Part shown: positions 1 through 44,445 of the stretch, piece after piece
How the letters are laid out: every line of letters begins with the position of its first letter
Position numbering within the stretch: the stretch's first letter is position 1
Assembly (NCBI GenBank): GCA_945869845.1
Contig: CAMBRG010000015.1
Location: 1-44,445, forward strand
Source: Opitutus sp. GAS368
Lineage (GTDB): Bacteria > Verrucomicrobiota > Verrucomicrobiia > Opitutales > Opitutaceae
Direction of reading: 5' to 3'
DNA length: 44,445 nt
Program-made: the position numbers and the translations under genes
The notes under the pieces: generated by a model
What the model was told of the DNA's origin: nothing
The model's database searches: none
The model's input: the letters and a program-made list of their open reading frames with translations, nothing else

Positions 1-1
1 C

Positions 2-778
2 GTCGGCGGCCTGACCGCCCTCGCGCTCTTGGAAATGCTCAACCCCCACTACGCGTTCGCCGCCCAAGTCTCCGAGGAAGACGCGCGCGTCTCCACCCGC
101 TACGAAAAATTTTCCTCGCCCGCCGGTCACGGCGAATGCCGCGGTCTCCTCGCGAAACCCGCCGGCGCCAAAGGCAAACTTCCCGGCGTGATCGTCATTC
201 ACGAAAACCGCGGCTTGAATCCCTACATCGAAGACGTCGCCCGCCGCGTCGCCCTCGCCGGCTTCGTCGCCTTCGCTCCAGACGGACTCTTCCCGCTCGG
301 CGGTTATCCCGGCACCGACGACGAGGGCCGCGCCATGCAGTCAAAGCTGGACGGCAAGAAACTTACCGAAGATTTCGTCGCCGCCACCCAATTTCTTCAC
401 GCTCACGCCGAGTGCAACGGCGCCGTCGGCGTGACCGGCTTCTGCTACGGTGGCGGCATGGCCAACACCCTTTCGTGGCGTCTTCCTGAAATCGTGAAAG
501 CCGCCGTGCCCTACTACGGCGGTCAACCCGCCGCCGAAAACGCCGCCAAGATCAAGGGCGCGCTCCTACTTCACTTCGGCGAACTCGACGCCCGCGTAAA
601 CGCCGGCTGGCCCGCGTGGGAAGCCGCGCTGAAAGCCGCCAAGGTAGAACACGAGGCCTTCATCTACTCCGGCACGAATCACGGCTTCCATAACGACACG
701 ACGCCCCGCTTCGACCAAGCCGCCGCTGAGCTGTCTTGGACCCGCACCATCGAGTTCTTCAAAAAGAAACTCGGCTGA
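2..778 (+). CDS. Dienelactone hydrolase family protein (5' end outside window)
   Basis: The reading frame is open from base 2, so the start lies upstream of the window. The first visible residues are hydrophobic (VGGLTALALLEML...AFAAQV), matching the end of an export signal, so the enzyme is probably secreted or periplasmic. The alpha/beta-hydrolase core is complete. The nucleophile elbow GFCYGGG has its Cys codon at 443-445, the Asp is in the FGELDARVN segment, and the His is in GTNHGFHND, giving the Cys-Asp-His triad of dienelactone hydrolases. The family hydrolyses enol-lactones or related esters; the substrate here cannot be read from the sequence. It resembles the YghX-type branch, which carries a leader of this kind. 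An internal TTG at 29 is open to use but would cut the leader and is unlikely to be the real start. The gene ends in TGA just before a REP-type repeat. Confidence 0.85.
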   Translation, partial: VGGLTALALLEMLNPHYAFAAQVSEEDARVSTRYEKFSSPAGHGECRGLLAKPAGAKGKLPGVIVIHENRGLNPYIEDVARRVALAGFVAFAPDGLFPLGGYPGTDDEGRAMQSKLDGKKLTEDFVAATQFLHAHAECNGAVGVTGFCYGGGMANTLSWRLPEIVKAAVPYYGGQPAAENAAKIKGALLLHFGELDARVNAGWPAWEAALKAAKVEHEAFIYSGTNHGFHNDTTPRFDQAAAELSWTRTIEFFKKKLG

Positions 779-788
779 GTCCGTCCGA

Positions 789-848
789 TGTGGGAGCGAG
801 CTTGCTCGCGAAAAGGAGACCCAGATCGCGAGCAAGCTCGCTCCCACA
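789..848. repeat. REP-type element: two 23-bp arms in inverted orientation
   Basis: The arms at 789-811 and 826-848 are perfect reverse complements, separated by 14 bases. Each arm contains its own palindrome, GCGAGC-TT-GCTCGC, so each can also fold alone. The arm core GTGGGAGCGAGCTTGCTCGC is the well-known REP sequence of Pseudomonas and some other bacteria, and the paired layout is that of a REPIN. It sits between the stop codon of the hydrolase and the 3' end of the next, convergent gene. I see no second copy in this window. Confidence 0.8.
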
Positions 849-879
849 CCCAGCTCCCACCCCCAGCTCCCACACCCAG
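841..879. repeat. Three tandem 13-bp units joined to the REP arm
   Basis: The unit CTCCCACACCCAG occurs at 841-853, 854-866 and 867-879; the middle copy differs by one base (C for A at its eighth position). The first eight bases of unit 1 are the outer end of the right REP arm (ending at 848), so the array looks like slippage or repeated end-joining at the repeat border. Confidence 0.75.
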
Positions 880-942
880 CTTCCGATCTCGCTCAGAATT
901 CGCGCTCCTTCGCGCCCATTCGCGGTTAAAAAAATCTGCCCC

Positions 943-1602
943 TCAGCCCACCCGCGCAAACGCTACGATCTCGTTCTGCTCGCGGTGATTCGTCCAGAAA
1001 TTCGTCCCGTCGAACGCCAGACCTCGCGCCGAAAAGCCCAGCTTGGCCAGCGGCTCGCAGCCGCCGGTGGCCGGATCGAGCCGCTCGATAAAGTAGTCGT
1101 TCGACTCTTCGTCCGTCGTGGTCGCCAGATAAAAAACCCCGTGCGCAAAGCACTGCCCGACCACTTGGCGCGACACGGCCAGCACCCGACCCGGCGTGCC
1201 GTCAGCTCCCATCGAAATCAACTTCTGCGGATACCACTGGCTGAGTACCAGCGACGTGCCGTCGTGCGAGAGATGCGAACCCATCCCGTCCGGACACGGC
1301 AGACTGAACCCCGGTTCAAAACCCACGCCAGGCCGCACCCGGCGAATCCGCCGTGCATCGATATCCACCGCATCGACCCCACACACCACATAGAGGTCGT
1401 CGCCGACTTTGGTCGTGCCCCAGACCGTGACGCCTGCCGGCACCTCACATTCCCACGTCACCTGCCACGAAGCGCCGTCCAAGGCGTAGAATTTCTTCGT
1501 CTGCCGCGAGCTCAGCCAAAGCGTGCCACCCTCCGCATAAATGGCCTGCGGCTTGGGAAACGGCGCGGCCCGACGCTGTAACTCGGTGATCATTTTCATC
1601 AC
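943..1602 (-). CDS. Hypothetical protein, probable beta-propeller fold
   Basis: This 219-residue protein has no signal peptide. It has repeated short strand-like segments with aromatic and glycine turns (TLWLSSRQTKKFYALD, DLYVVCGVDAVDID, SLVLSQWYPQKLISM, VFYLATTTDEESND, GTNFWTNHREQNEIVAF), the pattern of SMP-30/YVTN-like or glutaminyl-cyclase-like propellers. I recognise no catalytic motif. The first residues are MMKMITELQ, so any of three ATG codons within the first four positions could be used; the longest is listed. The gene converges on the dienelactone hydrolase, with the REP element between them, and lies downstream of the amidase on the same strand after a 113-base gap in which I see nothing. 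Function unknown. Confidence 0.6.
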   Translation of the reverse strand: MMKMITELQRRAAPFPKPQAIYAEGGTLWLSSRQTKKFYALDGASWQVTWECEVPAGVTVWGTTKVGDDLYVVCGVDAVDIDARRIRRVRPGVGFEPGFSLPCPDGMGSHLSHDGTSLVLSQWYPQKLISMGADGTPGRVLAVSRQVVGQCFAHGVFYLATTTDEESNDYFIERLDPATGGCEPLAKLGFSARGLAFDGTNFWTNHREQNEIVAFARVG

Positions 1603-1715
1603 TCGAATCGAGAGGCAGATTCTATCTGTTGCAATGCGTCAACGCGGCGCTGGGTGTAATTTGCCCGCATCCGCACCCCTTCGACCGTTGACCAAAAGCC
1701 CGAGGCGACCCGCGC

Positions 1716-4526
1716 TCACGGCACCTCGTAAATTTCCACGATTCCTTCACCCACGCCGCCGTCCACCCCCGATACCTGCACGGTGTAACTGATCCCGGCC
1801 GACAGCGTGACGACCACCGCCGCGTCTCGACTTCCGGGCGTGAGCGGAAACGCCCCCACCTGCGAAAATACCGCCGCCAACGCCGGGTTCCAATCGTCGT
1901 TCTCGGCAATCCGCGCCGATCCATCCCGCACCTCGATCCTAGGATTGGCCAACACTCCCGGCAGATTGAACGGCGGCAGCCCCAACGCCGGACCGATGCC
2001 GCGGATCAACACGCGGCGCGTCCCGGTGCCGCTCAGATAGAATCCCGCGATCAACACATCATCGCCGGTGCCCACTTGGTTGCGCGCCGACAAACCGATC
2101 AACCGCGCGGCGCTCCCACTGCCCGCATCATAAACCTCAGCGAGCACCGTCCCGCCCGTCGTACCCGTGACTTCGACCGTGTGCAGCCCGCGCACCGGCC
2201 GAAGCAACGCCGCATCGCGACTCGCCGCCGGAAACGGGAACGCGCCCAGCCCTGAAAACACCGGCGCAAACGCCGCCGGCCAATCGTTGTTGTCCGCTAC
2301 TTTCACCCCTTCCCGAAACAATTCCATCCGCGGATCAGCCATAAATGCCGACAACCCAAACGCCGCCAGCGCCGGTCCCGCCGCGCGCACGAGCAGATCC
2401 TTTGAGCCGCCATTCACGACGAATCCCACCGTCACCGTCTGCGCCGTCGCCAATGTCGTCCGCAGCGATACACTCGAGAGCCACGCCGCCGGATCGACGG
2501 CGATCTCCGCCGCCACACTCGTCACCGCGCCCAGCCCATTCGAGACCACCACCGCATAACCACCGGCATCCGTCGGCCGCGCCGATGACACCAGCAACGT
2601 CGCGCCCGTCGCGCCCGGGATGTCCACGCCGTTGAAACGCCATTGATAAGACAGCGGCGAGGCCCCGATCGCCGCCACGGCCAAGCTGAGTTCGCGACCC
2701 ACCACGACCCGTTTGGTCGGCGGCTGGAGCGCAATCGCCGGGGCACCCGTCCCCGAGAATCCGGCCCGCGCCACTTCGACAGATCGCGTGACCACCGGAC
2801 TGGCCGCAAAGTTCGTGAGCGTGGCTTGAAACGTAAAAGGATACACCGCGTTGCTCAGCCCGGTCGGCACGGAGGTGCGAAACGTCAAAATTCCCGAGGC
2901 GTCCGCCGTCAGCGAAACCACTTCTGTCACCTCATTCCGCAGTCCATCCGCCACCAGCACCGTCGCGCCACTCACCGGTCGGCCACCGACATCAGTTACC
3001 GCCCACGTAAACTCGACGGCCTCGCCCCAGTTCCGAACCTGGGTGGTCGCCGGCGTCACACTGGCGAGGCGCAACGCCGGCGGTGCGGCCGAGGTCGTTG
3101 CGGTGACTTCGTTGGTAAAGAGGAGCGAGGGTCCCGCGGCGTTAAACGACTGCACACGGTAAACGTAGCTGACGCCCGCGGCGACGGTCGCATCGCGGTA
3201 GCTCACGACGTTCGAAGCGACCGTGGCCAACGCCGTCCAGCTCGTCGCCGCACCTGCTTTGCGCTCGATGCGGAAGCCGCTTTCGTTGGCCGTCGTGTCC
3301 GTCCACGCGAGCGCGATCGCCGCCGCCTCCCCGCTCGCGATCAAGGCCGCCGGCGCGGCCGGCGCCGTCGATCCGCCCAGATACTCCGCGATGCCGTCGC
3401 GAATCGCGGCCGCCACGAGCCGCTTGAAACGGTCGTCCTGCAACGCCGCGTTGTCCGGCGTCGGCAGGTCCATGAACGCGATTTCGAGAATCACCGCCGG
3501 CCGCGTCGCGAGTCGATTCTCACCGTAGCTGCCATTAAAGCCCTTCACGAGTCGATCGCGCCACGTCGGATTATAGTCGCGCCGGATCGCATTCATAACG
3601 CTGGCATGCAGCACGTCGGCGAGACGCTTGTTCTGCGCCGCAAAGGCGTTGCCCGTGTCGTAAAGCGTCTCCGTCCCGGTGCCGCCGCCGCCGTTGTTGT
3701 GGATGCTCACGAGCAACTCGGCCTCGATCGCGTTCGCGTAGCGCGGTCGGCAGCGGATGTCTTGCTCGAGATGGGTAAAGCCCGACTCGTTCCAGACCGC
3801 AGGATCGGCCCCGAGCGCCTTCACGTGGTAGCGCGCCGCCTCCTGCCATTTCGGAAAACCCGACTCTCCATTGCCGGCGTTGCGGTCGAGATTCCGCGTC
3901 GAGCGCACGTCGGCACCGTCGGCCACGAGCAAGGTGTTCAAAATCGTGACGAAGTCGTGGTTCACAAAATCTTCCACGATCCCCTGCAACAACGGCCGCT
4001 GCAGGCCCCAGCTACTGCCCGTGAAATAATATCCGTGCCCCGGACTGATCGCGACGCGCCGACCGCTCAGAGCCTGAGCCGAGGGCAACGGCGGGGCAGG
4101 CAAGAGCACCGCGTCCCGCGCCACCGACGGCACGGAGACGTTTTCCTTCGATTCGAAAAGCCGCTCCAACGGCACGCCGTCGATCAGGAAATACAGGTCA
4201 AACGTCCGCAGCTCCGTCTCCAGCACCGCGCTGGCCGCTTCGTCGATTTCATGGGCAAAGGCTTCAAACGCGCCGCTCCCCAACCCGAGCTCCAACACCT
4301 CGCGGCTGAAGTTCAGGTTGAGCCGACTCCCTTCGAGCGACGCCGCCAGCAGGCGAATCTTTCCCGCGATTTCCGGAGGTGCGGATGTCGGCAACGCCGC
4401 CACGACTGCCGCCGCCGCTCGCGCCCCCAAGGGAGCAGGGTTGGACGCCGCAAACATCGGATTTTCCACCGACCCAAAAAAGAGAACCGCCGAAAACAAA
4501 ACCGTTGAAAAGAACCATTTCAGCAT
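1716..4526 (-). CDS. Modular N-acetylmuramoyl-L-alanine amidase with FN3, Ig-like and repeated C-terminal domains
   Basis: This 936-residue exported protein starts with a signal peptide (about residues 1-27). An Amidase_3 zinc domain spans roughly residues 155-380: AISPGHG gives His164, GIVEDFVN gives Glu185, LVSIHNNGG gives His276 and AVILEIAFMD gives catalytic Glu348. The family cuts the amide between MurNAc and the stem peptide. Then follow a fibronectin III domain (about 390-475), a beta-sandwich linker with invasin-like wording (about 480-590), an Ig-like domain containing SYQWRFNGVDIPGATG (about 600-690), and two tandem copies of a module with the pattern LLVRAAGPAL / VLIRGIGPAL, ADPRMELF / ANPRIEVR and NNDWPAAFAPVFSGLGAFP / NDDWNPALAAVFSQVGAFP (about 690-936). 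Such tails are common in secreted Verrucomicrobiota proteins and may serve in surface attachment or sorting, which is inference. Divergent from the thioredoxin gene across 94 bases. A 621-aa open frame on the opposite strand is a GC-driven shadow. Confidence 0.88.
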   Translation of the reverse strand: MLKWFFSTVLFSAVLFFGSVENPMFAASNPAPLGARAAAAVVAALPTSAPPEIAGKIRLLAASLEGSRLNLNFSREVLELGLGSGAFEAFAHEIDEAASAVLETELRTFDLYFLIDGVPLERLFESKENVSVPSVARDAVLLPAPPLPSAQALSGRRVAISPGHGYYFTGSSWGLQRPLLQGIVEDFVNHDFVTILNTLLVADGADVRSTRNLDRNAGNGESGFPKWQEAARYHVKALGADPAVWNESGFTHLEQDIRCRPRYANAIEAELLVSIHNNGGGGTGTETLYDTGNAFAAQNKRLADVLHASVMNAIRRDYNPTWRDRLVKGFNGSYGENRLATRPAVILEIAFMDLPTPDNAALQDDRFKRLVAAAIRDGIAEYLGGSTAPAAPAALIASGEAAAIALAWTDTTANESGFRIERKAGAATSWTALATVASNVVSYRDATVAAGVSYVYRVQSFNAAGPSLLFTNEVTATTSAAPPALRLASVTPATTQVRNWGEAVEFTWAVTDVGGRPVSGATVLVADGLRNEVTEVVSLTADASGILTFRTSVPTGLSNAVYPFTFQATLTNFAASPVVTRSVEVARAGFSGTGAPAIALQPPTKRVVVGRELSLAVAAIGASPLSYQWRFNGVDIPGATGATLLVSSARPTDAGGYAVVVSNGLGAVTSVAAEIAVDPAAWLSSVSLRTTLATAQTVTVGFVVNGGSKDLLVRAAGPALAAFGLSAFMADPRMELFREGVKVADNNDWPAAFAPVFSGLGAFPFPAASRDAALLRPVRGLHTVEVTGTTGGTVLAEVYDAGSGSAARLIGLSARNQVGTGDDVLIAGFYLSGTGTRRVLIRGIGPALGLPPFNLPGVLANPRIEVRDGSARIAENDDWNPALAAVFSQVGAFPLTPGSRDAAVVVTLSAGISYTVQVSGVDGGVGEGIVEIYEVP

Positions 4527-4620
4527 GGGGTGAGCGTCAGCGGATGTCGTGCGATAAGTCTAAAGCTTCGATTTACCCCAACACGCTTGTCAAACACCGG
4601 ACCCCGCCTTCCCTGCCCTG

Positions 4621-4752
4621 ATGTCGCCGCCGATTTTTTCACTCCTTCGCTCCGGCCTGATTTTGCTCTAGTGCGCGGCGTGGACACCGCTCCGAGCTGA
4701 CTTCGAACTTACCGGCACGCTCCCCGCCCGATTAGCCACCGGACCGATCATC
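4621..4752 (+). other. 5' part of the thioredoxin gene, interrupted by an in-frame TAG
   Basis: An ATG at 4621 is in the same frame as the downstream TlpA-like gene. It reads MSPPIFSLLRSGLILL, then TAG at 4669-4671, then CAAWTPLRADFELTGTL and on into the listed gene. Without the TAG this is a lipoprotein signal peptide whose lipobox would be L-L-x-C with the stop codon at x; one base change (TAG to TTG) would give LLLC. The stretch FELTGTLPARLATGPIIV also looks like the first strand of a DUF4369-type domain, so the ancestral protein began here. Either the gene is inactivated or shortened, the base is a read error, or the codon is read through. Confidence 0.6.
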
Positions 4753-5751
4753 GTGCGGCGCGAATCGCTCGAGACCCGAACCTCCATCGAAGTCGCGCGG
4801 GCCATGCTTTCGGAGGGCAACGTTAAGGTCCGCGTGCCAGCCTCCTCTGGTCTCTTTACCGTCGAACTGGGCGAACTCCGGGGCTCGTTCGTCGCCGCCG
4901 ATGGACAAACCTTAACCCTCTCGACCGCGGATGATGGCAAAAACCTCATCATCGCAGGCGCGCCCGACCAAGACCTCTTCGTCGCCTACGAAGCGCTCCG
5001 CGCAAAATCTTTCGCGCGACTTGTGACGCCCGAGCGTGAAGGTGTCGCCGCCGCCCGCAGTCGGGGCGACGAACCAGAAGTCGAGCGCCTCACCGAGCGC
5101 GAAGTCGCCGGTTTCAACGAACATCGCCGCGAGCTCAACGACTTCACCCTCGACCGGCTCAAAGGCTCGGCCGCGCTCTACGCCGCCTCGCTGCGCTGGG
5201 ACGGCGACACCCGCTTGGACGAGTTGGGCGCCGCCGTGGCCGCTTACGCCAAACTTTACCCGACCGGCGAGATCGCGCGCCTGCTCACGGAGCGGATTGC
5301 CCGCTTTCGCGCGATCGCTATCGGCGCCGCGGCCCCCGATCTCGCCGGACCCACGCCCGGCGGCGCCACGTTGAAATTAAGCAGCCTGCGCGGCCGCACG
5401 GTGCTGGTTGATTTCTGGGCCTCGTGGTGCGGCCCCTGCCGCGTCGAGAATCGCCACTACGTGGAACTCTACCGCCGCTACCGCCACGCCGGCTTTGAAA
5501 TTCTCGCCGTTTCCGTCGATCAGAGCGGGCCCGCCTGGAAGGCCGCCATCGCCCAGGATGCGGCGACGTGGCGCCACATCTCCGACCTCACCGGCTGGAA
5601 AACTCCGCTCGCTGCCGCCTACAACGTCGCCGCTCTGCCCGCCAGTTTCCTGATCGACCCGACCGGGAAAATCATCGCCAAGGACCTCCGCGGACTCCGC
5701 CTGACCAAGCAGCTGGAGCAGATTTTTCCTCCGGCCGCCGCTAAGCCCTAA
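4753..5751 (+). CDS. TlpA/ResA-like thioredoxin-fold protein
   Basis: From the GTG at 4753 the protein has 332 residues. A beta-rich N-terminal domain (to about 75, DUF4369-like) is followed by a helical region (about 80-185) and a C-terminal AhpC/TSA-Redoxin domain. That domain carries VLVDFWASWCGPC (Cys226, Cys229) and a cis-proline region ALPASFLIDPTGKII. Members are extracytoplasmic thiol-disulfide oxidoreductases, often lipoproteins, acting in cytochrome c maturation or envelope redox repair. As listed, the protein lacks any export signal, because the natural leader lies upstream behind a TAG at 4669. The GTG is therefore only the first possible start after that stop and cuts into the N-terminal domain. 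I see no convincing ribosome binding site in front of it. If the TAG is real, the product is probably cytoplasmic or not made. Confidence 0.75.
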   Translation: MRRESLETRTSIEVARAMLSEGNVKVRVPASSGLFTVELGELRGSFVAADGQTLTLSTADDGKNLIIAGAPDQDLFVAYEALRAKSFARLVTPEREGVAAARSRGDEPEVERLTEREVAGFNEHRRELNDFTLDRLKGSAALYAASLRWDGDTRLDELGAAVAAYAKLYPTGEIARLLTERIARFRAIAIGAAAPDLAGPTPGGATLKLSSLRGRTVLVDFWASWCGPCRVENRHYVELYRRYRHAGFEILAVSVDQSGPAWKAAIAQDAATWRHISDLTGWKTPLAAAYNVAALPASFLIDPTGKIIAKDLRGLRLTKQLEQIFPPAAAKP

Positions 5752-5801
5752 TTCGCACCGTTGCTTTTCCGACACGCGTGCCCCTCTCTCCACGGTCCTC
5801 C

Positions 5802-6206
5802 ATGCCCGCCACCCAAAAACAGCGTCGTCCCTTGGTCCTAGCCGTTGATGACGCCAAAGCCGTCCGCACCATCGTGGAGACCGTACTTGCCCCGTTCGAC
5901 TGCAACGTCGAAGGCGCAGCCAACGGCTACAACGCGCTCTTCAAAATGGAGACCGCCCTGCCCGATCTCATCATTCTTGATGTCAACATGCCCATCATGG
6001 GCGGCCTCGAGATGCTCACGATGCTCAAGTCCAAGCCCGAGCTCCGCGCCATCCCCGTGGTCATCCTTGCCTCACCCGCCGACCACGCGGTGCTGCCCCA
6101 GCTCAAGGCCCTCGGTCTCGCCGGACTCCTCATGAAGCCCTTCGCCCCGGCCGCTTTGCTCGAGGTGGTCCGCAACCTCATCTCGCTCCAGCCCGTCAAG
6201 GCTTGA
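5802..6206 (+). CDS. Single-domain response regulator (CheY-like receiver)
   Basis: This 134-residue protein consists of a receiver domain only. VLAVDDAKAV supplies the acidic pair near the N-terminus, LIILDVNMPIMGG the phospho-accepting Asp, VVILAS the switch Thr/Ser position (Ser here) and LLMKPFAP the conserved Lys. No output domain and no partner histidine kinase are present nearby, so it presumably relays a signal by protein contact, as CheY or Spo0F do. The ATG at 5802 is preferred; an in-frame GTG at 5778 would add eight residues without domain support. It follows the thioredoxin gene after 50 bases on the same strand. Its stop codon lies inside a hairpin shared with the convergent gene. 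Confidence 0.85.
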   Translation: MPATQKQRRPLVLAVDDAKAVRTIVETVLAPFDCNVEGAANGYNALFKMETALPDLIILDVNMPIMGGLEMLTMLKSKPELRAIPVVILASPADHAVLPQLKALGLAGLLMKPFAPAALLEVVRNLISLQPVKA

Positions 6207-6223
6207 GCCGTCCACCCGGCTCA
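6204..6223. other. Hairpin whose arms carry both convergent stop codons
   Basis: TGAGCCG at 6204-6210 pairs perfectly with CGGCTCA at 6217-6223 around a six-base loop. The left arm begins with the TGA of the receiver gene; the right arm, read on the minus strand, begins with the TGA of the beta-lactamase-like gene. There is no U-tract, so this is not a standard intrinsic terminator. It may protect both 3' ends or separate the two transcripts. Confidence 0.5.
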
Positions 6224-7156
6224 GCGCGCGACGAGAGCCGCGAAGACCGACCTCGCCACCGAGCGGATGATCTCACGCTCGCTGGCGTGGTCGGTCGTAA
6301 ACGTCACAAGCACGTAGCGCGCTCCATCGGCCAGTTCGACGAGCACGCCGTCATGCCGCGTCTTGCTCGTCCAGCCGGCCTTTGACCAGAGCTTGGTCCC
6401 CGGCGGTAAAGCCGGCCCCGTAAACTTCGCCTGATCGTCGGGATCAACGGCCTTTGTCGCCGGGTCCCGCGCGAGCAACTCCATCATCTGCGCGCTTCGA
6501 GCCCCGGTCACACAGTTCCCGGTCGCAATCTCCACTAACAACCGCGCCGTTGCTTCGGTCGAGAGCATGTTGCGCTGCGGTTGAAACAACCGGATGGCCT
6601 GCGACTCCCGTCCATAGGGACCGTCGCCCCAAGGCTTCTTGTTCGCGATCACGTTTGTGTAACCCAATCCGGAAAAATATCGGGAGACTGCCTCACGTTT
6701 GTCGAACCACCCCGCGATTTCCGCGTCCGACAATTCCGGGCCGCTCGTCGTGCCCGTGAGCAAGTCGATCACGTAGTGGGTGGCGTCATTGGAAGAATCG
6801 ACGATCATGTCGCGCATCGCGCGGCGCAGCTCCGGCGTATCCGCCAGCCGACCGTCCTCCATCCAGCGATGGGCCGCCGCGAGGTAGAACAGCTTGATCA
6901 CGCTCGCCGGATAAATCTGTAGGTCACCCCGCACGCTCGCCTGCACCGGCCGGACCGGGTCGCGCAGATCAACCAACGTGACGGCTAGATGCTCCGACTT
7001 CAACGAACGGTCAGTGAACTCGGCCAGCGTCACCCGCACCGCGCCGTCGACGATCGTCTGCAATCGCGGCGAGGTGCCGATCACCGGCGCCGCTCCCAGC
7101 GGGAGCAAAGCGAGAACCACCAAAAGCCCGCCCGAGCGCAAAAGTGAAATCACCAT
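6221..7156 (-). CDS. Class A beta-lactamase-like serine hydrolase
   Basis: From the ATG at 7156 the protein has 311 residues and begins with a signal peptide (MVISLLRSGGLLVVLALLPLG), which is why this start was chosen over the longer frame to 7216. Penicillin-recognising motifs: SVIK with Ser85 and Lys88, SSNDAT at 121-126 in place of SDN, and SKAG at 258-261 in place of K(T/S)G. The omega-loop motif ExxLN of true class A lactamases is not apparent, so lactam hydrolysis is doubtful; it may be a peptidase or cell-wall related enzyme of the Beta-lactamase2 family. It follows rapA on the same strand after 60 bases and may be co-transcribed with it. Confidence 0.75.
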   Translation of the reverse strand: MVISLLRSGGLLVVLALLPLGAAPVIGTSPRLQTIVDGAVRVTLAEFTDRSLKSEHLAVTLVDLRDPVRPVQASVRGDLQIYPASVIKLFYLAAAHRWMEDGRLADTPELRRAMRDMIVDSSNDATHYVIDLLTGTTSGPELSDAEIAGWFDKREAVSRYFSGLGYTNVIANKKPWGDGPYGRESQAIRLFQPQRNMLSTEATARLLVEIATGNCVTGARSAQMMELLARDPATKAVDPDDQAKFTGPALPPGTKLWSKAGWTSKTRHDGVLVELADGARYVLVTFTTDHASEREIIRSVARSVFAALVAR

Positions 7157-7216
7157 ATTTGGAGCGAAACCAAACCGGGACTTGGCGCCAGCCCGTTTCG
7201 AGCCCGGACCGTCCAA

Positions 7217-10078
7217 TCAATCCGCCGCACCCGGTCCTTCGACGACCAACCGGATCGAATCGAGCCGTAGCCGCGCGGCTTCGATCGCCGTCCGCGTTTG
7301 GGCAAGTTGCTCACGCGCCAGCTCGAGTTCTTCCGGCCGCACATGGTCATTAACTTTCGCGAGATCCTGCAGCCGCCGGAGCTCACCACCCAGCGCCGTT
7401 TCGGCTTTCGCCGCCGCCTCCGTTTTCAAGCTCCCCGCCAGAGCCTCGGCCCGCTCGGTCGCGGTCGCGAGCAGGGTCTTCAGGAGAGCGGCATTGAATC
7501 CCGGACGGGCCAAGAATCGCTGGATGGTTCCATCAATAAAATCAGCCGCAAGCGCGGTCGCATCGCGGGTCGCCGTGTGGTCGTTACCGCGCAGATCGAT
7601 CACCGTTCGCACCGGGGTCGGCGCGAGAAACTGGTCCACATGCCACCGGGTGTCGGCGACCGTTTCGAGCACGAACACCGCCTCGAGGATCAGATTCGGC
7701 GTGCGCGATTTGACGAAACCAAACGCAGCCGTGCCCGACTTGGAATCCACCAGCAGATCAATCGCGTCTTGCACGAGCGCGTGGTCGGGCGAAATGAAGC
7801 GGATATCTTCGCGCACAATGGCCCGCTGGCGCTGAAACGTCGCCAACATCCCATCGCGGGGGATCGAGGGAAAGCCTTCGATGTAGGCGTGGCTCGGGTC
7901 GAGAAACACGTCGCCGTCTTCATGTTCCTTGATGCGCACGCCGAAGTGGTCGAGCAGCTCGACGAGGAAATCGCGCAAAAATGGATCGGCATCGGCCGCC
8001 CGCACTCGCGCCAGTACCGCCTCGGCCGCCGCCGGATTGAAGGAGTTGAGCTCGAGCAACCGGTCGCGCCCTTTCTCCATTTTCAGCGCGAGGGCTGATT
8101 TAAACACCACCGTCTCCGCAACCAACGCCTCCAACGCCCCACGCCCGGCCGCCGCGTCCTCACCGTAGCTCTGCGCGAGTTCGAGGAGCCGCGGTTTGAA
8201 GGCGTCTTGGTAGTCGTTGCCGCCGTGGAGCGAAGTCTCAAACGCATCGAGCCCGCGATGATACCATTCTACGACGCACTCCTCGCCGCTGCCCGCGACA
8301 TAGGGCACGTGGATGCGGATCGTCTGCGTTTGCCCGATCCGGTCGAGTCGGCCGATCCGTTGCTCCAGCAAACCGGGATTGAGCGGCACATCGAAGAGCA
8401 CGAGCTGATGGGCGAATTGAAAGTTGCGGCCTTCACTCCCGATCTCGGAGCAGATTAGCAGTTGGGCCCCATCGCTCTCGGCAAACCACGCGGCGTTGCG
8501 ATCGCGCTGCACGAGCGGCAAGCCCTCATGAAACAGACCGACCTTCAGATTGATTTTCTCCAGCAGCGCGGTCTCGAGCGCGACGACCTTCCGCTGAGAT
8601 TTGCAGATCAGCAGAACCTTGGCGCCACGCTGGGCGGTGAGAAAACCGACGAGCCAATCGAGCCGGGGGTCCCCCCGAAACGCGTAGCGGAGCGTGGCGT
8701 CGGTGTTGTGTTCCTCGGCCACCAACTCGCGGGCGATGCGGGCGAGTTGGGTGAGATTGTTCTCCACCGTCAGCGGCACCGGACAAAACTTCCGCTTGGG
8801 AAAGCCGGTCATGGCGGCGCGGGTATTGCGGAACATCACGCGCCCCGTGCCGTGTTGGTCGAGCAGGGTCTGCAACAACGCCTCTCGCGCGCCCGATCGG
8901 CCTTTCGCCAGAGCGTCGAGGTGCTCGTTCAAACGCGCCGGATCCCGGTTGAAGATCCGCTTCAGCGCGGTGAGTTCCTTCGGCTTCAACGGTTTTTGAG
9001 CCACGATCTTCTCGGCGACACCGGCCACCGCCCCGAACTCCTCGGCCTCAGCTTGGAATTTACCGAAATCGGCGTAGCGCTGCGGATCCAGCAATCGCAG
9101 CCGCGCGAAATGCCCCGCCAACCCGAGTTGCGTCGGGGTCGCCGTCAGCAGCAAAAGCCCGGCGGTACGTCGCGCGAGTTGCTCGACGAGATCATACTCG
9201 GGACTCGTTTGCTCCGGCGACCACCCCAGATGGTGGGCCTCGTCCACGACGACCATATCCCAACCCGCGGCCAGCGCCTGATCCCGGCGCACCGGGTTGC
9301 CGGCCAAAAAGGAAACGCCCGTCAGCACGAGCTGCGCGGCGAGAAACGGATTTTTATCGGGATCACTGCCTTCGCACGCCGTGCAACGCGCCTCGTCGTA
9401 GATGCTGAACCAAAGATTAAATCGCCGCAGCAGTTCGACGAACCACTGGTGAGTGAGCGACTCCGGCACGAGGATCAGGCTTCGCCGTGCCCGGCCCACC
9501 GCCAGCAGGCGCTGCAAAATCAGACACGCCTCAATCGTCTTCCCTAGACCCACTTCATCGGCGAGCAAGACCCGCGGCAACTGACGCAGGGCGACCTGTT
9601 GCAAAATATAGAATTGATGCGGCAACAACTCCAGCCGCCCGCCGAGAAAACCCCGCACCTCCGATTGCCGAATCTTCGCCTGGGCCCGCAGCGCCCGATA
9701 GCGCAGGTCAAACACCTCGCCGGGATCGACCTGGCCCGCCAGCAACCGCTCCTGCGGCAAACTCACACTGGTCACACTGGAAACCTCCTGCTCCCTCACC
9801 CGCTCCCCTGCTGCACCCACGTAAACCAGCAAGCCGGCCTCTTCCTCCACCGCGGTGATGACGAACGCCAACCCGGTCCGCACCGAAACACTTTCGCCAA
9901 CTCGGAACTGCACCCGTTTCAGCACCGAGGTACCGAGCGCATAGAGCCGCTGCTCCCCGACCCCCGGAAATTCTACGCCCACCCGGCGAGCCGCCCGATC
10001 CACCCTCGAAACGACGCCGAGCCCCAGCTCCGGTTCTCGCTCACTCATGCACCGCTGTCCGACCACATTGATTTCCAT
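7217..10078 (-). CDS. rapA: RapA-like SNF2-family ATPase, RNA polymerase recycling factor
   Basis: 953 residues, close to the 968 of E. coli RapA. The N-terminal part (about 15-115) forms two small beta-barrel-like segments, as the RapA N-domain does. The SNF2 motor follows: ADEVGLGKT at 173-181 (Walker A), DEAHH at 279-283 (Walker B), LLTATPTQL (motif III), and in the second RecA lobe LLICSEIGSEGRNFQFA and RIGRLDRIGQ. The C-terminal third is the spacer and C-domain. RapA binds RNA polymerase and releases stalled complexes after transcription. The start may instead be Met11 (10048), as MSEREPELGLG is where similarity in such proteins usually begins. A smaller family of SNF2 proteins with the same architecture but other partners cannot be excluded. 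Confidence 0.85.
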   Translation of the reverse strand: MEINVVGQRCMSEREPELGLGVVSRVDRAARRVGVEFPGVGEQRLYALGTSVLKRVQFRVGESVSVRTGLAFVITAVEEEAGLLVYVGAAGERVREQEVSSVTSVSLPQERLLAGQVDPGEVFDLRYRALRAQAKIRQSEVRGFLGGRLELLPHQFYILQQVALRQLPRVLLADEVGLGKTIEACLILQRLLAVGRARRSLILVPESLTHQWFVELLRRFNLWFSIYDEARCTACEGSDPDKNPFLAAQLVLTGVSFLAGNPVRRDQALAAGWDMVVVDEAHHLGWSPEQTSPEYDLVEQLARRTAGLLLLTATPTQLGLAGHFARLRLLDPQRYADFGKFQAEAEEFGAVAGVAEKIVAQKPLKPKELTALKRIFNRDPARLNEHLDALAKGRSGAREALLQTLLDQHGTGRVMFRNTRAAMTGFPKRKFCPVPLTVENNLTQLARIARELVAEEHNTDATLRYAFRGDPRLDWLVGFLTAQRGAKVLLICKSQRKVVALETALLEKINLKVGLFHEGLPLVQRDRNAAWFAESDGAQLLICSEIGSEGRNFQFAHQLVLFDVPLNPGLLEQRIGRLDRIGQTQTIRIHVPYVAGSGEECVVEWYHRGLDAFETSLHGGNDYQDAFKPRLLELAQSYGEDAAAGRGALEALVAETVVFKSALALKMEKGRDRLLELNSFNPAAAEAVLARVRAADADPFLRDFLVELLDHFGVRIKEHEDGDVFLDPSHAYIEGFPSIPRDGMLATFQRQRAIVREDIRFISPDHALVQDAIDLLVDSKSGTAAFGFVKSRTPNLILEAVFVLETVADTRWHVDQFLAPTPVRTVIDLRGNDHTATRDATALAADFIDGTIQRFLARPGFNAALLKTLLATATERAEALAGSLKTEAAAKAETALGGELRRLQDLAKVNDHVRPEELELAREQLAQTRTAIEAARLRLDSIRLVVEGPGAAD

Positions 10079-10114
10079 ACAAAGGAACTGCCGACCTAAG
10101 CCGGCGAGTAAAGC

Positions 10115-10357
10115 CTAGCCCGCGACCGGATGTTTCTCGCCGTAGAAAGGCACCATCTGCTTCAAGTGCCCCTGCACGATGGCCGCAATCTTGTCGGCGG
10201 ACACCGAGCCTTTGTGCAGTTCGAAAATTGCGACCAACAACGCCAGCTCGATATCCACTTTCTTTGGGGTCGCGGCCTTCATGGCCGCAAGCAATTCGAG
10301 CGCCTTCTTCTCCGCTCGCTTGTAATCGTTAAAATTTTCTTCGTTCGGCGTGGCCAT
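10115..10357 (-). CDS. Small conserved hypothetical protein (80 aa)
   Basis: The ATG at 10357 gives MATPNEENFNDYKRAEKKAL..., an acidic-to-basic helical protein ending MVPFYGEKHPVAG. The middle (PKKVDIELALLVAIFELHKG) looks like a helix pair; there is no signal peptide, membrane segment or metal motif. The frame is open further upstream, to a GTG at 10699, but the extra 114 residues are arginine-rich and of poor composition, so the ATG is preferred. It lies just upstream of rapA on the same strand (36-base gap) and may share its transcript. Function unknown. Confidence 0.6.
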   Translation of the reverse strand: MATPNEENFNDYKRAEKKALELLAAMKAATPKKVDIELALLVAIFELHKGSVSADKIAAIVQGHLKQMVPFYGEKHPVAG

Positions 10358-10388
10358 CCGTTCTAGGGCACCGCAATCAATCGGTGCG

Positions 10389-10726
10389 TCAAGTTTGCAG
10401 TAAAAAGGAGTTTCCGATTCGCCGCCCGACGGCCCGCGAGGCCTCCTGCGGTCCACCACGGCCACGTTCAGCGCCTTTCTGCGCAGCCTCAATCTCGGCC
10501 AACGCCCGATAAAGGGGGACGTCCTTTGTGCCCGCTGCTCGGCCCTCACATTCACGGGCGTCGAGACCTTGATGGCCAATCGCCTTGTACCCTTCGCCAC
10601 GCCGGCAAACGACGCCGACTCCGACACGTTCTCTTCAACAATCGCCGCCACCCCGGGCAATCCGTCGGTTACAAGGTCGACCCTTTCCGCCGCTCGCACG
10701 CTGAAATCGTCGCCACCGTCGCCGGG
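10389..10726 (-). pseudogene. Possible frameshifted coding remnant in the only gap above 300 bases
   Basis: The 422-base stretch 10358-10779 has no clean gene. On the minus strand one frame reads ERVDLVTDGLPGVAAIVEEN and on through RRLAIKVSTPVN (about 10699 to 10550) with high third-position GC. The coding look then moves to another frame, GTKDVPLYRALAEIEAAQKG onward to GNSFLLQT, with TGA at 10389-10391. This suggests one gene with a frameshift near 10530-10550. I do not recognise the protein. No initiator is clear; the first frame opens after TAG at 10727-10729. A chance pair of GC-rich open frames is a real alternative, and an open frame on the plus strand overlaps it. Confidence 0.25.
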
Positions 10727-10779
10727 CTACCGTTTCACCCGTCGGCTGCCGCCATCGCACCCCAACTCAATCGCCGAAG

Positions 10780-11748
10780 CTATGTAGTTGGTCCGGTCCG
10801 GTGTTTGTTCCGCGGATGAAACTCGGCGTGTTGATCCAGCAAACGCTGCGGCTCGACTGCCGTGTAGATCTGGGTCGTGGCGATACTCGCGTGGCCCAGC
10901 ATTTCTTGAATTGCCCGCAAATCTGCCCCACCGGTCAAAAGGTGGGTTGCGAACGAGTGCCGCAGCAAATGCGGCTTCACATTCTGCGTAATGCCGGCAC
11001 GCCGCGCATGTTTTTTCACGATAAACCACAGTGTGATCCGTGACAATGCTGCGCCCCGATTACTCAAAAAAAGCTGACTGCCCGTGCGCGCCTTCACGAA
11101 ATGCGGCCGGCCTGAAACGAGATAGTTCGCAATCGCCGAGCAGGCGCGTCCGCCGATGGGCACCACCCGCTCTTTAGACCCTTTGCCAAATACGCGCAGA
11201 AAACCCTGCTCAAGATCGATCTGCTGCAGCATCAGTCCGCCGAGCTCAGAAACCCGCAAACCGCTTGAATAGAAAAGTTCGAGCAGCGCCCGATCCCGCA
11301 GCGACGCCGGATCCGCCCCACTGGGCGAAGCCAGCAAGCGCGCGATGTCCTGCACCGAGAGTGTTTCGGGCAGTCGCCGCCCGAGTTTCGGGCCCGCGAG
11401 CAAAGCCGTGAAGTCGTCGGGTCTGAGTTTCTCGCGGACGAGATGCCGGGCGAACACCCGGAGCGCGGTTAACTTTCGCGCCAAGCTGGCGACCGCGAAA
11501 TCACCGCGGGACAACGATTGGAGCCAGCCGCCGGCTTGCGCGGCCGTGACCGCGCGCCAGTCGGCCACGCCCTGTCTTTTAAGCCAATTCGCGCCTTGGT
11601 CGAGATCACGTTGATAGTTCTCTCGCGTGTGCCGCGAAAGCCCGCGCTCAAGATCGAGAAAAGCGATAAACCCGTCGATATCGCCCGCAAAAGTACCCGG
11701 AGCGCGGCTCAACGAAAGCGGGCGGGAGGGAGGGGAACGGCGGGCCAT
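10780..11748 (-). CDS. xerD: Tyrosine recombinase XerC/XerD
   Basis: A 322-residue phage-integrase family protein. The N-terminal SAM-like core-binding domain covers about 20-110 (FIAFLDLERGLSRHTRENYQRDL). The catalytic domain holds the full set: Arg165 in SSGLRVSELGG, Lys189 in FGKGSKERVV, His260 and Arg263 in HLLRHSFATHLL, His286 in MLGHASIATT and the nucleophile Tyr295 in QIYTAVE. Length, motif spacing and the absence of nearby mobile-element genes indicate the housekeeping recombinase that resolves chromosome dimers at dif. XerC and XerD cannot be told apart here with certainty; LLRHSFATHLL and GADLRAIQEMLGHASI fit XerD slightly better. The first 15 residues are a basic, proline-rich extension. 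No dif-like site was identified in the window. Confidence 0.88.
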   Translation of the reverse strand: MARRSPPSRPLSLSRAPGTFAGDIDGFIAFLDLERGLSRHTRENYQRDLDQGANWLKRQGVADWRAVTAAQAGGWLQSLSRGDFAVASLARKLTALRVFARHLVREKLRPDDFTALLAGPKLGRRLPETLSVQDIARLLASPSGADPASLRDRALLELFYSSGLRVSELGGLMLQQIDLEQGFLRVFGKGSKERVVPIGGRACSAIANYLVSGRPHFVKARTGSQLFLSNRGAALSRITLWFIVKKHARRAGITQNVKPHLLRHSFATHLLTGGADLRAIQEMLGHASIATTQIYTAVEPQRLLDQHAEFHPRNKHRTGPTT

Positions 11749-11822
11749 GCGCCGAGCAGTGCGCGAGGGTCGGAGTGCGACCGCAAGTCAAAGTCGCGAC
11801 CCACCTGGTCGGCCGTGGGCCC

Positions 11823-11850
11823 AAAAAAACCAAAGCCCGGGAGCTTTGGT
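11823..11850 (-). terminator. Intrinsic terminator of infA
   Basis: Read on the minus strand, ACCAAAGC and GCTTTGGT form a perfect 8-bp stem (11843-11850 with 11829-11836) with a six-base loop, followed by a run of T (11823-11828). It lies 25 bases after the infA stop codon. Confidence 0.9.
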
Positions 11851-11875
11851 TCAACCTTAACCGAGGGCGAATCCC

Positions 11876-12136
11876 TCAATAGCGCCGACGCATCGGCGGA
11901 CGCGGAAGCGGGTTGGCTTCCTTCATCCGGAAGGTGATCCGCGCCTTCTCCAAATCGTAGGGGCTCATCTCCATCTTCACATTATCACCGGCGGCAATCT
12001 TGATGAAATTCTTGCGCAATTTACCCGAAATGTGAGCGAGCACCACATGGCCGTTGGCCAGCTGCACTTTGAACATCGTGCCGGGCAGCACGACCATCAC
12101 TTTACCCTCAACTTCGATCGCGTCGTTGTCAGCCAT
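11876..12136 (-). CDS. infA: Translation initiation factor IF-1
   Basis: This 86-residue protein is an S1/OB-fold. It has the typical IF-1 body: [62 protein letters not shown]-1 binds the A site of the 30S subunit and assists IF-2 and IF-3. Typical IF-1 is about 72 residues; here a tail of roughly 14 residues, [12 protein letters not shown], is added, ending in three arginines. The ATG at 12136 lacks a Shine-Dalgarno motif. The gene stands alone rather than in a ribosomal protein operon, with its own terminator, and is divergent from tadA. Confidence 0.95.
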
Positions 12137-12260
12137 GGTTAACGCGGGATTGAAAGGAGCGATAGAACATCGTGAGGTCGTGTCGTGTGGTCAGCGTAAA
12201 GCATACTTGTAAGCCGGATTGCCCCCGCGTAAGTCAAGGATTTCCGTCGCCGCGCACTCG

Positions 12261-12800
12261 ATGAACAACTCTCAACCTACGCCGCCGGACTGCCCGTTTG
12301 AAAAACGGTTCCCCTCGCAGCTCCTCCGCGACGACGCGTTCTACATGAGCCTCGCCTATAACCAAGCGATCGACGCTTGGCGGCAGGACGAGGTCCCGAT
12401 CGGAGCCGTGTTTGTGCTCGGCGGCGAGGTCATCGCATCGGCCCATAACATGGTCGAATGCGCTCACGACCCCACCGCGCATGCCGAGATGCTCGCGATC
12501 ACTCAAGCCGCCGCCAAGCTCGGCAATTGGCGCCTCGAAGGCGTGACGGTATTCGTCACCAAAGAACCCTGTCCCATGTGCTCCGGCGCGATGCTGATGT
12601 CGCGCGTGAAACGCGTCTGCTTTGCCGTGCCGGACCCAAAAATGGGATGCCTCGGCGGCGCGACCAATCTCAACGACCTGCCGCGGGTCAATCACCACGT
12701 CCAGCTGACCTCTGGCGGAGTGCTCGAAACGGAGTGCCGGGAACTGCTGCAGGCCTTCTTCCGCGCGAAGCGCACAGCGGATTCCTCAGCTGAAAGTTGA
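12261..12800 (+). CDS. tadA: tRNA-specific adenosine deaminase TadA
   Basis: 179 residues. Zinc-dependent deaminase fold with HAE at 74-76 (His74 ligand, Glu76 proton shuttle) and PCPMCSGAM with Cys104 and Cys107. [24 protein letters not shown] is the TadA signature. The enzyme converts A34 to inosine in tRNA-Arg(ACG), needed to read CGN codons. The ATG at 12261 was chosen; an upstream alternative start at 12219 adds 14 residues with no family match. The first 25 residues ([18 protein letters not shown]) are a small extension over E. coli TadA. It is divergent from infA. Confidence 0.93.
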
Positions 12801-12876
12801 CGACCACCGGCACCGGTGCATCACTTCGCGGTCCTTCGTTTTGCATCACCGATCGGAAATTCAAAAACATATCATC

Positions 12877-13509
12877 ATGGCCTATACCCTCCCTCCCCTG
12901 CCCTACGCGCTCGACGCTCTCGTCCCGCACATCGATGCGAAGACGATGGAAATCCACCACGGCAAACACCACCAAGCCTACATCACCAACGCCACCAATC
13001 TCCTCAAGGATCACGCCGATCTCGCTGCGCTCGAAGTCAACGCGCTGATCGCGGATCTTTCAAAAGTTCCCGAGTCTATTCGCGGGGGCGTGCGCAACAA
13101 CGCCGGCGGCCACAGCAACCACGCCTTCTTCTGGACCATTTTGGGGCCCGGTAAAGGCGGAGCTCCGAAGGGCACGTTGGCGGCCGCTATTGAGGCCCAG
13201 CTCGGCGGTTTCGCCAAGTTCAAGGAAGATTTCGCCAAGGCCGGCGCGACCCGTTTTGGCTCCGGCTGGGCGTGGCTCTACGTCACGGCCGACAAGCAAC
13301 TCGCCGTCGGTTCGACCGCGAACCAAGACAGCCCACTCATGGGCAAGGCCGTCGCCGGGATTGAAGGCAAACCGGTCCTCGCGCTCGACGTTTGGGAGCA
13401 CGCGTATTATCTTAATTACCAGAACCGCCGTCCCGACTACATCACCGCTTTCTGGAATGTCGTCGACTGGGACGCGGCCGAGGCCAACTACGTGGCCGCC
13501 ACGACCTGA
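12877..13509 (+). CDS. sodA: Superoxide dismutase, Mn-type
   Basis: 210 residues. Metal ligands are His27 (MEIHHGKHH), His82 ([10 protein letters not shown]), Asp171 and His175 (LDVWEHAYY). The active-site Gln is Gln150 in [11 protein letters not shown], carried in the second domain as in Mn enzymes; the Fe type usually supplies this Gln from the first domain. The NQDSPL and QNRRPDYI blocks are very close to E. coli SodA. There is no signal peptide, so the enzyme is cytoplasmic. The ATG at 12877 is preferred over a 12-residue longer frame. Cambialistic metal use cannot be excluded from sequence. Followed by a bidirectional terminator shared with tolB. Confidence 0.93.
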
Positions 13510-13525
13510 CCTCTCGATCTCGTCA

Positions 13526-13559
13526 AAAACAAAAGCCGCACTTTTCAGTGCGGCTTTTT
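13526..13559. terminator. Bidirectional intrinsic terminator between sodA and tolB
   Basis: A 10-bp perfect stem, AAGCCGCACT (13533-13542) with AGTGCGGCTT (13547-13556), and a four-base loop. It is flanked by a T-run on the plus side and an A-rich stretch on the other, so it can stop both convergent transcripts. Confidence 0.92.
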
Positions 13560-13581
13560 GTTGGGAAATCCGGGCCTGTGG

Positions 13582-14775
13582 TTACGGCGCCCACACGTTG
13601 GCTTGCAGCGTGGAGCCGAAGCTCGTCGGGCTGATCGGGGTGCTCTTGCCCGTCTCGGTATCAAGGATACACACCCGGCTCGTCGTCGAGGTGCGCGCCG
13701 TATAGACAAGGTGACGTCCATCGGGCAGCCAATTGGGCTCAACCCCGTCGAACGGCGCCTTCGAGACCTGTTCGCTGGCGCGTTTCGAAAAATCGTAGAC
13801 TGCGATCTGAAAATTCCGACCGACCCGGATGGTGAAAGCGATTCGGTTCGGATTCGCCCGGCTCCAATCCGGCTCGGCACAGTAGCTACTGATGCCCGAG
13901 GTCAGCCGAGTCGGCGCCCCTCCGTTTACCGGCAGCGTGTACAGCTGGGGCCCGGGCTCGCCGGCGAAGACCAACCGCGTCCCATCCGGCGAAAAGCACG
14001 GGGATGATTTCACCGCGTCCGAGCGCGTCTTGCGCGCCACACCGCGGCCTTGGGCATTGCTCACGTAAATCTCCGGAGTGCCTTCGCCGCTCAGAACCAT
14101 CGCGACCTGGGAACCATTGGGGTTAAAGCGGGCGCCGCTGTTCGTGCCTTTAAAACTTACAAAGGTCGTGCGCTGAAAACTGCGCAGATCGATCGTGAAG
14201 ATGTCGGGAAACCCAGATTTGTAGTAGCTCGTGTAGATCAATCGCGTTCCATCCGGCGACCAACGCGGGCTGAGCGTGATCGAGTTGTCCCGAGTGATCT
14301 GCTTGACCTCACCGAACATCAGGTCGCCGGTGTAAATTTCCTTTTTCCCGGTCCGCTCATTGATGAAAGCGAGCTTCGAAGCGAAAAATCCACGCAGCCC
14401 CAGACCATTGGTTTTGGCGACCGCCACGTCGGCCGCCCGCAGGAGCGCATTGCGAGGGCTCGATCCCGTCACGACTTCGGAGGTGACCGCCGTGCCGCTC
14501 GGCGACCTGACGATGTCCACCCGCACCTGCGTCGGCGTGACCGCGGAGAACTTGATGTCGAAGGCAAATCCGCTCGCCACGAGCCGGTAGCGGCCATGCG
14601 TGCCAAAGGCCTGCAAAGCCAGCTGGTTCAATTCCGGCGTGTTTGCCGAAACCCTCACCGGCAACGTCTTGTTTTCAGCCAGCACCTCGACGGTGCCGAT
14701 ATCACGTTGGGCCCGCAACGATCCCGCCACGACCAGCCCCAATAATAGCAACGAAAGCCTCAGTAATTTTTTCAT
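13582..14775 (-). CDS. tolB: TolB-like periplasmic beta-propeller protein
   Basis: 397 residues from the ATG at 14775 (the frame opens two codons earlier). A signal peptide (MKKLLRLSLLLLGLVVAGSLRA) is followed by an N-terminal TolB domain (about 25-140) and a C-terminal six-bladed propeller with the recurring blade signature SPRWSPDGTRLIY, GARFNPNGSQVAM, SPCFSPDGTRLVF, EPDWSRANPNRIAF, EPNWLPDGRHLVY. In the Tol-Pal system TolB links Pal to TolA and helps outer-membrane constriction at division. No tolQRA or pal gene is in the window, so the assignment rests on fold and layout alone. Confidence 0.8.
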   Translation of the reverse strand: MKKLLRLSLLLLGLVVAGSLRAQRDIGTVEVLAENKTLPVRVSANTPELNQLALQAFGTHGRYRLVASGFAFDIKFSAVTPTQVRVDIVRSPSGTAVTSEVVTGSSPRNALLRAADVAVAKTNGLGLRGFFASKLAFINERTGKKEIYTGDLMFGEVKQITRDNSITLSPRWSPDGTRLIYTSYYKSGFPDIFTIDLRSFQRTTFVSFKGTNSGARFNPNGSQVAMVLSGEGTPEIYVSNAQGRGVARKTRSDAVKSSPCFSPDGTRLVFAGEPGPQLYTLPVNGGAPTRLTSGISSYCAEPDWSRANPNRIAFTIRVGRNFQIAVYDFSKRASEQVSKAPFDGVEPNWLPDGRHLVYTARTSTTSRVCILDTETGKSTPISPTSFGSTLQANVWAP

Positions 14776-14878
14776 GATCAAAAGTGAGAAAATGGACGAC
14801 GCAGTTGGAGACGAAGGGGATTTCTATTTGCGCACCCGGCCTGCATAACAACTCTTAAGTAACAACTTTCTTCCTGCC

Positions 14879-15979
14879 GTGACCTCCGACGAAATCAAAG
14901 CCCAGCTGCAAAAAGTAAAATATCCCGGCTTCAGCCGCGATATCGTCTCATTCGGACTCGTCCGTTCGGTCGGATTTGTTGACGGAACGGTGAAGGTCGC
15001 CCTCGCCCTTACCACGAGCGATCCGAAAATCCCTCTGCATTTAAAAGCGGAGGTCGAGAATTGCCTGAGGGCCCGCCCTGAAGTCCGCGAGGTAATCATC
15101 GACATTTCCGTGCAAGCCGCGCGTCCCGCAGGCAACTCAGGCGGTGGCCCCGGCAATCTCCCGGGGTCGAGTGGTGCGCCCAAGACGGCGCGATACTCAG
15201 TCGCCATCGCCTCGGGCAAAGGCGGCGTCGGCAAGAGCACCTTCGCGGTTAATCTCGCCTGCGCGCTTGCACGACTGCTGACCGATCAAGGCCGCCCCGG
15301 TCGCGTTGGGCTGATGGACTGCGACATTTACGGACCGAGCGTGCCGTTGATGATGGGGCTGCAAGGGCGCCCTGAGGTCGAGGGCGACGGGGCCGCCTCG
15401 ATGCTCGTGCCCATGGAGCGTCACGGAGTAAAAGTCATGAGCATGGGCTTTCTGGTCGACGACAACACGCCTGTCGTATGGCGAGGACCGATGATCATGA
15501 AGACCATCCAGCAATTCGTCCAAAATGTAAAATGGGGCGAGCTCGACGTGCTGCTGGTCGATCTCCCGCCCGGCACCGGGGACGCCCAACTTTCCCTCGT
15601 GCAAACGCTCCCGCTCGATGGCGCCGTGATCGTCACCACCCCACAGCCCGCCGCCACCAATGTCGCCCGCAAGGGCGGCCTGATGTTTCAAAAGGTCAAC
15701 GTGCCCTTGCTCGGCGTCGCCGAGAACATGAGCTATTTCGTCGACCCCGCCGGGCACAAACACCTGCTCTTCGGCGAGGGCGGCGGCATCATCACGGCAG
15801 AGAAGCTCGGCACCAGCCTCCTCGGTCAAGTGCCGCTGATTCCCGAAATTCGCGCGGGCGGCGATGCAGGTGAACCGGTGGTGGTGAGCGATCCCGGCAG
15901 CTTGGCCGCGCGCACCTTTACCGAAATTGCCGAGACGCTGCTTGCCCGACTGGTCAAGCCCATGCCGGGCCGGATGTAA
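14879..15979 (+). CDS. Mrp/NBP35-family Fe-S cluster carrier ATPase
   Basis: 366 residues starting at GTG 14879. An N-terminal MIP18/DUF59-like domain (about 1-80, with VKYPGFSRDIVSFGLV) is followed by a low-complexity Gly/Pro linker and a deviant-Walker ATPase: GKGGVGKST at 113-121, LMDCDIYGPSVPLMMG, and VDLPPGTGDAQLSL. Mrp/ApbC proteins bind and pass on [4Fe-4S] clusters. The C-terminal CxxC that normally follows ENMS is absent: the sequence reads ENMSYFVDPAGHKHLLFG. The same loss occurs in several Mrp lineages, so this may be a carrier using other ligands or an ATPase with another role. No Shine-Dalgarno is visible. Divergent from tolB. Confidence 0.87.
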   Translation: MTSDEIKAQLQKVKYPGFSRDIVSFGLVRSVGFVDGTVKVALALTTSDPKIPLHLKAEVENCLRARPEVREVIIDISVQAARPAGNSGGGPGNLPGSSGAPKTARYSVAIASGKGGVGKSTFAVNLACALARLLTDQGRPGRVGLMDCDIYGPSVPLMMGLQGRPEVEGDGAASMLVPMERHGVKVMSMGFLVDDNTPVVWRGPMIMKTIQQFVQNVKWGELDVLLVDLPPGTGDAQLSLVQTLPLDGAVIVTTPQPAATNVARKGGLMFQKVNVPLLGVAENMSYFVDPAGHKHLLFGEGGGIITAEKLGTSLLGQVPLIPEIRAGGDAGEPVVVSDPGSLAARTFTEIAETLLARLVKPMPGRM

Positions 15980-16053
15980 CAATTCGGCGACATCGCAGGC
16001 ATTGACAGCGCTCTTGAGCTGGCTCTGATTTTTGGCTTCCGTCGACTTGCTGC

Positions 16054-16326
16054 ATGACTTCTCCCAACCAAGAGTCCGATCCTTCTTCGTCCCGCGAATT
16101 CGTGAAGCAGTCGAGCCTCTATCAGGAGTTCCTCGCGGAGCGGGAAGAAATCTTGAAGCATAAATGGCTCGAATCGGAGCGCCTCGGCTACGATATCGGC
16201 TTTGAGCGGGCTTTGCTCGACTGGATTCGGAAGCACCGCGAAAGCTGGCGGGCTGCTCGGCGTCAACAAACCAGCCCGCGCCCCGCCGGACCGAGCTCGA
16301 CGGGCTCACCGTTTGCTTCGATTTAG
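16054..16326 (+). CDS. Small conserved protein, helical, function unknown
   Basis: 90 residues, ATG at 16054, 74 bases after mrp on the same strand. A polar N-terminus (MTSPNQESDPSSS) leads into a single long helical core with regularly spaced conserved-looking residues, ILKHKWLESERLGYDIGFER and ALLDWIRKHRESWRAAR, then a Pro/Ser tail. The HKW-SE-G-DIG-A-DW-KHR-WR pattern is that of a small family I have seen as uncharacterised in several phyla. There is no signal or transmembrane segment. The position after mrp and before rpmG (convergent) gives no strong functional clue. Confidence 0.65.
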   Translation: MTSPNQESDPSSSREFVKQSSLYQEFLAEREEILKHKWLESERLGYDIGFERALLDWIRKHRESWRAARRQQTSPRPAGPSSTGSPFASI

Positions 16327-16392
16327 CTGCCCGACCCGCGATTAGATCTCGGGCTAAGAAAGTCGTGGAAAGGCTCGCGGGTGGCAGAACAC

Positions 16393-16419
16393 AAAAAAGC
16401 CGAACTCAAAAGTTCGGCT
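16393..16419 (-). terminator. Intrinsic terminator of rpmG
   Basis: On the minus strand, AGCCGAACT and AGTTCGGCT form a 9-bp perfect stem (16411-16419 with 16398-16406) with a four-base loop, followed by a T-run (16393-16397). It lies about 38 bases past the rpmG stop. Confidence 0.92.
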
Positions 16420-16456
16420 CGGCCCACGAACCCCAGCTTAGCCGGGTTTCGGAGGA

Positions 16457-16621
16457 TTACTTGATCTCTTTGTGCAACGTATGGCGCTTGAGGAAGGGAT
16501 TATACTTCTTCTTCTCAATGCGCTCAGTGACGGTCTTCTTGTTACGGAAGGTGAGATAGCGGGAAGCGGGTTTGCCCTCTTTCTTCGCTTCGGTGCATTC
16601 TAGTGTGACGACTTCTTGCAT
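16457..16621 (-). CDS. rpmG: Ribosomal protein bL33
   Basis: 54 residues, from ATG (16619-16621) to TAA (16457-16459). The sequence [20 protein letters not shown], then [20 protein letters not shown], then [13 protein letters not shown], is a full-length bL33. The zinc-binding CxxC pairs of the C+ form are absent (only one Cys), so this is the C-minus, zinc-independent type. The leader is AT-rich without a Shine-Dalgarno motif. The gene is flanked by its own terminator and stands next to the cyclase gene on the same strand. Confidence 0.95.
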
Positions 16622-16712
16622 GGTATTAAATAGGTGAAGGGTCAGAGCAAAGCCCGCAACCGCCTTCCTGCAACTCCAATCTTCTCACGAGACAAAAACG
16701 GTCCGTCACCCA

Positions 16713-18056
16713 TCACCGCCGCTTTTCGGTCAGGGGCAGCATCACACCCCGGCGAAAAAGAGTCACCTGACTCGTGCTCGAGGAAACGACGATCGCAATG
16801 CAGTTGGTCGCGATACTAATCGCCGCCGCCGCCGCATGACGGCTCCCCAAACCACTCGGCAAAGTATGGTTGTTATCCATCGCCTGGATCAGACTGCCCG
16901 CTGACTCCACGACGCCGTCGCCACGGATGGTAAAAGCCCCGTCGATGGACGAAAACTCCTTCACCGTCTCATCCATAAAGGGATTGAGGATGTTTCTTTC
17001 CTCGGCCTTGTAGCCAAAAAATGGATTCAAAACGAGTGGCTTGCTCAGGGCCGCCACTTTTTCCGTGTCGCCGACCACAAAAAGACAACCGACCGGCCGG
17101 CCTTCCCGCCCCTCCACCGCGAGCTCAGTCGCCACCGCCAACACCCGTTCGAGCACCTCAGGTTTAACATCTTCGGGTAGAAGGTCCGCCGTCTGGCCAG
17201 TCAGGAGAGTCTGAAACTCGCGCTCAATATCGACCACGACCAACGTGTCGAACTGGTTGCTCCCGCTCATTCCATCCAGGCAGCAGATCCGGTCCGTGAA
17301 TTTCAAAACCCCGCGGGTCAGGGCGACGAGGATGGCGCTGCGCAATTGCGCCATCCGCTGGTTTGAAAACGAGCGAACTTGGATCGTCTCGGAAAACTCG
17401 TGCTCGTGTTCACCGGGCTCGATCGGGTTTCGGGTGACCAGGATCGTCTTCAACTTCTCGTCAAACGCGCCGCGGTCGATACCTCCCACGAACGTATCCC
17501 CAAACACCATCAGGGCATCACACTCCGCCCCTCGTGTCACCCGCATCGCTTCGCGCAGCATCAGCCGATTTACGCGATTCCTCTGCGCCAAAACCGGCCG
17601 CACCGCGCCAAACCCGCCGACCAACCGCTCGTAAAACACATCGAGGTCCGGCGCCCGCACGAGACCATCGACCATCGGTTGTTCTTTTACCTGCCGGGCA
17701 ATGGAGGCCAACACTTGCAGGTAATCGCGGGCCTTTTCTCCGGCGATCAACATCACGATCAAATGCACCCGCTCTTCGGCTAGCGCGCCGTCGTGCTTGA
17801 TCCCCGTCCGGCTGCGCCCGATCGCGAGAATATACCGGCGAGGCATCTTTACCCGCACATGCGGCAACGCTACGCCGAGACCCAGATAGGTCGTCATCGT
17901 ACTCTCACGCGCCAACAATCCCTTCAGCAACGCATCCGGTTTCAGGTCGGGGAAGCTCGCCACGCTCACCGTCAGCAATTCCTGCAGTGCCCCTTCCAAA
18001 TCAACGCTCCGTAAATCGATAATTCGATTTCGAGCGATGATTTTTTCCAGCCGCAT
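16713..18056 (-). CDS. PTS EIIA-like domain fused to a diadenylate cyclase (DAC/DisA_N) domain
   Basis: 447 residues in three parts. Residues 1-150 are a PTS EIIA type 2 fold with GVALPHVRV, where His66 matches the phospho-accepting His of mannitol/nitrogen EIIA. Residues 155-270 resemble a pyruvate-kinase C-terminal domain (AMRVTRGAECDALMVFGDT, LKTILVTRN). Residues 275-447 are the DAC domain: SSIDGAFTIRGDG with Asp-Gly-Ala at 372-374 and LGSRHAAAAAIS at 404-412, corresponding to the DGA and (G)xRHxxA motifs of DisA and CdaA. The protein should make c-di-AMP from two ATP. No membrane segment and no DisA DNA-binding part are present. The EIIA His suggests control by phosphorylation or by carbon status, which is inference. 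It lies 26 bases after nuoA on the same strand, with a 91-base featureless gap before rpmG. Confidence 0.85.
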   Translation of the reverse strand: MRLEKIIARNRIIDLRSVDLEGALQELLTVSVASFPDLKPDALLKGLLARESTMTTYLGLGVALPHVRVKMPRRYILAIGRSRTGIKHDGALAEERVHLIVMLIAGEKARDYLQVLASIARQVKEQPMVDGLVRAPDLDVFYERLVGGFGAVRPVLAQRNRVNRLMLREAMRVTRGAECDALMVFGDTFVGGIDRGAFDEKLKTILVTRNPIEPGEHEHEFSETIQVRSFSNQRMAQLRSAILVALTRGVLKFTDRICCLDGMSGSNQFDTLVVVDIEREFQTLLTGQTADLLPEDVKPEVLERVLAVATELAVEGREGRPVGCLFVVGDTEKVAALSKPLVLNPFFGYKAEERNILNPFMDETVKEFSSIDGAFTIRGDGVVESAGSLIQAMDNNHTLPSGLGSRHAAAAAISIATNCIAIVVSSSTSQVTLFRRGVMLPLTEKRR

Positions 18057-18082
18057 AATAGCCCGATTTTAACCCCTGCTGT

Positions 18083-18454
18083 TCACTTTTCCCAATCCAA
18101 TGCGCCCTTTTTTACCTCGTAAAAGAGGCCCAGCACCAAAACCCCGATAAAAAACATAATCGGACCGATGATCGGAATGTTGTTCGCTAGGAATTCCCGG
18201 TAAATGAACGTCCACGGCACCAGAATCACGATCTCCAAATCAAACAGCATGAACAACAGCGCCGTCAGAAAGAATTTCACCGAGAAGCGGGTGTGGACTA
18301 ACCCTTCAGAAGGCACTCCACACTCGTAGGCCGTATCCTTGATTTTATTGAGCTTGGCTCGCTGACCGAAAAAGTGACTCGCCCCAATCACAAATGCCGT
18401 CACTCCGCCGGCCAAGAGCGCTTGGATGAGAAACGGGAGATACGCTTCGGATGT
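18083..18454 (-). CDS. nuoA: NADH-quinone oxidoreductase subunit A
   Basis: 123 residues from the ATG at 18454 (the frame runs 14 codons further up without support). Three transmembrane helices: about 8-30, 62-84 and 92-114. The loop between helices 1 and 2 carries the complex I signature KLNKIKDTAYECGVPSEG, and RFSVKFFLTALLFMLFDLEIVILVPW is the conserved second helix with its acidic pair. NuoA contributes to the quinone-site region of complex I. It is unusual that no nuoB or other nuo gene follows; the next gene on the strand is the diadenylate cyclase. It may be one of two nuoA copies or a separated member of the operon. Confidence 0.93.
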   Translation of the reverse strand, partial: TSEAYLPFLIQALLAGGVTAFVIGASHFFGQRAKLNKIKDTAYECGVPSEGLVHTRFSVKFFLTALLFMLFDLEIVILVPWTFIYREFLANNIPIIGPIMFFIGVLVLGLFYEVKKGALDWEK

Positions 18455-18583
18455 CATGTCGGGGAAGAAATGGCCCGAGCCACCAATGCGAGACAAGAGG
18501 GAATTTCAGGTGTCGTTCGTTTCACCGCTTTGGTCAGCTCGGCATTTGACGCAACCCGGCCAAACCCCCAGCGTCTCACCGCC

Positions 18584-19171
18584 ATGCACCGCGCACCTTC
18601 AATCGGATTATTTTCCGCCCTGGCTTTGTTTTCAGCCCTCGGAGCCCGCGCCCAAATCGCCTTGCCCAAGGAATCGCCCTTCATGCCTGCACCCGGCGCG
18701 GCCGCAGTCGATCAACCGGCCAACGATACGTTCGAACTCAAGGGCTTCAGTTTCACGGGAAAAACGCTTCTAGTGTGCGTTTACGACACCCAGGCAAAAC
18801 GTAGCCATTGGATCGCCGTCGACTCAACCGTCGAGGGCATCAAGGTCGTCGCTTTCGATCCCGCCAAAGAGGAGGCCACGATCGCCGTCGGCGGGCAGAA
18901 GAAGACACTCCGCATGCGCAAACCTTTGGTCGCCGCCGGCACCAACACCCCCGGCGTCGCCGCCGCCGGATTCGCCTCGCCGGTCACCGCGCCCATCGTC
19001 ACCCAAGGAATCCCCCAACCTCCCCCCGCGCCCGGCTCCATTGCCCAGCAGGAGGTCGAAGCCCGCATGCTCGTCAGCGATCTGCTGGAAATCGGTATTC
19101 AACAGCGCAAAGCCTACGAAGAGGCCCAGAAAAAAGCCGACCAAGAGAGAGCTGCCGGGAAAAAGAATTGA
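18584..19171 (+). CDS. Secreted hypothetical protein
   Basis: 195 residues from the ATG at 18584, with a signal peptide (MHRAPSIGLFSALALFSALGARA). The upstream 70 codons of the open frame overlap the divergent nuoA and are rejected. The mature part has a small beta domain, FELKGFSFTGKTLLVCVYDT through GGQKKTLRMRK (about 45-115), resembling the short sandwich of GspC/PilP-like pilus-assembly proteins. A Pro/Ala-rich linker and a charged helical C-terminus (QQEVEARMLVSDLLEIGIQQ, KADQERAAGKKN) follow. Function unknown; it could be an envelope accessory protein. It precedes mreB by 179 bases on the same strand, so co-transcription is possible. Confidence 0.6.
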   Translation: MHRAPSIGLFSALALFSALGARAQIALPKESPFMPAPGAAAVDQPANDTFELKGFSFTGKTLLVCVYDTQAKRSHWIAVDSTVEGIKVVAFDPAKEEATIAVGGQKKTLRMRKPLVAAGTNTPGVAAAGFASPVTAPIVTQGIPQPPPAPGSIAQQEVEARMLVSDLLEIGIQQRKAYEEAQKKADQERAAGKKN

Positions 19172-19350
19172 TCCGGGAGTCCCCCGACCGAGCGCCCCGA
19201 CTCGGCTGATTGATCGGTCGACGATTTTGGATTCTTGACCCACCCTCCGGGCGAAAATCGGCCGTTTCCCTCGTTGACACTCCGGAGTGCCACAGATTCG
19301 GTTCCGTCGACGGAATCGCCGCCCCTTCCTGCGTCCCGACCATACTAATC

Positions 19351-20364
<1,014 letters not shown>

Positions 20365-20625
20365 TTCTTGGTCACACCCAACTAGGTTGCGGTATCCTAT
20401 CTCTGACCTGCCGCTTGGACCCAAGTCCTCTCCAGCACGGATATTCCCGGCGCAAATGTTCATTGCAGCTTCCCTCGTTTTGGGTCCGGCGAAACCTGTT
20501 ATGTCACGGTTTGCCGCGCTGAGCGGAAGCTTCGCATTAGTTCCGGTGGAATTGTCCTTGGCTCGATCGCCACGCCGGTTTCGGTGCGCTAAAGATAACA
20601 TCCTCTTCGCTTAAATCTGCGCCCC

Positions 20626-21453
20626 ATGCCCAAACGCTTCGATCAAGCTCGCCCGTTTCTCACGCTGGGGCTTGTCGTCGCCGCTTGGCTCATCGTCCCG
20701 ACCGTCTTCAAAACGTTTACCCGCGCGTCTTTTTTCGAGCTCACCGCCCCGGTCAGCGTCGCTGCGTCCTACGCCCGCGATCTCCAAGAATACTGGTCCC
20801 TGCGGCTCCGCTCGAACAGCGAGTTGATCGAAGCCGGTCGCGATCTCGCCCGCCTCAACGCTTCCTACGATCTCGCGGTCCAACAAAACGTCGAGATGCA
20901 GGGTGAGATCGCCCGCCTCGAAGCCATTCTTCGCCTGCCGTCTTACTCCGGCTACCGCTCCGAACATGCCCGCGTTGTGCGCCGCGATTTTTCGGGCTGG
21001 TGGCAGCGTCTCACCATCCGCAAAGGCAAAAACTTCAACTTCACCGTCGGCTCCCCTGTTGTTTTCAGCGGGGGCGTCGTCGGTCGCGTGAGCGAGGTCT
21101 TTGCCTACACCGCTACCGTCGATCTTATTAGCAGCCAGACCGTGCGTCTCGCGGCCGTCGTCGAGGGCGATATCCGGCCCATCAGTTACCAAGGCGGCCT
21201 GAATCCCACCTTCAGCTCGGCCGGCGGCGTCATTGAGTTTGTCCCGCTCGACATCTTTGCCAGCGCCAACGCCACCAAGCGCCTCGTCACCTCGGGTCTC
21301 GGCGGCGTCTTTCCACCCGGCCTCACCATCGGCTCCGTGATCAAGGTCGAGCCCAGCACCGATGGCCTCTTCAAGTCCGGCGAGGTCAAACTCGATGACC
21401 GGCTCGCCGCCCTCACGGAAGTCACCGTGCTCGTCCCCCTCGAGTCTTACTAA
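20626..21453 (+). CDS. mreC: Rod shape-determining protein MreC
   Basis: 275 residues. One membrane-spanning segment near the N-terminus (about 10-30) is followed by a coiled coil (about 50-100; LARLNASYDLAVQQNVEMQG). The paired beta-domains of MreC come next: ARVVRRDFSGWWQRLTIRKG, VGSPVVFSGGVVGRVSEVF, and PGLTIGSVIKVE. MreC links MreB and PBP2 in the periplasm and activates the latter. The ATG at 20626 has no Shine-Dalgarno motif but an AT-rich stretch upstream. The stop at 21451-21453 lies 73 bases before the proposed mreD start. Confidence 0.92.
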   Translation: MPKRFDQARPFLTLGLVVAAWLIVPTVFKTFTRASFFELTAPVSVAASYARDLQEYWSLRLRSNSELIEAGRDLARLNASYDLAVQQNVEMQGEIARLEAILRLPSYSGYRSEHARVVRRDFSGWWQRLTIRKGKNFNFTVGSPVVFSGGVVGRVSEVFAYTATVDLISSQTVRLAAVVEGDIRPISYQGGLNPTFSSAGGVIEFVPLDIFASANATKRLVTSGLGGVFPPGLTIGSVIKVEPSTDGLFKSGEVKLDDRLAALTEVTVLVPLESY

Positions 21454-21526
21454 TCGACCCGCTGCCCATCCGATCGCTTCGCCCGTCGTTCTCCGCACCC
21501 GCTCACCGCTCTCACGCCTTCCCCCT

Positions 21527-22036
21527 TTGCTCCGCTTCAGCCTCATTTTTCTTTCAACGCTGCTGCTTTGGGCCGTCACCGCGCAGCTCAATCATGCGCT
21601 CGCGCCTTGGCGCCTCTACGTCTTCGTCGGTGCCCTTGCCGTCACGCTTCCCGCCCTCACGTTTCCCTTCAAAACCGGCCTGCTCGCCAGTTTTTGCGGA
21701 GGCCTTTTGTTCGACGCCGTCGCTCCGGTCAGCTTCGGCACCCACGCCCTACTTTTCGCGCTCACTCACGCGGTCGTGTTTAACTTCCGCGACCGCGTCC
21801 CCCGCGACGACACGTTGAGCCGCGTGGTCATCGCGCTGTTCGCCAACCTCGGTCTGTTCCTGATTTTCTCATTTACGCAGGTCGCCCGCTCTCCCGCCCC
21901 GGCCAGCCTGTGGCCGCGCCTGTTCGCCGACCTCGCCTGCTCGCAAATCTGCTTGGCGCTCATCGCCCCTTGGTTTTTTGCGATCCAAGCCCGCGCACTC
22001 GCGCTTCTCGCGGACGACACTCACCGCTACGCCTGA
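21527..22036 (+). CDS. mreD: Rod shape-determining protein MreD
   Basis: 169 residues if begun at TTG 21527, giving MLRFSLIFLSTLLLWAVTAQ and a length usual for MreD. The frame is open from inside mreC (ATG at 21362), but that start would overlap mreC by 92 bases and add 55 residues of Pro/Ser-rich, non-membrane sequence, so it is rejected. Four to five hydrophobic segments are visible, including ALAVTLPALTFPFKTGLLAS, FCGGLLFDAVAPVSFGTHAL and VIALFANLGLFLIFSF. FCGGLLFDAV...FGTHAL matches the family's conserved second-loop region. It ends seven bases before the mrdA start. The start codon is the main doubt. Confidence 0.75.
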   Translation: MLRFSLIFLSTLLLWAVTAQLNHALAPWRLYVFVGALAVTLPALTFPFKTGLLASFCGGLLFDAVAPVSFGTHALLFALTHAVVFNFRDRVPRDDTLSRVVIALFANLGLFLIFSFTQVARSPAPASLWPRLFADLACSQICLALIAPWFFAIQARALALLADDTHRYA

Positions 22037-22042
22037 CCGCCT

Positions 22043-24031
22043 GTGGCCTCCGACGACCGCAATCTCGCCGACCGCTCCGGCAAACTCTTCGAATCCCACA
22101 AGGGCTACGATCCCCGCGTCGTCTTTTTCTATTTTATCACCGCCGGCCTGCTCCTCCTCCTCGGCGGCGGTCTCGCCTACCAGCAACTTTTCCGCGGCGA
22201 TCTTTACCACGACCGCGAGCGCGCCCAGAACCAGCGCCGCATCTTGGTCCCCGGACCTCGCGGCAATATCTACGACCGTCACGGCGAACTCCTCGTGGGC
22301 AACCGTCCACGTTTCGCCGTCGTGCTCTACCTCGACGAACTTCGCGCGCGCTTCCGCACCGAGTTCATTCGCATCCGCAAAAACTACCGCGAGACCGACG
22401 ATCAGGAGCTGCCCACCGCCGAGCAGCTTTGGACTTTGGCCCGCGTCAGCGTCGTCCAGTCTTATCTTGAACAGATCAACGCCATCCTCGGCCGCGATCT
22501 GAAAGTCGACGCCGGACGCCTCAACAAACACTTCGCCCGCGACCTCCTGCTGCCCTACCCGCTCATCGAGGATCTTCCGCCCGCCGATTACGCCCGCCTC
22601 ATCGAACGCCTCCCGGTGGTCTCGCCCCTGCAACTCTACACGACCAACACCCGCGACTACCCCCACGCCTCCACCGCCTCCCAAACGCTCGGGTTCGTGG
22701 GCATTAACGAGGACGTCGAATCCAACAACCTTTCCGGTTCCGACCTCACCACCTTCAAAATGCGCGGCTCAATCGGCCGCGACGGCCTCGAGCTCAAGTT
22801 CGATCCCCTCCTGCAAGGCGAAGCCGGCGGATCCATTTTCCGCGTTGATCCCCTCGGCTACCGGCTCCGCGATACCAAGGCCGTCGAGACCCTCTTGCCC
22901 GTGCAGGGCAAGAATCTCGTCACCTCCATCGACCTCGACCTTCAACTCACCGCCGAGCAGGCCATCGGCGATCAGGTGGGCGCCGCCGTCGCCATCGATG
23001 TCCGCACCGGCGAGGTCCTCGTTCTCGCCAGCAAGCCCGACTACGATCTGTCTAAATTCGCCCCACGCCTGAACCACGCCGACGCCGCCGATATCACCGC
23101 TCGTGGAGCTTGGACCAACCTCGCCATCAGCGGTGCTTTTCCGCCCGGATCCACCTTCAAGATTCTCACGTCCATCGCCGGTATGCGCGCCGGCGTCATC
23201 GACCCGGCCGAGCCGCTCGACCACTGCCAAGGCTCCATCCAGATCGGCAACCGCACGTTCGTCTGCAACAACGACCGTGGTCGCCACGGCGAAATCCTTC
23301 TCCCGGGCGCCATCGCCCAAAGCTGCGATATCTATTACTTCGCGGCCGGTCGGCTCCTGACCCAGGACCGCCTCGCGGCCGAGGGCCGCCGCTTTCACCT
23401 CCACGAGCGCACCGGCATCGAGCTGCCCCACGAAACGCGGCGGATGATCATGCCCGACTCCGAATACAAAGAACGGGTGTTCGGGGAAAAATGGTTTCCG
23501 GGCGACACCGCCAACGCCTCCATCGGCCAAGGCTATGTCCTCGTCAGTCCGCTCCAAATGGCGTGCTTTGCCGCTTCCGTCGCGCGCAACGAAGTCCACA
23601 CCCCGCCCACGCTCGTGCACCGCCCCAACGCGCCCACCCTTAAAACGGAATCCATCGGACTCACTCCCGCCCAACGCTCCGCTCTCGTCGAAGGCATGGT
23701 GCTGACGATCACCGAGGGCACGGCCAAGGCGCTTAACATCGACCAATTTAAGATCCCCGGCGTCCGCCTCGCCGGCAAAACCGGCACCGCCCAAAAGATC
23801 GTCACCAAAGACGGCAAGACTGGCACCATCAACTTGGCTTGGTTCATCTGCTTCGCTCCGGCCGACAATCCCGAGATTGCCATGGCTGTCATGCTCGAGG
23901 GCGACACCATCGGCGAAGAATTCGGCGGCGGCCGCAACGCCGGCCCGGTGGCCGCAACCGTGATCAAAAAGTATTTCGAAAACAAAAATCGTCCCGCCGA
24001 TCAAAAGATCACGCCGTTCAAGGTCGAGTGA
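22043..24031 (+). CDS. mrdA: Penicillin-binding protein 2 (elongation transpeptidase)
   Basis: 662 residues, GTG start at 22043. A membrane anchor (about 27-48) is followed by the PBP dimerisation domain (RILVPGPRGNIYDRHGELL to about 270) and the transpeptidase domain. Motifs: PPGSTFK with nucleophile Ser370 and Lys373, SCD at 427-429 as the SxN equivalent, KTGT at 579-582. The LGYRLRD and DYPHASTASQTLGFVG blocks are typical of class B PBPs of the MrdA type. It cross-links peptidoglycan during elongation with RodA. Position directly after mreD supports PBP2 rather than FtsI. rodA is not found downstream; the next gene is on the other strand. Confidence 0.94.
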   Translation: MASDDRNLADRSGKLFESHKGYDPRVVFFYFITAGLLLLLGGGLAYQQLFRGDLYHDRERAQNQRRILVPGPRGNIYDRHGELLVGNRPRFAVVLYLDELRARFRTEFIRIRKNYRETDDQELPTAEQLWTLARVSVVQSYLEQINAILGRDLKVDAGRLNKHFARDLLLPYPLIEDLPPADYARLIERLPVVSPLQLYTTNTRDYPHASTASQTLGFVGINEDVESNNLSGSDLTTFKMRGSIGRDGLELKFDPLLQGEAGGSIFRVDPLGYRLRDTKAVETLLPVQGKNLVTSIDLDLQLTAEQAIGDQVGAAVAIDVRTGEVLVLASKPDYDLSKFAPRLNHADAADITARGAWTNLAISGAFPPGSTFKILTSIAGMRAGVIDPAEPLDHCQGSIQIGNRTFVCNNDRGRHGEILLPGAIAQSCDIYYFAAGRLLTQDRLAAEGRRFHLHERTGIELPHETRRMIMPDSEYKERVFGEKWFPGDTANASIGQGYVLVSPLQMACFAASVARNEVHTPPTLVHRPNAPTLKTESIGLTPAQRSALVEGMVLTITEGTAKALNIDQFKIPGVRLAGKTGTAQKIVTKDGKTGTINLAWFICFAPADNPEIAMAVMLEGDTIGEEFGGGRNAGPVAATVIKKYFENKNRPADQKITPFKVE

Positions 24032-24084
24032 TCCCCACCCGCCCGCGGGCTATCACGAATCGCCCGCCCGCTGCGGGCCAATTC

Positions 24085-24930
24085 TTACTTCGCCGCCAGT
24101 CCCAGCAGCTTAATCAGCACCGAGAAGTCCTCGTTGCCCAAACCCGCCTGCTCGGCCGCCGCCAACCGCTCCCGGACCGTCGCCAACACCGGGAAACCCG
24201 CCGTGCCTTCGATCCCCGAGGCAAGGCGCATGTCCTTAAGCATGTGCTTCACCGAAAACTGCGGCGAAAAATCACCCGACCGTAGCTTCGGCTCTTTCAA
24301 CTTCGCCAGTCCCGACTGACTCGCGTTCCTCGCCAAAGCCCCGAAAAACACGTCATCCGAGATACCGGCGCACCTCGCCAACGTGATCGCCTCGGACAGC
24401 GCCTCCATCTGCGCGGCGATGTTCAGGTTCATGGCGAGCTTCAGCGTCGTCGCCTGCTTGTGGTCGCCGATATGCAGCCGCACGAGCGACACCAGCCCAA
24501 GCAAAGCATCAAGCGCCGCCACCGTCTGGGCGTCTCCACCCACATAATAGACGACCTGCTTCTGCTCCGCCGCCGGCTTGCTCCCGGTAAACGGCGCCTC
24601 GAGGTAACGCGCGCCTCTGGCCGTCACCGCCGCGAAGAACTCTTCGCTGCTCGTCGGATCAATCGTGCTCGATTGGACCACGGTTTTTCCCGGTCCCAGC
24701 GCCGGCAGGATTTGCGCCAGCAACGCCCGCACCGCCGGCGGATCGGCCACGACGATCTGTACCACATCCGAAGCTTGCGCAACCGCCAGCGGGGTTGCCT
24801 GCCACCGGGGAAACGTCGGCTGCGCCGTGCGGTTCCAAGCCCCCGCCAAAACGCCCGCCGCCTCATAGTGACGCGCCCACACCCCGCCGATGATTCCCAG
24901 TCCGAGCACTCCGACCGATTGGTTGTTCAT
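24085..24930 (-). CDS. NAD(P)-dependent beta-hydroxyacid dehydrogenase family protein
   Basis: 281 residues. N-terminal Rossmann domain with VGVLGLGIIGGVWARHY (GxGxxG-type) and a helical C-terminal domain with the catalytic Lys in HIGDHKQATTLKLAMNLN. VQSSTIDPTSSEEFF and YLEAPFTGSKPAAE correspond to the substrate-binding DVSTxxPxxxxxL and DAPVSGG regions of 3-hydroxyisobutyrate dehydrogenase relatives. Likely substrates are short beta-hydroxy acids or succinic-type semialdehydes; the exact one is open. It follows the phosphorylase gene on the same strand by 54 bases and converges on mrdA, with a GC-rich potential hairpin in the 53-base gap. Confidence 0.85.
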   Translation of the reverse strand: MNNQSVGVLGLGIIGGVWARHYEAAGVLAGAWNRTAQPTFPRWQATPLAVAQASDVVQIVVADPPAVRALLAQILPALGPGKTVVQSSTIDPTSSEEFFAAVTARGARYLEAPFTGSKPAAEQKQVVYYVGGDAQTVAALDALLGLVSLVRLHIGDHKQATTLKLAMNLNIAAQMEALSEAITLARCAGISDDVFFGALARNASQSGLAKLKEPKLRSGDFSPQFSVKHMLKDMRLASGIEGTAGFPVLATVRERLAAAEQAGLGNEDFSVLIKLLGLAAK

Positions 24931-24984
24931 AAAAGTTGGATCAATAAATCCCGCGTCGCGCCCAAAGCAATCCGCCTCCCGCGA

Positions 24985-25683
24985 TCACCCCAAAATCTCC
25001 AGCATCCGTCCAAACAGTCGATTCACCTTGGACTGGTTGTCTTTCACCAGTTCGTGAAACGTCGCGTAGTCGATGGCCGTGCCTTCGATCCCGTTCGCGT
25101 AGTTGTCGACCATCGCGATCGAGTTGTAGCGCAACCCCAGTTCACACGCCAGATCCGCCTCCTGCCCCGCCGTCATTCCCACGACGTCCCCCCAGTGCCG
25201 GATGATCGCGATTTCCGCCTTGGTCTCAAACCGCGGACCCCGCGTCTGCACATAAATCTTCCCGGACCGCACCGTGAATTCCGGCGCGAGCCGGGCGATG
25301 AGTAACGGGATCAAGTTATTCGCGATTCCGGGCGCCCCACCTTTCAGCTCGTCGTCAAAATAGGTCGAGGGTCCGGCCAAGAAGCCCACATAGTCGCTAC
25401 AGGAAACGAGGGTTCCCGGCCCCAGCTCCGGTTTCAGCGAACCCACCGAATTGAGCGACACCACATCCTGAAACCCCAAATCCGCCAGCGCGCGCAGATT
25501 CGCCCGATAGTTGATCATGTGCGGCGGCACCGGCGCCCCGTAGCCGTGCCGGTTGATCAGCGCAAAGTCGCCCTGCGCCTTGTAGGTGACCGGTCCATAT
25601 TTGGTCTCGACCCTTCGCACCTCCCAGGCCGAAAACAGCGCAGACTTCACGATGCTCGTGCCACTGATAAACGCGACTTTCAT
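24985..25683 (-). CDS. Purine nucleoside / methylthioadenosine phosphorylase family protein
   Basis: 232 residues from the ATG at 25683; the longer frame to 25809 overlaps the divergent esterase start and is rejected. PNP_UDP fold: FISGTSIVKSA at the phosphate site, GYGAPVPPHMINYRANLRAL (MTAP-type RHGxxHxxxPxxVNYRANI equivalent), VSLNSVGSLKPELGPG, YVQTRGPRFETKAEI and GMTAGQEADLACELGL. It should phosphorolyse a purine nucleoside; the RGPRFET and NYRANL blocks favour the MTAP branch. The family is usually 260-290 residues, so this is a short form. Divergent from the CE7 esterase across 115 bases. Confidence 0.85.
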   Translation of the reverse strand: MKVAFISGTSIVKSALFSAWEVRRVETKYGPVTYKAQGDFALINRHGYGAPVPPHMINYRANLRALADLGFQDVVSLNSVGSLKPELGPGTLVSCSDYVGFLAGPSTYFDDELKGGAPGIANNLIPLLIARLAPEFTVRSGKIYVQTRGPRFETKAEIAIIRHWGDVVGMTAGQEADLACELGLRYNSIAMVDNYANGIEGTAIDYATFHELVKDNQSKVNRLFGRMLEILG

Positions 25684-25798
25684 CCCGCAACTCCCGTGCC
25701 CCGCCGCGCCGATGACAACGCGGAAAATCTCTGGCCCGTCCCGCCTCCGTCCCCTTTGACCATCGAAAATCGCCACTCCAAAATCGAAAATCTCCAAA

Positions 25799-26773
25799 AT
25801 GCCCCTCATCGATCTGCCGCTCGCCGAACTCCATCACTACTCCGGTCGGAATCCCCGCCCCGCCGACTACGACGCCTACTGGGCTGAAGCCCTTCGCGAG
25901 CTCGATGCCACCGACCCGCGCCCCGAACTCCGCACCTCCACCGTAATCACTCCGCCTCACGTCGAGTGTTTCGACCTCTGGTTCACCGGCGTCGGCGGCG
26001 CCCGGATCTACGCCAAATACCTCCGGCCCAAAAACCGCACCGGGGCGTCTGCAAAAAACCCCGCCGTTCTCCAATTCCACGGCTACTCCGGCCAATCCGG
26101 CGAGTGGATCACCAAGCTCGCCTACGCCGGCGCCGGCTTCTGCGTCGCCGCCATGGATTGCCGCGGCCAAGGCGGGCGCTCCGAGGATCGGGGCGGCGTG
26201 CAGGGCAACACCCTCCGCGGTCACATCATCCGCGGCCTCGACGATCCCGACGCCAAGAAACTTCTCTTCCGCCAAATCTTTCTCGATACCGCCCAACTCG
26301 CCCGCGTCGTCATGGCTTTCCCCGAAGTGGACGCCGCCCGCGTCGGTGCGATGGGTGCCTCCCAAGGCGGTGCCCTCACCTTGGCCTGCGCCGCCCTTGA
26401 GCCGCGGCTCAAACGCATCGCCCCCGTCTATCCGTTTCTCTGCGACTACCAGCGCGTCTGGGAAATGGACCAGGCCAAGGCCGCCTACGAAGAACTCAGC
26501 CTCTACTTCCGCGCCTTCGACCCCCGCCACGAACGCGCAGCCGCTGTCTTCGACAAACTCGGTTACATCGACGTGCAGTTCCTCGCTCCCCGCATCCGGG
26601 CCGAGGTCCTGCTCTACGTCGGCCTGATGGACGCCGTCTGCCCGCCCTCGACCCAGTTCGCCGCCTACAACAATATCACCTCAACGAAGGACCTGGTGAT
26701 CTACCCCGACTTCGCCCACGAGTCCCTCCCCGGCGAAGCCGAGCGCACCTTCAACTTCATGCTCGGTCTCTAG
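25799..26773 (+). CDS. Acetyl xylan esterase / cephalosporin deacetylase (CE7)
   Basis: 324 residues, full length for the family. Motifs: RGQ at 122-124 in DCRGQGG, the nucleophile elbow GASQG at 186-190 with Ser188, Asp278 in VGLMDAVCPP, and His307 in DFAHE. No signal peptide, so it deacetylates imported sugars or oligosaccharides in the cytoplasm. LDLPLAELHHYSG-type N-terminus and the double-Arg RGLDDP loop are typical. It converges on yidR with only 26 bases between stop codons. Its 3' part has a decayed match at 36317-36390, beyond the sugar-acid operon. Confidence 0.93.
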   Translation: MPLIDLPLAELHHYSGRNPRPADYDAYWAEALRELDATDPRPELRTSTVITPPHVECFDLWFTGVGGARIYAKYLRPKNRTGASAKNPAVLQFHGYSGQSGEWITKLAYAGAGFCVAAMDCRGQGGRSEDRGGVQGNTLRGHIIRGLDDPDAKKLLFRQIFLDTAQLARVVMAFPEVDAARVGAMGASQGGALTLACAALEPRLKRIAPVYPFLCDYQRVWEMDQAKAAYEELSLYFRAFDPRHERAAAVFDKLGYIDVQFLAPRIRAEVLLYVGLMDAVCPPSTQFAAYNNITSTKDLVIYPDFAHESLPGEAERTFNFMLGL

Positions 26774-26799
26774 TCTCGAAACGGACTTCCGTTCCGCGC

Positions 26800-28236
26800 T
26801 TAAGACTTTGACCCGGATCTATGAGGAACGAGTTCACGAGCGCGACCTGAGCGGGGAACATTCACGATGAATATCTGGGTGTAGCTTACCTCCCCTGTAA
26901 CGCTCATGGCGGAGTAACATATGAGATTCCCATCTGGCGAAAAGACACAGGCGGTGGGCAACGGCACCTCCTTCGCCTCCGGATCGGTAAGGCGTGTCGT
27001 CGTTCCTGTGGCCATTTCGGTCAGGCAAACACTGCCGTCCATGACATGGGCGACGAACCGACCATCCGGACTCCAGTTGAAGGACGATGCGATGTCGCGG
27101 GAGTTTCTCGTCACCTGCCTGGTCGGCCCGCCGTTGGGTGAAACGGTCCAGAGCTGCACGACGCCGGCGTCATCTTTTTTCAGGAACGCGATGGCCGAGC
27201 CATCCGGGGCGGAGCGGAGCCAATGCCTCGGAGCGGAGACCAATCCAGGATGGCGACTCTGGTTTGTATGAGTCAGACGACGTTGGGAAACACCCAGAGG
27301 CGGGGCGGGTCGGGTTGTGAGCGTGCCGGCCAGCGGCGCGCTTCCTTCGCGCGTCAAATCAGCCGGCAGGTCCACAATAAACGCCTCAATATGTTTTGAT
27401 CCGTCGGCGGCCATCACTTCCCCATGAAAGGCCAGCGCCCGCTCTTGCCGGACTCCATCAACGCGAATGTAGCCGGCGCTTCCGACCCAGGCCTCTTCGG
27501 AGGCGCGGCTGATTTCGTCAGACCCCGGCTTGGGATTGGCTGCGGTGCGGGTGACGAGGACCGAGAACCAGTCGCCGTCGTGATTTCGAGGGAAGTTCTT
27601 CGCCACCTGCACCGGCCCTTGATGAACGGCGACACCGATATTGCGCTGGTTGGGTTCATGGCCTGCCGCCGTGGACGATGCGTCGAGGCGCGCCAGAAGT
27701 TCGTCATCATAGGTGAAGCTCACCCATTTCCCGTCGGGACTGAAAACGTGAAGGTGTGAGCCGCCGCGCAAGGCCCCGGGTGCAAACGGCGGACGATAGT
27801 TCATCGCGTCCAAGGGATGGATTTCGCCCGGGGCGTCGGTCGCGACCACGACGCCGCGGCGCCGACTAAATCCATAGCTCCAGTCCGGGGTTGGGTTTTC
27901 CGGACCGAGTATAAAGACGATGCGTTCTCGGGTGGGGCAAAAGGTCGCGACGCCACAATGGGCCCCATTCCGACTTTGATACAAAATCCGTCGATTGCCA
28001 CTGAGCACATCGACGTCTTCGATCCGCTCACCGTCGAATCGTCCCGGACTGCGAAGATCGTAAACGATGCGACTACCGTCGGGGGACCAGACGTTCGCGT
28101 TGGTCAGCACATGATGATATGCACCAAAGGTGATCTGCCGAACCGCACCGTATTCGGCGGTCGCGCCGAATGCAGCCGGGAGACCCGCAGATACCGTCGG
28201 CAGGATCACCATGAGCGCAAGAAGGCGAAAAAACAC
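26800..28236 (-). CDS. yidR: YidR/DUF3748 beta-propeller protein, related in fold to oligogalacturonate lyase
   Basis: 478 residues with a signal peptide (to about residue 25), so exported. The body follows E. coli YidR along its length: RQITFGAYHHVLTNANVWSP, LSGNRRILYQSRNGAHCGVAT, PENPTPDWSYGFSRRRGVVV, LRGGSHLHVFSPDGKWVSFT, GSDEISRASEEAWVG and RRLTHTNQSRHPGLVSAPRH. WD40/TolB-like blades recur. YidR has no proven activity; the conserved His residues and the fold resemble PL22 oligogalacturonate lyase, so an eliminase role on an acidic sugar is a reasonable guess. It is the last gene of the six-gene operon, 18 bases after the symporter. Confidence 0.85.
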   Translation of the reverse strand: MFFRLLALMVILPTVSAGLPAAFGATAEYGAVRQITFGAYHHVLTNANVWSPDGSRIVYDLRSPGRFDGERIEDVDVLSGNRRILYQSRNGAHCGVATFCPTRERIVFILGPENPTPDWSYGFSRRRGVVVATDAPGEIHPLDAMNYRPPFAPGALRGGSHLHVFSPDGKWVSFTYDDELLARLDASSTAAGHEPNQRNIGVAVHQGPVQVAKNFPRNHDGDWFSVLVTRTAANPKPGSDEISRASEEAWVGSAGYIRVDGVRQERALAFHGEVMAADGSKHIEAFIVDLPADLTREGSAPLAGTLTTRPAPPLGVSQRRLTHTNQSRHPGLVSAPRHWLRSAPDGSAIAFLKKDDAGVVQLWTVSPNGGPTRQVTRNSRDIASSFNWSPDGRFVAHVMDGSVCLTEMATGTTTRLTDPEAKEVPLPTACVFSPDGNLICYSAMSVTGEVSYTQIFIVNVPRSGRARELVPHRSGSKS

Positions 28237-28254
28237 GGGACAAAGCGGGAGCCG

Positions 28255-29814
28255 CTATTTCAATGGCTCCTTGGATTGGTCCCAAACCGTGAGGTTGGTG
28301 AGGTCCCGCGAATTTTTCGGCAGACAGAACGCCGAGAAGCAGCACACGCCAAACATCAGGAGATTGCCCAGAATCGACGTATAGTAGGCGTCGAACACCC
28401 GCGGGAACACGCGGAATTCCACCAGCAAGGCATAGACGGTAAAGGAAACCGTGGCGACGATTCCGATCGAAACCGCCTTGGCGTCCCCAAGGCGAGTCAA
28501 CATGCCGAAGAGAAAAGCCCCGGAAATGCCCCCGCCCAGCAGCGCGGTAATGACGAGCACGAATTCGAGAATGGTTTTGGTCGGCGCGATGTAGAAGAGA
28601 TACGCGCCGACCGCCATCAAGACGGAGACGATCAACGATGTCACCCGCCCCGTGCGCAGGTAGTGGAGGTCGATTTTCCCTGGCACGAGATGACGCCGGT
28701 AGAGGTCGTTGATCCACACCATGCCCGCGGCATTGATGCAGCTGCTGAGGCTGGCCATCGCCGCCGCCAGTGCGGCCGACATCACCAAACCGGCGAGGCC
28801 GTGGGGTAACTGGGTCACGATGAAATGCGGCAGAATACCCTCCGCTTTTTTCGTTCCGCCGAGCACGGCGGTGGAAACGTCCGATGGGAAGTGTTGGTAG
28901 AACACCCAGAGGCTCGTCCCCAAAAACATGAAGCCCGACCAGATGGGCAGGGCGCCGAAGCCAAGCACAAACATCGATTTCCGGGCCTCGCGGGCCGATC
29001 TGGCCGAGCACCAGCGTTGCACCGAATCTTGGTCCAATTGACCGGTGACGTAGTTGGAAACGCCGACGAAAAGCATCATGATCGCGGTCTTCTCCGTCAG
29101 CGAAAAGCCCAGCGGCACCGGTTCAAGCCGACCAGTCGCAGGGTTGAGATCATGGAAAGAAATTTTCTGCGCGGCCCACGCCTCTTGGAAAATCTGGGTC
29201 ACACCACCCGGCAGCGCGTGGATGACAAACCCGATGCAGGCGACGGCGCCCGCCAAAAGCACGACCGTCTGGATGACATCGGTCCAGACGACCGCTTCGA
29301 AGCCGCCTTTGACGGTGTAAAGTGCCGTGGTGCCGGCGGCCAACACGATACAGATCACAACCGACAGCCCCGTCATGGAAGCCAACAGGATGGCCAGGAG
29401 GTAGGTGATCGTCGCCGCCCTCACCAGTTGGGCAATCAGGTAAACCGTCGCGGCGTAGATCGACACCCCTTTGCCGAATCGCAGATAGAGATAGTGGTAG
29501 GCCGATTGGGCGGTGCCTCTTCGGAAGAAAGGAATAAAGGCATATGCCGCCAGCATCACCACCAAGGGAAAGGCCAGCGGAGGCAGCAGTCGAAGCCAGG
29601 CCGTTTTGAAGCTGTCGGCGGGGTAAGCAATGAACGTGACCGAGCTAATAGTGGAGCCGATAAAGCTCAGCCCGATGGCCCATCCGGGGAAATTCCGTCC
29701 CCCGAGAAAATACCGTTCGGTGGTGTGATTACGGCGCGAAAAATACAGTCCGATAGCCAACGTCACTCCCAGATAGGCGAGGACGACCGCGACATCGAGG
29801 GGATGCAACGTCAT
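28255..29814 (-). CDS. Sodium:solute symporter (SSS family)
   Basis: 519 residues with about 13 membrane segments. SSS markers: YFLGGRNFPGWAIGLSFIGS near the N-terminus, GGFEAVVWTDVIQ, VTGQLDQDSVQRWCSARSAR in the middle, and AALAAAMASLSSCINAAGMV. The family imports sugars, sialic acids, vitamins or amino acids with sodium. Being between the sialidase-like and YidR genes (gaps of 36 and 18 bases), it is presumably the inner-membrane importer for the operon's product. It is closer in wording to the sugar/sialate-type SSS than to proline or pantothenate carriers, but substrate is inference. Confidence 0.9.
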   Translation of the reverse strand: MTLHPLDVAVVLAYLGVTLAIGLYFSRRNHTTERYFLGGRNFPGWAIGLSFIGSTISSVTFIAYPADSFKTAWLRLLPPLAFPLVVMLAAYAFIPFFRRGTAQSAYHYLYLRFGKGVSIYAATVYLIAQLVRAATITYLLAILLASMTGLSVVICIVLAAGTTALYTVKGGFEAVVWTDVIQTVVLLAGAVACIGFVIHALPGGVTQIFQEAWAAQKISFHDLNPATGRLEPVPLGFSLTEKTAIMMLFVGVSNYVTGQLDQDSVQRWCSARSAREARKSMFVLGFGALPIWSGFMFLGTSLWVFYQHFPSDVSTAVLGGTKKAEGILPHFIVTQLPHGLAGLVMSAALAAAMASLSSCINAAGMVWINDLYRRHLVPGKIDLHYLRTGRVTSLIVSVLMAVGAYLFYIAPTKTILEFVLVITALLGGGISGAFLFGMLTRLGDAKAVSIGIVATVSFTVYALLVEFRVFPRVFDAYYTSILGNLLMFGVCCFSAFCLPKNSRDLTNLTVWDQSKEPLK

Positions 29815-29850
29815 GGCAGGTTCGCGCCATCTTTATGGCCCAAGGGAGAC

Positions 29851-31239
29851 TCAATACACGAGCGCACGAAAATTCCGGACGCGGTGGAAGGTGATGAGAT
29901 TGGTGTCATGGGCATCGCGATGGGGCGCTTTCGGTTGCCGCACATTGGCATCACCCGTGCGGCTCAAGATGACCAGATCCTCGCCGTCGATATCCATGCC
30001 GCAATAGTGGTAGCTCTCGCGTGGCGTCGCGCCCTTGGCGACCAAACCGGCAAAGACCCAATCCATGAGATTCTTGGAGTAGTGCAAAACGAGGCGATCA
30101 CGTTGATCGAGCGGAAGTCCAAAGCGGGATTCGGGCATGGTGCCCGGGCGGCGCATACTGTCGGTCACTTGGTTGCTCAACAGCCAATAAAGACCGGTTC
30201 GAGGATCTTGGAGCACATGAAATTTAATGTTCCCGCCCGGCAGGGGGACAAAGACCATTGCCGTTCCAGCCGGCGTGCGTTCCAGATCGAAGCGCATCTC
30301 GCCCTCTCCATTTTCCACCACTTTTGACAGCATCCCGAAGTTCGAGCGGTGAACATCACCGCGGGCCAGGATGTGCAAAGTGCGTCGTTTGGGGTCGAAA
30401 AACTGGTGATTCGGATCGGTGATCTGGACGACATAAGGTTCATGCCAGCCGATGCGATTGGCGACGATGCGCGGATTGTCGGCCAAGGGCTGGGCCGCGT
30501 TACGATCCGGGACCGGAAAAAACGGGATGCCAAAATAGTCCAGCTTGGTCTCATCCACCAAATCCCGAAAAGCCATTTGCCGCTGGGATTGCACCCAGAC
30601 CGAGGCGTCCATCAGGTTCGCGCCTTCGGGCGCTCGAAACATGACCGGTGCCAGCGTGCTCACAAAATAGCCGCGATAGCCGAGATCGGTGCGAAGCATC
30701 ATCGGTGCATAGAGGTGTCCATTGGCGACCAGCACATTGGACGCACCCATGGCCCATTGATCGTTTTCTGTGAGCGCCGAGAGTTCACTCCAAGTTTCCC
30801 CGCGATCGGCCGACCGTGCGATCATGATGCGGCCGCAGTTGCCCAGGAGATAAACGCGACCGGAATCCGCGAAAAGGCGGGCGTGGGTGAACGGCAGGGC
30901 CGCCCGCCTTGTCCAGCTTTTGCCGCCGTCGTCCGACGTAGCAACCGCAGTTTGCAGTCTGTTGTAATCCGGCGGAAAATGCGGCCGGCGTCCAATCGAC
31001 CCCGGCAATTGGCCTACACCGGCTCCGAAATGGTCGAATGACGCCACCAGCCTGTTTCCCGAAAGAACCAGAATGCTCGGGGTTCCGAGAAAGATGGATT
31101 CAGGGTTGGGCGAGCGCGCGACCACCACTCCCTCTTGTGCCAACGGCTTGACCGACCAGAGAGGCGCCTCGGCGCGAAGAAGGCCGGCGAGACTGCCCAG
31201 CAAGGCCAGGTATCCAATGCGGAGCAGTCGGTGGGGCAT
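29851..31239 (-). CDS. Exported sialidase-superfamily (BNR repeat) protein
   Basis: 462 residues with a signal peptide (MPHRLLRIGYLALLGSLAGLLRA). Asp-box repeats are visible: SDDGGKSWTRR and SADRGETWSEL, with a weaker one near RDRLVLHYSKNLMDW. These mark six-bladed sialidase folds. The arginine triad and Tyr-Glu pair of true neuraminidases cannot be confirmed by eye, so exo-sialidase activity is uncertain; related proteins act on other acidic sugars or only bind glycans. It follows the TonB receptor by 38 bases and precedes the symporter by 36. Confidence 0.78.
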   Translation of the reverse strand: MPHRLLRIGYLALLGSLAGLLRAEAPLWSVKPLAQEGVVVARSPNPESIFLGTPSILVLSGNRLVASFDHFGAGVGQLPGSIGRRPHFPPDYNRLQTAVATSDDGGKSWTRRAALPFTHARLFADSGRVYLLGNCGRIMIARSADRGETWSELSALTENDQWAMGASNVLVANGHLYAPMMLRTDLGYRGYFVSTLAPVMFRAPEGANLMDASVWVQSQRQMAFRDLVDETKLDYFGIPFFPVPDRNAAQPLADNPRIVANRIGWHEPYVVQITDPNHQFFDPKRRTLHILARGDVHRSNFGMLSKVVENGEGEMRFDLERTPAGTAMVFVPLPGGNIKFHVLQDPRTGLYWLLSNQVTDSMRRPGTMPESRFGLPLDQRDRLVLHYSKNLMDWVFAGLVAKGATPRESYHYCGMDIDGEDLVILSRTGDANVRQPKAPHRDAHDTNLITFHRVRNFRALVY

Positions 31240-31277
31240 AGTAGCTGACGATTTTACCAGGAGGTCGCGCTGATCGT

Positions 31278-33584
31278 TTAGAACTTGGCGCCGAGGGACA
31301 GCCGAAACTCGCGGGGATTGTTCACGCGGACAATGAAGAAGGTTTCGTCGAGCAGATTGCTAACCTGCAAATCGGCTTTGTAGCGACCGTTTGACCAGGC
31401 ATACGATGCACCCACGTCGATCCGCTTTTGGACCTTGTCCAGGGGTTGCCGCCCAAAGTTACTGACTTCCGAGCTTGGAACCGGCCCGATGATGTTGGTG
31501 CCAGCTCGCACGGAGAAGCCATCTTTTCTGCCAGGATGGAAGGAGTATTTGGCGAACAGATTTGTGCTCCAATCCGGGACGAAACGAATCGGGCGAGTAT
31601 CGCCGGCGACCACCGTGGTTACATTAGGCTGCGCGGTATCGTTGATGGAACCCGAGGCGAGCACCGACAGGTTTTTCGTGACCTGGCCGATTAGCTCAAC
31701 CTCCCAGCCCCTCGAGGTATCGCCGTCCGTAAGGAAGCGGCGCGTCGCGAGCACAGTCTGGCCGCTGCCAACCGGGGACGCTACGTTGATGGATTCATTG
31801 TCCACCGTGCCGGTGCGAACGAGTTCGAAGTAGGCCAAGGAAAAATAGAGGCGGTTGGAGAAAAGAGTCCCTTTCAGACCGAACTCCGTGGATTTGGTGG
31901 ATGGGTCGCCGACGATCACTTCGAGCGAGCGCGGGTCGCCGGCGTTCAAGCGGCCCCAAACGAGAGTCGTTGCCGCCGGATCGATCTGTTCGCTGCGCGA
32001 AGCGAAGAGCGAGAGGTTTTCAAGCACCTTGAACGTGCCGCCAAAACGCGTGGAGGCTGGCGGATGACTGTCAGTCTCGGTTTTCGGAATGGTCGTATTG
32101 AGATAGTTGGTGAGCGAACCTTGGGCGCGCGTATCGCGCCATCCGTAAACCAACGAGATTCGCTCCTTCCACACGCTCACCTCCTGCTGAATGTAATAGC
32201 TGAAGGTCTCCGATTTCGTCCGCGTGTTGGACAGTTGCCCGACGTTCACCCGGTCGATGGGGGCGTTGGCCCCGACGGGCAGGAACTGCGGGTTCCGTAG
32301 ATTGATAAAGCGCGCTGCGCCGATAATCGGGTAGCGGCGGCCGATATTCTCCTGCTGATGCGCCGTGAGGGCATATCCAGCCATCGTGCTGAACTTGAGG
32401 TCCAGCGGAGCCTTGTTCCACCCATAACGCACCAAGACGTCGCCGACCGCGTTCCAGCGCCACTCGGCGATCTTGTTCAAATCGTAGAGCAGCGCCTTGT
32501 ATAAGCCGTTGGCATTGGTCGGGTCGAACGGGTTGGTGTCTGGCAGATTACCGCCGGAGTTGTAAAACTCCTGCTCCTGAGTGACCGAGATGTAGCTGAC
32601 GATTTGGCGGAAGTCCACGTGGTCGCTAAACCGATGCGTGAACGTGGCCATAACGTTGGCAACGTCCTCCTGAAGTTCGGATGGCGAGAGATAAAAATCC
32701 CACGGCAGATTCAACGCGGTGATCGGATCGGTATCTCTACCGATGGTCGCGGGGAAAAGCCGGCGAAACTTGGCGGGCATGATGGTAAAGCCCTGGCCGT
32801 AGGCTGCGATAATGCTCTTTGTGCTCAGCACTTCTGCGTTGACGTTCAGTTCGGTCTTATCGGATGGCTTGAAACGTAACGAGGGAAAGAACCGGTAGAA
32901 ACGCTGGTCGTTTGGCTCGCGCACAAACACGTTCGAGTCTTCGGCCGCCACGACGAAGCGCGCGGCCACGTCGTTGGAAAGCGGCAGGTTGTGGTCCGCC
33001 TCGAAACGATAGAAACTGTCGTTTCCGACGATACCGCGCAACTCGCTGAACGTCTTGTTGAGCAACGGTTTCTTGAGGACGAAATTCATGGCCCCCGACG
33101 CGTCGGCGCGCCCAAGAACGGCGGAGGGCACGCCCTTGATGACTTCCATGCGGTCGTAGCCGACCAAGTCCCGTCGATAAGCCGGCCCCAGCACGCCCTC
33201 AACGTAGGCGTTTCGGTTCTCAAAACCGCGCAGGATATACATCCCGGGGTCGATGCCCGCGACGCTCGCATTGCGCACGGACGCGTTGGAAACGTATTTG
33301 ATGGCATCGTCCTGATTGAAGGAGAACGTATCTTTTAGGAACTCGCTCGTGAGCACATTCACCGTTTGCGGAATATCGATGAGTCGTTTGTTCGAACGTG
33401 ACGCCACGGTCGCCGAGTCCATACGGTAGCCGTCGTCAGGTGCGGCGAGGACGCTGAACGGCGACAAGACGACGGTTTCCTCGGTCGTGCCAGGTGCGGG
33501 AGCCTGACCAAACAAGGAAGCCGATACGGAACACGCGAGCAAAGAGAGCACTAGCGGCAAACGATAGGCAGATGGGATATTCAT
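31278..33584 (-). CDS. TonB-dependent outer-membrane receptor
   Basis: 768 residues. Signal peptide (about 1-27), then EETVVLSPFSVLAAPDDGYR, the plug-leading motif frequent in Opitutaceae receptors, and the plug domain DIPQTVNVLTSEFLKD...YDRMEVIKGVPSAVLGRADASGAMNFV. A 22-strand barrel follows, ending in the aromatic C-terminus REFRLSLGAKF. Plug wording is of the siderophore-receptor (FhuE/FpvA-like) subtype, but in Verrucomicrobiota that subtype is widely used for glycans. Context with the sialidase-like protein, lyase and symporter argues for import of an acidic sugar or oligosaccharide rather than iron. Confidence 0.9.
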   Translation of the reverse strand: MNIPSAYRLPLVLSLLACSVSASLFGQAPAPGTTEETVVLSPFSVLAAPDDGYRMDSATVASRSNKRLIDIPQTVNVLTSEFLKDTFSFNQDDAIKYVSNASVRNASVAGIDPGMYILRGFENRNAYVEGVLGPAYRRDLVGYDRMEVIKGVPSAVLGRADASGAMNFVLKKPLLNKTFSELRGIVGNDSFYRFEADHNLPLSNDVAARFVVAAEDSNVFVREPNDQRFYRFFPSLRFKPSDKTELNVNAEVLSTKSIIAAYGQGFTIMPAKFRRLFPATIGRDTDPITALNLPWDFYLSPSELQEDVANVMATFTHRFSDHVDFRQIVSYISVTQEQEFYNSGGNLPDTNPFDPTNANGLYKALLYDLNKIAEWRWNAVGDVLVRYGWNKAPLDLKFSTMAGYALTAHQQENIGRRYPIIGAARFINLRNPQFLPVGANAPIDRVNVGQLSNTRTKSETFSYYIQQEVSVWKERISLVYGWRDTRAQGSLTNYLNTTIPKTETDSHPPASTRFGGTFKVLENLSLFASRSEQIDPAATTLVWGRLNAGDPRSLEVIVGDPSTKSTEFGLKGTLFSNRLYFSLAYFELVRTGTVDNESINVASPVGSGQTVLATRRFLTDGDTSRGWEVELIGQVTKNLSVLASGSINDTAQPNVTTVVAGDTRPIRFVPDWSTNLFAKYSFHPGRKDGFSVRAGTNIIGPVPSSEVSNFGRQPLDKVQKRIDVGASYAWSNGRYKADLQVSNLLDETFFIVRVNNPREFRLSLGAKF

Positions 33585-33621
33585 TGGGTTTTTGAGGTTA
33601 GGAAAGCAGAGAGTGATAAAC

Positions 33622-34638
33622 CTAGTCGGGCAGCCGCCATAGCGTGCCAGCGGGGCGGGAAACTGAGCTGAAATCCGGCGGCAGCAGGAGTTCGGGGTAT
33701 CGCCGTTCGATGAATCCGCGGATGCGTTTTTGCAGCTCCGTCGGAACAGGAATCGCGGGACGCCTCGGAGGGCCGACCCGCAGAAACCCGAAAGCCTCGA
33801 TCACGGCCTTATGGCGCGCTTGGTGGCTGTAGCGTTCTAGCCCCTCAAGCTCCGAAGGGAAAATGTGCGGGCGCCCCTGCCCCATCTTCATCCGGGCGGT
33901 GAATTCGGTGAAATCTGATTGAGCGCGCTCCGCTTCATCGTATTTGCCAAGTGTGCACAGGTCCAAAATTTCCAGCACCTTGTGCGGCATCCAGCATAGC
34001 TGCAGGCTGCCCACACCTACCGCGCGTTGACGGTGCAATTCAACCAACCAACCGATGTCGGTAGAACTCATATGAGCCAGCGGCCCTTTTTGATGCATCG
34101 TGCGCCAGACGTTGAAATCCCAGTGTGCCTCCTTACTTCCAATAAAGTTGGGCAGGTGGGTGAGTTGCTGGTAGATATCCACGGTGTAGGGCTGACGCAC
34201 CCAATCATAGTGGTAAATGATCACGCCGATCGTCGGGCAGGCCCGGCAAAGCTGCTCCCAGAATCGGAGTAATTCTTCCGGGGTGAGGGGCGTGTAGTAA
34301 GGCTGGATAACAAGGATCGCATCGATTCCCTCTTCCATGGAAATGCGGCCGCGAGTTATCGCGTCATCGGTCGAAAGGCCGACTGCACCCATGATCGAGT
34401 AAACTTTCGTGCCCTTGGTTTCCTCGCGCAGGATCACTGCGATGCGTCGGATCTCTTGCAGCGACAGGGTGTAGAATTCACCCGACGTTCCGGCGAGAGC
34501 GATGCCGTCAACGCCGCAACGGATCAGCTTGCGCAGGTTGGAGCGCAGGGCCTCTTCGTCTAATGCAAAATTATCGGTGAACGGCGTCGGCGGGTAGGCA
34601 ATGACGCCTCGGTAGAGGTCGGGGGTTAACATCGACAC
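33622..34638 (-). CDS. DHDPS/N-acetylneuraminate lyase superfamily protein
   Basis: 338 residues, slightly longer than the usual 290-310, with a C-terminal extension rich in Arg/Pro. TIM-barrel class I aldolase: AGTSGEFYTLS (GxxGE motif at about 50-54), Tyr144 in IIYHYDWVRQP and the Schiff-base Lys169 in FIGSKEAHWD. The superfamily includes N-acetylneuraminate lyase, KDG aldolase, DHDPS and 5-keto-4-deoxyglucarate dehydratase. GTSGEFYTLS and the lack of the NxP motif after the Tyr separate it from plain DHDPS. In this operon it probably cleaves a 2-keto-3-deoxy acid to pyruvate. The frame opens at GTG 34638; the ATG two codons later (34632) is an equally likely start. Confidence 0.85.
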   Translation of the reverse strand: MSMLTPDLYRGVIAYPPTPFTDNFALDEEALRSNLRKLIRCGVDGIALAGTSGEFYTLSLQEIRRIAVILREETKGTKVYSIMGAVGLSTDDAITRGRISMEEGIDAILVIQPYYTPLTPEELLRFWEQLCRACPTIGVIIYHYDWVRQPYTVDIYQQLTHLPNFIGSKEAHWDFNVWRTMHQKGPLAHMSSTDIGWLVELHRQRAVGVGSLQLCWMPHKVLEILDLCTLGKYDEAERAQSDFTEFTARMKMGQGRPHIFPSELEGLERYSHQARHKAVIEAFGFLRVGPPRRPAIPVPTELQKRIRGFIERRYPELLLPPDFSSVSRPAGTLWRLPD

Positions 34639-34679
34639 GACGATTCACGGCGCGCGCCCCGCGGCAATTCGCCCGTAGC

Positions 34680-34697
34680 TTTCACAGTAAAGTGAAA
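34680..34697. promoter_or_regulatory. Candidate operator before the lyase gene
   Basis: TTTCACAGTAAAGTGAAA is an 18-base imperfect palindrome (seven of nine pairs match) lying in the 65-base gap between the LacI gene and the lyase gene. Size and symmetry fit a LacI-family operator, possibly acting on an internal promoter of the operon. No experimental support. Confidence 0.35.
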
Positions 34698-34703
34698 CCG
34701 CGC

Positions 34704-35774
34704 TTACGCTTTTTGAGGGTCGGGTGAATCCGACTTAGCCTGGCGCGTTCGGCCAAGGCTACGGCCCTCGTGCCATTTGCCTTGGATGAGAATGTGGCGG
34801 GCATTTTCGGGCACGCCGAATTCGTTGCGGTGAATCATGCCGACGACGACATCGACGGCGGCGGCTCCCACCAGCTCCGGGTGCTCGTCGATGCCGGAAT
34901 AACGCACCTGTCGGTAAGGGATGTTTGTCAGCGCCAATCCCGCAGACGCCATTCCCGGGGGCCGCGCGGCCTTCAACCAGCTTTCGATCAGCGCGGCAGA
35001 GCCCGTTTCGGAAACGATGACTTCGGGGCGCTGGGCAACATACCACTTCACGAATTCATCGAACACGAGTTGCTCCGGAAAATGAGGGGGCAACGCGCCT
35101 GGTCCGGGTGCGGAGTGCATCCCCACCAGATAGCCCGCGAGATAATTGTGCTCCACGCGATCATCGCGCGATGCGGGCATGACTAGGCCGATGCGCTCGC
35201 ATTTCCTGCCCAACAATTCCTGAATGAGCGCGACCATGTTGCGGAACTGGTGGTTCATCACGAGATGAAGCTTCGGTTCGGCCAGGGAATAGCCCAAGCT
35301 TACCGCCGCGAGGCCGGACCAATCGAACTCAATCCGGGTGCGCGGCTGGGGCTGTGGCGCCACAACCAGACCTTGGATATTCCTGGCCGCCATGATCTGT
35401 CTCAGTCGCGAGCGGGATAACCCCGGTTCATTCAGCCAAAAATGGGCGAGTTCGTAGCCCAGCTCTTGAGCCCTTTGCCGAGCTCCGGCGTGATAGCCCA
35501 CCTGTTGCCCGATGGCCCAGCCCTTCTCGGTCGGGTAATTGGTCAGCCAGCCCAGCATACCTTGAAACGCTTGGGGCCTCAGTCCATTCCGATATGCCGC
35601 CAAGGCGCTCAACATCGGATCCGGCCGATAACCGAGCTTTCGAGCCATAGCCTTTACCCTCAACCGGGTCTCTTTTGGAATCGAAGCATGCTCCCGCAAC
35701 GCAAGCGATACGGTGGTGTGCGAAACACCGAGTCGCTTGGCCAAGATTTTTAGGGTGAGTCGGGGCTGCTGCAC
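34704..35774 (-). CDS. LacI-family transcriptional regulator
   Basis: 356 residues from GTG 35774. The N-terminal helix-turn-helix and hinge are clear: RLTLKILAKRLGVSHTTVSL, ALREHASIPKETRLRVKAMA, RKLGYRPDPMLSALAAYR. The C-terminal periplasmic-binding-protein-like effector domain follows (IQGLVVAPQPQ, ERIGLVMPASRDDRVEHNYLAGYLVGM, SGIDEHPELVGAAAVDVVVGMIHRNEFG). The first gene of the operon it most likely controls, 65 bases before the lyase. The effector is presumably the imported sugar acid or a breakdown product. A palindromic region upstream could allow self-control. Confidence 0.92.
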   Translation of the reverse strand: MQQPRLTLKILAKRLGVSHTTVSLALREHASIPKETRLRVKAMARKLGYRPDPMLSALAAYRNGLRPQAFQGMLGWLTNYPTEKGWAIGQQVGYHAGARQRAQELGYELAHFWLNEPGLSRSRLRQIMAARNIQGLVVAPQPQPRTRIEFDWSGLAAVSLGYSLAEPKLHLVMNHQFRNMVALIQELLGRKCERIGLVMPASRDDRVEHNYLAGYLVGMHSAPGPGALPPHFPEQLVFDEFVKWYVAQRPEVIVSETGSAALIESWLKAARPPGMASAGLALTNIPYRQVRYSGIDEHPELVGAAAVDVVVGMIHRNEFGVPENARHILIQGKWHEGRSLGRTRQAKSDSPDPQKA

Positions 35775-35803
35775 TCGATTATTTCGGATGAAGCAAGTCG
35801 CTT

Positions 35804-35833
35804 GTTTAGCAATCGCAAAGCTTGCAGCTAAAC
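35804..35833. promoter_or_regulatory. Candidate operator region upstream of the LacI gene
   Basis: GTTTAGC (35804-35810) and GCTAAAC (35827-35833) form a perfect 7-bp inverted repeat with a 16-base spacer that itself holds GCAA-AGC-TTGC. It lies 30 bases before the LacI start, where an autoregulatory operator would be expected. The rest of the gap to 36010 shows nothing I can support. Confidence 0.35.
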
Positions 35834-36010
35834 GCGCATGAGTTTGGAGGGACCGAAAGAAAGTGACATGGGATGGCAGGAATGAGCCAAGGAGCTAAAT
35901 GGCCGTCGTGATCACTACCCGTAATGCCCTCGGGAGCAGCACACCGGTTCCGGCGAACGAACCGAACCCATCGACCTGCACGAGCGCAGCCTTTCAGCCG
36001 CCCGCTCCTA

Positions 36011-36271
36011 TCACAACCCCGCCACCTTCTCCAACCGCCGCGCCAGCTCCACATCCAGCGCGGTCACCTTGCCACCCGCGTCGTGCGTGCTCAGCCGCAC
36101 CGCGACCGTTTTATAGACATTCATCCACTCCGGATGATGGTTCAGTTCCTCGGCCTCGAATCCCGCGCGCACCATAAACGCCAGCGCCGCGCGGAAATCC
36201 GCGAACTCAAAAGTCTTCGCCAGCCCATCGTGCTCCGACGCCCAGCCCGGAAGCCACGCCAGCTCCGCCAC
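36011..36271 (-). CDS. 4a-hydroxytetrahydrobiopterin dehydratase (pterin carbinolamine dehydratase), N-terminus uncertain
   Basis: 86 residues as listed from GTG 36271. The PCD core is intact: WLPGWASEHDGLAKTFEFAD, FMVRAGFEAEELNHHPEWMN, VYKTVAVRLSTHDAGGK and TALDVELARRL. The HHPEW-NVY block carries the two catalytic His. The enzyme recycles the pterin cofactor after aromatic amino acid hydroxylation. The frame continues upstream as EKILSTKTIV, which matches the first helix of the family, but I find no ATG, GTG or TTG for it, and a decayed esterase fragment begins about 20 bases further. The gene may have lost its own start and now use the internal GTG. Confidence 0.78.
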   Translation of the reverse strand: MAELAWLPGWASEHDGLAKTFEFADFRAALAFMVRAGFEAEELNHHPEWMNVYKTVAVRLSTHDAGGKVTALDVELARRLEKVAGL

Positions 36272-36316
36272 AATTGTCTTCGTCGAAAGGATTTTCTCAC
36301 GGCCCCACGCCCCTCC

Positions 36317-36390
36317 GGCCTCATGGACCCCATCTGCCCCCTTCGACCCAATTCTCCGCCTACAACAAAATCACCTCAAAGGAGGATCTC
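36317..36390 (+). pseudogene. Frameshifted fragment of a CE7 acetyl xylan esterase gene
   Basis: GLMDPICP (36317-36340), then after loss of one base PSTQFSAYNKITSKEDL (36340-36390). This matches residues 275-299 of the intact esterase at 25799 (GLMDAVCPPSTQFAAYNNIT and on to DL). By hand alignment 63 of 75 columns are identical at the DNA level, with a single one-base gap. Nothing of the esterase before or after it is convincing. It lies on the plus strand, as does the intact gene, on the far side of the sugar-acid operon. Confidence 0.75.
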
Positions 36391-36420
36391 GGCCGGCGCG
36401 CAGCGCCTAACCCAACCGAG

Positions 36421-36470
36421 TTGGAGCGGCGGCGCCCTCGTCGCCGTCAAAGGCCGGCACGCGACGCCCC
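36421..36470. repeat. Candidate intergenic palindromic element
   Basis: A non-coding, very GC-rich stretch containing GGAGCGGCGGCGCCCTCG followed by TCGCCGTC, an imperfect palindrome (CGGCG...CGCCG around a GCGCCCTCGT centre), with GCCGGC and GCGACGC nearby. It has the look of dispersed palindromic units found between genes of GC-rich genomes, but only one copy is in the window, so this is a weak call. Confidence 0.2.
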
Positions 36471-36479
36471 CGCAGCCGT

Positions 36480-38141
36480 TCACGGTGGCGGCAAGCCGTG
36501 TTTTTTGGCCAAGCGCACTTGGTCTGCGGCGGGCAGAAAACAGGTCATTGAAAAGAAAAATTTAGGGTAGGCCTTCCAGTCGAAACCGTGACTATCCTCT
36601 CGATAATATAGAAACCCCATGAGCCGCCAGTTCTGCCCGTCACCCAGTTCGAGCGCGATGTTTTCGTCCGTGACCGAGATATAGGGGTCCCGGATCAGCT
36701 CCCGCAGTTCATCGTAGGAGCGCACCGCCGGCATCGCGCAGAGCAATGCCGCGACCAGACCCAACCAACGTGGGCGCAACCGCGCCGAAACCGCCGCAAG
36801 CAGAAACACGAACGCCAGCCCGAAGATCGGCATCGCCTTCGACATCGTCGCGCGCTCGTCCCCCCCGACTCTCACCAGCGCCAAAAAACACACCGCGACC
36901 ATCAACGGCAGCCGCAGGTCGCGTTCGCTCTTCCAGTCGTGCCACGCCGCGCTCACGAACAAAATCACCATCACGGCAAGCGCCGCCAACCCCACCGGAT
37001 TCTTCCACGGATTCTGATCCCATGGCACCATCGCCTGGTAAAACATCCACGCATACGGCGAGGGGCCGCCGAAAATTCCCAGCAGCTGGGCCAACACTTC
37101 GTCGTTCCAGACCAACCCCGTCGAACGGATGAATTCATCGCCCGAAAGCAGCCGAACCGCGACGCTCAACCACACCGCCAGCGCCAAGCTCACGGCCGTC
37201 AGCCGGCCCGGCCGTTCCCGGCCCAGCGCCCGGAAACCATGGCGCCACGCAAAAAATACGCCTCCCACCACCGTCAGCGCCCCCGCGAGTCCGAACCCGA
37301 CGAGCATGAACTGCGGACTGTAAAGCCCCCCGCACAAAACCAGCATCAGCACAGTCAGCGCCAGCGCCTCGGTCCGCGCCGGCCCCGGTTCGGCCGTCAT
37401 CACCGCCCCAAAGGTCAGGCCCAACAACAGTCCAACGATGCACCCCGCCGCGAAGCCCGCGATCCAGTTCAACACCGGCAACGGATTAAACACCATGACC
37501 GCCGCCACCGCCACGGCTGGCAGCCAATTTCCAAATCCGAACGCCCCCGGCATCCGCCCGAATCCAATCGCCAGCGTTGCCATCAGCGCCACCGGTAACG
37601 CCAGGTAGGCCTTCACCGCGTCGATTCCCGCGCTGGCACCGAAACAAGCAATCGCCTCAAGCACCAGCGGCCGATCCCGCGTCGCCAGCACATACCATGT
37701 CCAGTTATACCGCATCGGGCTCGTCACAAGATCCGGCAACTCCCGCGTGGAATGCGTGGTGAGCCAGTCCGCCACCTGCACATAACCCCAAAGGTCGGTC
37801 CCGTGGGCGCCGAACACGTAGGCCCCTTCGTAGGCATAGCAGCGGTGCAACAGCACCATCGCGACCGTGCCCGTCACCACGAGCATCGTCGCCGCCTCGG
37901 TCCACTGCCGACCCCGCACCACCGACCAGAGCCCCGCCGCATAGAAGATCCAAAACAAGGGCCGCACCGCATTCGCCGACAGTCCCACGATCCAAGGCAC
38001 GCTGCACAGCACCAGAAAAAGCGCCCAGCCCGCGAGCATTGCCACCAACGGCTGCTTGGACGTCACGAGCCGCGTCCCGATACTCCATGCACTGAGACAA
38101 ACCACAAATACCGCCGCCCAAATCGGTAAAACCGTGCTCAT
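36480..38141 (-). CDS. Multi-spanning membrane protein, possible GT-C glycosyltransferase
   Basis: 553 residues from the ATG at 38141; the open frame runs 37 codons further without a membrane or family signal. About 12-13 hydrophobic segments (e.g. LPIWAAVFVVCLSAWSIG, MLAGWALFLVLCSVPWIVG, WLPAVAVAAVMVFNPLPVLN). A loop after the third or fourth helix holds RCYAYEGAYVFGAHGTDLWG, and a soluble C-terminal part (about 480-553) ends VRLAKKHGLPPP. The layout, with acidic residues in the first large loop, suits lipid-linked sugar transferases or related surface-polymer enzymes, but I do not recognise a defined family. It is divergent from another large membrane protein at 38262, suggesting a shared role in glycan assembly. 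Confidence 0.65.
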   Translation of the reverse strand: MSTVLPIWAAVFVVCLSAWSIGTRLVTSKQPLVAMLAGWALFLVLCSVPWIVGLSANAVRPLFWIFYAAGLWSVVRGRQWTEAATMLVVTGTVAMVLLHRCYAYEGAYVFGAHGTDLWGYVQVADWLTTHSTRELPDLVTSPMRYNWTWYVLATRDRPLVLEAIACFGASAGIDAVKAYLALPVALMATLAIGFGRMPGAFGFGNWLPAVAVAAVMVFNPLPVLNWIAGFAAGCIVGLLLGLTFGAVMTAEPGPARTEALALTVLMLVLCGGLYSPQFMLVGFGLAGALTVVGGVFFAWRHGFRALGRERPGRLTAVSLALAVWLSVAVRLLSGDEFIRSTGLVWNDEVLAQLLGIFGGPSPYAWMFYQAMVPWDQNPWKNPVGLAALAVMVILFVSAAWHDWKSERDLRLPLMVAVCFLALVRVGGDERATMSKAMPIFGLAFVFLLAAVSARLRPRWLGLVAALLCAMPAVRSYDELRELIRDPYISVTDENIALELGDGQNWRLMGFLYYREDSHGFDWKAYPKFFFSMTCFLPAADQVRLAKKHGLPPP

Positions 38142-38261
38142 CGCCGACCACCTTTTCGCCAAAACGATCCGGCTCAAGTCATTTGCCGGTAAATCCCTAT
38201 GCTCGTTCAAGGCCGGCTTGCGCCATCGCCGCGAACCGTGCTCGGCTGTCAACTCCCAGCC

Positions 38262-39665
38262 GTGACCGACTCTTCCTCCCCCGCTCCACTCTCCGTCCCA
38301 GCCCCGGCGCCGTTCCCCGTCGCACCGCGCTGGGAGATCTGGGCCGTGCGCCTACTGCTCGCGGTTTACCTCGTGGTTCAATTCGCCTTCGTGCGGCGCG
38401 AGGGCTACGTCGGCCAGGACTTCGGCACTCACACGGCCATCATGGAAGAGATCCGCGCCAGCAACGGGGCCAAATGGTTCTCGATGGATGGGACCAACCG
38501 GCCCGGCATCTACTGGCTGGCCAGCATCTGCAAGACTTACACCAACGACAAATACACCTACGAACTCCACTCGCAGATCTGGATCGTGCTCGGCGCCCTC
38601 GCGCTGCTTTTGTTCCACCGGGCGCTGCTCACCACCGTCCGCGCGCCCGAGCTCCGGGTCGCCGCGATGGCCATCATCGCCCTACTGCCGGCGCACTTGA
38701 TCGCCGGCGTGGTCTATGCGGGCGACATCGCCGTCATGCTCCCATTTACCGTCGCCGCGTGGGCGTTGACCCGGAGCTTGTCCACCACCGAGCGCGGAAC
38801 CGCCCTGCGCTACGCCGCCTACGCCGGACTCAGTTTGTCGGTCGGAAATTTTCTCAAGGTCAGCTTCCTGATGCTCCCGGTCGCCGCACTGGTTGCGATC
38901 GTCCTCGTCTGGCGCTGGGGCCGCATCCGCACCGCCCAAGCCGGTCTTACGACCTTGCTGGCGGTGGTCGTGCCGTTGCTGGTCGGCGGCGCCCTCCATC
39001 AACGCAACCAACGCGAACTCGCCCAAGCCGAAGAGCGCCACGCGTTCTGGTGGGATGGCAACGGTGAGATGAGTTGGCGCAGTCTGCTTTGGTTCCGTCC
39101 CGCCGACCGCGCCGTGCTCAATGCGCCGATTTATTGGGACCAAAACCCCGAAAACCAACTCGTACTCGTTCAGCCCGGCGTCCACAGCTACCCGGCGCTG
39201 CTGCATCTCGGCGTGTTCACCGATGTGCTGAACTACGCACCGAAAGGCGGCTATCCTGCGGCGACCCCGCGCCCCGAGCCGCAACGCTCCTACGCGATCC
39301 TCTCCGTGCGTGGCGGGATGATCTGGAGCGTCCTCGCGGTGGTCTCGGCATTTTCGCTCGCCGCGCTCTTGCTCGCGGCCCTCATCCGGCCTTCGCTCGC
39401 ACCCACCACCGGTCTCGCCGTCTTCGCTCTGCATGGCGCGGTATGGTTCCTGCCGATCATGCTGATTCTGCCCTATCTGCGCAGCGCCTACACGTGGGGC
39501 TACTGGCTCTCGCGTCTCGTGGTGCCGGGTCTTTGGGCCGCGGGCTTTACCAGCGCTTGGTTGCTTGACCGCGTCTTGCCGGCCCGCGCCCGTTGGTGGT
39601 TCCGGGGTGTGCTCGCCGTCGCCTTGCTCCAAGCCTATTGGCAATTTCGCAGCCTCTGGTTCTAG
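38262..39665 (+). CDS. Multi-spanning membrane protein, ArnT/PMT-like glycosyltransferase candidate
   Basis: 467 residues from GTG 38262 (an ATG at 38199 would add 21 residues of low quality). A Pro/Ala/Ser-rich cytoplasmic lead is followed by about 10-11 membrane helices. The first outer loop reads REGYVGQDFGTHTAIMEEIR, with an Asp and His placed as in GT39/GT-C enzymes (the DxD-like acidic site after helix 1), then NRPGIYWLASICKTYTNDKY. The C-terminal region has WGYWLSRLVVPGLWAAGFTS. Probably transfers a sugar from a lipid carrier, by analogy only. Divergent from the membrane gene at 36480 across 120 bases. Confidence 0.65.
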   Translation: MTDSSSPAPLSVPAPAPFPVAPRWEIWAVRLLLAVYLVVQFAFVRREGYVGQDFGTHTAIMEEIRASNGAKWFSMDGTNRPGIYWLASICKTYTNDKYTYELHSQIWIVLGALALLLFHRALLTTVRAPELRVAAMAIIALLPAHLIAGVVYAGDIAVMLPFTVAAWALTRSLSTTERGTALRYAAYAGLSLSVGNFLKVSFLMLPVAALVAIVLVWRWGRIRTAQAGLTTLLAVVVPLLVGGALHQRNQRELAQAEERHAFWWDGNGEMSWRSLLWFRPADRAVLNAPIYWDQNPENQLVLVQPGVHSYPALLHLGVFTDVLNYAPKGGYPAATPRPEPQRSYAILSVRGGMIWSVLAVVSAFSLAALLLAALIRPSLAPTTGLAVFALHGAVWFLPIMLILPYLRSAYTWGYWLSRLVVPGLWAAGFTSAWLLDRVLPARARWWFRGVLAVALLQAYWQFRSLWF

Positions 39666-39754
39666 CGGCCGAGTCTGCGCCGAATTCCGCTTGCCGCCAA
39701 CCGCCGGCACTGCCCGGCTTTCTTCTTTCCCTCCCGCTCAACTACAGCCCCACC

Positions 39755-40273
39755 ATGTCCCGCAATCCCTACGCCGACGATATCATCATCTCCTGGGTAG
39801 AGCTTCACCGCGATGCCCGCTATCTCTCCGAAATGCTCCACGGTATCGGCTCGTGGAAAGGCATCATCGCGATCACCCGAGGCGGCCTCGTTCCCGCCGC
39901 TCTCGTGGCCCGCGAGCTCGAGATTCGCCTCATCGACACCATCTGCGTCACCAGCTACGGGACCAGCGAGGGCAACACCGCCGCTCAGGTCCAAGGGAGC
40001 ATCAACGTCCTCAAAGGCGTGCCCGGCGACGGCGAGGGCTACTTGCTCATCGACGACCTCGTCGATACCGGCAAGACCGCCAAAGTCGTCCGCCAACTTT
40101 TGCCCAAAGCCTACTTCGCCACCCTCTACGCCAAACCTTCCGGTCGACCCATCGTCGATACCTGCGTGAAGGAATTTAAGCAAAACAAGTGGATCCATTT
40201 CCCGTGGGACATCGAATATAAGTTCGCCACACCCATCAAACACGGCGGTCGCGCCACGGGCGCCGATCACTGA
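39755..40273 (+). CDS. gpt: Xanthine-guanine phosphoribosyltransferase
   Basis: 172 residues from the ATG at 39755. Type I PRTase with the PRPP-binding loop LLIDDLVDTGKT at 97-108, IAITRGGLVPAALVARELEI (PPi loop region, 38-57) and the C-terminal WDIEYKF purine-site segment typical of bacterial XGPRT. It salvages guanine and xanthine (hypoxanthine weakly) to the nucleotides. The E. coli enzyme is 152 residues; this one has a short C-terminal extension (HGGRATGADH). Followed by a strong terminator. Confidence 0.9.
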   Translation: MSRNPYADDIIISWVELHRDARYLSEMLHGIGSWKGIIAITRGGLVPAALVARELEIRLIDTICVTSYGTSEGNTAAQVQGSINVLKGVPGDGEGYLLIDDLVDTGKTAKVVRQLLPKAYFATLYAKPSGRPIVDTCVKEFKQNKWIHFPWDIEYKFATPIKHGGRATGADH

Positions 40274-40305
40274 GTTTTCGTCGTCCCCGAGCCTTCCGCC
40301 GGTGG

Positions 40306-40333
40306 AGCCCGATGTCCCCATCGGGCTTTTTTT
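40306..40333 (+). terminator. Intrinsic terminator of gpt
   Basis: AGCCCGATG (40306-40314) pairs perfectly with CATCGGGCT (40319-40327) around a four-base loop, followed by a run of seven T (40327-40333). Confidence 0.92.
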
Positions 40334-40356
40334 GCGCCCCGACCAAGCCGCCTCGG

Positions 40357-41469
40357 TCACCCGCTCACGTAAGGCTCAACGGGCCTGAAACCCGGCAGCG
40401 CGCACGCCGCGTCGCGGTCCGCTTGAGCGTTGAACAAATAAACCGCGTAGCCCCCAAAGCCGCCGCCGCAGTATTTCCAAGCCACCGGCCGGCACGCCGC
40501 CAGCACCGCATTCCCCGCCGCCGCGGGGTCGCCCGCCAGCGGGTCCATGGCCTCGGCGCGTTGCACCGCATACGACTGCCGCACCGCGTCGGCCAGCCCG
40601 CCAAAATCGTTGGCCCAGACCGCATCGCGCGCGGTCCGGCCCGCGCGCTCGATCGCGTCGTAGTCGCGGGTCTGATTCACCACGCCCGGCGTGCTGTGCT
40701 GCGTCCCCGTCCAGTAAAGCGCCAGCCGCCCCCGCAGGAGCGCGCCGTCGGTTTTCACTTCCAAATCCGGGCGCGGTCCGCTCCGCCACACGCACAAACC
40801 CGTCTCGCTGATCACCGCCGGATCTTGCCAACCCACCCCGAGATCAAGTTCGGAGCCCACGCCGTCCTTGCCGTTGATCAACGCCCAGGCGCCGCTCCCA
40901 CCGAGCCCGGCGTTTTGAAAATACGGCCATTCGCGCAACGAGACCGTGGGCGAAATCGCCGCGTTCACGATGAACCCGCCCGCCCGCGCGAAGCGCGGTA
41001 CATCGAGCCATCCCCCCGCGAAATCCACCCGCAGCGGCGCCACCTGCGGCGCCCGGATCCAGCGCACGATCTCAGTCGTCGAAATGGGCGGAAACTCCGG
41101 CGGGGTTTTCGCCATCACCACATACTTCGCGCCTACTTCCGCGCATAACGCCCGCTTCAAGTCCGCCCATTTGTCATCCTCCGTGACGGCCAAAATGTCC
41201 GGCCGCAGCCGCAGAAAATGCTCCCTGAAATCAATGCCCTCCTCGAGCCCCTGCCCCACCACCACTTCGTCCACCCTCTTCAAACCCGCAATCAGCGCCC
41301 GTTTGTGTTCGTCCGGCAACGAGCTCTTCCGCTGCTTGTGAAACCACAACACCTCGGCCGAAGCGAAGCACACGGTCAGGTGGTCGCCCAGCGCTCTCGC
41401 CTCGCGGAAAAACTGCACATGCCCAGCATGGACGATATCGTAGCAACCGGAGACAAAGACGCGCACCAT
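40357..41469 (-). CDS. Nucleotidyltransferase-GHMP kinase fusion protein
   Basis: 370 residues from the ATG at 41469; the open frame upstream is arginine-rich shadow. Residues 1-138 are an RfaE/HldE-C type nucleotidyltransferase: VFVSGCYDIVHAGHVQFFRE (HAGH at 14-17, the HxGH motif), and ISTTEIVRWI at 129-138. Residues 142-370 are a GHMP kinase: PLRVDFAGGWLDVPRFARAG, the nucleotide loop GLGGSGAWA at 188-196, and YCGGGFGGYAVYLF (335-346). The kinase half looks like HddA/FKP-type sugar kinases. The pair suggests a sugar is phosphorylated at C1 and then activated to an NDP-sugar, as in heptose activation, but the domain order is the reverse of HldE and the kinase superfamily differs. Tail-to-tail with gpt, 23 bases beyond its terminator. 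Confidence 0.8.
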   Translation of the reverse strand: MVRVFVSGCYDIVHAGHVQFFREARALGDHLTVCFASAEVLWFHKQRKSSLPDEHKRALIAGLKRVDEVVVGQGLEEGIDFREHFLRLRPDILAVTEDDKWADLKRALCAEVGAKYVVMAKTPPEFPPISTTEIVRWIRAPQVAPLRVDFAGGWLDVPRFARAGGFIVNAAISPTVSLREWPYFQNAGLGGSGAWALINGKDGVGSELDLGVGWQDPAVISETGLCVWRSGPRPDLEVKTDGALLRGRLALYWTGTQHSTPGVVNQTRDYDAIERAGRTARDAVWANDFGGLADAVRQSYAVQRAEAMDPLAGDPAAAGNAVLAACRPVAWKYCGGGFGGYAVYLFNAQADRDAACALPGFRPVEPYVSG

Positions 41470-41582
41470 AGACTCCGCGTTATGCTGGCCCCGCCCCCGG
41501 AGGCGCAATTTTATTTGCGACCCGCGCCGCGTCCGCCGTCTCTCCCTGTCAACCGTTGGAACTTTTCCGCGCACCTCCCAAA

Positions 41583-42824
41583 ATGACCTTCGCCGACTGG
41601 CAAGCCCTCGATCCCACGACCGCCGCCCGCGAGTTCCTTCGCCGCGCCACCACCGTGCTATCACCCGCGCAACAACGCGCCGTCTTTGCCCACCTGCCCA
41701 CCGAGGCCGAACTCGTCACGCACTTCGCCACGGCTCCCGCCGGGGCTCCCCTGGCCGGCGTGCCTTACCTCGCCAAAGATCTCTTCGACGTCGCTGGCTT
41801 CCCCACGTTTGCCGGCTCCACGTTTCTCCCCGAAGTTCGACCCGAGCCCACCGTCGACTCGACGCTCATCACCGCCCTCAACGCCGCCGGTGCCGTCCTC
41901 GCCGGGAAAACCCACCTCCACGAATTCGCCTACGGCATCACGGGCGAGAACCCGCATTACGGGGACTGCGAACACCCTCGCCACCCCGGGCGCACCACCG
42001 GCGGTTCCAGCAGCGGTTCCGCGGCCGCCGTAGCCGCCGGCATCGTGCCCTTCGCTCTCGCCACCGACACCGGCGGCTCCGTCCGCGTCCCCGCCGCCTT
42101 CTGTGGTCTTTTCGGCTACCGCGGCCGGCCCCGCGATGCGTGGATCGCCGACGCCTTTCCTCTTTCGCCCACCTTCGACACCGCCGGCTGGTTCACCGGC
42201 ACCGCCGCCGATATGCGCACCGCCCTCGCCGCGCTCGTTGGCCTCGGCCGCAGCGAACGCACCCCCCGCGGTTGCTATCTTGAAATCCCCGGCCTCTCGC
42301 CCGAAGTCGCCGCCGCCTGCCGCGCGGCCGCGACCCAACTCGCCCCGCCCGCCGATCACGCGACCCGCACCGAACTGCTCCGCCGCTTTGCCGGCGCCCT
42401 CGACGCCTACAACATCATTGTCGCGCTTGAGTCATCCGCGATCCACGCCCCGTGGTCCGCCGCGTATAAAGACCGTTACGATCCCGTAGTCTGGGCCCGC
42501 CTCAATCGAGTCCACGAGTTCACGCCCGCTCAAGTCGCCTCGGCCGACGCCACGCTCGCCGCCGTCCGGCTCGTGTGGACGAGCTATTTCCTCACCTTCG
42601 ACTTCTTGATTCTGCCCGCCGTGCACCGCCCCGCGCTCCCGAAAGCCGACTGCACGCTTCCCCAACGCAGCCGTCTGCTCTCGCTCACTGCGCCGGCCTC
42701 CCTCGGCGGCCTCCCCGTGCTCACCGTGCCCGTCACCCTCGCCGAAGGCCTGACCGCCGGCCTCCAGATCGTGGTCAACAACCCCCATAGCCCCGTCCTG
42801 CCCTGGGCCCTCGCACCGTTTTAA
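41583..42824 (+). CDS. Amidase signature family hydrolase
   Basis: 413 residues from the ATG at 41583. The Ser-cisSer-Lys centre is visible: Lys in PYLAKDLFDVAG, the Gly/Ser-rich core GRTTGGSSSGSAAAVAAG, and the nucleophile in ATDTGGSVRVPAAFCGLFGY. The family includes allophanate hydrolase, indoleacetamide hydrolase, GatA and peptide amidases; at 413 residues it is one of the shorter forms and lacks the GatA C-terminal helix bundle. It lies head to head with the fusion kinase (113-base gap) and upstream of an ABC importer on the same strand after a terminator, so a joint role in using a small amide is possible but not shown. Confidence 0.87.
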   Translation: MTFADWQALDPTTAAREFLRRATTVLSPAQQRAVFAHLPTEAELVTHFATAPAGAPLAGVPYLAKDLFDVAGFPTFAGSTFLPEVRPEPTVDSTLITALNAAGAVLAGKTHLHEFAYGITGENPHYGDCEHPRHPGRTTGGSSSGSAAAVAAGIVPFALATDTGGSVRVPAAFCGLFGYRGRPRDAWIADAFPLSPTFDTAGWFTGTAADMRTALAALVGLGRSERTPRGCYLEIPGLSPEVAAACRAAATQLAPPADHATRTELLRRFAGALDAYNIIVALESSAIHAPWSAAYKDRYDPVVWARLNRVHEFTPAQVASADATLAAVRLVWTSYFLTFDFLILPAVHRPALPKADCTLPQRSRLLSLTAPASLGGLPVLTVPVTLAEGLTAGLQIVVNNPHSPVLPWALAPF

Positions 42825-42878
42825 ACCGCCCCGCCGCATTCACCCCGTTCGCCAATCAAAACGCTCCGCTAAAAAATC

Positions 42879-42903
42879 GGGTCACAGCATAAGTGACCCT
42901 TTT
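42879..42903 (+). terminator. Intrinsic terminator after the amidase gene
   Basis: GGGTCAC (42879-42885) pairs with GTGACCC (42893-42899) around a seven-base loop, followed by TTTT. It would separate the amidase from the ABC transporter genes. Confidence 0.75.
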
Positions 42904-42995
42904 CCCCGGCGTTTTTCCAATCGTTGGCGGACCCAGTCCGATTCGTTTTTCACCTCGCGCTGGCTTTCCCGATTTCTTCGTATCTCGTAAAGGCT

Positions 42996-43808
42996 GTGTC
43001 TTCCACCGCCAGCTCATCCGCCAAAAACGTCTCGCCGGCGGTTGAATTCCGCGCCGTCGAAAAACGCTATGGCGCCGGCCCGGTAATCCTCGACGCCTTC
43101 AGTCTCACTGCCGCACCGGGCGATTTTATCGCCCTGATCGGCCCCAGCGGTTGTGGCAAATCGACCCTGCTCAAACTCATCGCCGGCCTCAGCCCCGTCA
43201 CGGCCGGCGCCCTGCTCCTCGGCGGCCGCACCGCCACACCCGAACGCGCCTCAACCGGCGACGAACTCGCTTACGTCTTTCAAGAACCCACGCTGCTGCC
43301 GTGGCTCACCGTCGCCGCCAACGTCGCCCTTCCGCTCGAGCTCCGCGCCACGCCGCCCGATCGCCGCGCCGAACTCGTGCGCACCGCTCTCGCCCTCGTC
43401 GGCCTCGAACCGCGCGCCGCCTATTATCCGCGCCAACTTTCCGGCGGGCAAAAAATGCGCGTCTCCATCGCCCGAGCCCTCGTGCTTTCTCCGCAGCTTC
43501 TCCTGCTCGACGAACCGTTCGGCGCCCTCGACGAAATGACCCGGGACCGCCTCAACGAAGAACTGCTCGCCATCCGCGAGCGCCAGAGCTGGACCGCTTT
43601 TTTTGTGACCCACTCGGTCGCCGAGGCCGTGTTTCTGTCGAACCGCATCGTCGTGATGTCCGCCAACCCGGGCCGGCTTCACCGCGAGATCCGCGTCGAT
43701 TTGCCCTATCCGCGCACGCCCGCCACGCGCCGCGATCCCGCCTACCACGCGCTGGTGGACGAGGCTTCGCAACTCCTCCGCTCGGTCGAGGACACCGTCG
43801 CCACCTGA
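42996..43808 (+). CDS. ABC transporter ATP-binding protein, NitT/TauT type
   Basis: 270 residues from GTG 42996, which has AAAGG a few bases upstream; a longer frame to 42924 adds a hydrophobic lead unlike the family. Walker A GPSGCGKST (about 49-57), Q-loop FQEPTLLPWLTV, signature LSGGQKMRVSIARAL, Walker B LLLLDEPFGALDE, H-loop VTHSVAEAVFLS. FQEPTLLPW and the C-terminal RDPAYHALVDE resemble SsuB/TauB/ThiZ-type ATPases for sulfonates, nitrate or thiamine precursors. It precedes the permease by 13 bases. The substrate-binding protein would be expected downstream of the window. Confidence 0.92.
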   Translation: MSSTASSSAKNVSPAVEFRAVEKRYGAGPVILDAFSLTAAPGDFIALIGPSGCGKSTLLKLIAGLSPVTAGALLLGGRTATPERASTGDELAYVFQEPTLLPWLTVAANVALPLELRATPPDRRAELVRTALALVGLEPRAAYYPRQLSGGQKMRVSIARALVLSPQLLLLDEPFGALDEMTRDRLNEELLAIRERQSWTAFFVTHSVAEAVFLSNRIVVMSANPGRLHREIRVDLPYPRTPATRRDPAYHALVDEASQLLRSVEDTVAT

Positions 43809-43821
43809 GCTCCCACCGCCG

Positions 43822-44445
43822 ATGCCGCCCCGTCGTTTCCTCACCATTTTACTCCCGGCCTTCGCCGGTGCGCTCTTCGTCGCGATCTGGATCTTCGTCC
43901 GTGCGTCGCTCTCCGACGATTTCCGTTTCCTGCTTCCCGCGCCCACCGAGGTCCTCGCCGCCTTCCGCGACCATGGCGACGAGCTCTGGCGCGCCACCCT
44001 CAACACCGCCGCCGGCGCCACCCTCGGATTTCTCGCCGCCGTCGTGGTCAGCTTTTTGCTTTCACTGCTGCTCTCCCTTTCGCCGCTCGTGCGGGTGACT
44101 TTTTATCCCTACCTCATGCTCCTGCAGATGACGCCGATCATCGTTTTTGCGCCCATCCTCGTGCTTTGGGTCGGCGCCGGCCTGAAGAGCGTCACGATCA
44201 TCACGTTCCTCATCTGCTTTTTCCCGCTCGCGGTAAACACGACCCAGGGTCTCGTCTCCACCGACCGCAATCTCGTCGAGCTCTTCCAACTCTACCGAGC
44301 CACCAAGTTTCAGGAAATCCGCCGGCTCCGCATCCCGGCCGCACTGCCGTATTTTTTTACCGGTCTGCGCATCGCCGCGACGCTTGCACCCATCGGTGCC
44401 CTCGTCGGCGACTACACCGCCGGCAGCTCCGCCGGCGACGGCGGC
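43822..44445 (+). CDS. ABC transporter permease, NitT/TauT type (3' end outside window)
   Basis: 208 codons are visible from the ATG at 43822; the gene runs off the window. At least five hydrophobic segments, the BPD_transp_1 region beginning near LWRATLNTAAGATLGFLAAV, and the EAA loop ELFQLYRATKFQEIRRLRIP followed by AALPYFFTGLRIAATLAPIG, the coupling site for the ATPase. Together with the ATPase it forms the membrane part of a SsuBC/ThiXZ-like importer. Substrate unknown. Confidence 0.92.
   Translation, partial: MPPRRFLTILLPAFAGALFVAIWIFVRASLSDDFRFLLPAPTEVLAAFRDHGDELWRATLNTAAGATLGFLAAVVVSFLLSLLLSLSPLVRVTFYPYLMLLQMTPIIVFAPILVLWVGAGLKSVTIITFLICFFPLAVNTTQGLVSTDRNLVELFQLYRATKFQEIRRLRIPAALPYFFTGLRIAATLAPIGALVGDYTAGSSAGDGG

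Follow-up and report, generated by a model that had tools for sequence, protein, structure and literature searches.

Six adjacent genes in the window, by which we mean the whole 44,445-nucleotide stretch of Opitutus sp. GAS368 DNA analysed here, probably (at a probability of about 0.6) form a unit, under LacI control, that takes up and cleaves a 2-keto-3-deoxy (ulosonic-type) sugar acid. From the observed gene content and spacing, the recurrence of these genes elsewhere and the catalytic Lys and Tyr of the lyase, we infer the reactions, the export of proteins and the kind of substrate. In the proposed pathway, the TonB receptor would let a glycan fragment pass the outer membrane, an exported sialidase-fold protein would free or trim the acidic sugar, and an exported YidR would act on the latter within the periplasm. 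Import of the acidic sugar would fall to the SSS symporter, and the DHDPS-type lyase would cleave the sugar by way of a Schiff base to pyruvate and an aldehyde. The initial annotation of this DNA had also read the operon as a sugar-acid pathway, and this part of it is supported, as is a pairing of YidR with DHDPS-type genes in other genomes; its view of YidR as an enzyme like oligogalacturonate lyase is not supported. The operon points to a testable and little-described sugar-acid pathway involving YidR.

Layout of the operon

The operon comprises six minus-strand ORFs between positions 26800 and 35774, separated by gaps of 18, 36, 38, 37 and 65 bases as computed from their coordinates (Table 1). 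The six same-strand genes and the same gaps, read in the opposite direction, had been described before, and the ORF coordinates and Pfam matches bear them out. From spacing alone we infer that the six genes are transcribed as a single unit, since the one site returned by a promoter scan of positions 26500-36480, where 2.9 were expected by chance, lies inside the YidR gene.

Table 1. Features of the operon in order of their coordinates in the window
Feature	Position	Strand	Evidence
YidR (DUF3748) beta-propeller, 478 aa	26800..28236	(-)	PF12566 E 3.5e-50; hydrophobic N-terminus, signal-peptide-like
SSS-family sodium:solute symporter, 519 aa	28255..29814	(-)	SSF PF00474 E 2.3e-44
Sialidase-fold (Asp-box) protein, 462 aa, signal-like N-terminus	29851..31239	(-)	Weak BNR; Asp boxes; model
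TonB-dependent outer-membrane receptor, 768 aa	31278..33584	(-)	Plug PF07715 E 8.2e-8
DHDPS-superfamily lyase, separate subfamily named c20 here, 338 aa	33622..34638	(-)	PF00701 E 1.7e-29
LacI-family regulator, 356 aa	34704..35774	(-)	PF00356 E 9.1e-10
Imperfect inverted repeat GTTTAGC..GCTAAAC upstream of lacI, possible operator	35804..35833	(-)	By eye

The inverted repeat upstream of lacI is absent from the output of the repeat scan, which gave two other pairs, and no palindrome matching it, and hence no shared operator, was found upstream of the lacI genes of relatives. Relatives of the regulator with 50-52% identity lie near lyases of the same c20 subfamily in three genomes (G064, G178 and G240). 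The symporter scored 186.9 bits against TIGR00813, just above the cut-off of 184, and the TonB receptor displayed a distant likeness to siderophore receptors with scores far under the cut-off. The window holds neither a kinase nor an isomerase gene, which counts against the proposed pathway.

The sialidase-fold protein and the lyase

The 462-residue protein has the sialidase fold with Asp boxes seen in GH33. Its Pfam matches to BNR (1.6e-4) and BNR_2 (2.8e-3) both fall under the curated cut-off, and two Asp boxes are invariant across 17 aligned sialidase-fold proteins. The best PDB matches of its AlphaFold2 model (mean pLDDT 79.2) are sialidases and arabinanase-type propellers, with E about 1e-11 and TM 0.4-0.5 by query length. 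GH33 sialidases use an Arg triad that starts with a RIP motif. In the alignment a GTPSI/GSPSI-type sequence stands, by eye, roughly at the expected RIP position, and the first invariant Arg is R293.

The lyase retains the Schiff-base Lys, the Tyr and the GTxGE loop (positions K165, Y137 and T47/S48), features common to most of the superfamily rows aligned. At the NanA positions T167, G189, D191, E192 and S208, which we take to be the sugar-binding positions of N-acetylneuraminate lyase, it has A, S, D, I and L, so that only D191 is kept. These residues bear on whether the operon is a sialic-acid locus made up of a sialidase, a sialate symporter and an N-acetylneuraminate lyase. A sialidase fold, a DHDPS/NAL-superfamily lyase and an SSS symporter are indeed all present, and the nan operons (nanA, nanT, nanK, nanE, nanQ) likewise combine a DHDPS-fold lyase with a symporter. 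An extra propeller protein, NanM, makes the nan systems more similar still. The operon differs from them in the signature residues of its lyase, of which T167, G189, E192 and S208 are lost, and in having no kinase. Furthermore, the lyase is far under the cut-offs of both N-acetylneuraminate lyase models of NCBIfam (58.5 bits against 382 and 68.6 against 281), and the sialidase-fold alignment has no invariant Arg before residue 293, R142 being nearly invariant. No match to the N-acylglucosamine 2-epimerase family (PF07221) was found in the genome, which is 83% complete, in agreement with the earlier statement that the sialate epimerase is missing. Together these results make a sialic-acid locus highly improbable.

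The best NCBIfam score of the lyase, 90.2 bits against a cut-off of 278, is to PRK03620, a 5-dehydro-4-deoxyglucarate dehydratase. This score would suit a protein that acts as a dehydratase, like KdgD, in an oxidative pentose or aldarate pathway and is not an aldolase. An amidohydrolase (Amidohydro_2) lies near two of the three strong orthologues of the lyase; these neighbours count against our reading, and as possible lactonases they would fit a dehydratase pathway. Neither a semialdehyde dehydrogenase nor any further oxidative gene lies in the operon, and we consider the dehydratase quite unlikely.

In the tree the lyase falls into its own clade (support 100/100), and the nearest rows, YjhH and YagE, are very distant. 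Its best PDB match is PhdJ, a hydratase-aldolase. The three strong c20 orthologues, found among 282 genomes, are 52-67% identical to it; two weak matches (32-33% identity) were left out of this count. No YidR was found near any of the three in the genomic stretches fetched around them, and one has Asn at the position of the catalytic Tyr, which counts against the pathway proposed here. When the lyase was the sole query against the genome-collection contigs, 63 pattern matches came back, none of them confirmed as a relative, and a YidR alignment was therefore used as the query.

YidR and its genomic company

YidR belongs to the DUF3748/YidR family, scoring 169.6 bits against PF12566 (curated cut-off 27), and is 48% identical to E. 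coli YidR in the alignment. Its AlphaFold2 model (mean pLDDT 84.8) is all-beta, and the motifs RGG[ST]HxH and PRHW are invariant or nearly so. The genome collection searched contains at least 502 confirmed relatives; the 80 named loci are the best 80 of these and lie partly on the same contigs as the 38-locus set described below. Among the matches listed, the closest named relative, on an Opitutus MAG contig, is 80% identical. A viral structure library yielded only generic propellers and tail/repeat proteins.

The initial annotation described YidR as having no known function. This holds for Pfam, where DUF3748/YidR is still a family of unknown function, but RefSeq names the E. coli protein a galacturonate catabolism protein, and one study reports poor growth of an E. 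coli yidR mutant on gluconate and galacturonate, along with co-expression of yidR and the dgo genes (PMC5293155).

The signal-like N-terminus of the window YidR is lacking in E. coli YidR. For the E. coli protein, as for several planctomycete rows, the start, roughly judged, lies close to the core and leaves no signal, which counts against our reading. A rough hydrophobicity count, used qualitatively, was passed by 52 of 119 rows, some contigs being entered twice; many of the remaining rows had no recognised start motif or fell barely under the threshold.

An eliminating lyase akin to oligogalacturonate lyase, in an operon for unsaturated uronates, was the role first proposed for YidR. Both proteins are beta-propellers of similar overall fold, and oligogalacturonate lyase is among the many propellers matched by Foldseek (TM 0.65 by target length, 7 A rmsd). 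Additionally, a conserved HxH followed by SPDG in YidR resembles, by eye, the HPHP..SPD of PL22-like proteins. Membership of PL22 was rejected, since neither the window YidR nor E. coli YidR matched PF14583 at E values up to 10, though the E. coli control did give a match to this family. In a profile comparison with three PL22-like proteins a different, generic repeat was aligned, with a probability of 18.7. Among the annotated neighbours, judged by one representative per cluster, no enzyme like KduI or an unsaturated glucuronyl hydrolase was recognised, and E. coli yidR adjoins an aldonate operon. We therefore regard an eliminating YidR as very unlikely. We think it more probable that YidR handles an anomer or a lactone, as NanM and NanQ do for sialate, or is a glycosidase, than that it is a lyase.

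The neighbourhoods of YidR were compared at 38 loci, not counting a weak PF12566 match in G039 (under the cut-off, with one stop). Some contigs are short, so that a mean of 14.5 kb of the 20 kb was available. Genes were called by codon usage, as longest-ORF calling gave false antisense genes, and functions come mostly from one representative per cluster, for which reason single genes are mostly left unnamed. A DHDPS-type gene lies within 10 kb of YidR at 20 of the 38 loci against 0.73 expected, where the loci are kin and the binomial value is not a true probability. Within the same distance we found a BNR propeller at 26 loci, an SSS or DgoT-like transporter at 22, a TonB receptor at 21 and an FGGY kinase at 11. 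The expectation that the gene set is conserved was thus borne out for YidR and the DHDPS-type gene; the exact set of six was not found again in relatives.

The pairing extends beyond the loci labelled Opitutaceae, for example to L088, L099, L113, L116 and L127. The order at L099 is YidR-MFS-DHDPS, with 10 and 2 bases between the genes, and recurs at L113; at L127 it is YidR-kinase-DHDPS. What recurs in distant lineages is a module of YidR with a transporter for acids (SSS or DgoT-like MFS) and an aldolase for 2-keto-3-deoxy acids. Many planctomycete YidR loci have none of these partner genes, which counts against a shared pathway. An ordinary glycan-scavenging locus, with genes for several sugars of one polysaccharide and YidR as a general accessory sharing no pathway with the lyase, would fit the failure to find the exact set again and the differences between loci in their sulfatases, esterases, GH32-like, GH78-like and FG-GAP proteins. 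The short runs at L099 and L113, which hold only YidR, transporter and aldolase, argue against such a locus, and we judge it unlikely.

The D-galactonate operon offers the closest comparison for the sugar-acid pathway. In two records, from Enterobacter and Klebsiella, yidR is the last gene of dgoR-K-A-D-T-yidR, directly after dgoT with a 51-base gap. There too the neighbours of yidR include genes for an acid transporter and for an aldolase of 2-keto-3-deoxy acids; the dgo operon differs in that it encodes a dehydratase and a sugar-acid kinase, its aldolase is of another type, and it lacks the TonB receptor and sialidase-fold protein of the window operon. This gene order, together with the growth defect on gluconate and galacturonate (PMC5293155), favours as the substrate a C6 acid akin to galactonate, gluconate or galacturonate. 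YidR would prepare it, for instance as a lactonase, and after import the lyase would split a 2-keto-3-deoxy-hexonate into pyruvate and glyceraldehyde. Several neighbours would fit: at many YidR loci the model that the MFS partner resembles most is TIGR00893, the D-galactonate transporter (under the cut-off), the closest PDB chain to the common neighbour aldolase is YagE, and YjhH and YagE are the nearest, if very distant, tree rows to the window lyase. A GntP-like permease (3/38 loci), a KduD/gluconate-5-dehydrogenase-like SDR (4/38) and an idonate-dehydrogenase-like Zn enzyme (5/38), each scoring below cut-off, also occur within 10 kb of YidR. Against a C6 acid, the best PDB match of the window lyase is PhdJ and not YagE, and among annotated neighbours (one representative per cluster) neither an aldonate dehydratase nor a KDGal kinase was recognised, while pentulose kinases were. 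We judge a C6 substrate possible but somewhat unlikely. Overall, the company it keeps narrows the role of YidR to sugar-acid handling beside a 2-keto-3-deoxy acid aldolase and supplies it with named partners.

Pentulose kinases and a candidate substrate

A new observation of this study is that ribulose-type kinases of two FGGY subfamilies occur near YidR and the aldolase. We compared 39 genomes, namely 24 of the 32 with an above-cut-off YidR (that of the window included) and 15 of the same family without YidR and from outside the genus, five YidR-less genomes of the same genus being left out. The TIGR01315 pentulose kinase was present in 12 of the 24 and in one of the 15 (Fisher P 0.006), and in all 12 kinase-bearing YidR genomes a DHDPS gene stands no more than 12.2 kb away from it. 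At L127, L129 and L146 an AraB-type ribulokinase takes its place; AraB can phosphorylate D-ribulose (PMC12307932).

Because ribulose-type kinases recur in the YidR clusters, the results suggest an eight-carbon ulosonic acid such as Kdo as the leading single candidate substrate. Kdo would be cleaved to pyruvate and D-arabinose, which would be converted to D-ribulose and then to D-ribulose 5-phosphate. A Kdo route would need a Kdo aldolase (EC 4.1.2.23), an activity long known, and GH33 Kdo hydrolases. We tentatively hypothesize, as a speculation less likely to be right than wrong, that the YidR clusters of Opitutaceae, other Verrucomicrobiota and Planctomycetota serve the catabolism of Kdo (3-deoxy-octulosonic acid) through a DHDPS-fold Kdo aldolase, an isomerase and a TIGR01315/AraB-type kinase, with exported propellers that would free and condition the acid and YidR as a putative anomerase or lactonase for 2-keto-3-deoxy acids. 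Such an activity of YidR would also explain the place of yidR in the enterobacterial D-galactonate operon. Kdo is a constituent of both the lipopolysaccharide of Gram-negative bacteria and the rhamnogalacturonan II of plants; if it is the substrate, the clusters would encode the use of this sugar. No Kdo catabolic gene cluster is described in the titles and abstract openings found by searching an open-access library that mostly lacks subscription journals; many of the papers found deal with Kdo hydrolases of lipopolysaccharide.

Several results count against our reading. The isomerase occurs in 31 of the 39 genomes, including 9 of the 15 without YidR, and lies inside the YidR cluster at only 2 of the 38 loci. 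The kinase at L130 is part of an L-arabinose set, and in G027, which has the kinase and no YidR, DHDPS profiles were unmatched across 19.5 kb. The lyases beside kinases belong to a different subfamily in the tree from the window lyase, and the kinase and the aldolase may each act on a different sugar of one polysaccharide.

The G074 and G018 clusters bring together genes for an aldolase, a D-arabinose-type isomerase and a ribulose kinase. In the genome of the window these genes are spread out, with one aldolase and the kinase on contig C4, the isomerase on C72 among unrelated-looking genes (a further point against the pathway), and the other lyase in the window. The cluster on C4 (L171), LacI-TonB-SSS-FG-GAP-DHDPS-BNR-kinase, resembles the window operon in its LacI, TonB receptor, SSS, DHDPS and BNR genes on one strand, and differs in having a pentulose kinase, an FG-GAP protein and another DHDPS subfamily and in lacking YidR. 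Its lyase gene occupies positions 53743-54588 of C4. Near it lie a GntP fragment and an idonate-dehydrogenase-like Zn enzyme, which fit a C6 acid.

The six-gene set as a recurring locus type

The six open reading frames reported in the initial annotation and all five intergenic gaps were reproduced exactly by ORF coordinates, and the observation of the set is correct. Pfam and NCBIfam backed the assignments of YidR (DUF3748), the SSS symporter, the TonB plug, the DHDPS superfamily and LacI. The sialidase fold proposed for the 462-aa protein was also supported: the sequence-level match was weak, the predicted model (mean pLDDT 79.2) matched sialidases and arabinanase-type propellers, and two Asp boxes were invariant across 17 aligned sialidase-fold proteins. 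We conclude that the gene set is a real kind of locus that recurs in mixed form, and that it varies on loci already known for the use of sugar acids. The source assembly is 3.62 Mb and 83% complete.

Features beside the operon and in related loci
Feature	Locus	Position	Strand	Context
3-Hydroxyisobutyrate/tartronate-semialdehyde-reductase-like gene	window	24085-24930	-	adjoins operon
MTAP-like phosphorylase	window	24985-25809	-	adjoins operon
Acetyl xylan esterase-family gene (AXE1, E 9.7e-122)	window	25799-26773	+	adjoins operon
TTTAGC half-sites	window	35804-35833		also upstream of TonB gene in L171
Lyase orthologue of G178	L038	9203-10198		
Amidohydro_2 protein	L038	12577-13701		near lyase orthologue
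Amidohydro_2 protein	L039	10618-11694		near lyase orthologue
araB-araD-araA and SSS symporter	L130 (Pirellula MAG)	3043-11302		before YidR, one NAD-dependent epimerase gene between
BRO-N domain protein	L171 (contig C4)	7980-8831		directly after pentulose kinase gene

YidR and its gene company

The model of YidR is a beta-propeller (mean pLDDT 84.8). The likeness to oligogalacturonate lyase noted initially stood at the level of fold, where this enzyme was among the Foldseek matches alongside S9-peptidase propellers and TolB, but not at the level of sequence, since YidR gave no match to PF14583 and no meaningful match in a profile comparison with PL22-like proteins. The motifs RGG[ST]HxH and PRHW are invariant or nearly so in the alignment, and this conservation suggests that YidR is an enzyme. 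Some YidR proteins begin with a signal-like N-terminus and others lack it, which by analogy recalls the sialate anomerases, which are likewise found in both compartments; NanM is a sialate anomerase, and the NanQ/NanM pair spans the two. NanQ is annotated in the nan operon record examined.

The YidR family (PF12566) was present in 33 of 282 genomes, 32 of them above the cut-off, and the closest proteins among the named-record matches listed came from MAGs labelled Opitutus and Opitutaceae. Neighbours within 10 kb were counted at 38 loci, our own included and one weak match left out. A DHDPS gene was found at 20 loci against 0.73 expected by chance (32 genomes totalling 152.9 Mb contain 204 DHDPS genes, a density of 1.33 per Mb), an enrichment whose P-value cannot count at face value because the loci are related by descent. 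Other neighbours were BNR propellers (26/38), SSS or DgoT-like transporters (22), TonB receptors (21), LacI (13), FG-GAP proteins (12), FGGY kinases (11) and sulfatases (8). YidR with a nearby DHDPS gene also occurred in seven loci not labelled Opitutaceae (L088, L099, L112, L113, L116, L125, L127). At the named loci of the best 80 of at least 502 YidR relatives, weak matches included, the counts were DHDPS 17, BNRa 21, BNR2 12, SSS 13, MFS 11 and FGGY 7. At many planctomycete YidR loci none of the DHDPS, BNR, SSS, MFS or FGGY partners was seen, which argues against a fixed partnership.

In E. coli K-12 yidR lies close to dgoTDAKR, with cbrA between, and in one Klebsiella aerogenes and one Enterobacter hormaechei record it follows dgoT by 51 bases on the same strand. 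One study reports that the metabolite pattern of the yidR mutant most resembles that of dgoT, that the ten genes correlating best with yidR include dgoT, D, R and K, and that loss of yidR impairs growth on gluconate and on galacturonate (PMC5293155). In distant lineages YidR co-occurs with an acid transporter and with an aldolase for 2-keto-3-deoxy acids, often joined in one lineage by a ribulose-type kinase. We regard this association as the most useful outcome; it makes YidR function directly testable.

Several further features were seen at YidR loci. Matches to the profile of long PATR-repeat proteins lie near YidR in six of the 38 (L042, L050, L051, L052, L054, L063; Pfam PATR was checked for L050 and, from another cluster, L041), and a pilin-like protein adjoins YidR in L042. 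Beside the clusters of three same-genus loci (L072, L074, L075), the opposite strand carries a GntP-like permease, a KduD/gluconate-5-dehydrogenase-like SDR and an idonate-dehydrogenase-like Zn enzyme. The yidR-bearing "plasmid" records NZ_OL790696, NZ_CP134663, NZ_CP141089 and CP125156 (4.8-5.4 Mb) look like misfiled chromosomes.

Kinase, isomerase and candidate substrates

The FGGY protein of the YidR clusters falls within TIGR01315, a subfamily of pentulose kinases (675 bits for one representative, cut-off 408.7). Among 39 chosen genomes it was found in 12 of 24 with YidR versus 1 of 15 without, and in all 12 of the former it lay at most 12.2 kb from a DHDPS gene; around the kinase of the remaining genome (G027), three profiles detected no DHDPS in the 19.5 kb fetched. 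In L127, L129 and L146 its place is taken by an AraB-type ribulokinase (574-631 bits, above the PRK04123 cut-off of 428 and below that of TIGR01234), and none of the neighbours annotated there was recognised as AraA or AraD, both of which L130 has. AraB can phosphorylate D-ribulose (PMC12307932). The G074 and G018 clusters include an isomerase whose C-terminal domain is of the fucose-isomerase type; this isomerase also lies in L102, where it adjoins YidR. Homologues of the isomerase occur in 31 of the 39 genomes, including 9 of the 15 without YidR, and so are not a specific marker.

If a ribulose kinase works after a pyruvate aldolase, the second product of cleavage would be a pentose, and the substrate therefore a C8 2-keto-3-deoxy acid. 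Kdo (3-deoxy-octulosonic acid) is the abundant acid of this class. D-arabinose can serve NAL enzymes as a partner, although D-mannose works better (PMC4016182). A C6 acid of the galactonate, gluconate or galacturonate kind would instead fit the galactonate genes around enterobacterial yidR and the gluconate/idonate-type genes near YidR (GntP-like 3/38, SDR 4/38, Zn-dehydrogenase 5/38) and near our own C4 cluster. These genes speak against the C8 reading, and on these grounds we give the C6 acid a modest probability.

The window lyase and the contig C4 cluster

In the alignment, the window lyase retains the carboxylate-binding loop as well as the tyrosine and the lysine that forms the Schiff base, and only one (D191) of the five NanA sugar-binding positions. 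In the tree it forms a clade with the G064, G178 and G240 proteins (support 100/100), separate from NanA, YagE/YjhH, DapA and the usual DHDPS subfamily of YidR neighbourhoods; the nearest rows outside are YjhH and YagE, very distant on long branches. The top PDB match was PhdJ, a hydratase-aldolase. These three proteins were the only strong orthologues among the 282 genomes. A same-type LacI lies near all three, and a related TonB receptor, a BNR propeller and an amidohydrolase, possibly a sugar lactonase, each near two. A pairing of yidR with DHDPS-type genes is supported in other genomes; near these orthologues of the window lyase no YidR was seen in the sequence retrieved, where the contigs of G178 and G240 span just 14.0 and 15.5 kb. 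The G178 orthologue has Asn at the catalytic-Tyr position, while the four subfamily members aligned all share a neighbouring Tyr (HYDW or NYDW).

The window operon contains no kinase gene, whereas contig C4 of the same genome carries a LacI-TonB-SSS-FG-GAP-DHDPS-BNR-kinase cluster without YidR (L171). The window operon may therefore feed the C4 kinase-aldolase pathway or handle a different acid, and both options stand because its lyase belongs to a separate subfamily. The isomerase of this genome lies on contig C72 amid seemingly unrelated genes. The TTTAGC half-site is a possible operator element common to the window and L171. Near L171 we also observed a GntP fragment and an idonate-dehydrogenase-like Zn enzyme, together with the BRO-N domain protein, a type that is usually viral or mobile.
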